The notes beneath the pieces were generated by a model. The model worked only from the letters and a program-made list of their open reading frames with translations. It was not told where the DNA came from and made no database searches. Positions 1 to 64,000 of a stretch of 64,000 nt of DNA are shown one piece after another. Both the position numbers and the translations under genes were made by a program. Each line of letters opens with the position of its first letter. Position 1 is the first letter of the stretch. This DNA is from Nicotiana tabacum (Eukaryota; Streptophyta; Magnoliopsida; Solanales; Solanaceae): the NCBI RefSeq assembly GCF_000715075.1, contig NC_134089.1:72026697-72090696 (forward strand), read 5' to 3'.

Positions 1-814
1 TACCAAGGTCTGAATACAATAAAAACAGTCAAAAATGTACGAAGTACAGTAATGAAAATGAGAGGAAAGAAGCAGTGCTACGAACGTTGTGCAGTCACCT
101 TGCTAACTCTGATGACTTCGCGTCTGAGCAATCAACACCTGCTATCGGGTTCTGAAATACCTAAATCCGCACACGAGGTGCAGGGAGTAATGTGAGTACT
201 CCAACCCAGTAAGTAATAAGATTAAATAAAGACTGAGCAGTAGGAAACGATGAATCCACATTTATGATAAACTCCATAAGCACAACATGCTTTCAAATCA
301 GAATACGAGTCAATTGTCTCATTTAAAATCCAGCTTTTGGTAAAAATCATTTGAAGATACCTTCCAACAGTTTCAGTAGGGGAGGGGGGTTAAATACCAT
401 TTATAATAAAAGAGATAAAAACCGTAATCAGCCCCTCGGACAAAACAGGAATCATAAACACCTCATAATGTGAAAATTTCAGTGGAAATAACAAAGCCAA
501 ATTAGTGTTTAAATTCTGAACATATCATAAACCCCAGCTTAAATGAAAGTCGTTTAAAAACGTTTGTTCAACATTTTCGACAGAGGCTCAGTATAAAGGT
601 GAGTGAAAGCAGTAAATAAATCAACATATTCGATAGAAACTCATTTTAAAGAGGAGTGAAAATCAATAAGTTCATAAACAGGACCCTCAGGCAAAGCATC
701 GCTCATGTACATGTATATATCTATCGCCCCTCGGGAAAGCCTCTCAGTCACTCGTGACTCAACTCTTACCAATCAGTGCTCACACTCAGCACTCACACTC
801 AATAGGCACCATAT

Positions 815-990
815 AGTAACCGTTGTGGCACGCAACCCGATTCATATATCGCTGCGGCGTGTAGCCCGATCCATATATATAGTCGACTGCGCTCACTGGG
901 GTGTGCTAACTCCGGAGGGGCTCCTACAGCCCAAGCGTTATATCGTTGAGGCGTGCAGCCCGATCCATAAATATATAATCCTCACAACCA
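815..990 (-). repeat. Degenerate LTR subrepeats with TATA-like cores (3' LTR)
   Basis: Three to four imperfect units share a GGCGTGCAGCCCGATCCAT-like core (GGCACGCAACCCGATTCAT, GGCGTGTAGCCCGATCCAT, GGCGTGCAGCCCGATCCAT). Each is followed by an ATATAT or AAATATAT stretch. On the minus (sense) strand the stretch at 868-877 reads as TATATATATGG-like. Such AT cores are plausible LTR promoter boxes, but the start site is not determined. The block recurs at 7945-8090, and one unit is in the solo LTR near 58520. Confidence 0.5.
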
Positions 991-2019
991 GGCCGTCGAC
1001 CTCTCTCAGTCATTAACATCACAATTACACCCTCGGTCTATCTCAGTCATTAACCTCACAATCACTCGGACCATCAGTAAAACAGGGAACTCAACCCAAA
1101 CAGTTTTCACATTTTCAGAAGTAAAGTGATAAAACCAAATTTAAACAATAAACAGGTAAAACATGACTGAGAATATGTTTTCAAAACAAATAGAGTGAGG
1201 AATAATAGTAAAAATACCCCTAAGGGTCTCAACAGGTCGGCGCAAGGCCCCAAACCTGACATACAACCCAAAATATAATATCAATCTCTAAAATATGGAA
1301 TATCATAAGATTTCAAATCAAATACGCGACTTAACAGTCGTACGGGACGGACTAAGTCACAATCCCCAATGGTGCACGACTCCGCGCTTGTCATCTAGCG
1401 TGTGTATCACCTCAAAATAGCACAACGATGTGAAATTCGGGGTTTCAAACCCTCAGGACAGTATTTACAATCATTACTTACCTCGATCCGGTCCAAACTC
1501 TAGCCCGCGATGCCTTCGCCCTTACGAATCGACCTCCGGATGCTCCAAATCTAGCCACAATAAGTACATAACTATTAAAATATGCTAAGGGAACAAAACC
1601 CACTCGAAAATACCCAATTTACATAAAAAATCTCGAAATTGCTCAAACCCGGCCCCGGTCCCATGTCTCGGAATCAGATAAAAATCACATCAATAGAATC
1701 CTCATCCTCTCACGAGTCTATACATACCAAGAACATCAAAATCGGACCTCAAATGGCTCCTCAAATCCCAATTTTCGGGTCTCCAATTACAAGCCCTAAT
1801 TCCCCAATTTTAGGCTTTAATTTCCACATATTTCATGATTAAACAAGTAGGAATCAACATATGATCGAGTATAGAGTTCAAAATTCTTACCTCCAAGTGT
1901 TACCCTTCGATTCCCTCTTCAATCTTTCTCAAAAGCTCCAAAAATTGTTCAACAATGGAGAAAATAGACCAAAGCTCGCGAAACTCATTTTTAAACATTC
2001 TGCCCCAGGTAAAATTTCC

Positions 2020-2275
2020 TTCTTCACGAACGCGGTCAAAGCCTCGCATTCGCGAAGCACAAAATAGCCTTGACTAGAATTTCTTCTTCGCCATCGCGAC
2101 CTGCCCATCGCTAACGCGATGAATAAAATGCCTCAAGCCCAGCTGATCAAATTACTCTACGCGAACACGGCATGGACCTTGCGAATGCGATGCACAAGAC
2201 TTTGGCCCTTCGCGAACGCGAAGGCTAATTCCTCAGCCTCACCAGCTAACCCTTTGCTAACGCGAAAGTCAAATA
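2020..2275. repeat. TCGCGAACGCGA short-motif cluster (3' LTR of E1)
   Basis: Multiple intact or decayed copies of a CpG-rich near-palindrome, TCGCGAACGCGA, are scattered among AT-rich sequence. Some copies carry C-to-T or G-to-A changes (TTGCGAATGCGA, TCGCTAACGCGA). The matching block in the 5' LTR at 9130-9480 has more copies, and three gaps in this LTR end within motif copies. Confidence 0.7.
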
Positions 2276-2974
2276 TCCTGAAATCCTTCAGCAGTTTTCT
2301 GCAACTTTAAAAAACATGAAATGGCCCGATTGACCACCCGAAACTCACCCGAGGCCCTCGAGACCTCAACCAAACATGCCAACACATCCCCTAAATCATT
2401 GAAACTTGTTCCAACCTTAAGAACGCTCAAAACAACATAAAAACACCAAATTTGCATCGAATTCAAGCCGAAGAATTCCAAAATCTTTCGAGTTACGCTT
2501 TTGATCAAAAACCCGACCAAACCACGTCTGAATGACCTGAAATTTTGCACATACATCACAAATGACACAACGAAGCTACTTCAACTTTCGGAATTCCATT
2601 CCGACCCCTATATCAAAATCTCGCCTATCAACCGAAAAACGCCAAAATCTCAATTTCTCCAATTCAAGCCTAAAACTTCCACAAACTTTCAAAATGCATT
2701 CCGATCACGCTCCTAAGTCCCAAGTCACCTAACGGAGCTAATAAAATCATAAAAATTTCGATCTGATATCATATACCAACAAGTCAAATCTTGGTCAAAC
2801 TTTTTTTTTTCTTCAAATTTCAAGCTTCAAACTGAGAACTGTTCTTCATTCCGATTACTCTGAAAATCAAAACCAACGATTTACATAGGTCATAATACAT
2901 CACACAGGGCAAGTCATGCCCGAGAAATGGAAAGCAAAGTGCAATAGCTCAAAATGACCGATCGGGTCGTTACA

Positions 2975-2987
2975 TCCTCCCCCACTT
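2975..2987 (-). other. Polypurine tract of E1
   Basis: The plus strand reads TCCTCCCCCACTT, so the minus strand reads AAGTGGGGGAGGA directly before the LTR start TGTAACG. This is where plus-strand DNA synthesis would be primed. It is preceded on the minus strand by a conserved sequence around GAACGTTCGAAGACGAAC-type text (2988-3020) that also sits just downstream of pol in related gypsy elements. Confidence 0.8.
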
Positions 2988-5900
2988 AAACATATGTTCG
3001 TCTTCGAACGTGCCCATAGTTGTTCCAAAAGCCAACCAATCACTGAATGACCTTACCATGAACATACCCGGGGGTGATCCTACATCACCCTATCTCGTAT
3101 AGGTCCGATAACACAATGTAACTGAAATTCCACAGTCCAACCTAGCCCATGAACCTTGAACCACATTTCCACTTCCGAAATCATCCACAAGATCAAAATC
3201 TTACATCTATACTCTGACTAAGATCGAACAAGCTGTAATAACCCATACCCGCAACCTCGGTGCAATTACGTGATACACCACATAGCTCAAACACTTACAG
3301 CGATAACTTTTAATCACAGCAGCTGCACACAACAACCGAATATCGATAGGAAACTCTTATCAACGAGAATTTCATTCCAACACTTCCATATACCGCCAAT
3401 GATAAATGAAACACGTAGTAAGCCATAACCGTTTCCTTAGATCAACCATTCATGAAACTACTTCTCCTTTGTCAAAGACCATAACAAATTTTTGCGCCGA
3501 AAGTCGATATTATCCTTCCAACATGCTGAAATCAAATCCGTTTACAGTCATTAAAGATCCCGATGATCTCATTAATCCAACAGAACTACTCCGGTGACAT
3601 TGGTACATCAATACAGACTAAAGCCACAACTTGTGCAATCCGTGCACCAATAAGCCACAATCCGAACTTACACAAATCATGAAAATGACTCAAATGAAAG
3701 AGATGTACCGCAAGCTCACTAGTACCACCACAACACAAGGCTGAGAACACGCCATACATTGTAGAAACAGAACACATGAACCTAACCCGTAGGATCATAC
3801 TTCCACATAACTTCGCTCTAATGCGTGACCTCATCCAAACACTGGTCCACATGAGACACCTTAAGTTACTGTGCTCAAAATCGACAACCATGCGCAATGT
3901 AATGTCTAAAACCAAAGCAATCATCATAACCACCGCGAGGAAATTGATACAACGTTACACATTTCCGAAGGAACACAACTGATACGCTACCCGCCGAGCA
4001 ATATTCGATACTCTACCTGCTCGAATTCCACTGAGAGGACCCAATAACACCGCACCACATGTGCCTATAACCAACAAACCTTAACGTCTCGCAATACGGA
4101 AAGTTAACTCATAGATCCCCCTGATTACTAATAGCTCAATAATAACCGAATCAACACATCCCTCACCAATAGCAACTCGAAGTCAACAAAGTCGCCTCGA
4201 TGCAAAACATACATCTATATAGGCCTACCAATGAACTACAAAACAACTCTAGTCACACACAACAAATAAATAATCCTCCGAAGGTTCACAATGGCTGAAT
4301 CACAGCACATACTATCATCTGATTAACTTACCCATATCCTTGCCGTCCACACCTACGAGCTAACCTGTATGTGAGAACTTCCAGTCTCCAAGTCCATAAA
4401 GCACACGAATTACTATATCTGATCCCAATTCCGCCGCTCGCATATATAACACACCTCTAGTACTTAATCATTCCACGAGAGATACTCCAAAATCTTTTGT
4501 GCCGCCAGGCAAACTCAAATATCAACAGCAGATCTAACAAGAAGTGCTGCAATACTACCAAAGTACCATCAACTTAATAACATTGCTTTTTTTTTTCCTG
4601 AAATATATACCATCGTCAACTAAACTCAATTAGCATTACCATTTCCTTAATCATCTGAAGATCATTTCCCAAATCATCTGAAGCTCATTTCTCTAATTAT
4701 CTGAAACTGTCCGTGCTACCTAAGAATTGTCACCTTCCTTTCAGAACTGATTTGTGACCTTACACATGCAAATCTAAGTCTTACACAACACACCGCATAT
4801 ACTATACCGTCCTAAGGTAAACATGAGAACTTCATATTCATTCCGAGCCACACATAACTACGTACTCAACTAACCAAGAACTTTTCTATTGGACCTCAGC
4901 TGGGAGAAAATCACTATACATCCCATGCTCTTCATGCCAATAGGAAAAATATACCTCTCTAACTGTGGTGGAAACCATCTAGAACTCTCCGAGTTCCATT
5001 TGCACAATACTAAATCGTCAGGACTAAATCCTTCTAACTCAACTGAGTTATGCAGGTCACTAAAACCCAAGAGAATTGCCGCGAAACACTTGTAGAAACT
5101 CATTATCTCGTAAGCATCCAAAGAACTAATCATATCCTTACCATACTGACTCGGCCTACTACCAAGCTATCCCATCTATCCGAGTTTTCTTCTGATTTAC
5201 CTTCAACTTGATACTCCTTCTTGCTATAACATCATAATTCCTCAACCCAAACTTACCACACGGGACCCAAGCATAAAGCCACACCGTCTAAGGCTCATAA
5301 GCCGCTGAATACTTTCTCAGATATTCCCATGAGCACCACGTTCAAAATGCTTTACTCTGAAGAGACTTCTTGCGAATCTAAATCCGTTACCTTTACCTTC
5401 CTGCTACTGATACATAGAATCCCATAGTTAATATAGAAATTACCACAAGTCTTGAATCTTCCATTGAAAATTCAGTTTCTAACCACATATACAACTTTAA
5501 AATACGCAATTGTTACATGTAGAATCTTGAACACATTAGAACCATTCTTGAGAGTCATTTACTCTATTCAAACTGCAATTAGCCTGATCAAACTGATAGA
5601 ACCACCCGTGCCTCAATAGCATTCCGACACAGCAGAGCGTAACCTCATCCTAGAACAACCAAGCCACTTCCTGCTTTATGCACTGAGCATCCGTTACCAA
5701 CAACAACTCAAGACATTATGTGATTCTCATACACCTATGAAGCATGACATAACCTTTGTAAAAAAAATTTCTTTACTCATGCCATCCTCGGTCTCAATCT
5801 CCGTAGGCCATAACTGATTCACCAGTACGCTTCAAACTGGAATCAACATAGCACATAACCATGCAATCAACTAATCAATAGTAGACTCCCCCACTTGGCT

Positions 5901-6881
5901 CGAAGCCATAGATCAAAACACACTCAAGAACTCATAATACATATACTCTATTCTTGCCATAATACCATAGGGAGATTAAACTCAACCCTTCATACACTCG
6001 TGGAACACTGACCACCTGGTACTTTAAATTTTATGCAAATCTCGCATTCACTCTCGTAACAGTTGAACCCCACTCTCTTAAGCGACCCAAATTTAAATTG
6101 CAACACATATATTACACTTGTAAATGAGATCTCCTAGCAGACAACATAAGGATCACACAACCTCAGAACACTCCGCAGGAGATAACCCACCTGCTTTGCC
6201 TCCAACTAACATTTCTGTATACCTTCCACCGTCATAAACATTACACAGTCACTTAGTTCTCCTGAGTCTGAACTCATACCGCAACATGTAATTTACTTCA
6301 CTCCCAACTAGGAAACATGAAAAGATTCTTCACTCGCCCATAACTCGGGGCTAAACCTCGAATCAAGATGGAAATCAAGCACCTTATGGTTCTTCTATCC
6401 TCTAGCAGACCCTTCTCGTTGCTTCCAAATCATATGAATACATCTCGCAGTCACTTCACACTCATCACGTAACTATCCAATCATTATTTCTACCAATAGG
6501 GCACTATTGAACGTATAAGTTTAAAAACACTTGCTCACACAATCAGCACCTCGGTGCTCAAGCTATAGGCAAAATCCGGCCTCGAGTCCTTCAGACTGTC
6601 CCAACATCAACAGACAAAGATCACATCTCGCCCCTCGATTAGGGAATCACAAACCATCGATGCATATCTGATACCAAGTGCTCATGTGCGAATACGAATG
6701 CGTAGAAGGAATTCCAAGAGTTACTTTTAAAGCTGAATCAAGGATGCACGATAAGAATTCAAGAATGTGAAGTTTTTCCTAAAGGTTCTGCAGCCTCCCG
6801 AGGATAAGTACAGATGTCTCCGTACCGATCCGCGAGACTCTACTAAACATGTTCATGACTTGTGAGACCTATGTAACCTAG
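2988..6881 (-). mobile_element. Non-coding interior of E1 (LARD-like)
   Basis: About 3.9 kb lie between the two LTRs. I looked for gag zinc knuckle, protease, RT (xxDD box), RNase H and integrase signatures in the translated frames and found none. The longest frames are 115 residues or fewer and low-information. The segment next to the primer-binding site (about 6780-6880) is clearly homologous to the leader of the chromovirus at 55550-55650, with the same CAGCCTCCCGAGGATAAGTA-type text, so it is a genuine retroelement leader. Long LTRs plus a non-coding interior fit a large retrotransposon derivative mobilised in trans. A heavily decayed coding region cannot be excluded without a profile search. 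Confidence 0.72.
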
Positions 6882-6893
6882 GCTCTGATACCA
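6882..6893 (-). other. Primer-binding site of E1, tRNA-iMet type
   Basis: The minus strand reads TGGTATCAGAGC, the canonical match to the 3' end of plant initiator tRNA-Met. It lies three bases from the LTR end at 6897. This fixes 6897-10188 as the 5' LTR and the element as minus-strand. Confidence 0.85.
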
Positions 6894-7944
6894 ACTTATC
6901 ACGACCCAAAACTCAGACCTGGTCGTGATGGCGCCTCTCGTGAAGACAAGGCCAACCGACACAACACCCATTTTAACCCTTTAATCATTAAGAGTCATTT
7001 TAAGCCTTTAATTTAATAAATGTTACATAATATAAGTCTGAATGAATAGTGCGAAAATAACATACAAGCCCGGCATCGGGGTGTCACTAGCCATGAGCAT
7101 CTACCAAGATCTGAATACAAAAAAATAGTCAAAAATGTACTAAGTACAGTAATGAAAATGAGAGGAAAGAAGCAGTGCTGCGAATGTCGTGCAGCCACCT
7201 TGCTAACTCTGATAACTCCGCGTCTGAGCAATCAACACCCCCTATCGGGTTCTAAAATACCTGAATCTGCATACGAGGTGTAGGGTGTAATGTGAGTACT
7301 CCAACCCAGTAAGTAATAAGAGTAAATAAAGATTGAGCAGTAGAAAATGATGAATCCATATTTATGATAAACTCCATAAGCATAACAGGCTTTCAAATCA
7401 GAATACGAGTCAATCGTCTCATTTAAAATCCAGCTTTTGGTAAAAATCATTTGAAGATACCTTCCAACAGTTTCAGTAGGGGAGGGGGGTTAAATACCAT
7501 TTATAATAAAAGAGATGAAAATCATAATCGGCCCCTCGGGCAAAATATAGTTCGTAAACAGCCCCTCGGGCAAAAAAAGAATCATAAACACCTTAAACAT
7601 GAAAATCGTGGAAATAACAAAGCCAAATCGGTGATTAAATTCTGAATATCTTATAAACCCCAGCTTAAATAAAAGTCATTTAAAAACATTTGTTCAACAT
7701 TTTCGACAGAGGCTCAGTATAAAGTTGAGTGAAAGCAGTAAATAAATCAACATAGTTGATAGAAACTCACTTTAAAGAGGAGTGAAAATCAATAAGTTCA
7801 TAAATATGTCCATCAGACAAAGCATCACTCATGTACATGTATATATCTATCGCCCCTCGGGAAAGCCTCTCAGTCGCTCGTGACTCAACTCTTACCAATC
7901 AACGCTCACACTCAGCACTCACACTCAATAGGTACCATATAGTA

Positions 7945-8090
7945 ACCGCTGCGGTGCGCAACCCGATCCATATATCACTACGGCGTGCAGCCCGATCCAT
8001 ATATATAGTCGACTATGCTCACTGGGGGTATTCAGACTCCGGAGGGGCTCCTACAGCCCAAGCGCAGCCCGATCCATAAATATATAATCC
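7945..8090 (-). repeat. Degenerate LTR subrepeats with TATA-like cores (5' LTR)
   Basis: Counterpart of the block at 815-990. Units contain GGTGCGCAACCCGATCCAT, GGCGTGCAGCCCGATCCAT and a shortened third unit, with ATATATAG-like cores at about 7999-8008. The last unit is shorter here than in the 3' LTR (the phrase at 8065-8072 lacks the TATCGTTGAGGCGTG text seen near 940), so repeat number varies between the two LTRs. Confidence 0.5.
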
Positions 8091-9129
8091 TCACAACCAG
8101 GACCTCGGGCTCTCTCAGTCATTAACCTCACAATTAGACCCTCAGTCTATCTCAGTCATCAACCTCACAATCACTAGGACCATCAGTAAAACAGGGAACT
8201 CAGCCCAAACAGTTTTCACATTTTCAGAAGTAAAGTGATAAAACCAAATTTAAACAATAAACAGGTAAAACATGACTGAGAATATGTTTTCAAAACAAAT
8301 AGAGTGAGGAATAATAGTAAAAATGCCCCTAAGGGTCTCAACAGGTCGACACAAGGCCTCAAACATGGCATACAACCCAAAATATAATATCAATCTCTAA
8401 AATATGGAATATCATAAGATTTCAAATCAAATACGTGACTTAACAGTCGTACAAGACGGACCAAATCACAATCCCCAACGGTACACGACTCCGCGCTTGT
8501 CATCTAGCGTGTGTGTCACCTCAAAATAGCATAACGATGTGAAGTCCGGGGTTTCAAACCCTCAGGACAGTATTTACAATCATTACTTACCTCGATCCGT
8601 CCCAAACTCTAGCCCGCAATGCCTTCGGCCTCACGAATCGACCTCCGGATGTTCCAAATCTAGCCACAATCAGTACATAACTATTAAAATATGCTAAGGG
8701 AACAAAGCCCACTCGAAAATATCCAATTTACATTAAAAATCTCGAAATTGCTCAAACTCGGCCCCCGGGCCCACATCTTGGAATCCGATAAAAATTACAT
8801 CAATAGAATCATCATCCTCTCACGAGTCTATACATACCAAGAACATCAAAATCGGACCTCAAATGACCCCTCAAATCCCATTTCTAGGTCTCCAATTGCA
8901 AGCCCTAATTCCCCAATTTTAGGCTTTAATTTCCACATATTTTATGATTAAACAAGTATGAATCAACATAGGATCGAGTATAGAGTTCAAAAATCTTACC
9001 TCCAAGTGTTACCCTTCGATTCCCTCTTCAATCTTTCTCAAAAGCTCCAAAAATAGTTCAACAATGGAGAAAATAGACCAAAGCTCGCGAAGCTCATTTT
9101 TAAACATTCTGCCCTAGGTAAAATTTCCT

Positions 9130-9480
9130 TCTTCGCGAACGCGGTCAAAGCTTAGCGTTAGCGAAGCACAAAATAACCTTGACTAGAATTTCTGCTTCGC
9201 GATTGCGACCTGCCCATCGCGAACACGATGCTTCTTTGGACTAAACCTTCGCGATCGCGTTACACCACTCGCGAACGTGATGAATAAAATGCCTCAAGCC
9301 CAGCTGATCAAATTACTCTACGCGAACGTGGCATAGACCTCGCGAACGCGATGAACAAGACTCTAGCCCTTCGTGAACACGAAGCCTTCATCGTGAACGC
9401 GAAGGCTAATTCCTCAGCCTCACCAGCTAACCCTTCGCGAACGCGAGGACCTACTCGCGAACGCGAAGGTCAAATTTCCT
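9130..9480. repeat. TCGCGAACGCGA short-motif cluster (5' LTR of E1)
   Basis: Roughly a dozen copies of the near-palindrome, many intact (9358-9362 region, 9435-9465) and several with single CpG transitions. The cluster lies at the same relative LTR position as 2020-2275, but is longer because three blocks between motif copies are retained here. Confidence 0.72.
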
Positions 9481-10188
9481 GAAATCCTTCAGCAGTTTTC
9501 TACAACTTTTAGAAACATGAAATGGCCCGATTGACCACCCGAAACTTACCTGAGGCCCTCGGGACCTTAACCAAATATGCCAACACATCCCCTAACATTA
9601 TTGAAACTTGTTCTAACCTTCGGAACGCTCAAAACAACATTAAAACACCAAATTTACATCGAATTCAAGCCTAAGAATTCCAAAATCTTCCAAGTTACGC
9701 TTTTGATAAAAAACCCGATCAAACCACGTCCGAATGACCTAAAATTTTGCACACGTCACAAATGACACAACGAAGCTACTGCAACTTCCGGAATTCCATT
9801 CCGGCCCCTATATCAAAATCTCACCTATCAACCGGAAAACGCCAAAATCTCAATTTCGTCAATTCAAGCATAAACCTTTCACGGACTTCCAAAATGTATT
9901 CCGATCACGCTCCTAAGTCCCAAATCACCTAACTGAGCTAACCAAATCATAAAAATTCCGATCCGAGATCATATACCAACAAGTCAAATCTTGGTCAAAC
10001 TTTTTTTTTTTTTCAAATTTCAAATTTCAAGCTTCAAACTGAGAACTGTTCTTCCAAATTCATTCCGATTATCCTGAAAACCAAAACCAACGATTTACAT
10101 AGGTCATAATACATCACACGGTGCAAGTCATGCCCGAGAAGTGGCGAGCAAAGTGCAAAAGCTCAAAACGACCGGTCGAGTCGTTACA

Positions 10189-10496
10189 CTTTTAGACCGT
10201 TTCAATATCGAGTATCAAAGAAATTAATAAAATTGTCAAATTTGATACAATTAAAATATTGTTTCTTATTTGTTTTTTTTAAATTATTAGAAATTCCTAA
10301 TATTTTCGAGTTTAAAATTAGTTATGATTTTTACTTCATGTATATACTTTCACTAATATTTAGAACTTTGAAATGGATTAAAAAAAATCATTACTTTTAT
10401 TTTACAACTCTAACATAATTTTTTAATATAATATTTATGTGATTGTTTTTAAAAACTTACTCATCGAGATGAGATACACGCGCAACATAAGACTAG
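10189..10496 (+). other. AT-rich flank ending in a Helitron-like 3' terminus
   Basis: No gene is visible. The stretch closes with a GAGATACACGCGCAACA phrase and then CTAGT at 10492-10496. A GC-rich phrase about 10-15 nt upstream of CTRRT is the hallmark of a plant Helitron 3' end. The expected hairpin is not convincing here (its second arm seems lost), so the call is tentative. Confidence 0.35.
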
Positions 10497-10770
10497 TACT
10501 ATATTAAAGCACGAACGCCTTTAACTAAATATTATTTTTTACCCTTTAAACATAGAGTTTTCACCGGACAAAATAGTCATTTAATAATTTTTTCAAATAT
10601 TTAAGACATTGAAAACAACTAAAATCGTGATTACTAAATCCTACCTTATTTGAACTATGTAAAAAAAGGTCCTATAATTTAGGACTTTTAAATCAATTAA
10701 AATTTTAATTCATAAATATTCTTTCCTTATTTAAAGTATGTTACCACAAACTATATTTACAAATCCTCAT
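10497..10770 (+). mobile_element. Helitron-like 5' region (partial)
   Basis: Starts ACTATATTAAAGCACGAACG and is followed by TTTTTACCCTTTAAA, an ATAAAATAGT-type phrase (here CAAAATAGTCATTTAA) and CCTTATTTGAACTATG. The same ordered phrases occur at 63252-63430 after TCTATACTATATTAAAAGC, which looks like a Helitron 5' terminus. The two are dispersed members of one repeat family. The 3' boundary of this copy was not found and no helicase is encoded. Confidence 0.45.
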
Positions 10771-10807
10771 ATTAAGACTATGAAGTCAATTAAGATATTT
10801 ATTCAAA

Positions 10808-11051
10808 AAAACTTTTTTTATCGTATATCTATATTTTTCAATATTCGGAGTACAATTATATTTCTTAACAAAATAATATCTTGACATACAGTATTCTAGA
10901 GCACAAATTAAAGTCCACAAAAGTCATACAAACTTTTTTTTATCGTATATCTATATTTTTCAATATTCGGAGTACAATTATATTTCTTAACAAAATAATA
11001 TCTTGACATACAGTATTCTAGAGCACAAATTAAAGTCCACAAAAGTCATAC
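10808..11051. repeat. 122-bp tandem duplication
   Basis: The text from 10808 to 10929 recurs at 10930-11051 with almost no change; the marker TCGTATATCTATATTTTTCA is at 10821 and 10943. The second copy diverges after AAAAGTCATA at about 11050. It is AT-rich, with no coding support. Confidence 0.9.
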
Positions 11052-13100
11052 GAAATCTAGAAGGACATACATCATCCGAAAGTATTCCTACTCAATTATA
11101 TTCTTACTCAATGTTTTTTAAGAACTTTTTTTCTAGAATTATGCAAATCCTATATAAATCTATATATATCTATATTTATTTTTATATTTATCTCTCTCTC
11201 ATAGAGAAGTTCATAACTACATTTTTGGTTGGATAAAATTGTAAATATAAAGACAGTTTAATTTTTACAACAAAAGAACAAAAAACAAAATTGCCATATG
11301 ACAAAAAAATGAAAAAGAAGAGAATAAGTGGAAACTCCTTCAATAACTATATTCCTAACAAAGAGCGATTGTCGTTGTTTAAAAAGGAAAAAAGAAATTA
11401 GTTAATATCCCTATTAGGGAAAGTAAAAATTGTCTTAGGTTTAAAAGGAATAAAGAATAAGAGAACAAGAAGAAAACTTAAGTGCAATATATTTATAAAA
11501 TATCTTTATAAAAAACCGTCAGTTGATATCTCAATTTTTAATTTGCTCTCCAAGGGCACTAAGGTTTAATTAGTTCCCTTGTTGGTTAATGCATTCATCA
11601 ACTTAATTTGATTTTTAATGAACTTATTAAATTAGGATTTTAAGAATGTTATCCGCTGAAATTGCTAAGGAAGAATGATAATTTTTGAATTTTAAGTGAT
11701 GAAATTATAAAATTAGAACAACTTTTTAACTGAATACATTGACGAATTATTGAGAATTTTTATGCAGCAGTTTCTTCTTTTATTGAGTTAAGTACATAGG
11801 ATCAACATTTATCATTTTCAGGAATATAAACTTTTATTTTATAGCTTAGACACAATATTTCAATATAATATATATACGACCTTTTAGAATTCTTTAATCT
11901 ATTGAGATAGGAGTATCCATTTGTAACTCTATTTGCTCTAAGTTTTTTTGCCTAGCTTCATTCTCATCTTTATTTATTCATATTATTTCATGGATAAGAT
12001 GATTGAAATAATAGTATTTTTTAATTATTGAAAACAAACCTGTACGATTGATATGTACCTCGAATAGTTGAAATTGCATTTTCTGTAATATTAGTTTCTC
12101 ACTTTTGAGTTAATTATATTGCTAACATTAATCGTTATATTTCTTTAACAAAGGCCAAAGACTCCTAACCCTAAAGAGAGTAATCATTCTCTTTGTTGAT
12201 TTTAGTGTAATTTGTATTTAGTGACGTGTTATTTGTTTTCATATTTTGAGGTTGAGAAGATTTGTTATAACATTTTTGGGACTTTTCCTTTTATATATAG
12301 ATTTATCATTCTTATAAATATATTTTTCTATATGTTCTTAATTCCTTTTGCCTCTATTTCTTTTCTTCAATGAATTTTTTGAATTGTTTTTCCTTTTCTG
12401 AAGTTGTTTCTCTTCTAAAACTCCTTAAATTTTCTTCAAATAGGTTTTGTATATATGAAGGTTGTGCCAAAAAATTCAAACTTTTAATTCACTTGGCATT
12501 AATCTATGACATTGACAATTTGTAGATAACTTTAAGTTAACATATAATGTAATCTAATTAATTAAGAAATTACATGTAATAATAGGTTATTACCGATCAC
12601 AATTTTAACATTGTGAATGGGGTAGGCTTTCAGTAGTTTAAAAATCACTAGACAATGAGTTGTTAACTTTATGAATAAAGTATTTTTTATTTTCGGGTTA
12701 CACTATCGCTGATTGAAAACTTAGTGAAGTTCATAATCAATTTGCAAAAAATACTCATTATTCTAATGTTAAGATTTACACACAATTATCGCTACTGATC
12801 CGCCGGTCTTGTTCGTCGCTGCTGCTTCACCAGCAAAGCTTCATCCTCTCCGGTGAACAGCCATCATTGGCCTATGTTTGGCTACATTGAAGGGTCTCTC
12901 AAACCTAGTCAAATTTTCGAATAAGTGTACTATTAGATCTGGCCGGATTTTTGTTTGTCTCTGGTGATGAAAAGCCTCGAAGCCTCTTTCTCAGATCTGG
13001 CCGAATTTTTGTTCGTCTCCCTTTTTAGTGTTAGTACAATGTATACAGTATTTTACTTGGTCGAAAGGCATTATCTTCTGCTAACTTTCTTTTTTTTCTT
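11052..13100. other. AT-rich gene-free stretch
   Basis: Contains poly(A)/poly(T) runs and a TATATCTATA-type low-complexity patch near 11160-11200. I see no credible protein or RNA gene. Around 12895-13020 the phrase AGATCTGGCCG..TTTTTGTT is repeated twice about 60 bp apart. A GC-richer patch at 12800-12900 could be a captured gene fragment, but I cannot identify it. Confidence 0.6.
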
Positions 13101-13600
13101 TGCTATTGAGTCACATATAATGATATAAATACATTGTATTCTGTACAGATACACTCAAATTTGAGTGTATTTTGTATTTCTGAATGCAAATACAGTTTAT
13201 TTTTATATATTTTTGCATGTATTTATGTAATCCGAAGGTGATTTTTTTGTCGGATCCCTGTATTTTTTGAATTTTGGTTGTTGAATACAGTTGAATTAAA
13301 TAAAGTGAATTGAATACAATGTAAAAGTAGCTTCGAATGAATACAGTGAATTGAATACAACCGAATAACACTGTATTTTTGTATTTTTTGTTATTTGAAT
13401 ATAGTCGAATTTGAATATAATGTAAAATAGTTAAGAATGAATATAGCTGAATTGAATACAGTGTATAAAGTCGAATTGAATATAATGGCATACACCCTTT
13501 TTCTTGATTTTTTGTTGTTTGAATACAACTGAATTCAATATAGTAAAATTAAATACAATATAAAATATATACGAACGAATACATTCAAATTTAATTCAGT
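13100..13600. repeat. Degenerate GAATACA/GAATTGAATA repeat field
   Basis: About 500 bp dominated by interspersed copies of GAATACA, GAATATA, TGTATT and GAATTGAAT at irregular spacing on both strands. It generates an artefactual minus-strand frame (13111-13491) full of LYSIQLYS-like text. The spacing is irregular, so it is a degenerate simple-sequence field rather than a clean satellite. Confidence 0.75.
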
Positions 13601-14430
13601 GATATACCTCCTATGGCAAGCAATTAGTAGCTACGAAATGTAATTAGCTAAACTATAACTACACCTTGCAATAAGCCTCCAAACAATAGTCATTTATGAA
13701 AACTCTCCTAAAACAAATGAATCCATTTCTTCTCTGTTTGGCTTGAAAAAATGGCAAAATTGCACCGGTTGTCCCCTAAGGGACTGGTCTTTAAATATTG
13801 CTCATATTCTTTTACTTTGTTGTAAAAATAGGTTTTTGCTTACCAAAAATACTATAGTTCTTCAATATTGGAAGCTTGAAATTCATGTTTGAGAGTGAAA
13901 ACTGGAAGTTTAATGATTGACTATTGTCAAAATTATTTGAATGTTGATAATTAGTACTAAAAAATTTCGTTCAAACACTAATTTAATGATTTGCTTTAGA
14001 AATCTTAAAACTTCATGTGGTCCTTAGAAAATGTTGAAGAAGATAAAATGGATCTTCTTGATTTGATGATATTTAACTAAATTGGTGATTGGAGATCATT
14101 TGTGTTAGGATTTGGAGGTTTTGTTTTAAATTTTTCAAGAATGAAGGTCCGCGCGACACTCGGTGTTAACACTCCAAATCTAAAAATCCTAACCATAATT
14201 TTAGTGATAACGTATGGCAAAATCATACAAGATAGTGAGGCTTCCATCGCTTAGATTTAGATTGACTATTGAGTGCAAGCCCGTAAATAGACGACTATGG
14301 GTAGTTCAGGTGCACTTAAAGTCAACTACAACTAGAAGGCATGCCGATCTTTCCACCAACAAATATTTGACTTTGACTGTGAAAAGTGGAGCCGATTCGG
14401 GGATCGATGGGATGCTGTAGCTTTAAGAGA
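13601..14430. other. Gene-free stretch with one imperfect inverted repeat
   Basis: No coding or RNA gene is supported. GTTAGGATTTGGAGG at 14104-14118 is mirrored by CTCCAAATC..AAATCCTAAC-type text at 14172-14193, giving a possible hairpin of about 90 nt. It is not assigned to an element family. Confidence 0.4.
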
Positions 14431-14550
14431 TAGGGGCGGAGGCAATTGGAAAGGCTTTTTAGGAACAAGACGCCCTCCCTCATATGTCGTAAAAGGAAAG
14501 TGCAGATCTTTATCTTTCTTCGACACTCTTCCGACTTGATGCCGCCCCTG
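14431..14550. mobile_element. Possible small hAT-like MITE
   Basis: The ends are imperfect inverted repeats: TAGGGGCGGAGGCAA at 14431 and, on the other strand from 14550, CAGGGGCGGCATCAA. CAGRGGCGG is a frequent hAT terminal sequence. The expected 8-bp target duplication is not evident, so this may be a decayed copy or chance. Confidence 0.35.
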
Positions 14551-14962
14551 AATCCACATTTGATATCATTTGGAGCAAATTTAAAGTAGTTTTATTGGAG
14601 TTGGAATTACAATTTCGAAAAATACTTTGTTTAACAACACATATAAATTGCCAACCAGGCAGACTTTGACGAACAATTTAACAACTAGGTTGATTGCAGA
14701 TAAAGTCATGTCAATCTGATAGTGTTTGATGAACAGTTGAACAAGCACAAAGTCATACCAATTAGGTAGAATTTATGAAAATTTAACAATTAAAAATAAA
14801 CAAATACACAAAGTCATGCCAATGTGATGGGATTTGGTGAACAATCGAACAATTACAAAGTCATGCCAACCAGATAGAGTTTATGAATAATTAATAATAT
14901 AGATAAAATAAATATAGCATAAAATCAACCACTCCAGTAGAGAAATCCCTAGCAACAAATAC
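14551..14962. other. Gene-free stretch with short internal repeats
   Basis: Phrases such as AAAGTCATGCCAAT, GAACAATT and AGTTTATGAA recur at roughly 60-bp spacing (14640-14890), suggesting an old, eroded tandem repeat. No coding signal. Confidence 0.4.
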
Positions 14963-14976
14963 GGGGGGGGGGGGGG
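14963..14976 (+). repeat. Homopolymer run of 14 G
   Basis: An uninterrupted run of 14 guanines lies exactly where similarity to the copia integrase ends. Long G runs are rare in AT-rich plant DNA and prone to sequencing error, so the length is uncertain. Confidence 0.9.
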
Positions 14977-16130
14977 TAGGGCGAAGGTCATTTTTATTAC
15001 AGAAATGAAATTCTTCAGAACAACATAGACTTCAATCTTTGATTATATCAAACAGACCCAAGTATACCTACTAAAGTCATCAACAATAGTGATAAAGTAG
15101 TACTTCCTATCATATGTAGATTTCTTATAGGGATCCCAAACATCTAAATATACAAGCTGAAAAATACATTCTGATTTACTTGTACTAATTGAAAAAATTG
15201 ATCTATGCTGATTTGATTTTAGTCAACCATTCTTGTTGAATCTTCTCATCTACAAGATTCCTTAAGGCATGTATATGTTGCATTGCCTTCACGGAGGGAT
15301 GTCTGAACCTTGTTGCTCCTACTAATTGTCTTATTTCTTCTTGTAGAATTTAGAGACCATTTGATTCCTTACATATTCCCATCACCTTGCCATTGTAAAG
15401 ACCATATAGAAAACAAAAGTCAGGTAAAATTTTAATAGAATAAACAAGATCCCTGGTTAATTTTGATAATGAAAGTAGATTATACTTGAAGTCCAGCACA
15501 TATAGAATATTTCTGATCCTTTGGCCTTTTAAAGTTGTTGCATTTCCTACATTTATTATTTGTGGCTTGTTGCCAATTGGTACCTGCACCTTGCTACCCT
15601 CCTGATTCTCTAGTTTTTTTTTTATAAATATCAACAAGCTTCTCTTTACAAGAGGTAATTTGATGAGATGCCCCTGAGTCAATTATCCACTCAAAAACAC
15701 AAGTATTTGACAACATGAAAATAATACCTACCATGTTAACTATATAGTCACTACTTGATGATTTGTTTCACAGGTTCACCAATTGCGTATACTCCTCCTA
15801 TGTGAAGAAATGGCCCCGTGATTGACCTTGAGATTGGCCATCAACGGAATTATTTCCTTCAATTGTTGCATGTTAGCATAAGGTTTGAAACCAATTCCCT
15901 GCATTGGTTTCCTTTTACCCTTAAAATTAGGTGGATATCCTATAATTTTATAGAAATTCTTCTTTTGATGCCCCTTATACCCATAAAGTTCACAAATGTA
16001 ATGACTCGGCCAGTCATTTTGAGAGTAATAGTCCCAATCTCTTATTTTCTGCTTTCCCCATATCTTTTTCTGCTTATGTAACTTGCTGAGATGTTTTTTT
16101 GGTTTCGGAGTGTTTTGGGACACTTAGTCC
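14977..16130 (-). pseudogene. Ty1/copia gag zinc knuckle to integrase core, decayed (C-terminal part)
   Basis: Read on the minus strand, three copia regions appear in order. At 15776-16123 is the late Gag region, with a decayed zinc knuckle (CELYGYKGHQKKNF at about 15960-16000; the second and last cysteines are replaced) followed by GYPPNFKGKRK. At 15350-15682 is the protease/GAG-pre-integrase region (ATTLKGQRIRNILYV, KYNLLSLSKLTRDL, GLYNGKVMGI). At 15000-15349 is the H-rich segment and integrase core start (VYLDVWDPYKKSTYDR, FITIVDDFSRYTW), which carries the first catalytic Asp region. Stops interrupt it near 15197 and 15346, and the rest of integrase, RT and RNase H are missing. It continues the same polyprotein as 60750-61485; a gypsy LTR now separates them. 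Copia identity is secure, the exact lineage is not. Confidence 0.85.
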
Positions 16131-16679
16131 TTCAAACGGAAGCTTAAGCCTTAGGATTTTAACCGTAGTCAAAATTGTGTGAAGACGACTCCGGATTGGA
16201 GTTTCGTCTGTTCTTTTAGCTCCGTTGGGTGATTTGGAATTAGGAGCATGTCCAGACTATGAATTTGAGGTATGTAGCTGATTTAGGCTTGAAATGGCAA
16301 AAGTCAAATTTTTGGAGATTTTGACCGGTAGTGGACTTTTTGATATTGAGGTCAGATTCCGATTCCGGAAGTTAGATCAAGTCCATAATGTTGACCTTGT
16401 GTGCAAAATTTGAGGTCAATCGGGCATGGTTTGATAGGTTTCAGCATCGGTTGTAGAAATTTGAAGTTTCAAGTTCATTAAGTTTGGATTGGAGGGTGAT
16501 TCGTATTTTTTTTTGTTTGATGTGTTTTGAGGGCCCGACTAAATTTATATCATATTTTGAGACTTATTAGTATGTTTGGTTGAGATCTAGGGGGACTCTA
16601 GTAAGTTTCAGGTGGTTAATGGATCATTTTTGGACTTAAGTTGTTGGCTGATATCTACTGGTATGATTTATCTGGTTTC

Positions 16680-16985
16680 CTCTTATGCGTTCGCGAGGGA
16701 GGTCTCGCATTCGCGAAGTGTTCTTGGAGGTTGATGGATGTTTGTTCTTCGCATTCACGAAGAGGAGCCCGCGTTCGTGAAGTTGTGGTCACTGGAGGCA
16801 TCGCGAACGCAAGAAATGGAACGCGTTCGCGAAGAGGAGTGAGGCAGCTGGGGACCCCAGCCACTTGGCCTACGCGTTCGCAAAGAGTGGAGTTTGCAAA
16901 GCTTCGCGTTCGCATAGTGTTAAATTGAGAGGCAGGTAGAGTGGTTTACGGGAATGCGAGGATTTGGCCGCGTTCGCGAAGAAGG
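16680..16985. repeat. CGCGTTCGCGA motif cluster in LTR-P
   Basis: The reverse-complement form of the TCGCGAACGCGA motif recurs about ten times (16687, 16709, 16751, 16770, 16802, 16822, 16874, 16904 and 16970 areas). It occupies the same relative position as the clusters in the other LTRs. The short frames here, rich in FANS/RERV-like residues, are products of the motif and not genes. Confidence 0.7.
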
Positions 16986-17861
16986 ATTCACCTGGACAGA
17001 ATATAACATTTCAAAATCGAGGGTTTGACCATTTTTATCAAAACTTGAGTTTGAGAGCTCGGATTTGGACGAGATTTTAAGGAATTTTCAGAAATATCGA
17101 TTGAGTAATGATTTTACACTTGATTTTAGTTATATCACACTAATCTATCATTAATTTTATCTTTTAATTTCGGATTTGGGTTGAAAATTTGGGAAAAATG
17201 GGAAGAAGTTCTTCAACTAAGATTTTGGGTTTTGGTTGAGAATTTGATATCGGATTTGGATAATTTTGGTACGAGTGAACACGTGAGTGAATGTGTGTTC
17301 ATATTTTGTGACTTTTACCCGATTCCAAGACGTGGGCCGGGGGAGGCTTTTTAAGGCGATTTTCGAAATTCTTATTAAAGTCTTGATTTCATTAATTAGA
17401 TTAGTCTATTATAGTTGTATTTATGATATGTAATTACTTTTGGCTAGATTTGGGCCATTCAAAGTCAGATATTCGTGGAAAAGGCATTGTTACCGATTGA
17501 TTGAGCTTGGTTCGAGGTAAGTGGCTTGCCTAACCTTGTGTGGGGGAAATTCCCTTAGGATTTGGTACTGTTTGATATGTGAGCGTCGGGTACGCGAGCT
17601 GACGAGTGCGTACACGGGCTATTCGTTGTAAAATCTGATTTTTACTGAGTATAACCCGTTTCTTCTTATTTGAGTTATACCAACATGTGTAGTTATGCTG
17701 TTTAGCCTAGAATAGCATGTCTACTTGCCTTAAATGCTTATCTGAACTATGTGCAACATGCTTAGTGGATTTCCTGTTTTTCCTTGACTTGTACTTAGCC
17801 TAAACTGTAGGATTTCTTGCTGTAACTATTTCTTCCATTGTTTGAGCTGCGTATTTATTTT

Positions 17862-17975
17862 GGGACAATAGAACGGTATTCCGGGAGATCCCCCTGCATA
17901 TTTACTTTGGGACTACGGGAAGGTATCCCGGAAGATCCCCCTACACATTTACTTTTGGGACTACGAGATGGTAGA
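17862..17975. repeat. About 45-bp subrepeats in LTR-P
   Basis: Three imperfect units contain GGTATTCCGGGAGATCCCC, followed by a TTTACTTTGGGACTACG phrase. They are the reverse complement of the unit arrayed at 19370-19616 and 56282-56528 in the chromovirus LTRs, with fewer copies here. Confidence 0.7.
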
Positions 17976-18434
17976 GATCCCCTATTGTTATTTCTGTACA
18001 CTCTACTATTATGTTTCTGTGATTTCCTTCTTGCTAAATTTCAGTCTTTTATTATACTGCGATATTTGGATATACCTTATTTCATATATATATATATATA
18101 CTAGTAGGGCCCTGACCTGACCTTGTCACTACTCGACCGAGGTTAGGCTTGGTACTTACTGGGTACCATTGTGGTGTACTCGTGCTACTCTTATGCACAT
18201 ATTTTCTTGTGCAAATCCAGGTATCTCCTACCAGCCTCGTTTTTAGTTGCATTGTTGCTGTTGCTCCGGAAACTTTAAGGTATATCTCCCTGCATCTGCA
18301 GACCTCGGAGTCCTCCTCTATCTCGTTTGTGATGTTCTTCATTACTTCTTCTAGATATTGATGTACAGAATAGTTAGACAAATCCTAGAAGCTTGTGACT
18401 TATGGTGTTCCGAGTCTTGGGAGAGTTTTTGTGT

Positions 18435-18439
18435 ATACT
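18435..18439. other. Target-site duplication ATACT, left copy
   Basis: ATACT directly precedes TGTCACGACCC at 18440 and is repeated at 60568-60572, directly after GGGTCGTTACA. This marks one insertion whose product is now a solo LTR split by later insertions. Confidence 0.85.
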
Positions 18440-18760
18440 TGTCACGACCCAAAACCCTAACCTGTCATGTTGGCGCCTATCGTGGTACTAGACAAATCGA
18501 CATTACCAAAACACTTCGATATTTCATAAAAGGTAAATCAAAAGCTTTTTTGTAACAGAGTTTTCATAAAAATAGGAGTTAAACTCAAAATACAATGTGG
18601 TAAGATAGCCCCAAACATCGAGGCGTCACTAGTCATGATCATCTAAACAACAAATCCAGAAATGGTGTCTACAAGAGTCTGTACCCAAAAGTACCATTAC
18701 AGAAAAAGGAAAAGATGACAAGAAGGAGAGACAAGGACTGCAAACGCCAGCAGCTACCTC
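18440..18760 (-). mobile_element. Solo LTR of E1-like family, left fragment
   Basis: Begins TGTCACGACCCAAAACCCTA, matching the E1 5' LTR end at 6897 (TATCACGACCCAAAACTC), with a shared GGCGCCT phrase downstream. It is interrupted at 18760 by the chromovirus and resumes at 58023. The two pieces total about 2.9 kb and are framed by ATACT, with no internal region, as expected for a solo LTR. Confidence 0.82.
18756..18760. other. Target-site duplication ACCTC, left copy
   Basis: ACCTC precedes the chromovirus LTR start TGTCACGAC at 18761 and is repeated at 58018-58022 after the right LTR end CATCACA. A perfect 5-bp duplication is typical of gypsy integration. Confidence 0.9.
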
Positions 18761-19369
18761 TGTCACGACTCTAGTTCTCCCTCCGTGAACCATCGTGACG
18801 GCACCTAGTCTCTACGACTAGGTAAGCCTATCATTTGCGGAAAAAGGAATGAAAACATGAAAGCTATCACCTAATAAGTAAAATTTAAACAAGGAAATGC
18901 AATGCCGCTCGGCATATACAATAATCACTTTCGAACAGTACATAAACTCTCCCCAAACCCGAAATGTCATAAGTCATAAGCTAAAGAAGAAACAATACTC
19001 CCATACTCCAGAGTCTAATTAAAAAAATATGAGAAGGGTTGACATAGGGTGGAATGGATAGGGACTTCGAGGTCTGCGGACGTGGTAGATATACCTTGAA
19101 GTATCTAATGTCGCCTCGTCTAACTCGTAACGCAACTAATGTAAGGTACCTGGATCTGCACATGGAAAACATGTGCAGGAAAGGGCATGAGTACACCAAA
19201 CTGTACCTAGTAAGTGCCAAGCCTAACCTCAGTCGAGTAGTGACGAGATCAGGTCAGGACCCTACTGGTTTAAATATAATAAAAATTTAGCAGTAAAGAA
19301 ATAGATACTGAAGTTTTAACCAGGAAATAAACATAGAAGAACAACATCTCAGAACACAGCAATAGCAAT

Positions 19370-19616
19370 AGGGGATCTTCCGGGATAGAGTCCCGTAGTC
19401 CCAAACGTAAATGCATAGGGGGATCTCCCGAAATACCGTACCGTAGTTGCAAGGTAAATATGCAGGGGAATCTTCCGGAATACCGTTCCGTAGTCCCAAA
19501 GAAAATATGCAGAGCTGGGGGATCTCCCAGAATACCGTTCTGTAGTCCCAAAGTAAATATGTAGTATAGGGGGATCTCCCGAAATACCGTTCCGTAGTCC
19601 CAAAATAAATATGCAG
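19370..19616. repeat. About 50-bp LTR subrepeat array (3' LTR)
   Basis: About five imperfect units, each with GGGGGATCTCCCGGAATAC-like text, CCGTTCCGTAGTCCCAAA and GTAAATATGCAG. The same array is at 56282-56528. The unit contains a small inverted repeat, GGATCTCCC..GGAATACC. Overlapping open frames in it are artefacts of the repeat. Confidence 0.85.
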
Positions 19617-20104
19617 CTGGACTAAAAAGAGATAACAGTTACAACAAGAAAATCATAATTTATACTAAGTCCAAATCAAGGAAGAATAGGAAATTTCACT
19701 AAAACATGCTACACAGAGTGCAGGTAGGTAGCTAAGGCAGTTAAGATAGTTATGGCACGTAGGCATGCTTTCCTAAACTAAACAGGATAGTTACATATAC
19801 TAGTGTTGTTCAATTGAAAATAGTCGGTGTACGCACTCGTCACCTCACGTACACGACGCTCATATATCAAACAGTACCAAATCCTAAGGGGAGTTCCCCC
19901 CACAAGGTTAGGCAAACCACTTACCTCAAACTCAAGGCCACTCAAATCTCAATCATAGCTTTGCCCTTCAAACACGCCTCCGAACCAACAATATCTATGA
20001 TTTGGGGAAGAAGAAGTCTTTGGAAATTGCCTCTTGTGTTCTAGGTTTTGAAATTTTGAAGAATGAATGAAAAATACCGTCCAAAGTCATTTTGATCAGT
20101 TGCG

Positions 20105-20365
20105 GGTATCGCATATGCAATCTAGGATTTGCAAATGCGAACCCCGTAAATGCGAACTTCTCTGCGAAAATGCGAAGATTCACCTGGGCCTTCTAGCATC
20201 GCAAATGCAAACAATTGTTCGCAAATGCGTCCAGTAATAATGGCAATTGTGATCCTGAACTTTGCAATTGTGAAGGTTGCCTCCCAACCCCATTGCTCGC
20301 AAATGCGATGATTCTTCGCAAATGCGAGGCTTGCATTTGCGAGCAAACCTCGCAAATGCAAAGTT
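20105..20365. repeat. TCGCAAATGCGA motif cluster (3' LTR)
   Basis: Repeated CGCAAATGCGA and TCGCAATTGCGA-like words, in the same LTR position as the TCGCGAACGCGA clusters of other families. The word differs from TCGCGAACGCGA exactly by CpG transitions at the two inner CpGs. Confidence 0.7.
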
Positions 20366-21087
20366 TGCAGACCTAAAGCACACCAGCTATAGTTCCTAAG
20401 TTCAAAACACTCCGTAGCCTATCCAAAACTCAACGGAGCCCTCGGGGCTCCAAACCAAACATGCACAGAAGTCTTAAAACATCGTACGAACTTGCTCGCG
20501 CGATAAAATCATCAAAATAACACCTAAAATCACAAATTTAGCACCAAATCAAATGAAATTCTCAAGAACACTTTAAAATTTCTATTTTTCTCAACCGGAC
20601 GTCCGAATCACGTCAACCCAATTCCGTTTTCCATCAAATTTCACAGTTAAGCCTTAAATATTATATTGAACCTGTAATGGGCTCCGAAACCAAAATACGA
20701 ACCCGATACCAACAAGATCAATCATTAAAAATTTCTTAAAAACCATTGAATTTTCAGACTCACAATTTTCAACAAAAATTTATAACTCGAGCTAGGGACC
20801 TCCGAATTCTGATTCCGAGCATACACCCAGGTCCAATATTTTAATACGGACCCACCGGGACAGTCAAAATATGAATCCGGGTCTGTTTACCAAAAATTTT
20901 GACCAAAGTCAACTCAATTGAAGTTTTTAATAAAACATTATTATATTTATCTACTTTCAACACAAAAACTTTTCGAAAACATGCCCAGACTACGCACACA
21001 AACCGAGGAGGAATAAAAAAAGGTTTTAAAGGCCTCAGAATATAGAATTTATTTTCAATTTATAAGATGACCCATCGGGTCCTCACA

Positions 21088-21103
21088 TTCTCCACCTCTA
21101 AAG
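21088..21103 (-). other. Polypurine tract of the chromovirus
   Basis: The minus strand reads CTTTAGAGGTGGAGAA immediately before the LTR start TGTGAGGACCC. The sequence upstream on the minus strand (CTCGAGGACGAACGTTTG) is the usual text after pol in this clade. Confidence 0.78.
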
Positions 21104-22340
21104 CAAACGTTCGTCCTCGAGCAAACATAGAAAAGTACATGGGATAGTAAAAAGGTGGGGATTTCTACTACACATGTCTGATTCGGACTCCCAAGTCGCC
21201 TCCTCGACCGGCTAAGCCCGCCACTGAACCTTCACTGATGCAATATTCTTTGACCTCAGCTTTCGAACTTGCCTGTCCAAAATAGCCACTGGCTCCTCAA
21301 CATAAGATAGATCCTTGACCAACTGGACTGAACTGATCAAATCCAAAATGTGAGATGGATCATCGTGATACCTCCGGAGCATCGAAACATGAAATACCAG
21401 ATGAACTTCTGCCAAGCTGAGAGGTAAGGCAAGCTCATAAGCAACCTCCCCAATACACGACAACACCTCTAAGGGACCAATAAACCTTGGGCTCAACTTG
21501 CCCATGTTTTCGAACCTCATAACGCCCTTCATAGGCAAAACCCGCAGCAAGACCCGGTCTCTAACCATAAAGGAAACATCGCGAACCTTCCGGTTCGCAT
21601 AACTCTTCTGTTTAGACTAGGCTGTGTGAAGTCTATTTTGAATCACCTTAACCTTCTCCAAGGCATCCTGAACCAAGTCCGTGCCCAATAATCTAGCCTC
21701 ACCGGGCTCGAACCAACCCACTGGGGACCAATACCGCCTACCGTATATAGCCTCATACAGTGCTATCTGAATGTTGGATTGATAACTGTTGTTATAGGCA
21801 AACTCCGCAAGTGGCAAGAACTGATCCCAAGAACCTATGAACTCCATCACATACACATGGAGCATATCCTCAAGAATCTGAATAGTGCGCTCAAACTGCC
21901 CGTCCATCTGAGGGTGAAATGTCGTGCTCAACTCCACCCAAGTACCAACTCATGCTGTACGACTCTCTAGAACCGTGATGTAAACTGCGTGCCCCAGTCA
22001 AAATAATAGATACCGGCATGCCATGAATTATGAGAATCTCTCGGATATAAACTCATGCCAGCTGCTCGAAAAAATAGGTAGTCATCACAGGAAGTAAATG
22101 AGCCGACTTGGTCAGCCTATCTACAATCACCCAAACTGCATCAAACTTTCACTGAGTCTGTGAGAGTCCAAAAGCAAAATCCATAGTGATCCGCTCCCAT
22201 TTCCACTCCGTAATCTCTAACTTTTGAAGCAATTCGCCTGGCCGCTGATGCCCATACCTCACCTACTGGCAATTTAGACACCGAGCAACATACTCCACTA
22301 TGTCCTTCTTCATCCTACGCCACCAATAATGCTACCTCAA
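21104..22340 (-). pseudogene. Chromovirus integrase and chromodomain-like C-terminus, decayed
   Basis: The end of the Pol polyprotein, which would insert element cDNA into chromatin. On the minus strand the zinc-binding part ends in ARCLNCQ near 22265-22290, followed at once by an amber stop. The catalytic core shows MDF near 22180 and FDWGTQFTSRF near 21970-22003, the latter in another frame. Then come VELSTTFHPQMDGQFERT near 21890-21937, holding the Glu region, and FAYNNSYQSNIQ near 21770. The C-terminal region (21212-21568) has GKLSPRFIGPLEVL, FHVSMLRRYH and ILDRQVRKLRSKNI, the post-integrase layout of chromoviruses, with a short chromodomain-like tail. At least one frameshift separates the second Asp from the Glu, so no functional integrase is encoded. 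Confidence 0.88.
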
Positions 22341-23200
22341 GTGAAGAATCAACTCACGTGAACCATCTACATTGGGCACACATAGCCTGCATGCATGCTC
22401 AATGCACCATCGTCCCCAGTAGTAACCTTCTTAGCATTACCGTGCTGAACCGTGTCCCTAAGGAGAAGCAGATGGGAGTCATCATACTGACACTCCCTAA
22501 TATGATCATAAAGAGAAGACCAAGAGACCACACAAGCCAATACTTGACAAGGCTCAGAAATTTCCAATATCACAAACTGGCTGGCTAAGGCCTGAACATC
22601 CAACGCCATGTGCCTCTCTACTACTGGTAGATAAGCCAAACTCCCAAAACTCTCTGGCCGACGACTCAAAGCATCTGCCACCATATTGGCCTTCCCCGGG
22701 GTGGTACAGAATAGTGATATCATAATCCTTAAGCAGCTCTAACCAGCTCCTCTAGCGCAAATTAAAATCCTTTTGCTTGAATAGATGCTGGAAACTTTGG
22801 GGATTAGTATAGATCTCACAAGGGACACCGTATAAATAGTGCCTCTAAATATTCAAGGCGTGAATAATGGCATCTAACTCAAGGTCATGGACATGATAGT
22901 TCTTTTCATGCACCTTCAGATGTCTGAACACATAGGCAATCACCCTATGGTCCTGCATCAACACCGCGCCGAGGCCAACTCGCGACGCATCACAATAAAT
23001 TGTATAAGACCCCAAACCTAAAGGCAATACCAATACTAGGGTTGTAGTCAAAGCTGTCTTGAGCTTCTGAAAGCTCTCCTCACACTCTTCCGTCCACCTA
23101 AACGGAGCACCCTTCTGGGTCAGCCTGGTCATGTGTGCTACAATAGATGAAAATCCCTCAACAAATCGACGGTAATACCCTGCCAAACCAAGGAAACTCT
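22341..23200 (-). pseudogene. Chromovirus RNase H region, decayed
   Basis: Follows RT in the same polyprotein and would degrade the RNA of the RNA/DNA hybrid. At 22845-23186 the frame begins AGYYRRFVEGFSSI, the RT connection, then PFRWTEECEESFQKLK, then YCDASRVGLGAVL with the first RNase H Asp, then ENYHVHDLELDAIIHAL with acidic residues in the expected place. After a broken segment, 22367-22723 restarts with PGKANMVADALSRR, the end of RNase H, where the last conserved Asp is visible. The frames are separated by stops near 22724-22845, so the protein is inactive as read. Confidence 0.88.
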
Positions 23201-24180
23201 GGATTTCTATAACTAAGGATGCTCTGGGTCAACTCTGTATTGCTTCCACTTTCTTCGGATCCACCTTGATCCCTTTACTCGACACTACGTGACCCAAAAA
23301 TGCCACAAAATCTAACCAGAACTCACATTTTGAGAACTTTGCATATAATTTCTTTTCTCTCAAGGTCTGAAGCACTGTCCTCAAGTGCTGCTCATGATCC
23401 TACCGACTCCGGGAGTACACTAGAATGTCATCAATAAAGATAATGATGAACGAGTCAAGATAAGGCCAGAATACATTGTGCACTAAATGCATAAATGCTG
23501 CTGAGGCGTTGGTCAGCCCAAATGACATAACGAGGAACTCGTAATGACCATACCGAGTCCTGAAAGCAGTCTTCGAGATATCTGGCTCCTGAATCTTAAA
23601 TTGATGACAACTTGAATGCAAATCAATCTTGGAAAACACTCAAGGACCTTGTAACTGATCAAACAGGTCATCAATACAAGGCAAAGGATACCGGTTCTTC
23701 ATTGTAACTTTATTTAACTGACGATAATCAATGCACGCGCATAGAACCATCTTTTTTCTTCACAAACAAGATATGAGCACTCAAAGGTGACACATTGGGC
23801 CAAATGAAGCCCTTATCAAGCAATTCCTGTAACTAATCCTTCAACTCAGGAGAGGCCATACGATAAAGAGGAATAGAGATGAGCTGAGTTCCTAGAAACA
23901 AATCAATGCCAAAATCAATATCTCTGTCGGGCGGCATGCCCGAAAGATCAGCTGGAAACACATCAGGATAATCCATCACTACCAAGACTGAATCAATTAT
24001 AAGGGTATCAATACTGACATCTCTCACATAGGCAAGATACGCGTCACACCCCTTCTCAATCATTTGCTGAGCTTTAAGAAACGAAATGACTCTACTGGGT
24101 GTGTAATCTAAGGTACCCTCCACTCTAATCGCGATAAACCTGGCATAGCCAGCATCATAGTCTTGGCGTGACAATCAAGA
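23201..24180 (-). pseudogene. Chromovirus reverse transcriptase, decayed
   Basis: RT of the gypsy Pol. The finger region is at 23833-24174 (GMPPDRDIDFGIDL, PLYRMASPELKD), followed by a stop where the helix should continue. Near 23725-23770 the text reads [10 protein letters not shown], then a one-base frameshift before the [19 protein letters not shown]. The palm is at 23400-23639, with [16 protein letters not shown] holding the first catalytic Asp, [11 protein letters not shown], and FIDDILVYS holding the catalytic DD pair near 23420. The xxDD box is intact, but upstream frameshift and stops preclude a full protein. Order and spacing fit a chromovirus pol of about 1,300 residues. Confidence 0.9.
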
Positions 24181-24590
24181 ATACCATAATGGGGTGACAA
24201 CTAGTCCATGCCCAAGATAACATCAAAATCTACCATACTGAGCAATAAAAAATCGGCTTTGGTCTCAAAATCACTAAGAATGATCGAGCATGGCCAATAA
24301 ACGCGGTTCACAACAAGAGAATCTCCCACAGGAGTAGACACATAAACATGGAAACTCAAAGAATCCCGAGATACGTCCAAGTGAGGGGCAAAGTAAGAGG
24401 ACACATAGGAATAAGTGGAGCCTGGATTAAATAGAATCGATGCATCTCTATGACAAACTGGAACAATACATGTAATGATAGAATCAGATGCAACGACCTT
24501 TGTACGAGTAGGAAGGTCATAGTATCTGGCCTGGCCTCCCCCTCTAGGGCGGCCTCTACCTCCCCACCTCCACCTCTAGCAGCCTGAGCA
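24181..24590 (-). pseudogene. Chromovirus aspartic protease, catalytic Asp replaced
   Basis: Retropepsin-type protease that would process Gag-Pol. The minus-strand frame passes through ILFNPGSTYSYVSSYFA (about 24385-24435). In related elements this position is D-P-G or D-S/T-G, so the catalytic Asp appears as Asn (codon AAT for GAT). Downstream, SMVDFDVILGMD (24201-24240) is the conserved end of the domain. The preceding linker toward Gag (about 24480-24590) is rich in Arg and Gly. Confidence 0.8.
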
Positions 24591-24868
24591 GGTGGAGTGG
24601 CAGTTGGAGCTGTAATTATAGACTGGGAACCCTGTGGAGTACGTTATGGCTGAGAAGTCTGTGGCGGTGCACCCCTCCTAAGTCTGGGGCAATCCCTCAC
24701 CATATGGCAAGTGTCGCCACACTCAAAACAAGCTCTGGGAGGACGTGGCGGCTATGACTGACTCGGATCAGGTCTGCTAGACTGACTACTAAAAGCACCC
24801 CGTGTAGGAGGCACATTAGATACTGGAGGTGCATAATAAGGCTCCTGAGGTCTAGGAGGAGCTATAAT
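24591..24868 (-). pseudogene. Chromovirus Gag C-terminal part with CCHC zinc knuckle
   Basis: Nucleocapsid end of Gag, which binds element RNA. The minus strand encodes CFECGDTCHMVRDC at about 24687-24730, a perfect C-X2-C-X4-H-X4-C knuckle. A stop replaces a residue after TSQP (near 24648), and the segment is Pro/Gln-rich downstream. The upstream end is cut at 24868 by the Tat/Ogre-like insertion; the rest of Gag is at 54401-55461. Removing 24869-54400 makes the two halves contiguous. Confidence 0.88.
24864..24868. other. Target-site duplication ATAAT, left copy
   Basis: ATAAT directly precedes the LTR1 start TGTCACACC and is repeated at 54396-54400 directly after the LTR3 end GTGCTTACA. 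Neither side of LTR2 carries it. Confidence 0.93.
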
Positions 24869-26373
24869 TGTCACACCTCCTTTTTCCGCCCCCGCGAGAG
24901 GCGTAGGAGTTTTTTCCAATTAAAGGACAATCGAAACGTGATTGGTTTATTTATTTCAGAGTCGCCACTTGGGAGATTTAGGGTGTCCCAAGTCACCAAT
25001 TTTAATCCCGAGTCGAGGAAAAGAATGACTCCATATTACAGTCTGCGTACCAGAAATCCGGATAAGGAATTTTGTTAACCCGGGAGAAGGTGTTAGGCAT
25101 TCCCGAGTTCCGTGGTTCTAGCACGGTCGCTCAACTATCATATTCGGCTTATTTATCTGATTTTTATACATGTTGAACCTGTGTGCCAATTTTAACTTTT
25201 TACCACTTTATTATTATTATTTTTAAAAGAATGTGAACATCGCTTAAAACATGTCTTTGGATTGCGTCACATGAAATGCACCCACAATCCGGAATACATT
25301 TTATTTGATATTTTGGGATTTGGATTTGGGTCGCATGAAATGCACACCCAAGCTTTAAGAAAGTAAACTATTAAACACGCGCCTAAAGAGACTATCGCGT
25401 TATTATTTTGGGAAGGCCGTGAAATTCACTAAACGGTCCTACCACATCTAATTAAACCATACATTTTGTGAGGCCCCCGCAATCTATACGTTTTATTTGG
25501 CGAGGCTCGTCTCGTTTTTATTTAAAAGGATGAACCTATAGTGACTACATTTTTCTATTAGGTTCGTCTCTAAAATAAAAGAAAATTCCTCAATTAATTA
25601 CATGCTAAAAAAAAGACGTAACTTATTAGTTATTAGTTTACGGCTAATGCAAATGGAAAATTGCAATCCAGTTTGTACCAAGAAAGATTGCTTTTATTCA
25701 ATATTCTACCATTTACTAATACTAGAACATGAGATAGATATACAATAATATCAAAACAGATTAACTATTCTTCGATTTACTTAAACTAACATTATTAGAT
25801 GAAGAAATTATACATATGCAACCTCATTACTCATTAATCATTCAACTACATCTTTATACAAAGAAAGGAAAATTATATTCAAACACAAGTCTAAACAGGA
25901 GGAATTCAACAGGAACAAAGCCTGATTAATATTTCATTTCGCTTCAAGCCGAGAGTGTACAAATGTGTACCTGGAAATAGCAGTACAAGAACAAAAGAAG
26001 GAGAAGTCAGCAGCAGTAATAACACAGCAACAACAGGTTCAGCAACACCGCAAACCAGTAACAACCAGTAACAACCAGTAGAATAACCCAGCAACGGATT
26101 GAAAAATCAGCAATACCAAAGTGCAATTGCAGTCAAAGCAGAAGAGAGACGGATACCGGATGCAGTAGTTTACTGATTTTGAATAACACTCGAGAAAAGG
26201 CAAACAGAAATTATTCAAGTGAAAGTTCAAGTTGTCTTTCTCTTTTAAAAAAACTCTAACACTTCTTCAGATTTTCAGAATGTATTACTCTCAAAAATAT
26301 TCTCCCCCCAAAATCTCTCTAGAAAAATAATCCTCCTAATAATCTTCAACCCCTTTAATGTGTCAAAATGACC

Positions 26374-26385
26374 CTATATATATAG
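26374..26385 (-). promoter_or_regulatory. LTR1 TATA box candidate
   Basis: CTATATATATAG, palindromic enough to read the same on the minus strand, lies about 2.4 kb from the U3 start and is kept in all three LTRs. If used, transcription would start around 26340-26350 on the minus strand, giving a U3 of about 2.4 kb. No other good candidate was seen. Confidence 0.5.
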
Positions 26386-27598
26386 TAAGACAAGTCTTGA
26401 ATTCCCAACCCCAAATTATTCCCCCAAGGCATGCTTTGTCCCCACTATTAAATGTCTTCTTTATTTTAAACCTTGTCTTCCATGCCTACATTAAATAAAT
26501 ACCACATTCCCAACCCATTATAATTTGTCCCCCATGCTTAACATAAACAAATGCAATATTTCCTCCCATTATATTTTGTCTTGTCCCCCATTATGTTAAA
26601 CAATTATATCAAAAGCTCCACCCCATTATATTTTGTCCCTCATGCTTAACATAAAGAATCAAAATAATGTTCAATTACCAAACTACCCCTCCGACCTTAT
26701 TGCAATTACCATTTTACCCCTGAACGGATTGCAATTTACCAAACTACCCCCATCAGCTCTAAACAATCAATTAATCAAAACTTGACCAAAATATAGTCAA
26801 GATGACCAATTTCTCAACAATCTTCAACAACAAATCACATGAACACGATGAACAACACAACTCAAAATTAATGGAACGAATCAACCATATCGGGAACCAA
26901 TCCTGGTTAATTTAGACCATGAATGTATGAGCAAGGATACAACAATACAAACAACAAAACTATATGATTCAAATTAAATCAACAAATCAAAAACAAACAT
27001 AAACTCACATTAAATCACTGGATTTAAACATGAACTTCAAACAAAGATGAACATGAACTAAATCTATTTTTTAAGCAACAAAACATGACGGATTCACATG
27101 ACTCAAACAACATTAATAATTTCTGGAAAATACATAACAACATGAAACAAATTGAATTAAATTTCAATTTGAATCTAACAAACTAACAAATATTTATCTA
27201 AAAAATAATACAAACATGAAAAACAACTAATTAAACTTTCATTTGAAATCTGAAAAATTAATTTAACAAAGCACAAGAACAAACTAAAAATTAATTCAAA
27301 CGATAGACATGAACAAAACAAACATTTGCCGATTTTAGATTTAAAAATATCAAAACAAAAATACGGACAAAATAAAACTCAAAAACTACTAACCGGATCG
27401 AAATGAAATATGTACGGACTGTTTCGACGAGCCTCGACCAAAGCTCAACCAAACGACGACGAACACGAACCTAAGAAGTTGACACCGAAGTAACAACAAC
27501 AATCGACGCGGCAGAAGCGATGCTCGAGCAACACTTTTGAGCTTCTGACCAACGGTTTTATAGAGCAAATGAAGAAGCTTCGACCGTGGATCTTTTGC

Positions 27599-28174
27599 TC
27601 ATTCGGGAAATGATTGTTGGATCGTAGTTTCATCGACGAAGAAGATGAAGCAGAAACATAGAGTGACAGGTCTGTTTGGAGATGAAGTGAAGCAGCAGGA
27701 TGGTTTGAAGTCGAAGGAGATAAAGTGAAGCAGCAAGATGGCTGGGTGTATCGGAAGCAGCCATGGCGGAAAGCTTAACGAAGGAGTGGCGACCATGGAT
27801 GTCGAGCTCAAGCTTGAGCTCGGCGAAGAAGACGAAGCATCTGGTTGCTGCTGGTCGTTTGGACGTGAGAACGCAACATGAAGCAGTACGTGAAGCTGGG
27901 GGTCGACGCAGCAGCACTGCTGCTCGTCAATGGCGGACATGGAGGGGCGCTGTTCGTTTAATGAAGATGAAGGAGAAGAAGCAGCAGCCATGGACGGGCT
28001 GCTGCGTGTGTGCGTGTGTGTTTTGTTGTGTATGTGTGTGTGTGTTGTTGATGGGGAGGTAGCCATGGTTGGCTTGGGATGAAGGTTTTGGAGAGGAAGA
28101 AGATGGAGGGGGCGGGTAGTTTTTTTTTTAGTTTTAGGGTTTTTGTTTTTGGGTTTCAACAAGAAAAATGACAA
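27599..28174 (-). other. U3 open frame, 191 codons in LTR1 (doubtful)
   Basis: A Ser/Pro/Leu-rich frame with HTH-rich text from a GT microsatellite, and with no recognisable domain. A version recurs in LTR2 (40080-40682) and LTR3 (53030-53632). Here A at 27601 (C at the LTR2 position 40292) makes a stop codon that ends the frame early. It lies upstream of the TATA candidate, so it would not be in the main transcript. I regard it as fortuitous unless codon-level constraint is shown. Confidence 0.25.
28005..28051. repeat. GT-rich microsatellite in LTR1
   Basis: An interrupted GTGTGTGCGTGTGTG..TATGTGTGTGTGTG run. The counterparts at 40697-40747 and 53646-53694 differ in length, as expected for slippage. 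Confidence 0.85.
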
Positions 28175-28758
28175 ATGGGAGGGGGTTGGGCGGATGGTTT
28201 AATTATGGGGCGGACCGGGTCGACCCGATTTAGAATGGACCGGGTCATGGGGAAGATTGGGCAATTATTTGGGCCTGAGGTTGAAATTTGAAGAAGTGGC
28301 CCAATCCGATTTTTCTTTGTATTTTGTTCTCTTTTCTTCTTTTATTTTCTAAAACTAAATTATAAAAATACTTAAATAATTATTAAGAACTAAATTAAGT
28401 TATAAAAGCGCAAATTAACTCCCAATAACAATTAACGCACAATTAAGTAATAATTAAGCATAAAATTGTTATTTTGGACATTAAATGCTAAAAAATGCAA
28501 AAGATGCCTATTTTTTGTAATTTTTGATTTTTGTAAAACTAATTTAATTACTAACAATTGTAGAATTAAATCCTACATGCAAAATGCGACATATTTTTGT
28601 ATTTTTTATTAATTTAACAAATAAGCAAACACAGACAAATACAAATAATTATCCAAAAATATCACAAAATCTCACAAAATTGCACACCAAGGAAAATCAT
28701 TTGATTTTGAATTTTTTTGGGAGTAATTCTCATATAGGGCAAAAATCACGTGCTTACA

Positions 28759-28771
28759 GTTGCCCCTCTTT
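28759..28771 (-). other. Polypurine tract next to LTR1
   Basis: The minus strand reads AAAGAGGGGCAAC directly before TGTAAGCACGTG. The counterpart next to LTR2 at 41447-41459 differs by one base (AAAGAGGGGCAGC). Confidence 0.78.
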
Positions 28772-28891
28772 GCCCGAAGACACGAAGGGTTTTCGTGCAA
28801 AGATAAAGCGAGCGATTTTTGCCCATCCGAGTACTCCGTGTGAAGCATTTTTTTGAAAAAGATTTAACCGAACCTTTGCTTCAAAGGTTTC

Positions 28892-28933
28892 CTACATATC
28901 CCTGGCTAAAGGGGAATCAGGTTAATGTAGTTC
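28892..28933. other. Two-stem motif copy 1, interior A
   Basis: The outer stem is CTACAT/ATGTAG. The inner stem is TCCCT/AGGGGA with one bulged G and loop GGCTAA. The ATCAGG spacer and trailing TTC are shared with the other copies. The same copy is at 41580-41621 in interior B. Confidence 0.6.
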
Positions 28934-29490
28934 GGGAAATTTTGGTAGCTGGGACTACCGTGGGACATGCAATGTTACTGCTGCTGCATGCTGTTATCAC
29001 TGCTTACCGATCTCCTTGTTACACCGTGCTTAAAAGAAAACAAGAAGCTAGGCTAGACTGAAATTTGTTCTTGTTGCCTTGCTTTCTTGTCGGCTTGTGT
29101 TTCATCCGGTGCTTTTCTTCCGTGAATTTGGGAATGATACTGGCCCTTTGCTTTTCTGAGTACCAGTTTTCATCATTTTGCTCGATCCGCTAGGGACATG
29201 GCTTTCTTCATCAAGCTTTTCGGCGGTTCCTCTGGTGGGTACGACTCTCTTCATCAGACTTGTTATGCTGGGCATGATTTAATGTTCACCAGCTGCTTCT
29301 TTCAAAACGCGTCCTTTCTTCCTTTTGACTCAGGCGCTTGAATTTGTGCTGGGACCTCTTGCTGCAACCTTTTGCTTCCCGGTGCTGGGGATTTTTATTG
29401 TTTCCTGCTGGGGATTCCTGTTGTAACCTTCTACCTTCCGGTGGGTTTACTGATTTCAAAATCTGTAGTATAAGACTCAAAAGTATTCCT

Positions 29491-30640
29491 CTTGTTATAT
29501 AGGTGCGTGCCTGAATGCAAAAACATGAAATGTATGCCCGCATTATACTGGTGGGCGACCTTAAACCGACCTAGAACATGAATGTATTCCCGCATTATAC
29601 TGGTGGGCGACCTAGAACATGAATGTATTCCCGCATTATACTGGTGGGCGACCTAGAACATGAATGTATTCCCGCATTATACTGGTGGGCGACCTAGAAC
29701 ATGAATGTATTCCCGCATTATACTGGTGGGCGACCTAGAACATGAATGTATTCCCGCATTATACTGGTGGGCGACCTAGAACATGAATGTATTCCCGCAT
29801 TATACTGGTGGGCGACCTAGAACATGAATGTATTCCCGCATTATACTGGTGGGCGACCTAGAACATGAATGTATTCCCGCATTATACTGGTGGGCGACCT
29901 AGAACATGAATGTATTCCCGCATTATACTGGTGGGCGACCTAGAACATGAATGTATTCCCGCATTATACTGGTGGGCGACCTAGAACATGAATGTATTCC
30001 CGCATTATACTGGTGGGCGACCTAGAACATGAATGTATTCCCGCATTATACTGGTGGGCGACCTAGAACATGAATGTATTCCCGCATTATACTGGTGGGC
30101 GACCTAGAACATGAATGTATTCCCGCATTATACTGGTGGGCGACCTAGAACATGAAATGAAAAGACAGAAATGTATTCCCGCATTATACTGGTGGGCGAC
30201 CTAGAACATGAAATGTATTCCCACATTATACTGGTGGGCGACCTAGAACAGAAATGTATTCCCGCATTATACTGGTGGGCGACCTAGAACAGAAATGTAT
30301 TCCCGCATTATACTGGTGGGCGACCTAGAACAGAAATGTAAAGACAGAAAGTATTCCTGCATTATACTGGTGGGCGACCTAGAACAGAAAAGTATTCCCG
30401 CATTATACTGGTGGGCGACCTAGAACAAAAAAGTATTCCCGCATTATACTGGTGGGCGACCTAGAACAAAATGTATTCCCGCATTATACTGGTGGGCGAC
30501 CTAGAACAAAATGTATTCCCGCATTATACTGGTGGGCGACCTAGAATAGAAAAGTATTCCCGCATTATACTGGTGGGCGACTTAGAACAGAAATGTAAAG
30601 ACAGAAAGTGTTCCTCTCGTTATACAGGTGGGTGCCTGTT
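29491..30640 (-). repeat. 41-bp tandem array, interior A (about 25 units)
   Basis: Each unit carries GTATTCCCGCATTATACTGG, then TGGGCGACCTAGAAC and a short variable linker. Fourteen consecutive 41-bp units at 29581-30154 look identical, while later units have linkers of 38-56 bp (AACAGAA, AACAAAA, or with AAAGACAGAAA). Diverged units flank it on both sides: TTCCTCTTGTTATATAGGTG near 29486 and TTCCTCTCGTTATACAGGTG near 30611. It is located in the 3' untranslated part of the element. Tandem arrays at this place are known for Tat/Ogre elements. Confidence 0.95.
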
Positions 30641-30660
30641 TTCAACCACAACTTTGAGAA

Positions 30661-31736
30661 TAAAATCCTATTTGAGGGCGGATGAACCCAACATATCCTA
30701 TTTGAGGGCGGATGAACCCCAAACTATCCTGTTGGAGGGCGGATGAACCCAAACTATCCTGTTGAGGGCGGATGAACCCAACATATCCTATTCGAGGGCG
30801 GATGAACCCAAAATATCCTGTTTGAGGGCGGATGAACCCAAAATATCCTGTTTGAGGGCGGATGAACCCGACATATCCTATTCGAGGGCGGATGAACCCG
30901 ACATATCCTATTCGAGGGCGGATGAACCCGACATATCCTATTCGAGGGTGGATGAACCCGACATATCCTATTCGAGGGCGGATGAACCCGACATATCCTA
31001 TTCGAGGGCGGATGAACCCGACATATCCTATTCGAGGGCGGATGAACCCGACATATCCTATTCGAGGGCGGATGAACCCGACATATCCTGTTCGAGGGCG
31101 GATGAACCCGACATATCCTATTTGAGGGCGGATGAACCCGATATATCCTTAAAACTTGAAAATGTCTTACCTCGAAAACTTGCTGGGAATTATTTTGCTG
31201 GGGATGAATTTTCCCGTTCTTCCTATTTGAGGGCGGATGAACCCAAACTATCCTGTTCGAGGGCGGATGAACCCAATCTATCCTGTTCGAGGGCGGATGA
31301 ACCCGACATATCCTATTCGAGGGCGGATGTACCCGACATATCCTATTCGAGGGAGGATGAACCCGACATATCCTATTCGAGGGCGGATGAACCCGACATA
31401 TCCTATTCGAGGGCGGATGAACCCAACATACCCTATTCGAGGGCGGATGAACCCGACATATCCTATTTGAGAGCGGATGAACCCAACCTATCCTGTTTGA
31501 GGGCGGATGAACCCAAAATATCATGTTCGAGGGCGGATGAACCCGACATATCCTATTCGAGGGAGGATGAACCCGACATATCCTATTCGAGGGCGGATGA
31601 ACCCGACATACCCTATTCGAGGGCGGATGAACCCGACATATCCTATTCGAGGGCGGATGTACCCGACATATCCTATTCAAGGGCGGATGAACCCGACATA
31701 TCCTATTCGAGGGCGGATGAACCCGACATATCCTCA
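30661..31736 (-). repeat. 30-bp tandem array, interior A (about 33 units, two blocks)
   Basis: The unit is TTCGAGGGCGGATGAACCCG plus ACATATCCTA, 30 bp. Because 30 is divisible by three, several frames stay open on both strands with a ten-residue period (minus ICRVHPPSNR, plus RADEPDISYS). The array is split at 31141-31225 by a copy of the sequence that also follows the array (31732-31805), so an array-plus-flank block was duplicated. Unit variants at a few positions are mixed throughout. Confidence 0.95.
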
Positions 31737-33736
31737 AAATTTGAAAATGTCTTATCTTAAAACTTGCTGGGGATTATTTTGCTGGGGGATGAATTTTCCC
31801 TTTTCTTCCTTCCCCATTATGGGTTGTCCGACCCTCTTGAAACTTGGTCGAAAGTCTGTCGAAGATGCTTCTACATCTCGATGACCCGCTGGGGATAACG
31901 CTGCTGAAGGTAACTCTGCTGAGTAAATATGTTATCTAACTCCTTCCAGAACTACTTCCTTTTGGGTGAGATGTTTCATTCCTCTGCAAACTACTTCCCT
32001 CTTTCTTTTTTCCCTTTTTTTTTGTTTTTTTAGCTTCGTCCTTCGAAGACTACCTCCCTTAAGACTCGTTTTGCCTTAACCTAAAAGGAACCGCTGAGGA
32101 TACCGATTTTCACCAAACTTGTGTTGGACTCCTCAAAACTGCTGGTGGATTATTTACTTACCTGTTGGGGGATAAAATGTTATCAGCTGCGGATAACGTT
32201 GTCGAGGACAACACTGCTGGGGGATTTTGATTCCTTCAAAACTAGTGTTTCACTCTTCTGAAGGCTGTTGGGAATGATGCTGGCCTCTCGCTCTTTCTGA
32301 GCTCAAGTTTCATCCCTTCGCTGGGGAACAACTTCCTCCATTGAAACTTATTATGTTGGGGGCAACACTGGTTCAAAGACAACTTCCCTTGAGACTTGTG
32401 TTATCTTTGTTTTTCCCCAAATGGGTACCTGATTTCCAGAAAATTTTCTAAAATGAAAGGAAAATTTTCTGCCCCAGTTTGATAATCTTTCTTGTGGCAT
32501 GCATTTCTGTCATCAATGCCATTTTCTTTACCTGTTTCAAATCAAATAAAATTTGTTAGTTTAAAATGCGGTGGTTGGTTGTGATACTCCTACTGGGATG
32601 GTTTTCCCTTTCTCCTTCCTTGCTCTGCGCTCCAGAAACTGGTTGGTTGCGATATTATTTGCTGGGGATAATCCCATTCTGCTGGGGATATCCCTCTTCT
32701 TTTGTGGCATAGACGAAAACTGGCATTTCCCCGATCTTTTTTAGTATCATATGGATTTCCCAAACCATGCTCACTGCTCTCCTTGCTTTGTCCACGGGCC
32801 TTGGCCTTGAGGTTTATAACCTTTGATTTTGGCAAGGATATCCCTCTTGACATTCGTCAATCCTTTTGTCAATTCCCTTTTGCTGGGGATATCTTTTTTT
32901 GACACTGGCCTCGCGCTTGTTCCTTGTTGACTATACCATTTGGATGTACTAGTCAGATCTCATCTTGCCTGATTGGAAAGCTGATGGCCTATTTTGAAGT
33001 CATTTCCCACTGGTTCTGACCAAACAGACTCTTTTGGGGAATTTTTCTATGAAAGGAAAAAGATAAAAGGGAACAGAATAAAAAGGCAAAGGAAAAAGAT
33101 GACTCTTTAACAAAAGAAACTATAAATAAAAACCTATCAAATGCAGATACCGACTCTAATGGTCATGACATGCATATGTGGCCTATCCTCCGCCATCAAT
33201 CATCTTTCAAGACCTTCAATTGGCGATTCCCCATCTGATTTCCAATCTTATTCGACTTGTAGTGCCCGAAGGGTTTTCACTATCAAGTCTCTCTCATTTT
33301 GGTTTTTCTCTCAGCTTTCGTCGCCTTATGGTGCCTGTGAAGGTTTTCACCGATAAGACTCTCTCATTTGTATCACTTTCCAGCTGGGGATTTGGAGTGT
33401 CGCCGGTATGACTCTTTCTGCTGGGGATTAGAGTCCTTTCTGCTGTGGAACAGAATGTTATGTTCACGGGTAAGACTCTTCATTTGTCTGACTTGGCATC
33501 TTTTGAAGACTGATCAGAAGGTCTTTCTTTGGACCGTAATGTGGGTTTTTGGATAAGGATAGAAAGAAAGGGTATTAAAGGCTCAAAACGCATCGATTTT
33601 GGGTTATTAATTACAACCTTCGGAACTAGATTTATTTACAACAAGCGCAACCTTTGCCCCAGTTTCTTGCTTGGGGATATCTTGATTGATTGATTTTTTT
33701 TTCATTTTTCAAAACTATGACCGAGCCGTGAAGCGC

Positions 33737-33775
33737 CTACGTATCCTTTTTGAGGAATCAGGTCAAACGTAGTTC
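33737..33775. other. Two-stem motif copy 2, interior A
   Basis: The outer stem is CTACGT/ACGTAG. The inner stem is TCCT/AGGA with loop TTTTG. The spacer ATCAGGTCAA is shared. The counterpart in B is 46441-46479. Confidence 0.6.
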
Positions 33776-35066
33776 CCAATTCCTTTTTTTTTCATTTGAC
33801 TTTCCTTTGTTTTTTTTTGTTATCATTTTCCTTCTCTTTACTCTTTTTTTCTTTTTTTTTCTTTACCTGCTATGCTTGCGTTTTCTATTCGTTTCTACTG
33901 ATTCCGAACGAGGGGTATGAAAGAAAACAAATAAGGCTCAAAGGGGTAACAAAGGATAAAATGTTTAGGTAGCAGAACAAAATGCCTTCGTCATTCCAGT
34001 CTTCAAAACATGCCAAGTGCAAACAACACATTTGAACATAGATTTATAGTCTCTTCCGATGGTGCTGGACTTGACAATTATATTCACATTTGCTTTTTCA
34101 TTTGTTAATTCTAAAACACCGTTGGGCGACACTCTCATTATCATGAATGACCCTCATGCCAATTTGGCGAATCTTGCTTTTAAACGGTTTTATTTTTGTT
34201 TTACTTGCCCTAGTTCCACATGACTCGGGCTCCAAATAATCTCAAACCGTTATTATTTCCTTTAAATGCTTTGATCACCTTCCCAGGGTTTTATGATCAA
34301 CTTTTAAGATTAGGCCCAAACTGTAAGCGCATGTCATGTCACTAGAATCGGCATTGAACAAAAATGAAAAAATGACTAAACAAAAAGATGACTGGAAATA
34401 ACAAAAGACCTGCTTTTGTATTAGACTACCGGCGAAATGGTTTGAATAATAAAACAAACAAAACAACCAGAATAAAATCCTAACACATCCTCGACAAAAC
34501 TTAAACAAACTGATATGACAAAATGGAAAGATAGGAAGGTTTGACACAAGACAATATTCGGATTACAACCCTAAGAATAATCCGGACAACAGAAATGACA
34601 ACAAAATAAGCCACCACCAGCTTCTCTTTTGCTAACCAAGGAACGGAGCGTCCTCCCATTTTATCAAACTTGGCATCTTAGCCACTGAGCTTCGCATCAG
34701 TATTGCCTAGACCATTACCAACTTCAATATCATCAACCTTAGTCAACAAGTCCCCAATAAGATTCGAGTGCTTCTGTTATCAGGCCTGATCCTAGCAGAG
34801 TATGTATCATGAGGTGCAAGTAAAGGATTCTGGGTGTCATTGTCTGGCTTACCACAAACCAACCACCTTAACTTTCTTTGCAAAACAAACAAGTTAGAAT
34901 GGACAAAGTCGGTCCTCATTATTAACAACATCTTTCTTTTCTTTTTTTTTTCTTTCTTTTTTTTTCGATTTTTTTTTCTTTTTCTCGATTTTTCCATTTT
35001 TTCGTTTTTTTCCATTTTTTTCATTCTTTTCCTTTTTTTTCCGTGGTCGAATCTTATGGAGATTGC

Positions 35067-35108
35067 CTACGTATCATGACCCCGCATGAATCAGACCTTG
35101 CGTAGTTC
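35067..35108. other. Two-stem motif copy 3, interior A
   Basis: The outer stem is CTACGT/GCGTAG, with a terminal T-G pair. The inner stem is TCATG/CATGA with loop ACCCCG. The spacer is ATCAGACC. The counterpart in B is 47775-47816, where the outer 5' arm reads CAACGT and is weakened. Confidence 0.6.
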
Positions 35109-35562
35109 GGACCCAATAAAAGATAAGTAATAAACACATTTTTTTTCTGGAATTTACAATTTTCAAATTCAAACAAACTGGATTGCAAAAGTTTAAAAAC
35201 TAACCATACTAACAGACTTTGACAAAAGACAACAAACGACCTCGAAAATCAAATAACTCGCATCAAAGAATTACAAACTCAAAACAGACGGTCAGTTCCT
35301 TTCCCCGTTTGCCAAATGCAACCAAACTGTTATTTTTTGCAAATGTCGGGGAGGATTATTTTATGACACTTTACAAACTTGTCCATTCTTTTACGAAAAT
35401 AACCTTTTGACAATTGAAAGATACTCTAAGGCTATTTCGGCAAGAACGGTTTAAAACGCGGCCGAAGCTGGCTCGGCTTATTTTGACTAAAAACCCAAAC
35501 GGTATACACCTGACCGCTGACTTTTTTTTTTTTCAAATTACAAAAAAACTGGTGTTGCAAAC

Positions 35563-35950
35563 ACGACCCTTCAGCGCCTCGGGGGCAAAGATTTTAAGGC
35601 TGTGTGGGTCAACTGGACAAAAATACTAAACAAGACCCAAAGGTGGCTGTTTATGCAAAGTCAGCCCTCCGGCGTCCCTTTCGGGAACATTCGGCTAAGT
35701 TATGACAAAACAGCATCACCTGACTTATTTACGACCCTTTTTATCATTTTTCGAATTAGAAAAGTCAATATTGCAAACCCGGCCTTTCAACGTCTCGGGG
35801 ACGAGGATTTTTAAGGCTGTGTGGGTCAACTGGACCAAATCTTAAAAATGACCCGAAGGTGGCTGTTTATGCAAAGTCAGCCTTCCGGCGTCCCTTTCGG
35901 GAACATTCGGCTATTTATGACAAAACAACATCACCTGACTTATTTATGAC
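35563..35950. repeat. About 210-bp tandem duplication, interior A
   Basis: 35563-35745 and 35774-35950 share long blocks, including AAGGCTGTGTGGGTCAACTG, GGTGGCTGTTTATGCAAAG and GGCGTCCCTTTCGGGAAC. The two copies are moderately diverged. The same pair exists in interior B (48265-48450 and 48484-48660), so the duplication predates the unit duplication. Confidence 0.85.
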
Positions 35951-36029
35951 AGAGTTGAAATTTTGACATGTTTTTTTTTGTTTTTTGGCTATTTTAGCAA
36001 AAGGTGGGGTTGGACCCGATGAGGGTTGC

Positions 36030-36071
36030 CTACGTATCTCACACCCGGTGAGAATTAAACCCGCGTAGTTC
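36030..36071. other. Two-stem motif copy 4, interior A
   Basis: The outer stem is CTACGT/GCGTAG. The inner stem TCTCAC/GTGAGA is perfect, with loop ACCCG. The counterpart in B is 48740-48781, where the loop changes but the stem is kept. Confidence 0.6.
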
Positions 36072-36575
36072 GGGTAATCATGAATAAAGTAAATAAACTA
36101 ACCCTTTTCTTTTTATTATTATTATTTTTTTTCTTTGGAATCTGTGAAAGAACTGCTTTAAAAGAAGAAAGGAAGTATATTTTTTTTTTGGATTTTTGAT
36201 TGATTTTCTTTTTTGAAAGAAAGATTTCTAAGAATTCCTTTTCTTTTGATTTGAACTTTGAGAATTTCAAAAGTAAAGGAAGATATTTTTTTGTTTGAAT
36301 TTTCATTTGTTTTCTCTTAATCTAAAGAAGAAAGAAGATATTTTTGGAATTTTACCTTTAATAAAAGAAATGCTTCTAAAAAATAAAAATATTTTTTTGA
36401 ATTTTGAATTTTCTTTTCAATTTTGAAAGAAGAATCAAAATATTTTCTTTTATATTTGTTGCAAGACATATATTTTTGGAATTTTACTTTGAATTTTCTT
36501 GGCAAGACAAATACTCTTTGCAACAAATAAAGATATATATGTATATCTTGGAAATAAAGAAAAATTACTTTTTGG

Positions 36576-36579
<4 letters not shown>

Positions 36580-36617
<38 letters not shown>
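36580..36617. repeat. TA microsatellite, interior A
   Basis: About 19 TA units, at the same place as the roughly 200-bp TA tract in interior B. The frames of alternating Tyr and Ile across it are artefacts. Confidence 0.93.
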
Positions 36618-36619
<2 letters not shown>

Positions 36620-37542
36620 AATAATAAAACCAAGTTCAACGCACGACTCTTTTTATTTATTTTTGGCATTTTCAAATAAATAAATAAGAACCATTTTAAA
36701 ACAAACTTTTTTTCATTTTCATTTTCATTTTCATGGCAAAACAAACTATTTTCCTTTTCTATTTTTTTTTTTTGAAAAACAAGACATAACAACGACTTTT
36801 TTTTCTTTGTTTTTAATAAAACTAACTAATAAGACATTTTTTTTCATTTTTTCAAAATTTCGGCAGAGTTTTGACAGTATTTCTGTATTGGTTTTTTTCA
36901 AAAATAAACAATCAATTCCCTAACCGCTATCTTTTTTTTTCTTTTTTCCTCAATTTCACAATATTCCTGATATTCAAAAATCTGTCAACACACAAGTCCG
37001 AATCGAATAAATGCGCAAGTAGCAGCAAATAAGATGCATTAGGATGGTCATTTTCATTTTTGGGTACACCTGTCCTAGACAGACCCAACCCTGCGTTGAG
37101 CCTCCAAAGTCAGATGCACATGATGCAGATAAGCGTTCCTACTAGGGATCCGACATGTGGCTTTGTTATACTAGGTTCAGAACCTGGGTGTTTGTTCTAG
37201 ACCTGGCTTACCCGAGCGGACAGCTCGAGCCGAGGGGGAGGCGGCAGTCCGGGAATACAGAAGCTTCACCGGCTTTGCGACTTATCCAAACCTCGTTCTA
37301 AATTGGGACTTGACACTATACAGAAAAGAAGTCGTACGAAGTACACCCTTCTTCATGATTAAGAAGACTCAGAGAGAAGATGAGTTTCGGCACAGTTTAT
37401 ATACAGTTCACGTAATATCAAAGCGGTAAAAGGCAACCAATTAGCACATTGAGCCAAAACATGTAACAAAATCAGATAAAACCAAATATAACAATTTATA
37501 TAAGCTCGAATTTCTAACCTTGAACCAGTGGTTCTAGATTTG

Positions 37543-37560
37543 TCCCCAGCAGAGTCGCCA
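37543..37560 (-). other. Primer-binding site next to LTR2, tRNA-Arg type
   Basis: The minus strand reads TGGCGACTCTGCTGGGGA, four bases (GCTC) after the LTR2 end. The match to the tRNA-Arg 3' end is typical of Tat/Ogre elements; I assign it from knowledge of the lineage, not from an alignment. Confidence 0.75.
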
Positions 37561-39066
37561 GAGCTGTCACACCTCCTTTTTCCGCCCCCGCGAGGGGCGT
37601 AAGAGTTTTTTCCAATTAAAGGACAATCAAAACGGGATTGGTTTATTTATTTCAGAGTCACCACTTGGGAGATTTAGGGTGTCCCAAGTCACCAATTTTA
37701 ATCCCGAGTCGAGGAAAAGAATGACTCCATATTACAGTCTGCGTACCAGAAATCCGGATAAGGAATTCTGTTAACCCGGGAGAAGGTGTTAGGCATTCTC
37801 GAGTTCCGTAGTTCTAGCACGGTCGCTCAACTGTCATATTCGGCTTATTTATCTGATTTTTATACAATTATGAACCGGTATGCCAATTTTAACTTTTTAC
37901 CACTTTATTATTATTATTTTTAAAAGAATGTGAACATCGCTTAAAACATGTCATTGGATTGCGTCACATGAAATGCACCCAAATCCGGAACACATTTTAT
38001 TTGATATTTTGGGATTTGGATTTGGGTCGCATGAAATGCACACCCAAGCTTTAAGAAAGTAAACTATTAAACACGCGCCTAAAGAGACTATCGCGTTATT
38101 ATTTTGGGAAGGCCGTGAAATTCACTAAATGGTCCTACCACATCTAATTAAACCATACATTTTGTGAGGGCCCCGCAATCTATACGTTTTATTTGGCGAG
38201 GCTCGTCTCGTTTTTATTTAAAAGGATGAACCTATAGTGACTACATTTTCTATTAGGTTCGTCTCTAAAATAAAAGAAATCCCTCAATTAATTACATGCT
38301 AAAAAAAGACGTAACTTATTAGTTATTAGTTTACGGCTAATGCAAATGGAAAATTGCAATCGAGTTTGTACCAAGAAAGATTGCTTTTATTCAATATTCT
38401 ACCATTTACTAATACTAGAACATGAGATAGATACACAGTAATATCAAAACAGATTAACTATTCTTCGATTTACTTAAACTAACATTATTAGATGAAGAAA
38501 TTATACATATGCAACCTCATTACTCATTAATCATTCAACTACATCTTTATACAAAGAAAGGAAAATTATATTCAAACACAAGTCTAAACAGGAGGAATTC
38601 AACAGGAACAAAGCCTGATTAATATTTCATTTCGCTTCAAGCCGAGAGTGTACAAATGTGTACCTGGAAATAGCAGTACAAGAACAAAAGAAGGAGAAGT
38701 CAGCAGCAGTAATAACACAGCAACAGCAGGTTCAGCAACACCGCAAACCAGTAACAACCAGTAACAACCAGTAGAATAACCCAGCAACGGATTGAAAAAT
38801 CAGCAATACCAAAGTGCAATTGCAGTCAAAGCAGAAGAGAGACGGATACCGAATGCAGTAGTTTACTGATTTTCAATAACACTCGAGAAAAGGCAAACAG
38901 AAATTATTCAAGTGAAAGTTCAAGTTGTCTTTCTCTTTTAAAAAGACTCCAACACTTCTTCAGATTTTCAGAATGTATTACTCTAAAAAATATTCTCCCC
39001 CCAAAATCTCTCTAGAAAAATAATCCTCCTAATAATCTTCAACCCCTTTAATGTGTCAAAATGACT

Positions 39067-39078
39067 CTATATATATAG
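39067..39078 (-). promoter_or_regulatory. LTR2 TATA box candidate
   Basis: CTATATATATAG, same context as in LTR1 and LTR3. If active it would drive unit A on the minus strand. Confidence 0.45.
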
Positions 39079-40079
39079 CAAGACAAGTCTTGAATTCCCA
39101 ACCCCAAATTATTCCCCCAAGTCATGCTTTGTCCCCACTATTAAATGTCTTCTTTATTTTAAACCTTGTCCCCCATGCCTACATTAAATAAATACACAAT
39201 CCCAACCCATTATAATTTGTCCCCCATGCTTAACATAAACAAATGCAATATTCCCTCCCATTATATTTTGTCTTGTCCCCCATTATGTTAAATAATTATA
39301 TCAAAAATCCCACCCCATTATATTTTGTCTCCCATGCTTAACATAAAGAATCAAAATAATGTTCAATTACCAAACTACCCCTCCGACCTTATTGCAATTA
39401 CCATTTTACCCCTGAACGGATTGCAATTTACCAAACTACCCCCATCAGCTCTAAACAATCAATTAATCAAAACTTGACCAAAATATAGTCAAGATGACCA
39501 ATTTCTCAACAATCTTCAACAACAAATCACATGAACACGATGAACAACACAACTCAAAATTAATGGAACGAATCAACCATATCGGGAACCAATCCTGGTT
39601 AATTTAGACCATGAATGTATGAGCAAAGATACAACAATACAAACAACAAAACTATATGATTCAAATTAAATCAACAAATCAAAAACAAACATAAACTCAC
39701 ATTAAATCACTGGATTTAAATATGAACTTCAAACAAAGATGAGCATGAACTAAATCTATTTTTTAAGCAACAAAACAAGACGGATTCACATGACTCAAAC
39801 AACATTAATAATTTCTGGAAAATACATAACAACATGAAACAAACTGAATTAAATTCAATTTGAATCTAACAAACTAACAAATATTTATCTAAACAATAAT
39901 ACAAACATGAAAAACAACTAATTAAACTTTCATTTGAAATCTGAAAAATTAATTTAACAAAGCACAAAAACAAACTAAAAATTAATTCAAACGATAGACA
40001 TGAACAAAACAAACATTTGCCGATTTTAGATTTAAAAATATCAAAACAAAAATACGGACAAAATAAAACTCAAAAACTA

Positions 40080-40682
40080 CTAACCGGATCGAAATGAAAT
40101 ATGTACGGACTGTTTCGACGAGCCTCGACCAAAGCTCAACCAAACGACGACGAACATGAACCTAAGAAGTTGACACCGAAACAACAACAACAATCGACGC
40201 GACAGAAGCGATGCTCGAGCAACACTTTTGAGCTTCTGACCAACGGTTTTATAGAGCAAATGAAGAAGCTTCGACCGTGGATCTTTTGCTCCTTCGGGAA
40301 ATGATTGTTGGATCGTAGTTTCATCGACGAAGAAGATGAAGCAGAAACATAGCGTGACGGGTCTGTTTGGAGATGAAGTGAAGCAGCAGGATGGTTTGAA
40401 GCCGAAGGAGATGAAGTGAAGCAGTAGGACGGCTGGGTGTATCGGAAGCAGCCATGGCGGAAAGCTTAACGAAGGAGTGGCGACCATGGATGTCGAGCTC
40501 AAGCTTGAGCTCGACGAAGAAGACGAAGCATCTGGTTGCTGCTGGTCGTTTGGACGTGAGAACGCAACAAGAAGCAGTACGTGAAGCTGGGGGTCGACGC
40601 AGCAGCACTGCTGCTCGTCAATGGCGGACATGGAGGGGCGCTGTTCGTTTAATGAAGATGAAGGAGAAGAAGCAGCAGCCAT
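40080..40682 (-). other. U3 open frame, 200 codons in LTR2 (doubtful)
   Basis: Counterpart of the LTR1 frame without its early stop, extending to a tail rich in Ser, Leu and Arg. It has a Ser-rich middle and Cys/Leu patches but no recognised domain. Conservation among LTR copies is expected from shared descent alone. Confidence 0.25.
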
Positions 40683-41446
40683 GGACGGGCTGCTGCGTGT
40701 GTGCGTGTGTGTTTTGTTGTGTATGTGTATGTGTGTGTGTGTGTGTTGTTGATGGGGAGGTAGCCATGGTTGGGTTGGGATGAAGGTTTTGCAGAGGAAG
40801 AAGATGGAGGGGGCGGGTAGTTTTTTTTTTAGTTTTAGGGTTTCAACAAGAAAAATGACAAATGGGAGGGGGTTGGGCGGATGGTTTAATTATGGGGAGG
40901 ACCGGGTCGACCCGATTTAGAATGGACCGGGTCATGGGGAAGATTGGGCAATTATTTGGGCCTGAGGTTGAAATTTGAAGAAGTGGCCCAATCCGATTTT
41001 TCTTTGTATTTTGTTCTCTTTTCTTCTTTTATTTTCTAAAACTAAATTATAAAAATACTTAAATTATTATTAAGAACTAAATTAAGTTATAAAAGCGCAA
41101 ATTAACTCCCAATAACAATTAACGCACAATTACGTAATAATTAAGCATAAAATTGTTCATTTGGACATTAAATGCTAAAAAATGCAAAAGATGCCTATTT
41201 TTTGTAATTTTTGATTTTTCTAAAACTAATTTAATTACTAACAATTGTAGAATTAAATCCTACATGCAAAATGCGACATATTTTTGTATTTTTTATTAAT
41301 TTAACAAATAAGCAAACATAGACAAATACAAATAATTATCCAAAAATATCATAAAATCTCACAAAATTGCACACCAAGGAAAATCATTTGATTTTAAATT
41401 TTTTTTGGGAGTAATTCTCATATAGGGCAAAAATCACGTGCTTACA

Positions 41447-41459
41447 GCTGCCCCTCTTT
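41447..41459 (-). other. Polypurine tract next to LTR2
   Basis: The minus strand reads AAAGAGGGGCAGC before TGTAAGCACGTG. It shows that LTR2 has a complete 3'-LTR context for unit B. Confidence 0.75.
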
Positions 41460-41579
41460 GCCCGAAGACACGAAGGGTTTTCGTGCAAAGATAAAGCGAG
41501 CGATTTTTGCCCATCCGAGTACTCCGTGTGAAGCATTTTTTTGAAAAAGATTTAACCGAACCTTTGCTTCAAAGGTTTC

Positions 41580-41621
41580 CTACATATCCCTGGCTAAAGG
41601 GGAATCAGGTTAATGTAGTTC
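41580..41621. other. Two-stem motif copy 1, interior B
   Basis: Same stems as 28892-28933, unchanged: outer CTACAT/ATGTAG, inner TCCCT/AGGGGA. Confidence 0.6.
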
Positions 41622-42189
41622 GGGAAATTTTGGTAGCTGGGACTACCGTGGGACATGCAATGTTACTGCTGCTGCATGCTGTTATCACTGCTTACCGATC
41701 TCCTTGTTACACCGTGCTTAAAAGAAAACAAGAAGCTAGGCTAGACTGAAATTTGTTCTTGTTGCCTTGCTTTCTTGTCGGCTTGTGTTTCATCCGGTGC
41801 TTTTCTTCCGTGAATTTGGGAATGATACTGGCCCTTTGCTTTTCTGAGTACCAGTTTTCATCATTTTGCTCGATCCGCTAGGGACATGGCTTTCTTCATC
41901 AAGCTTTTCGGCGGTTCCTCTGGTGGGTACGACTCTCTTCATCAGATTTGTTATGCTGGGCATGATTTAATGTTCACCAGCTGCTTCTTTCAAAACGCGT
42001 CCCTTCTTCCTTTTGACTCAGGCGCTTGAATTTGTGCTGGGACCTCTTGCTGCAACCTTTTGCTTCCCGGTGCTGGGGATTTTTATTGTTTCCTGCTGGG
42101 GATTCCTGTTGTAACCTTCTACCTTCCGGTGGGGTTACTGATTTCAAAATCTGTTGTATAAGACTCAAAAGTATTCCTTTTGTTATATA

Positions 42190-43322
42190 GGTGCACGCCT
42201 GAATGCAAAAACATGAAATGTATGCCCGCATTATACTGGTGGGCGACCTAAAACAGAAATGAAAAGACAGAAATGTATTCCCGCATTATACTGGTGGGCG
42301 ACCTAGAACATGAAATGTAAAGACAGAAATATATTCCCGCATTATACTGGTGGGCGACCTAGAACATGAATGTATTCCCGCATTATACTGGTGGGCGACC
42401 TAGAACACAATGTATTCCCGCATTATACTGGTGGGCGACCTAGAACAGAATGTATTCCCGCATTATACTGGTGGGCGACCTAGAACAGAATGTATTCCCG
42501 CATTATACTGGTGGGCGACCTAGAACAAAAATGTATTCCCGCATTATACTGGTGGGCGAACTGGTGGGTGATATAGAACATGAAATGTAAAGACAGAAAT
42601 ATATTCCCGCATTATACTGGTGGGCGACCTAGAACATGAATGTATTCCCGCATTATACTGGTGGGCGACCTAGAACAGAATGTATTCCCGCATTATACTG
42701 GTGGGCGACCTAGAACAGAATGTATTCCCGCATTATACTGGTGGGCGACCTAGAACAGAAAGTATTCCCGCATTATACTGGTGGGCGACCTAGAACAGAA
42801 TGTATTCCTGCATTATACTGGTGGGCGACCTAGAACATGAAATGAAAAGACAGAAATGTATTCCCGCATTATACTGGTGGGCGACCTAGAACATGAAATG
42901 TATTCCCACATTATACTGGTGGGCGACCTAGAACAGAAATGTATTCCCGCATTATACTGGTGGGCGACCTAGAACAGAAATGTATTCCCGCATTATACTG
43001 GTGGGCGACCTAGAACAGAAATGTAAAGACAGAAAGTATTCCTGCATTATACTGGTGGGCGACCTAGAACAGAAAAGTATTCCCGCATTATACTGGTGGG
43101 CGACCTAGAACAAAAAAGTATTCCCGCATTATACTGGTGGGCGACCTAGAACAAAATGTATTCCCGCATTATACTGGTGGGCGACCTAGAACAAAATGTA
43201 TTCCCGCATTATACTGGTGGGCGACCTAGAATAGAAAAGTATTCCCGCATTATACTGGTGGGCGACTTAGAACAGAAATGTAAAGACAGATAGTGTTCCT
43301 CTAGTTATACAGGTGGGTGCCT
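42190..43322 (-). repeat. 41-bp-class tandem array, interior B (about 24 units)
   Basis: Same core as the array at 29491-30640, but with unit lengths of about 39-60 bp and linkers dominated by AACAGAA. One unit (42541-42600) is a hybrid with an internal duplication of CTGGTGGG. The distal part, from 42835 on, matches interior A closely, whereas the proximal part differs completely in unit order. Confidence 0.95.
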
Positions 43323-43339
43323 GTTTTCAACCACAACTT

Positions 43340-44436
43340 TGAGAATAAAATCCTATTTGAGGGCGGATGAACCCAACATATCCTATTTGAGGGCGGATGA
43401 ACCCCAAACTATCCTGTTGGAGGGCGGATGAACCCAAACTATCCTGTTGAGGGCGGATGAACCCAACATATCCTATTCGAGGGCGGATGAACCCAAAATA
43501 TCCTGTTTGAGGGCGGATAAACCCGACATATCCTGTTTGAGGGCGGATGAACCCGACATATCCTACTTGAGGGCGGATGAACCCGACATATCCTGTTGGA
43601 GGGCGGATGAACCCGACATATCCTATTCGAGGGCGGATGAACCCGACATATCCTGTTCGAGGGCGGATGAACCCGACATATCCTGTTCGAGGGCGGATGA
43701 ACCCGACATATCCTGTTCGAGGGCGGATGAACCCGACATATCCTGTTCGAGGGCGGATGAACCCGACATATCCTATTTCGAGGGCGGATGAACCCGACAT
43801 ATCCTATTCGAGGGCGGATGAATCCGACATATCCTATTCGAGGGCGGATGAACCCGACATATCCTATTCGAGGGCGGATGAACCCGACATATCCTATTCG
43901 AGGGCGGATGAACCCGACACATATCCTATTCGAGGGCGGATGAACCCGACATATCCTATTCGAGGGCGGATGAACCCGACATATCCTATTCGAGGGCGGA
44001 TGAACCCGACATATCCTATTTGAGGGCGGATGAACCCGACATATCCTGTTTGAGGGCGGATGAACCCGACATATCCTGTTTGAGGGCGGATGAACCCAAC
44101 ATATCCTATTCGAGGGCGGATGAACCCGACATATCCTATTCGAGGGCGGATGAACCCAACATACCCTATTCGAGGGCGGATGAACCCGACATATCCTATT
44201 TGAGGGCGGATAAACCCAACCTATCCTGTTTGAGGGCGGATGAACCCAAAATATCCTGTTCGAGGGTGGATGAACCCGACATATCCTATTCGAGGGAGGA
44301 TGAACTCGACATATCCTATTCGAGGGCGGATGAACCCGACATATCCTATTCGAGGGCGGATGAACCCGACATATCCTATTCGAGGGCAGATGAACCCGAC
44401 ATATCCTATTCGAGGGCGGATGAACCCGACATATCC
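43340..44436 (-). repeat. 30-bp tandem array, interior B (about 36 units)
   Basis: Same 30-bp unit as interior A but without the interrupting block. A one-base insertion (CCTATTTCGAGG near 43772) and a two-base insertion (GACACATATCC near 43919) shift the frame inside the array. The long minus-strand frame therefore changes from ICRVHPPSNR to GYVGFIRPRI repeats and back. This argues against protein coding. Confidence 0.95.
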
Positions 44437-46440
44437 TCAAAATTTGAAAATGTCTTACCTCAAAACTTGGTGGGGATTATTTTGCTGGGGGATGAATTTT
44501 CCCTTTTCTTCCTTCCCCAATATGGGTTGTCCGAACCTCTTGAAACTTGGTCGAAAGTCTGTCGAAGATGCTTCTACATCTCGATGACCCGCTGGGGATA
44601 ACGCTGCTGAAGGTAACTCTGCTGAGTAAATATGTTATCTTACTCCTTCCAGAACTATTTCCTTTTGGGTGAGATGTTTCATTCCTCTGCAAACTACTTC
44701 CCTCTTTCTTTTTTCCCTTTTTTTTTTGTTTTTTTTAGCTTCGTCCTTCGAAGACTACCTCCCTTAAGACTCGTTTTGCCTTAACCTGAAAGGAACCGCT
44801 GAGGATACCGATTTTCACCAAACTTGTGTTGGACTCCTCAAAACTGCTGGTGGATTATTTACTTACCTGTTGGGGGATAAAATGTTATCAGCTGCGGATA
44901 ACGTTGTCGAGGACAACACTGCTGGGGGATTTTGATTCCTTCAAAACTAGTGTTTCACTCTTCTGAAGGCTGTTGGGAATGATGCTGGCCTCTCGCTCAT
45001 TCTGAGCTCAAGTTTCATCCCTTCGCTGGGGAACAACTTCCTCCATTGAAACTTATTATGTTGGGGGCAACACTGGTTCAAAGACCACTTCCCTTGAGAC
45101 TTGTGTTATCTTTGTTTTTCTCCAAATGGGTACCTGATTTCCAGAAAATTTTCTAAAATGAAAGGAAAATTTTCTGCCCAAGTTTGATAATCTTTCTTGT
45201 GGCATGCATTTCTGTCATCAATGCCATTTCCTTTACCTGTTTCAAATCAAACAAAATTTGTTAGTTTAAAACGCGGTGGTTGGTTGTGATACTCCTACTG
45301 GGATGGTTTTCCCTTTCTCCTTCCTTGCTCTGCGCTCCAGAAACTGGTTGGTTGCGATATTATTTGCTGGGGATAATCCCATTCTGCTGGGGATATCCCT
45401 CTTCTTTTGTGGCATAGACGGAAACTGGCATTTCCCCGATCTTTTTTAGTATCGTATGGATTTCCCAAACCATGCTCACTGCTCTCCTTGCTTTGTCCAC
45501 GAGCCTCGGCCTTGAGGTTTATAACCTTTGATTTTGGCAAGGATATCCCTCTTGACATTCGTCAATCCTTTTGTCAATTCCCTTTTGCTGGGGATATCTT
45601 TTTTTGACACTGGCCTCGCGCTTGTTCCTTGCTGACTATACCATTTGGATGTACTGGTCAGATCTCATATTGCCTGATTGGAAAGATGATGGCCTATTTT
45701 GAAGTCATTTCCCACTGGTTCTGACCAAACAGACTCTATTGGGGAATTTTTCTATGAAAAGAAAAAGATAAAAGGGAACAGAATAAAAAGGCAAAGGAAA
45801 AAGATGACTCTTTAACAAAAGAAACTATAAATAAAAACCTATCAAATGCAGATACCGACTCTAATGGTCATGACATGCATATGTGGCCTATCATCCGCCG
45901 TCAATCATCTTTCAAGACCTTCAATTGGCGATTCCCCATCTGATTTCCAATATTATTTGACTTGTAGTGCCCGAAGGGTTTTTACTATCAAGTCTCTCTC
46001 ATTTTGTTTTTTCTCTCAGCTTTCGTCGCCTTATGGTGCCTGTGAAGGTTTTCACCGATAAGACTCTCTCATTTGTATCACTTTCCAGCTGGGGATTTGG
46101 AGTGTCGCCGGTTTGACTCTTTCTGCTGGGGATTAGAGTCCTTTCTGCTGTGGAACAGAATGTTATGTTCACGGGTAAGACTCTCCATTTGTCTGACTTG
46201 GCATCTTTTGAAGACTGATCAGAAGGTCTTTCTTTGGACCGTAATGTGGGTTTTTGGATAGCGATAGAAAGAAAGGGTAAAGGCTCAAAACGCATCGATT
46301 TTGGGTTATTAATTACAACCTTCGGAACTAGATTTATTTACAACAAGCGCAACCTTTGCCCCAGTTTCTTGCTTGGGGATATCTTGATTGATTGATTTTT
46401 TTTTTTCATTTTTCAAAACTATGACCGAGCCGTAAAGCGC

Positions 46441-46479
46441 CTACGTATCCTCTTTGAGGAATCAGGTCAAACGTAGTTC
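46441..46479. other. Two-stem motif copy 2, interior B
   Basis: The outer stem is CTACGT/ACGTAG and the inner stem TCCT/AGGA. The loop is CTTTG instead of TTTTG in A, so the A-B difference falls in the loop. Confidence 0.6.
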
Positions 46480-47774
46480 CCAATTCCTTTTTTTTTTCAT
46501 TTGACTTTCCTTTGTTTTTTTTTGTTATCATTTTCCTTCTCTTTACTCTTTTTTTTCTTTTTTTTCTTTACCTGCTATGCTTACGTTTTCTATTCGTTTC
46601 TACTGATTCCGAACGAGGGGTATGAAAGAAAACAAATAAGGCTCAAAGGGGTAACGAAGGATAAAGTGTTTAGGTAGCAGAACAAAATGCCTTCGTCATT
46701 CCAGTCTTCAAAACATGCCAAGTGCAAACAACACATTTGAACATATATTTATGGTCTCTTCCGATGGTGTTGGACTTGACAATTATATTCACATTTGCTT
46801 TTTCATTTGTCAATTCTAAAACACCGTTGGGCGACACTCTCATTATCATGAATGACCCTCATGCCAATTTGGCGAATCTTGCTTTTAAACGGTTTTATTT
46901 TTGTTTTACTTGCCCTAGTTCCACATGACTCGGGCTCCAAATAATCTCAAACCGTTATTATTTCCTTTAAATGCTTTGATCACCTTCCCAGGGTTTTATG
47001 ATCAACTTTTAAGATTAGGCCCAAACTGTAAGCGCATGTCATGTCACTAGAATCGGCATTGAACAAAAATGAAAAAATGACTAAACAAAAAGATGACTGG
47101 AAATAATAAAAGACCTGCTTTTGTATTAGACTACCGGCGAAATGGTTTGAATAATAAAACAAACAAAACAACCAGAATAAAATCCTAACACAGCCTCGAC
47201 AAAACTTAAACAAACTGATATGACAAAATGGAAAGATAGGAAGGTTTGACACAAGACAATATTCGGATTACAACCCTAAGAATAATCCGGACAACAGAAA
47301 TGACAACAAAATAAGCCACCACCAGCTTCTCTTTTGCTAACCAAGGAACGGAGCGTCCTCCATTTTATCAAACTTGACATCTTAGCCACTGAGCTTCGCA
47401 TCAGTATTGCCTAGACCATTACCAACTTCAATATCATCAACCTTAGTCAACATGTCCCCAATAGGATTCGAGTGCTTCTGTTATCAGGCCTGATCCTAGT
47501 AGAGTGTGTATCATGAGGTGCAAGTAAAGGATTCTGGGTGTCATTGTCTGGCTTACCACAAACCAACCACCTTAACTTTCTTTGCAAAACAAACAAGTTA
47601 GAATGGACTAAGTCGGTCCTCATTATTAACAACATCTTTATTTTCTTTTTTTTTCTTTCTTTCTTTTTTTTTCGATTTTTTTTTCTTTTTCTCGATTTTT
47701 CCATTTTTTCGTTTTTTTCCATTTTTTTCATTCTTTTCCTTTTTTTTTCCGTGGTCGAATCTTATGGAGATTGC

Positions 47775-47816
47775 CAACGTATCATGACCCCGCATGAATC
47801 AGACCTTGCGTAGTTC
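47775..47816. other. Two-stem motif copy 3, interior B
   Basis: The inner stem TCATG/CATGA is intact. The outer 5' arm CAACGT has lost one pair relative to copy A. Confidence 0.55.
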
Positions 47817-48264
47817 GGACCCAATAAAAGATAAGTAATAAACACATTTTTTTTCTAGAATTTACAATTTTCAAATTAAAACAAACTGGATTGCAAAAGT
47901 TTAAAAACTAACCATACTAACAGACTTTGACAAAAGACAACAAACGGCCTCGAAAATCAAATAACTCGCATCAAAGAATTACAAACTCAAAACAGACGGT
48001 CAGTTCCTTTCCCCGTTTGCCAAATGCAACCAAACTGTTATTTTTTGCAAATGTCGGGGAGGATTATTTTATGACACTTTACAAACTTGTCCATTCTTTT
48101 ACGAAAATAACCTTTTGACAATTGAAAGATACTCTAAGGTTATTTCGGCAAGAACGGTTTAAAACGCGGCCGAAGCTGGCTTGGCTTATTTTGACTAAAA
48201 ACCCAAACGGTATACACCTGACCGCTGACTCTTTTTTTTTTCAAATTACAAAAAAAACTGGTGT

Positions 48265-48660
48265 TGCAAACACGGCCCTTCAGCGCCTCGGGGGCAAAGA
48301 TTTTAAGGCTGTGTGGGTCAACTGGACAAAAATACTAAACAAGACCCAAAGGTGGCTGTTTATGCAAAGCCAGCCCTCCGGCGTCCCTTTCGGGAACATT
48401 CGGCTAAGTTATGACAAAACAGCATCACCTGACTTATTTACGACCCTTTTTATCATTTTTCGAATTAGAAAAGTCAATATTGCAAACCCGGCCTTTCAAC
48501 GTCTCGGGGACGAGGATTTTTAAGGATGTGTGGGTCAACTGGACCAAATCTTAAAAATGACCCGAAGGTGGCTGTTTATGCAAAGTCAGCCTTCCGGCGT
48601 CCCTTTCGGGAACATTCGGCTATTTATGACAAAACAACATCACCTGACTTATTTATGACA
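48265..48660. repeat. About 210-bp tandem duplication, interior B
   Basis: Counterpart of 35563-35950, with both halves present (48265-48450 and 48484-48660). Confidence 0.85.
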
Positions 48661-48739
48661 GAGTTGAAATTTTGACATGTTTTTTTTTGTTTTTTTGGCT
48701 ATTTTAGCAAAAGTTGGGGTTGGACCCGATGAGGGTTGC

Positions 48740-48781
48740 CTACGTATCTCACATCCGGTGAGAATCAAACCCGCGTAGTTC
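48740..48781. other. Two-stem motif copy 4, interior B
   Basis: The inner stem is TCTCAC/GTGAGA with loop ATCCG, a loop-only change from A. The outer stem is CTACGT/GCGTAG. Confidence 0.6.
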
Positions 48782-49325
48782 GGGTAATCATGAATAAAGT
48801 AAATAAACTAACCCTTTTCTTTTTATTATTATTATTTTTTTTCTTTGGAATCTGTGAAAGAACTGCTTTAAAAGAAGAAAGGAAGTATATTTTTTTTTGG
48901 ATTTTTGATTGATTTTCTTTTTTGAAAGAAAGATTTCTAAGCATTCCTTTTCTTTTGATTTGAACTTTGAGAATTTCAAAAGTTAAAGGAAGATATTTTT
49001 TTGTTTGAATTTTCATTTGTTTTCTCTTAATCTAAAGAAGAAAGAAGATATTTTTGGAATTTTACCTTTAATAAAAGAAATGCTTCTAAAAAATAAAAAT
49101 ATTTTTTTGAATTTTGAATTTTCTTTTCAATTTTGAAAGAAGAATCAAAATATTTTCGGATTTTTTTTAAAGAAAATATTTTTATTTTTTATTTTTATAT
49201 ATATATATTTTTTTGAAAAATAATTTAAAAGACTTTCTAAAGAAATCAATAAAAGAAGAATCAAAATATTTTCTTTTATATTTGTTGCAAGACATATATT
49301 TTTGGAATTTTACTTTGAATTTTCT

Positions 49326-49537
<212 letters not shown>

Positions 49538-50460
49538 GAACAAATAATAAAACCAAGTTCAACGTACGACTCTTTTTATTTATTTTTGGCATTTTCAAAT
49601 AAATAAATAAGAACCATTTTAAAACAAACTTTTTTTCATTTTCATTTTCATGGCAAAACAAACTATTTTCCTTTTCTATTTTTTTTTTGAAAAACAAGAC
49701 AGAACAACGACTTTTTTTTTCTTTGTTTTTAATAAAACTAACTAATAAGACATTTATTTTTCATTTTTTCAAAATTTCGGCAGAGTTTTGACAGTATTTG
49801 TGTATTGGTTTTTTTCAAAAATAAACAATCAATTCCCTAACCGCTATCTTTTTTTTTCTTTTTTCCTCAATTTCACAATATTCCAGATATTCAAAAATCT
49901 GTCAACACACAAGTCCGAATCGAATAAATGCGCAAGTAGCAGCAAGTAAGATGCATTAGGATGGTCATTTTCATTTTTGGGTACACCTGTCCTAGACAGA
50001 CCCAACCCCTGCGTTGAGCCTCCAAAGTCAGATGCACATGATGCAGATAAGCGTTCCTACTAGGGATCCGGCATGTGTCTTTGTTATACTAGGTTCAGAA
50101 CCTGGGTGTTTGTTCTAGACCTGGCTTACCCGAGCGGACAGCTCGAGCCGAGGGGGAGGCGGCAGTTCGGGAATATAGAAGCTTCACCGGCTTTGCGACT
50201 TATCCAAACCTCGTTCTAAATTGGGACTTGACACTATACAGAAAAGAAGTCGTACGAAGTACACCCTTCTTCATGATTAAGAAGACTCAAAGAGAAGATG
50301 AGTTTCGGCACAGTTTATATACAGTTCACGTAATATCAAAGCGGTAAAAGGCAACCAATTAGCACATTGAGCCAAAACATGTAACAAAATCAGATAAAAC
50401 CAAATATAACAATTTATATAAGCTCGAATTTCTAACCTTGAACCAGTGGTTCTGGATTTG

Positions 50461-50478
50461 TCCCCAGCAGAGTCGCCA
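50461..50478 (-). other. Primer-binding site next to LTR3, tRNA-Arg type
   Basis: The minus strand reads TGGCGACTCTGCTGGGGA, four bases after the LTR3 end at 50483, identical to the site next to LTR2. This is the authentic primer site of the original insertion. Confidence 0.78.
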
Positions 50479-50640
50479 GAGCTGTCACACCTCCTTTTTC
50501 CGCCCCCGCGAGGGGCGTAGGAGTTTTTTCCAATTAAAGGACAATCGAAACGGGATTGGTTTATTTATTTCAGAGTCACCACTTGGGAAATTTAGGGTGT
50601 CCCAAGTCACCAATTTTAATTCCGAGTCGAGGAAAAGAAT

Positions 50641-50720
50641 GACTCCATATTACAGTTTGCGTACCAGAAATCCGGATAATGACTCCATATTACAGTCTGC
50701 GTACCAGAAATCCGGATAAG
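50641..50720. repeat. 40-bp tandem duplication private to LTR3
   Basis: GACTCCATATTACAGTTTGC and its following 20 bases (50641-50680) recur at 50681-50720 with one C/T difference. LTR1 and LTR2 have a single copy. It is a useful diagnostic marker for LTR3. Confidence 0.93.
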
Positions 50721-52015
50721 GAATTCTGTTAACCCGGGAGAAGGTGTTAGGCATTCCCGAGTTCCGTAGTTCTAGCACGGTCGCTCAACTGTCATATTCG
50801 GCTTATTTATCTGATTTTTATACAATTATGAACCGGTATGCCAATTTTAACTTTTTACCACTTTATTATTATTATTTTTAAAAGAATGTGAACATCGCTT
50901 AAAACATGTCTTTGGATTGCGTCACATGAAATGCACCCACAATCCGGAACACATTTTATTTGATATTTTGGGATTTGGATTTGGGTCGCATGAAATGCAC
51001 ACCCAAGCTTTAAGAAAGTAAACTATTAAACACGCCCCTAAAGAGACTATCGCGTTATTATTTTGGGAAGGCCGTGAAATTCGCTAAACGGTCCTACCAC
51101 ATCTAATTAAACCATACATTTTGTGAGGGCCCCGCAATCTATATATTTTATTTGGCGAGGCTCGTCTCGTTTTTATTTAAAAGGATGAACCTATAGTGAC
51201 TACATTTTTCTATTAGGTTCGTCTCTAAAATAAAAGAAATCCCTCAATTAATTACATGCTAAAAAGAAGACGTAACTTATTAGTTATTAGTTTACGGCTA
51301 ATGCAAATGGAAAAGTGCAATCGAGTTTGTACCAAGAAAGATTGCTTTTATTCAATATTCTACCATTTACTAATACTAGAACATGAGATAGATATACAAT
51401 AATATCAAAACAGATTAACTATTCTTCGATTTACTTAAACTAACATTATTAGATGAAGAAATTATACATATGCAACCTCATTACTCATTAATCATTCAAC
51501 TACATCTTTATACAAAGAAAGGAAAATTATATTCAAACACAAGTCTAAACAGGAGGAATTCAACAGGAACAAAGCCTGATTAATATTTCATTTCGCTTCA
51601 AGCCGAGAGTGTACAAATGTGTACCTGGAAATAGCAGTACAAGAACAAAAGAAGGAGAAGTCAGCAGCAGTAATAACACAGCAACAGCAGGTTCAGCAAC
51701 ACCGCAAACCAGTAACAACCAGTAACAACCAAACAACGGATTGAAAAATCAGCAATACCAAAGTGCAATTGCAGTCAAAGCAGAAGAGAGACGGATACAA
51801 GATGCAGTAGTTTACTGATTTTGAATAACACTCGAGAAAAGACAAACAGAAATTATTCAAGTGAAAGTTCAAGTTGTCTTTCTCTTTTAAAAAAACTCTA
51901 ACACTTCTTCAGATTTTCAGAATGTATTACTCTCAAAAATATTCTCCCCCCAAAATCTCTCTAGAAAAATAATCCTCCTAATAATCTTCAACCCCTTTAA
52001 TGTGTCAAAATGACC

Positions 52016-52027
52016 CTATATATATAG
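52016..52027 (-). promoter_or_regulatory. LTR3 TATA box candidate
   Basis: CTATATATATAG, conserved with LTR1 and LTR2. As the 5' LTR, this copy would be the natural promoter for the whole insertion on the minus strand. Confidence 0.5.
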
Positions 52028-53029
52028 CAAGACAAGTCTTGAATTCCCAACCCCAAATTATTCCCCCAAGGCATGCTTTGTCCCCACTATTAAATGTCTT
52101 CTTTATTTTAAACCTTGTCCCCCATGCCTACATTAAATAAATACACAATCCCAACCCATTATAATTTGTCCCCCATGCTTAACATAAACAAATGCAATAT
52201 TCCCTCCCATTATATTTTGTCTTGTCCCTCATTATGTTAAACAATTATATCAAAAACCCCACCCCATTATATTTTGTCCCCCATGCTTAACATAAAGAAT
52301 CAAAATAATGTTCAATTACCAAACTACCCCTCCGACCTTATTGCAATTACCATTTTACCCCTGAACGGATTGCAATTTACCAAACTGCCCCCATCAGCTC
52401 TAAACAATCAATTAATCAAAACTTGACCAAAATATAGTCAAGATGACCAATTTCTCAACAATCTTCAACAACAAATCACATGAACACGATGAACAACACA
52501 ACTCAAAATTAATGGAACGAATCAACCATATCGGGAACCAATCCTGGTTAATTTAGACCATGAATGTATGAGCAAGGATACAACAATACAAACAACAAAA
52601 CTATATGATTCAAATTAAATCAACAAATCAAAAGCAAACATAAACTCACATTAAATCACTGGATTTAAACATGAACTTCAAACAAAGATGAACATGAACT
52701 AAATCTATTTTTTAAGCAACAAAACATGACGGATTCACATGACTCAAACAACATTAATAATTTCTGGAAAATACATAACAACATGAAACAAATTGAATTA
52801 AATTTCAATTTGAATCTAACAAACTAACAAATATTTATCTAAACAATAATACAAACATGAAAAACAACTAATTAAACTTTCATTTGAAATCTGAAAAATT
52901 AATTTAACAAAGCACAAAAACAAACTAAAAATTAATTCAAACGATAGACATGAACAAAACAAACATTTGCCGATTTTAGATTTAAAAATATCAAAACAAA
53001 AATACGGACAAAATAAAACTCAAAAACTA

Positions 53030-53632
53030 CTAACCGGATCGAAATGAAATATGTACGGACTGTTTCGACGAGCCTCGACCAAAGCTCAACCAAACGACGA
53101 CGAACATGAACCTAAGAAGTTGACACCGAAACAACAACAACAATCGACGCGGCAGAAGCGATGCTCGAGCAGCACTTTTGAGCTTCTGACCAACGGTTTT
53201 ATAGAGCAAATGAAGAAGCTTCGACCGTGGATCTTTTGCTCCTTCGGGAAATGATTGTTGGATCGTAGTTTCATCGACGAAGAAGATGAAGCAGAAACAT
53301 AGCGTGACGGGTCTGTTTGGAGATGAAGTGAAGCAGCAGGATGGTTTGAAGCCGAAGGAGATGAAGTGAAGCAGTAGGACGGCTGGGTGTATCGGAAGCA
53401 GCCATGGCGGAAAGCTTAACGAAGGAGTGGCGACCATGGATGTCGAGCTCAAGCTTGAGCTCGACGAAGAAGACGAAGCATCTGGTTGCTGCTGGTCGTT
53501 TGGACGTGAGAACGCAACAAGAAGCAGTACGTGAAGCTGGGGGTCGACGCAGCAGCACTGCTGCTCGTCAATGGCGGACATGGAGGGGCGCTGTTTGTTT
53601 AATGAAGATGAAGGAGAAGAAGCAGTAGCCAT
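53030..53632 (-). other. U3 open frame, 200 codons in LTR3 (doubtful)
   Basis: Same frame as in LTR2, with a few substitutions. No domain is recognised, and it lies upstream of the TATA candidate. Confidence 0.25.
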
Positions 53633-54395
53633 GGACGGGCTGCTGCGTGTGTGCGTGTGTGTTTTGTTGTGTATGTGTGTGTGTGTGTGTGTTGTTTATG
53701 GGGAGGTAGCCATGGTTGGCTTGGGATGAAGGTTTTGGAGAGGAAGAAGATGGAGGGGGCGGGTAGTTTTTTTTTTTAGTTTTAGGGTTTTTGTTTTTGG
53801 GTTTCAACAAGAAAAATGACAAATGGGAGGGGGTTGGGCGGATGGTTTAATTATGGGGCGGACCGGGTCGACCCGGTTTAGAATGGACCGGGTCATGGGG
53901 AAGATTGGGCAATTATTTGGGCCTGAGGTTGAAATTTGAAGAAGTGGCCCAATCCGATCTTTCTTTGTATTTTGTTCTCTTTTCTTCTTTTATTTTCTAA
54001 AACTAAATTATAAAAATACTTAAATTATTATTAAGAACTAAATTAAGTTATAAAAGCGCAAATTAACTCCCAATAACAATTAACGCACAATTAAGTAATA
54101 ATTAAGCATAAAATTGTTCATTTGGACATTAAATGCTAAAAATGCAAAAGATGCCTATTTTTGTAATTTTTGATTTTTGTAAAACTAATTTAATTACTAA
54201 CAATTGTAGAATTAAATCCTACATGCAAAATGCGACATATTTTTGTATTTTTTATTAATTTAACAAATAAGCAAACACAGACAAATACAAATAATTATCC
54301 AAAAATATCACAAAATTGCACACCAAGGAAAATCATTTGATTTTGAATTTTTTTTGGGAGTAATTCTCATATAAGGCAAAAATCACGTGCTTACA

Positions 54396-54400
54396 ATAAT
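54396..54400. other. Target-site duplication ATAAT, right copy
   Basis: Directly after the LTR3 terminus TTACA. Identical to 24864-24868. Confidence 0.93.
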
Positions 54401-55461
54401 ACCACTGGTTTTTGGAAGAGCTAAATGAACGGGGTGGAACCCCTACTATGACGAACTATAGCTGGGGCACGGGCACCAGAATAATGGCCCGACTTTCGAG
54501 ACATCTTGGCCTCTTTCTCCTCCCTATCCCGAACAAACATGCCCTCTCTACTCTCCTAGCAATACTCACCACCTGCTAATACATGATATCCATCTCTAAC
54601 TCACGGGCCATGCTAGTCCTGATACAGGGAATGCGCCCCTCAATAAAGTGGCGAACCCTCTTTCAAACTGTCGAAACCAAGGCCGGTGCATGCCTAGCCA
54701 AGTCACTGAAACAGACTGCATACTCTGAAAAAGTTATAGAACCCAAGCGCAATTGCTCAAACTCTACATGCCATGCGTCCTTGAGGTTCTGAGGGACATA
54801 CTCTCTCAAAAATGTGTCCCAGAACTGAGTCTATGAAAGGGAAGCTGCCTCAACCGAACTATCCAACTAAAAAGTACGCCACCACTGATAGGATGCCCCT
54901 CGAAGCTGGCACTCGACTCTGCTATGCCCATAGTGCGGAGGATACAGTGGCACTCCTCCTAAAATCCTTGAGAATCCTATGATGCTAGACCACTGAATGT
55001 AGGAGGGTCGTACTTCTTGTACCTCTCAAGCCTCCGCTGCTCCTCCTCTGAAGCTGTTGCCCTACCCTCGAGCTGAACTGGGGCTACAGGAGGTAGTGGT
55101 ATAACCTTTGGAATCTGATCAACCTGAACTCGCTGCTTTGGAGTGGGGGAGATGGGAGTCTGTGCTCCTCCCTGGGCTTGAGATGTCGCTGCGGCAAGGG
55201 GAATCAACTCTGTCTGAGCTAGAGTGCTGTACTTGCTCATGAACTGTGGAAGGGTCTCCTGAAGAGTTGGAGTAGTAGTGGTAGGCATATCAGGTGCTTG
55301 TGCTCTGGCTTGAGATACTGGTGGCTCCTCTGTAGTAGCTCACTTGGGTGCTCTAGCTGCACCACGTGCACGTCCTCGGCCTCTACCCGGCCCCGGCCTC
55401 GAGCGGCTCCAGTAGGGGGTGCGGGTGCCTGGTCATCTCCGGTAGTACGTGTCCTCACCAT
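54401..55461 (-). pseudogene. Chromovirus Gag N-terminal part, frameshifted
   Basis: Starts at Met 55461 with VRTRTTGDDQAPAPPTGAA, then a Gly/Arg-rich stretch. The frame then shifts near 55385 and a stop lies near 55345 in the continuing frame. 54977-55288 continues with PTTTTPTLQETLPQFMSKYS and ends with RRLERYKKYDPPTFSGLAS, the usual entry into the retrotransposon Gag domain. From 54976 to 54401 only scattered Gag-like text remains, with several stops. Gag would form the cytoplasmic virus-like particle. The remainder, with the zinc knuckle, is at 24591-24868 beyond the Tat/Ogre-like insertion. Confidence 0.85.
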
Positions 55462-55646
55462 CTGTGAGAGAATAAGAGATAGAAGTTTAGAATTTCGAAG
55501 TCACTAATTTTGCACGACTAGGAATCGAATGAAGTGGAATTTTCCTAACAGTTCCATAGCCTCCCGAAGATAAGTACAGGCGTATCCGTACCGTCTATGA
55601 GACTCTAATAAACCGGCTTATGACTCACGACTCCTATGAACCTAGA
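55462..55646 (-). other. Chromovirus 5' leader
   Basis: Untranslated leader between primer site and gag start. It shares TAGCCTCCCGAAGATAAGTA and later phrases with the E1 leader near 6790-6880, linking the two families. Confidence 0.75.
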
Positions 55647-55658
55647 GCTCTAATACCA
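55647..55658 (-). other. Chromovirus primer-binding site, one mismatch
   Basis: The minus strand reads TGGTATTAGAGC. The tRNA-iMet-type site is TGGTATCAGAGC, so one C-to-T change has occurred. It is three bases from the LTR end. Confidence 0.8.
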
Positions 55659-56281
55659 ACTTGTCACTACCCTAGTTCTCCCTCTGTGAATCGTCATGAC
55701 GACACCTAGTCTCTACGACTAGGTAAGCTGATCATTTGCGGAAAAAGGAACGAAAATATGAAAGCTATCAACTAATAAGTAAAATTTAAACAAGGAAATG
55801 TGATGCCGCTCGGCATATACAATAATCACTTCCGAATAGTACATAAACTCTCCCAAAACACGGAATGTCATAAGTCACAAGCTAAACAAGAAACAGTACT
55901 CCCATACTCCAGAGTCTAATAAAAACAATACGAGAAGGGTTGACATATGGTGGAATGGATAGGGACTTCGAGGTTCGCGGACGCGGCAGATATACCTTCA
56001 AGTCTCTATTGTTGCCTCGTCTCACTAGTAATGCAACTGATGTGAGGTACCTGGATCTGCACATGAAAAACATGCGTAGAAAAGAGCATGAGTACGCCAT
56101 AATGGTACCTAGTAAGTGCCAAACCTAACCTCGATCAAGTAGTGACGAGATCACGTCAGGGCCCTATTAGTTTAAATATAATAAAAATTTAACAGAAAGA
56201 ATATCGCAGTAAAGAAATAGATACTAAAGTTTTAACCAGGAAATAAACATAGAAGAACAACATCTCAGAATACAGCAATTG

Positions 56282-56528
56282 CAATAGGGGATCTCCCGGG
56301 ATAACATCCTGTAGTCCCAAACGTAAATGCGCAGGGGGATGTCCCAGAATACCATTCCATAGTCCCAAAGTAAATATGCAGGGGGATATCCTGGAATACC
56401 GTTCCGTAGTCCTAAAGTAAATATGCAGTACTAGGAGATCTCCCAGAATACCGTTCCGTAGTCCCAAAGTAAATATGCAGTACATGGGGATCTCCTGGAA
56501 TACCGTTTGTCCCAAAGTAAATATGCAG
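56282..56528. repeat. About 50-bp LTR subrepeat array (5' LTR)
   Basis: About five units matching 19370-19616, with independent substitutions. The last unit here lacks the CCGTAG phrase before TCCCAAAG. Confidence 0.82.
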
Positions 56529-57059
56529 CTCAACCAAACAGAGATAATAGTTACAACAAGAAAATCATAATTTAGACTAAGTCCGAATCAATGAAGAACA
56601 GGAAATTTCACTAAAACATGCTACACAGAGTGCAGATAGGCAGCTAAGGCAGTTAAGACAGTTAAGGCACGTAGGCATGCTTTCCTAAACTAATAGGATA
56701 GTTACATATACTAGTGTTGCTCAATTTAAGGAAAACAAATATTTACTTAATGAAAACGAAGTTTTTCAACAAATAGCCCTTGCACGCACTCGTCACCTCA
56801 CGTACATGATGCTCATATACCAAATAGTACCAAATCCTAAGAGGAGTTTCCCCACACAAGGTTAGGAAAACCACTTACCTCAAACTCAAGGCCACTCAAA
56901 GCTCAATCACATCTTTGCCCTTCATACACACCTCTGAACCAACAATATCTATGATTTGGGGAAGAAGAAGTCTTTGGAAAATCGCCTCTTGTGATCTAGG
57001 TTTTGAAATTTTGAAGAATTTAATGAAAAATTCCGTCCAAAATCATTTTGACCAGTTGC

Positions 57060-57300
57060 AAGTATTGCATTTGATTTGGGGTTTTCCAATGCGAACCCTG
57101 CAAATGCAAAGTTCTCTTTGCAAATGCGAAGACTCGCATGGGCCTGCTAACATCGCAAATGCAAATAATTGTTCGCAAATAGGGCTAGTGATGATCGCAA
57201 TTGAGATCCTGAACTTCGCAATTGCGAAGGTCTCCTCCCAGCCCCACTGCTCGCAAATGCAAGGTTCGCATTTTCGAGCCAGACCTTGCAAATGCGAAGT
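57060..57300. repeat. TCGCAAATGCGA motif cluster (5' LTR)
   Basis: Counterpart of 20105-20365, with CGCAAATGC, TGCAAATGCGAAG and TCGCAATTGCGAAG words. The plus-strand frame across it (56915-57328) is an artefact. Confidence 0.7.
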
Positions 57301-58017
57301 CTGCAGACCTGAAGCACACCAACTATAATTCTCATGTCCAAAACACTCCGTAGCCTATTCGAAACTCGCTCGAGCCCTCGGTGCTCCATACCAAACATGC
57401 ACACAAGTCTTAAAATATCATACAACTTGGTCATGCGATCAAATCGCCAAAATAACACCTAGAATAACGAATTTAGCACCAAATCAAATGAAATTCACAA
57501 GAACACTTTGAAATTTCTATTTTCCTCAACCGTACGTCCGAATCACGTCAAACCAATTTCGTTTTTCATCAAATTTCACAGTAAAGCCTTAAATGTTATA
57601 TTGAACCTGTACTGGGATCCGGAACCAAAATACGGACCGGATACCAACAAGATCAAACATTAAGAATTTCTTAAAAACCATTGAATTTTCAGACTCACAA
57701 TTTTTAACAAAATTTCATAACTCGAGCTAGGGACCTCCGATTCTGATTTCGGGCATACGCCCAGGTCCCATATTTTAATACGGACCTAGTGAGACTGTCA
57801 AAACATGAATCCGAGTCCATTTACCAAAAATGTTGACTGAAGTCAACTAAAATGAAGTTTTTAATCAAAAATTCTTATTTTTATCAACTTTCAATACAAA
57901 ATCTTTTCGGGAACACGCACAGACTATGCACGCAAATCGAGGAGGAATAAAATAAGGTTTTTAATCGGAATATAGAATTTATTTTTAATTCATAAGATGA
58001 CCTATCGGGTCATCACA

Positions 58018-58022
58018 ACCTC
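58018..58022. other. Target-site duplication ACCTC, right copy
   Basis: Directly after CATCACA. Identical to 18756-18760. Confidence 0.9.
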
Positions 58023-60567
58023 GTAAGTCTCCGATAATCAACCCAAGCACTAGATCAACGTCCACTGTATCCGAGAACACCTAGATCTGCACACGAGGCG
58101 CCGGGAGTAACCTGAGTACTTCCAACTTAGTAAGTAACAATAATAAATAAGGAGCTAAAAGATAGTGACGAGCTACGCAGATATATTGCATTTTCAGTAG
58201 TCTCAGCAAGGAAAATAGTCATGCTTCCCAAATCCGGTAAATCAAGTTAAATCAGTTTGTTTTAGACAAGTTCATGTAAAAACCGGATAAAATATCTTCA
58301 GAAGTTTTCAAAACAATGATATAGGGCTCATAGTCACTCATTCATTTCCTCATAGTCACTCCCATTCACTCCAACCTCATAATCACTCATTTCCTCATAG
58401 TCACTCATTCCTCACGATCGCTCAAAACTCGGCACTCGCACTCAGTAGGTACCCGCACTTACTAGGGGTGTGTACAGACGCTATATCAAGCCAATTATGG
58501 CAAAAATCAATGAAACATGTTGTGGCGTGCAACCCGATCCCATAAACATCCTCACAATCAGGCCCTCGGCCTCACTCAGTCATCAATATCTCCAGTCTCT
58601 CGGGCTCTCAGAAATCAGGAAATCAGCCCAAACATCAATAATATGATGCATCGAATAGAATAACAGAAACTGAGATATGATATGCCAGTAAAAATCGCGA
58701 CTGAGTACAAATAGCATTTAACAGGCAATTCACATGTAACACGGCCTCTGTGGGACCTAACAGTACCAACACATAGCCTAAACATGATTTCTAACATGAT
58801 TTACAGTCCGTTTCTATAACACATAGAGAGCATATATAGCTAACAACAAGTTGTTCAACTTTATGGTTTCCACGGGACGGACCAAGTCACAATCCCCTCG
58901 GTGCACGCCCACATGCCCATCACCTAGCATGTGCGTTACCTCCAAAATAATCACATGACACCAAATCGGATTTCATACCCTCAAAACCATATTTATAACT
59001 GTTACTTACCTCAATCCGAGCAAATCACTACTCCAAAATGCCCTTGCTCTGCCAGTCGGCCTCCGAACATCCCGAATCTAGCCACAAGTAGTACAACACA
59101 TTCAATACAGGCTAAAGGGATCAATTCCACAAGAAAAGTACTAAATTAGAGCCAAAAATCCGAAATCGGCTAAACCCGGCCCTCGGGTCCACGTTTCGAA
59201 ATTCGAAAACAGTTACAAAACCTGAAAGCCCATTCACTCACGAGTCTAAACATATCAAATTTACTCAATTCCGATAGTAAAAACCCATTCAAAACCCCAA
59301 AACCCTAACTCAAGAGTTCTTCCTTTTTTTCCAATTTCTCACCCCAAATCACAAATTAGATAATAAAATTAAAGATATAATCATGAAATTTAACCAAAAC
59401 CAAGTAAGAATCACTTACCCCAATCAGCTCCACAAAAATCCCTTCAAGAATTGCCCAAATCCGTGATCTCTAGCTCAAAATATGAAAAATGGGTTCAAAC
59501 CCTCGTTTTTGAAATTAATATTGTCTGGCTAGATTTTCTATTTCGCGAACGCGACCGTCCTCTCGCGTTCGCGTAGACCAATTCAGATTGCCCCTCAACT
59601 TTACTTTTCGCGAATGCGACCAGGGCTTCGTGAACGCGAAGCTTTACAACTCAGACTACCGCGAACACGACCCTCACCTCGCGAATGAGTAGACCAAGGA
59701 CCTGAGGTCCCCAACCGCCTCACTCCTCTTCGCGAACGTGACACCACTCACGCGTTCGCGATGCACACACTGCCCTACCCTTCACACACACTGCCTTACC
59801 CTTCACGTTCTTGTCCTTTCCTTCGAGAACATGTAGAACAAAACCTCACCATCTCAAAAACACTCTTCGCGAACGCGTAAGAGGAAACAAGAAACAAAAC
59901 AAAGCAGCAGATCAGCTATTTCACCAAGGTAAAAAATGATCCATTAACCACCTGAAACTCACCCGAGGCCCTAGGGACCTCAACCAAATATACCAACACG
60001 TCCCATAACATCATACAAACTTAGTCGAATCTTTAAATCACCCCCAACGACATCAAAAACATGAATTACACACAGATTCAAGCCTAATGAACTTAGAAAT
60101 TTCCAAATAAACGTCAAAACCTATATAATTAAGCCCGATTGACCTCAAATTTTGCACACAAGTCATAAATAACACCATGGACCTAGTCCAACTTCCGAAA
60201 ATTCAATTCGACCCTGATATCAAAAAGTCCACTCCCAGTCAAACTTTCCAAAATTCCAACTTTCGGCATTTCAAGCCTAATTCTACTACGGACCTCCAAA
60301 ACACGATCCGTATGTGCTCCTAAGTCCAAAATCACCTAACAGAGCTAACAGAACCATCAAAATTCAAATCCGAGGTTGTTTACACATAAGTCAACATCCG
60401 GTCAACTTTTCCAACTTAAGCTTTCAAATAAAAGACTAAGTGTCTCAATTCTCTCCGGACCCGAACCAACTAACTCGATACATCATAATACAGCTGTAGA
60501 ACACAAAAAAACAGAAAATGGAGGAATGGTGCTACAACTTCTCGAAACGACCGGCTGGGTCGTTACA
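58023..60567 (-). mobile_element. Solo LTR of E1-like family, right fragment
   Basis: Continues 18440-18760. It shares with E1 the phrases ACACGAGGCGCCGGGAGTAA (compare 7266-7290), GGCGTGCAACCCGATCC near 58525, GGACGGACCAAGTCACAATC near 58873, a CpG motif cluster at 59540-59890 and the terminus GGGTCGTTACA at 60567. It is followed by ATACT. No interior is attached, so it is a solo LTR left by LTR-LTR recombination. It is clearly diverged from the E1 LTRs, a subfamily difference. Confidence 0.85.
59540..59890. repeat. TCGCGAACGCGA motif cluster in the solo LTR
   Basis: Copies at about 59543, 59563, 59609, 59638, 59660, 59731, 59752 and 59868, in both orientations and in various states of decay. 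A TTCACACACACTGCCYTACCC phrase is duplicated at about 59763-59802. Confidence 0.7.
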
Positions 60568-60572
60568 ATACT
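60568..60572. other. Target-site duplication ATACT, right copy
   Basis: Directly after the solo LTR terminus GTTACA. Identical to 18435-18439. Confidence 0.85.
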
Positions 60573-60749
60573 GAGAGTTGGTTATTGTATATGCCGAGCG
60601 GTATCTCTACCGTTTATTTGACATATTTGTTATAGCTAGTTGCCGAACTAATGCTTTCAATTTTATTATTCCGCAAATAATAGGCTTACCTAGTCGTAGA
60701 GATTAGGTGACGTCACGACATTCACGGAGGGAGGATTTGGGTCGTGACA
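60573..60749 (+). mobile_element. Plus-strand gypsy LTR, right end (LTR-P)
   Basis: The reverse complement of the first 180 bp of the chromovirus LTR: GCCGAGCGGTATC near 60594, CCGCAAATAATAGGCTTACC near 60672, CTAGTCGTAGAGATTAGGTG, and end GGGTCGTGACA at 60749. It joins 18439 when the solo LTR and one ATACT are removed. Copia gag begins directly after it. Confidence 0.82.
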
Positions 60750-61485
60750 ACAAATCAAACCAGGCCTTTTCCCTCTCATCATCTGCCCTCTTCTAGCCAG
60801 CATAATCAGTGGTTTTTTGTTTATATCCATCAACCAAGAGCTCTTTAGCTTTCTTCTAGTATTACTAAGGCTTATGCGTGATTCACTAATAACACAGGGT
60901 TTTCTAACAGAATTTGGCAACGAACATGGCCATAGGTTTCATTTAATCATACTAGGAATTGCACTAAGCATTGCTGATAGAATATCTCAAAAAATAGGTT
61001 CTGATTCCTTGCAATTACACCCTCTCAGGTATTCTGTTCATTCCTTAAGTCTTTCATCTTAGTGAAATATGTTGTAACAGATTTTGTACCTTGATTTAGG
61101 GTTCCAATTTGAGTCCAAAGGTGATAAAATCTGGTCAAATTTGATTTACAAAAACTTTCCTCAAATTAGGCCCAAACTTGTGTTGCATTTGAAACATAGA
61201 TAATACTCGGTAGTAGTTCCTGCGATACACTTCTTCCAATCTACGAAAGAACTATATCATTGCATTGTTCCCACGAATATGCTAACTCTCCTTTGTATAA
61301 GCTTTTCACACATGTTCCTTCGACAAAACCTAGTTTGCTCTTCCTCAATAGAGCCAAACGCATCGACCTACTCCGCAATCCGTAATTCTCTGGGCTTGTG
61401 AGCTTAATGTCTATCAAAACTACTCCAAGAGTATCAGATAGAGTGGATGATGATGATCGATTTGAGATGTTGTGGTTTCTCCCAT
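60750..61485 (-). pseudogene. Ty1/copia Gag N-terminal part (UBN2-type), decayed
   Basis: The minus-strand start codon at 61485 is followed by GETTTSQIDHHHPLYL, then, across several frames, LTSPENYGL, MRLALLRKSKLGFVEGT, KGELAYSWEQCNDIV, and further down FYHLWTQIGTLNQGTKSVT and YFTKMKDLRNEQNT. These are hallmark segments of copia Gag. Stops and one-base shifts are frequent. The frame reaches 60750, where LTR-P interrupts; the polyprotein resumes at 16130 with the late Gag region. Gag would have packaged copia RNA in the cytoplasm. The start is placed 74 bp downstream of the primer site, as usual for copia. Confidence 0.83.
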
Positions 61486-61558
61486 GGCGGACTATCCTAG
61501 GACTGATGATGATGAATTAGCTGGGCGAAGGAGAAACAGATTCAAAATCATAATCGTT

Positions 61559-61570
61559 GCTTTGATACCA
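61559..61570 (-). other. Copia primer-binding site, tRNA-iMet type
   Basis: The minus strand reads TGGTATCAAAGC directly after the LTR end TTCTAACA, with no spacer, which is standard in copia elements. Confidence 0.82.
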
Positions 61571-61743
61571 TGTTAGAATATTGCATCTAGCTTCTATATC
61601 TTCTAGAAGGGAAGATGATCGTGTGTCTTTTCTAGAGATGTGAAGAACCAGAGAGAGAGGAAGAGAAGAATAGAGAAAGAATTTTCTGATTCTCATTCAT
61701 TTCAGTACAAATGCACTGGTACATATATACATACACTTTACAT
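61571..61743 (-). mobile_element. Copia 5' LTR, R/U5 part, truncated
   Basis: The plus strand starts TGTTAGAATATTGCATC. Reading minus, it carries a CT-rich leader (CTCTTCCTCTCTCTCTGG near 61660) and ends TTCTAACA. The outer part is replaced by LINE sequence at about 61744, so the copia element is truncated there. The other LTR was not found in the window. Confidence 0.72.
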
Positions 61744-63150
61744 GTTAGCCATGATTTTGGATATGTCCAAGACATATGATAAAGTTGAGTGGATGTTTGT
61801 CCAGAAGACAGCTTTAATTTTAAGGATGGGTTTTCATGAGATTTTTATCTAAGGGGATAACGAAGAGCGTTATGAGCACCACAGAACAAATTCAATACCA
61901 ATGGAGAATTAAGTGGAGTGATGAGTTAGGCCGATTAGAGATTCAAGACAAGGGGATTCGTTATTGTTCCTTATATATGTTGAAGGTTTGTCACATTGTT
62001 TAAGAAGGCTCGATGCTAGGAGATATTCAGGGTTTGCATTTAAATAGAAATTGCCCTACGGTGTCAGATTTACTGTTTATTGATAATTCTTTTTTTTTCT
62101 TCTGCCCAACTAACACAGAGAGCGCTGGGATAGCAACTGATATCCTTAGTGAGATGGTCATATACTCATATATATGAATCAGATGTATGTTTTAGCAAAA
62201 ATATTTAGAAACAGAAAAAGATGAAAATTGGCGTGATTATGACTGAGGTTAATTTAGAGCGATTAAGGGGCCAATGCCAAGTAACCCAGACTTAAAAGGT
62301 GACTGGCCTTGTTGATGATGAACACCAGAGGCGGATCTAGGATTTTTATAACATGAGTGCATCATTAAAGAAAAGAGAAAAAAGAAAGTATTAAATAGAA
62401 ATTGATCCCTACTCCTTTAGGTAAATAACTTAACATTCAACCAAGTTGCATCATTTAGCCTCTTTGTAGCATGAATGCCAACAGATGATATTAGATCAAT
62501 TTTAAAAATATGTACATAAAATACCTACTTTGACGAAAAGACCACGGGTTCACGTGCCCCGTGAATTAAACTATACATCCGCCCCTGGTGAGCACATACT
62601 TAGAAGATAGAGGTAAACTAAATCGACTCTTTGTAAGGATGATATAAATGCAATTTTAACTATTCCTTTGATCACTATTGGGTCTAAGGATAAGTTAATT
62701 CCAACTTTTATAAGGACGATTATGAGATAAATTCAGAACCAAAAGATTTGATTGTGAATGTAGGCACTCGAGGTCGAGGCCCGGACACTTAGTCTAGTTA
62801 TCATGCTTTTTCTAAGGCTTTTTGAGATTTCTTGTAAGCTATTTATAAGAAGAAACAAAACTTTTTCTTAGAAAATGTATGATTAATGATCTACATATTG
62901 CTAATTCAATTAGGAAAAGAATGACATATGTGAGTAGTGTATGTAAGTGATGTGGCCTAGTAGATAACGAGACTTTGGAGCGTATGCTATATTTACGATA
63001 GATTCTCAAATAGTATGGACAATGAGTCCTAGTTTACATCTGCAAATAAATTTCTTGAATCCGACTAAATTGTTGAATTTGAGTATTGTGAGTGATTATG
63101 TGAATATGTGACATATTTGGAAGGTTAGGAGTCTTTGGTGTTTTAGTTAC
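61744..63150 (+). pseudogene. LINE (L1-type) reverse transcriptase relic
   Basis: The plus strand encodes ILDMSKTYDKVEW, then FVQKTALILRMGFHE (61751-61850), the RT motif that contains the first catalytic Asp in plant LINEs. After stops, 61960-62090 reads LFLICVEGLSHLLRRLDAR and VSDLLFIDNSFFF, in which the usual A-D-D triplet has become I-D-N, destroying the catalytic pair. The trace continues to a C-terminal zinc-finger-like segment near 62930-63010 (CGLVDNETLERMLYLR). Stops and frameshifts are everywhere. A hAT-like MITE is inserted at 62326. A poly(A) tail was not identified. No endonuclease or first ORF remains. Confidence 0.8.
62318..62595. mobile_element. hAT-like MITE with imperfect target duplication
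   Basis: The core 62326-62587 (262 bp) has inverted ends CAGAGGCGGATCTAGGATT and, from the other strand, CAGGGGCGGATGTATAGTT. The flanking 8-mers ATGAACAC (62318-62325) and GTGAGCAC (62588-62595) match at six of eight positions, consistent with an old 8-bp hAT duplication. It is AT-rich and non-coding, and it interrupts the LINE relic. Confidence 0.72.
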
Positions 63151-63220
63151 GAAATGAAATTGTTGCTATAAGTATATCTAATCGGAAGAAATTGTGTTTA
63201 CTGGCTCCTCATAGGACAAT

Positions 63221-63252
63221 CTATATCTATATCTATATCTATATCTATATCT
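63221..63252 (+). repeat. TATATC microsatellite
   Basis: About five to six units of TATATC abut the Helitron-like start. Microsatellite-like sequence next to Helitron termini is common. Confidence 0.9.
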
Positions 63253-64000
63253 ATACTATATTAAAAGCACGAAGGCCCTTAGCAAAATGTCGTTCGCCTT
63301 TTTTACCCTTTAAAATATATTTTATATTGGATAAAATAGTAATTTAAGTTATTTCCCTAAAATTTAGGGCTTCAAAATTAATTATATTTTGTATATTAAA
63401 TACTTCCTTATTTAAACTATATAAAAAAAGTCTAAAATTTAGAATTTCAAAATCAAATAAGATTTTACCAAAATTAGACAACCTAATTGTATGGACTTTG
63501 AATCAAATACTATTTGACTTCCCACTTAATTGTGTTCACTTTTTGTGTGTACGTGACTTTCTTTTTTTAAAAAATATTTCCTAAGTTGTTTCTTACATTT
63601 TTTTTTTGGTTCCAAGAATATTATTTTGTCGTGACTTATTAATGCATTACTCTATATTTTATAGCTTATCTATTCTCATCTTAATCATGTATCCGAGATT
63701 TTTTCTTATTTTTCTTATTTATTATTAATTTTTTATATTTTAAATTTAGTCTTATATGTCATTACTTTTAATCTAATCAATTACAATACAAACAAGCAAT
63801 GAATATAAATAGTTTTGACTAAGCTTATAAGCAGGATAAACTAATTCGTCTCAACATTCATCTAATTAGTCAATATAATAAGTACAATCTTAGTATCCGC
63901 CTTACACATATAAGATAAGAAAGTTATTATTAATAAAAGCTGTATAATTTTGTCTCACTTAATAAGAATAAAATTGATTATATTATGTAATCCATCATGT
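63251..64000 (+). mobile_element. Helitron-like 5' end, runs off the window
   Basis: TCTATACTATATTAAAAGC looks like a plant Helitron 5' terminus (starts TC), followed by the same ordered phrases as 10497-10770 (ACCCTTTAAA, ATAAAATAGTAATTTAA, CCTTATTTAAACTAT). The rest is AT-rich without genes. The 3' end lies outside the window, so completeness is unknown. Confidence 0.5.

What the first reader, a model, noticed from the sequence alone, without database searches (positions are those of the whole stretch)
28892..48781. Four dispersed copies per interior of a two-stem motif with covarying stems
At 28892, 33737, 35067 and 36030 (and 41580, 46441, 47775 and 48740) a roughly 40-nt sequence has the same plan. 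It has an outer stem CTACRT with its complement, an inner hairpin directly after CTACRTA, an AT(C/T)A-type spacer, then GTAGTTC. The inner stem differs in every copy yet stays paired: TCCCT/AGGGGA, TCCT/AGGA, TCATG/CATGA and TCTCAC/GTGAGA. The outer stem also shows a compensated G-C to A-T change. Differences between interiors A and B in copies 2 and 4 fall in loops. This is the signature of a selected nucleic-acid structure and is not explained by any element feature I know. It is my best candidate for something undescribed.
Basis: partly seen in the sequence, partly recalled or inferred. Interest (0 to 1): 0.8.

Follow-up and report, generated by a model that had tools for sequence, protein, structure and literature searches.

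The report
Pseudoknotted RNA element in plant retrotransposons
A short RNA knot of about 60 to 70 bases sits in the untranslated gaps of a very abundant plant retrotransposon family, keeps its shape while its letters change, and also turned up once behind the gene of an unrelated DNA transposon, which suggests an RNA control element used by mobile elements of plants.

Summary
All eight motifs are at the stated places; interiors A and B are 97% duplicates, so there are four independent slots. The functional strand is minus, the sense strand of an LTR retrotransposon. In 58 distinct aligned rows the pseudoknot pairs in 95.5% of cells, and all four of its base pairs change on both sides. Genome-wide, 77,264 exact motifs keep one P1 pair and 5,417 have it wobbled or broken (odds ratio 175). 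Coding relatives are Ogre/Tat type. They carry the motif before ORF1, between ORF1 and the gag position, after pol, and further 3'; the window's elements lack those genes but keep all four. One further copy lies 52 nt behind a hAT transposase gene of a maple-like plant; three hAT relatives (one subfamily) in the window's genome lack it. Rfam and ten paper searches gave no match. Function is inferred: most likely a post-transcriptional element that shields or routes transposon RNA.

The parts
24869..28758 (-). LTR copy 1 (3' LTR of interior A); begins TGTAAGCACGTG at 28758 after the polypurine tract AAAGAGGGGCAAC (28771-28759)
   Evidence: self-BLAST, boundary scan
37565..41446 (-). LTR copy 2 (5' LTR of interior A and 3' LTR of interior B); PBS-like TGGCGACTCTGCTGGGGAC starts at 37560
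   Evidence: low end approximate to a few bases
50483..54395 (-). LTR copy 3 (5' LTR of interior B); PBS-like sequence starts at 50478
   Evidence: low end approximate to a few bases
36007..36071 (-). M4 of interior A: P1 CUACG/CGUAG, P3 UCUCAC/GUGAGA, P4 ACCC/GGGU, pseudoknot GGGUU/AACCC
   Evidence: R1 E 5.9e-22 (this copy was in the model)
35045..35108 (-). M3 of interior A: P3 UCAUG/CAUGA, P4 AAUCU/AGAUU, pseudoknot GGUC/GACC
   Evidence: R1 E 1.5e-24 (in the model)
33718..33775 (-). M2 of interior A: P1 CUACGU/ACGUAG, P3 UCCU/AGGA, short P4, pseudoknot UGACC/GGUCA
   Evidence: R1 E 2.3e-16 (in the model)
28864..28933 (-). M1 of interior A: P1 CUACAU/AUGUAG, P4 AACCUUUG/CAAAGGUU, pseudoknot UUAACC/GGUUAA; about 90 nt upstream (sense) of the polypurine tract
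   Evidence: R1 E 2.3e-19 (in the model)
48717..48781 (-). M4 of interior B
   Evidence: (E 6.9e-23; not in the model)
47753..47816 (-). M3 of interior B (one P1 mismatch)
   Evidence: (E 9.8e-22; not in the model)
46422..46479 (-). M2 of interior B
   Evidence: (E 1.3e-17; not in the model)
41552..41621 (-). M1 of interior B
   Evidence: (E 2.3e-19; not in the model, same sequence as M1 of A)

Best explanation
Each motif is a copy of a cis-acting RNA element in the sense transcript of an Ogre/Tat-type LTR retrotransposon. It folds into a compact nested pseudoknot: 5'-GAA-[P1 CUACRY]-[PK5]-UGAU-[P3 hairpin]-U-[P1' AYGUAG]-GC-[P4 hairpin]-Y-[PK3]-3'. Copies stand in the untranslated segments of the long transcript (before ORF1, between ORF1 and the gag position, after pol, further 3'), and the gene-less elements of the window keep all four. 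Structure and constraint are shown. That it acts on the RNA after transcription, not in reverse transcription, is inferred from orientation, slots and the one copy behind a hAT transposase. Committed mechanism (inferred): the rigid fold, directly or through a host protein bound to its invariant unpaired bases, protects long, multi-stop transposon RNA from decay (5'-3' exonuclease or nonsense-mediated decay), as triple-helix elements protect the 3' ends of other plant transposon RNAs. My estimates: structured RNA under selection 0.95; post-transcriptional cis element 0.8; decay protection in particular about 0.35. The confidence below is for the whole statement.
For: Covariation, pseudoknot included, on a MAFFT alignment of 32 of 58 copies that was not fitted to it: pseudoknot cells paired 96.1%, 4 of 4 pairs changed on both sides. 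On 60 model matches (58 distinct rows; 2 of the 60 sub-threshold but counted): pseudoknot 95.5%, whole structure 91.0% against 18-39% for slid partners and 0 of 500 shuffles. Exchanging pseudoknot strands among 29 unique combinations, with the same freedom of offset: 22 fully paired, shuffles mean 13.7, maximum 19 of 5000. Double changes within slots or types: AACC/GGTT or GACC/GGTC (M1), GACC/GGTC or GACT/AGTC (post-pol), GGTC/GACC or GATC/GGTC with one G.U (ORF1-gag), GGTT/AACC or GGTC/GACC (M4 type). Genome-wide P1 2x2: 53,497 + 23,767 paired, 2,945 + 2,472 not. In the M1 pseudoknot slot the G.U variant outnumbers the A.C variant 191 to 70, as expected for sense RNA. Unpaired GAA, UGAU, U, G kept in 56-58 of 58 rows. 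Core identity 0.84-0.93; all 60 flanking 50-nt bins lie below the core of their slot. 0 of 49 copies lie inside a sense ORF of 180 aa or more; 14 of 49 lie 127-278 nt after one. Carrier domains. The window interiors show no ORF1, gag-position, RT or INT match to the relatives' frames, while the control L070 matches all six. hAT copy: E 1.9e-10 with a model that did not contain it, Dimer_Tnp_hAT E 1.8e-21.
Against: No experiment, no transcript data. Nested single-sequence folding is unremarkable for three of four slots (z -0.02, 0.00, 0.30; M1 -2.46); the folder cannot model pseudoknots. The last P1 pair (column 12) fails in 31 of 56 rows and the first P4 pair in 22 of 58. 9 of 57 copies do not reach four pseudoknot pairs (two of them through the automatic P4 choice). 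Three hAT relatives of one subfamily in the same genome lack the motif in 331 nt around the stop (0 of 3). Only one copy outside this genome was found. The collecting pattern fixes many of the conserved letters, so their conservation is partly ascertainment, and the 20 regions were chosen around listed matches. Copies are related by descent, so the 2x2 counts are not independent events. M4 (leader) and M1 (far 3') do not closely follow a long ORF, which fits an NMD shield less well.
Confidence: 0.4

Rival explanations
1. Replication element of the retrotransposon: genome dimerisation, packaging or control of reverse transcription, present in several copies.
For: The window's elements keep all four motifs while lacking the genes; M1 lies about 90 nt from the polypurine tract.
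Against: The same structure sits in sense 3' of a hAT DNA transposase gene, where there is no packaging or reverse transcription. Four dispersed slots are unusual for a packaging signal (recalled).
Confidence: 0.15
2. Nuclear export element for long intron-poor transposon RNA, like the constitutive transport elements of simple retroviruses.
For: Several copies per RNA, sense strand, untranslated placement, found in two transposon classes.
Against: No Rfam match at gathering score in the window; no functional data.
Confidence: 0.17
3. Translation element: internal entry or reinitiation upstream of ORF1 and gag.
For: One copy precedes ORF1 and one precedes the gag position.
Against: For the post-pol and M1 copies no ORF of 180 aa lies downstream in the loci examined (several loci end 0.1 to 1 kb after the copy), and the hAT copy lies after its transposase gene.
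Confidence: 0.12
4. Self-cleaving ribozyme of a new class with an HDV-like topology.
For: Size, pseudoknot and conserved unpaired bases fit the search criteria for self-cleaving RNAs given in PMC10085705 (section 17 read). The strand order P1-PK-hairpin-P1'-hairpin-PK' equals that of HDV ribozymes (recalled).
Against: The HDV features that I recall (active-site C in J4/2, L3/P1.1) are absent: J4/2 is one C or U and the P3 loop is variable. No Rfam ribozyme hit in the window. Cleavage at four places would cut the genomic RNA. In PMC10085705 ten other motifs chosen by such criteria did not cleave.
Confidence: 0.08
5. No function: the motif hitchhikes on amplified elements, or is a small insertion sequence.
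For: The copies whose context was examined in this genome ride on one highly amplified superfamily.
Against: Two-sided changes in all four pseudoknot pairs; odds ratio 175 for P1; kept in gene-less elements; the same slots in several families; one copy in a hAT from a Sapindaceae-like plant.
Confidence: 0.04

Closest known systems
[quoted passage not shown] Evade; rice hAT), known here only through passages of PMC12846552
   Same: A structured RNA element carried by different plant transposon classes (LTR and hAT); stabilises the transcript.
   Different: ENEs use U-rich loops that clamp the poly(A) tail (loops recalled). This motif has no U-rich loop, stands at four places including upstream of the genes, and has a pseudoknot with conserved GAA/UGAU.
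HDV-like self-cleaving ribozymes (recalled)
   Same: Same strand order: P1, P2(pseudoknot), P3 hairpin, P1', P4 hairpin, P2'.
   Different: No catalytic J4/2 or L3/P1.1 features; conserved UGAU linker instead; no Rfam match.
Viral exoribonuclease-resistant RNAs (recalled)
   Same: Compact pseudoknot in untranslated viral RNA that can stop decay.
   Different: Different strand order from those I recall; resistance untested; no Rfam match in the window.
Ogre/Tat LTR retrotransposons (PMC6317226, passages read)
   Same: The carriers: extra ORF with plant mobile domain before gag, second RNase H between RNase H and integrase.
   Different: The passages seen do not mention such an RNA; 'secondary structure', 'conserved motif' and 'untranslated' occur 0 times in that main text.

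Membership tests
Ogre/Tat LTR retrotransposon (carrier) | Second RNase H between RNase H and integrase | tested here: met
   L079 ORF: RVT_1, RT_RNaseH, RVT_3, Integrase_H2C2, rve in that order; defining feature from PMC6317226 passages. Shown for relatives; the window interiors have no such match.
Ogre/Tat LTR retrotransposon (carrier) | Plant mobile domain in an extra ORF upstream of gag (57% of Ogre) | tested here: met
   PMD E 6.4e-09 in L065 and 1.7e-18 in L083; the further ORF1 pieces L068 2-979 and L065 5105-6160 gave no family. Not in the window interiors.
Ogre/Tat LTR retrotransposon (carrier) | LTRs, PBS and polypurine tract in the window | tested here: met
   the PBS is PBS-like, its tRNA was not tested
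HDV-like ribozyme | Nested pseudoknot with strand order P1-P2-P3-P1'-P4-P2' | tested here: met
   (order compared with the recalled HDV fold; P1.1 not seen)
HDV-like ribozyme | Active-site C in J4/2 and conserved L3/P1.1 | tested here: not met
   J4/2 is one C or U; the P3 loop varies freely; Rfam 0 hits in the window. Features recalled.
HDV-like ribozyme | Self-cleavage | not testable with these tools
   needs in vitro transcription
Hammerhead ribozyme | CUGANGA ... GAAA core | tested here: not met
   conserved strand is UGAUUC, not CUGANGA; Rfam 0 hits in the window. Core recalled.
dENE/ENE | U-rich internal loops that bind poly(A) | tested here: not met
   no U-rich loop in the aligned copies; Rfam 0 hits in the window. 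Feature recalled.
xrRNA | Blocks 5'-3' exonuclease | not testable with these tools
   biochemical assay needed; Rfam 0 hits in the window
MITE/SINE insertion | Independent insertions at scattered sites | tested here: not met
   the same slots recur across element families; target-site duplications were not searched

The most novel reading that the evidence does not exclude
A previously undescribed family of pseudoknotted cis-acting RNAs, placed in every untranslated segment of Ogre/Tat retrotransposon RNA and shared with hAT DNA transposons across distant eudicots (Solanaceae and Sapindaceae, both inferred from nearest protein relatives): a class-independent RNA module by which plant transposons handle host RNA surveillance, present in more than 75,000 exact copies in one genome.
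Probability: 0.5. Interest if true: 0.88.

Novelty: new variant of a known kind. Interest (0 to 1): 0.78.

Why it matters
Large plant genomes are dominated by such elements, and how their long RNAs survive and are used is an open question. A ~60-70 nt fold repeated in the untranslated gaps, kept by gene-less relatives and found once with a DNA transposon, gives a defined, testable RNA module. If it stabilises or exports RNA it would also be a portable 3'UTR element and a handle for annotating transposon transcripts.

Tried and rejected
Rejected: cruciform/two-stem DNA motif (pseudoknot and G.U over A.C excess on the sense strand); known Rfam family (whole window at gathering score 0 hits; permissive search only of 28830-28960 and L001 7700-8000, best E 0.84 and 0.26; the other loci were not searched in Rfam); MITE or SINE (slots recur); HDV-like or hammerhead membership.

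Led nowhere: viral-contig scans. One search gave 31 matches, all judged chance: none has the GAACTAC start of the real copies, and they look like phage coding sequence (not annotated); searches gave 0. Plasmid search for the hAT flank: no match. Papers: searches listed no description of the motif; most subscription papers are not held. A primer in PMC11397162 shares 11 letters (passage seen). Passages of PMC9289625 were seen. Rows dropped before counting: 3 of 61 fuzzy hits judged chance; 2 of 60 model matches were sub-threshold (E 0.85 and 0.99) but stay in the counts and were left out. In one search one of 58 copies (L065 3736) yielded no P4 and was left out; for L066 9033 and L070 280 the automatic P4 choice hides the pairing. 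The script failed and was mended. The fourth cell of the pseudoknot 2x2 (TTAACC..GGTTAA) did not complete. My notes hold two slips corrected here: a stop-to-motif distance of 66 nt (52 by recount) and 50 copies (49).
Full report
Observation. All eight motifs lie at the stated places; no other convincing copy is in the window. The region is an array LTR - interior A - LTR - interior B - LTR, with LTRs at about 24869-28758, 37565-41446 and 50483-54395. A PBS-like TGGCGACTCTGCTGGGGAC starts at minus 37560 and 50478, and a polypurine tract stands directly before the LTR start TGTAAGCACGTG at 28758 and 41446. These place the sense strand on minus. A and B are 97-98% identical, so the eight motifs are four independent slots, here called M4, M3, M2 and M1 in sense order.

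Structure. Read on the minus strand, each copy is GAA - P1 - PK5 - UGAU - P3 - U - P1' - GC - P4 - Y - PK3. PK pairs in the four window slots are UUAACC/GGUUAA (M1), UGACC/GGUCA (M2), GGUC/GACC (M3) and GGGUU/AACCC (M4) (sequences; pairing of the inner four).

Broader set. I chose twenty 10-kb regions around some of the first 100 listed matches, all on one chromosome-scale contig of the same genome. With the window and L001 they gave 61 fuzzy hits, 58 judged real: 49 in those regions, 8 in the window, 1 in L001. MAFFT aligned 32 of the 58, picked for variety. Counting a named structure on that alignment: 90.5% of cells paired, 19-40% for slid partners, 0 of 500 shuffles as high; the pseudoknot is 96.1% paired with all four pairs changed on both sides. 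Two of the five measures do not exceed the shuffles there (pairs with a change on both sides 95 of 500; further pair types 386 of 500). A covariance model without the pseudoknot, run over 266 kb, returned 58 matches at E 1.9e-10 or better and then nothing until E 0.85. On the model's alignment the pseudoknot, which the model does not contain, is 95.5% paired. Exchanging pseudoknot strands between 29 unique combinations gives at most 19 full pairings in 5000 trials against 22 observed; of 57 copies, 48 reach four pairs. Each slot or type shows a double change of its own. Unpaired GAA, UGAU, the single U before P1' and the G after it are kept in 56-58 of 58 rows; part of this is ascertainment, because the collecting pattern fixes several of these letters.

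Genome-wide tests. The window lies at G000:C10:72026697-72090696 of a 3,996,098,646-base genome in 700 contigs; the tool does not name it. The integrase-bearing frame of L068 has its nearest named relatives in Nicotiana, Capsicum and Solanum, so a Solanaceae host is inferred. For one P1 pair the four exact-pattern counts are 53,497 (G-C), 23,767 (A-U), 2,945 (G.U in sense) and 2,472 (A.C in sense). The odds ratio is 175; independence would predict about 36,000 unmatched copies against 5,417 seen. For one pseudoknot pair in the M1 slot: 6,496 G-C, 191 with G.U, 70 with A.C; the fourth cell did not complete. The two single changes from G-C are the same transition in complementary local sequence, so 191 to 70 suggests that G.U is tolerated better, as in RNA; some of the 191 could instead derive from the uncounted A-U class. 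At P1 the excess is small (2,945 to 2,472). Copies descend from few masters, so these are not independent events.

Place in the carriers. Pfam was run on ten open frames of five loci: L068 and L079 show RT, RNase H and a second RNase H-like domain, with integrase in the same frame in L079 and in the next frame in L068; L076 shows integrase; ORF1 of L065 and L083 shows the plant mobile domain. The gag-position frame of L068 matched only a weak G-patch, so 'gag' is by position. Defining features are from passages of PMC6317226. Other loci are assigned by likeness of their frames. M4 stands before ORF1 (L065, L075, L078, L082), M3 or its GATC equivalent between ORF1 and the gag position (L065, L068, L070, L072, L075, L078, L082, L083), M2 or the GACT type after pol (L068, L070, L072, L074, L079, L083, L084; also L071, L076, L080), and M1 further 3' (L071, L074, L080, L084). 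None of the 49 copies lies inside a sense ORF of 180 aa or more; 14 of 49 follow such an ORF by 127-278 nt, 18 by 536-5482 nt, and 17 have none upstream in the locus. The window's interiors show no match (E 1e-3) to ORF1, gag-position, RT or INT frames of L065/L068, while L070 as a control matches all six; the only window matches, to RT and INT at 24-32% identity, lie at 21365-23738, outside the interiors. Core identity among copies of one slot is 0.84-0.93 (6 to 11 copies, window duplicates included); all 60 flanking 50-nt bins lie below the core of their slot, the highest at 0.91 against 0.93.

Outside this genome. One genome-contig scan gave one match, in a MAG contig from roe deer jejunum. 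The contig looks chimeric: bacterial-type frames up to about 7660, then a hAT element. The ORF upstream of the motif has Dimer_Tnp_hAT (E 1.8e-21). Its best match is an unnamed 97% protein; the best named one is from Dipteronia sinensis (73% over 85% of the query), with Acer also listed; Dipteronia is Sapindaceae, a rosid. The motif starts 52 nt after the stop codon, in sense (recounted). It was not in the model, yet scores E 1.9e-10, and its pseudoknot is GGCCUU/AAGGCC (sequence; inner four pairs).

Mechanism. What is shown: a structured RNA element under pair-keeping constraint, on the sense strand, in untranslated slots, kept without genes. What is inferred: the hAT copy argues against a function in packaging or reverse transcription and against internal ribosome entry, and favours handling of the mRNA itself; this rests on one copy. 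I commit to protection from decay (about 0.35) ahead of export (0.17), replication (0.15), translation (0.12), ribozyme (0.08) and no function (0.04). [quoted passage not shown] the present fold is different. Single-sequence folding gives little support, as expected if the pseudoknot carries much of the stability.

Novelty. No Rfam match (with the extents given under tried and rejected) and no paper found in ten searches. PMC10085705 (abstract, section 17 and passages read) describes other RNAs. Absence from print is claimed only for those searches.

Noticed in passing
window 24869-54395: LTR-interior-LTR-interior-LTR array: two interiors share the middle LTR, as after unequal recombination or tandem insertion.
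   Followed up: partly
window 29567-30597, 42202-43282 (about 41 bp) and 30665-31734, 43350-44437 (30 bp): Long tandem arrays between M2 and M1 in both interiors, with different arrangements in A and B.
   Followed up: no
G000 contigs, full list: The 70 variant M1 copies fall on 13 of the long contigs only (C1, C3, C5-C11, C16, C18, C20, C22), as if one parental subgenome of an allotetraploid carries this M1 subfamily.
   Followed up: no
L001/L034 (JAFUBK010000065.1), about 7660 onward: A contig of a published Bacilli MAG from roe deer gut looks chimeric and ends in a plant-like (Sapindaceae-like) hAT element.
   Followed up: partly
L066, L067, L074, L076, L081: Further element families with their own diverged motif types; for the PK strands TACC, GGCA and GGCC only 3 of 4 inner pairs form.
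   Followed up: partly
window 49328-49533: A pure AT dinucleotide run of about 103 units in interior B.
   Followed up: no
window 21365-23738, minus strand: Matches to RT and integrase of the Ogre-type relatives at 24-32% identity: another Ty3-type element beside the array.
   Followed up: no
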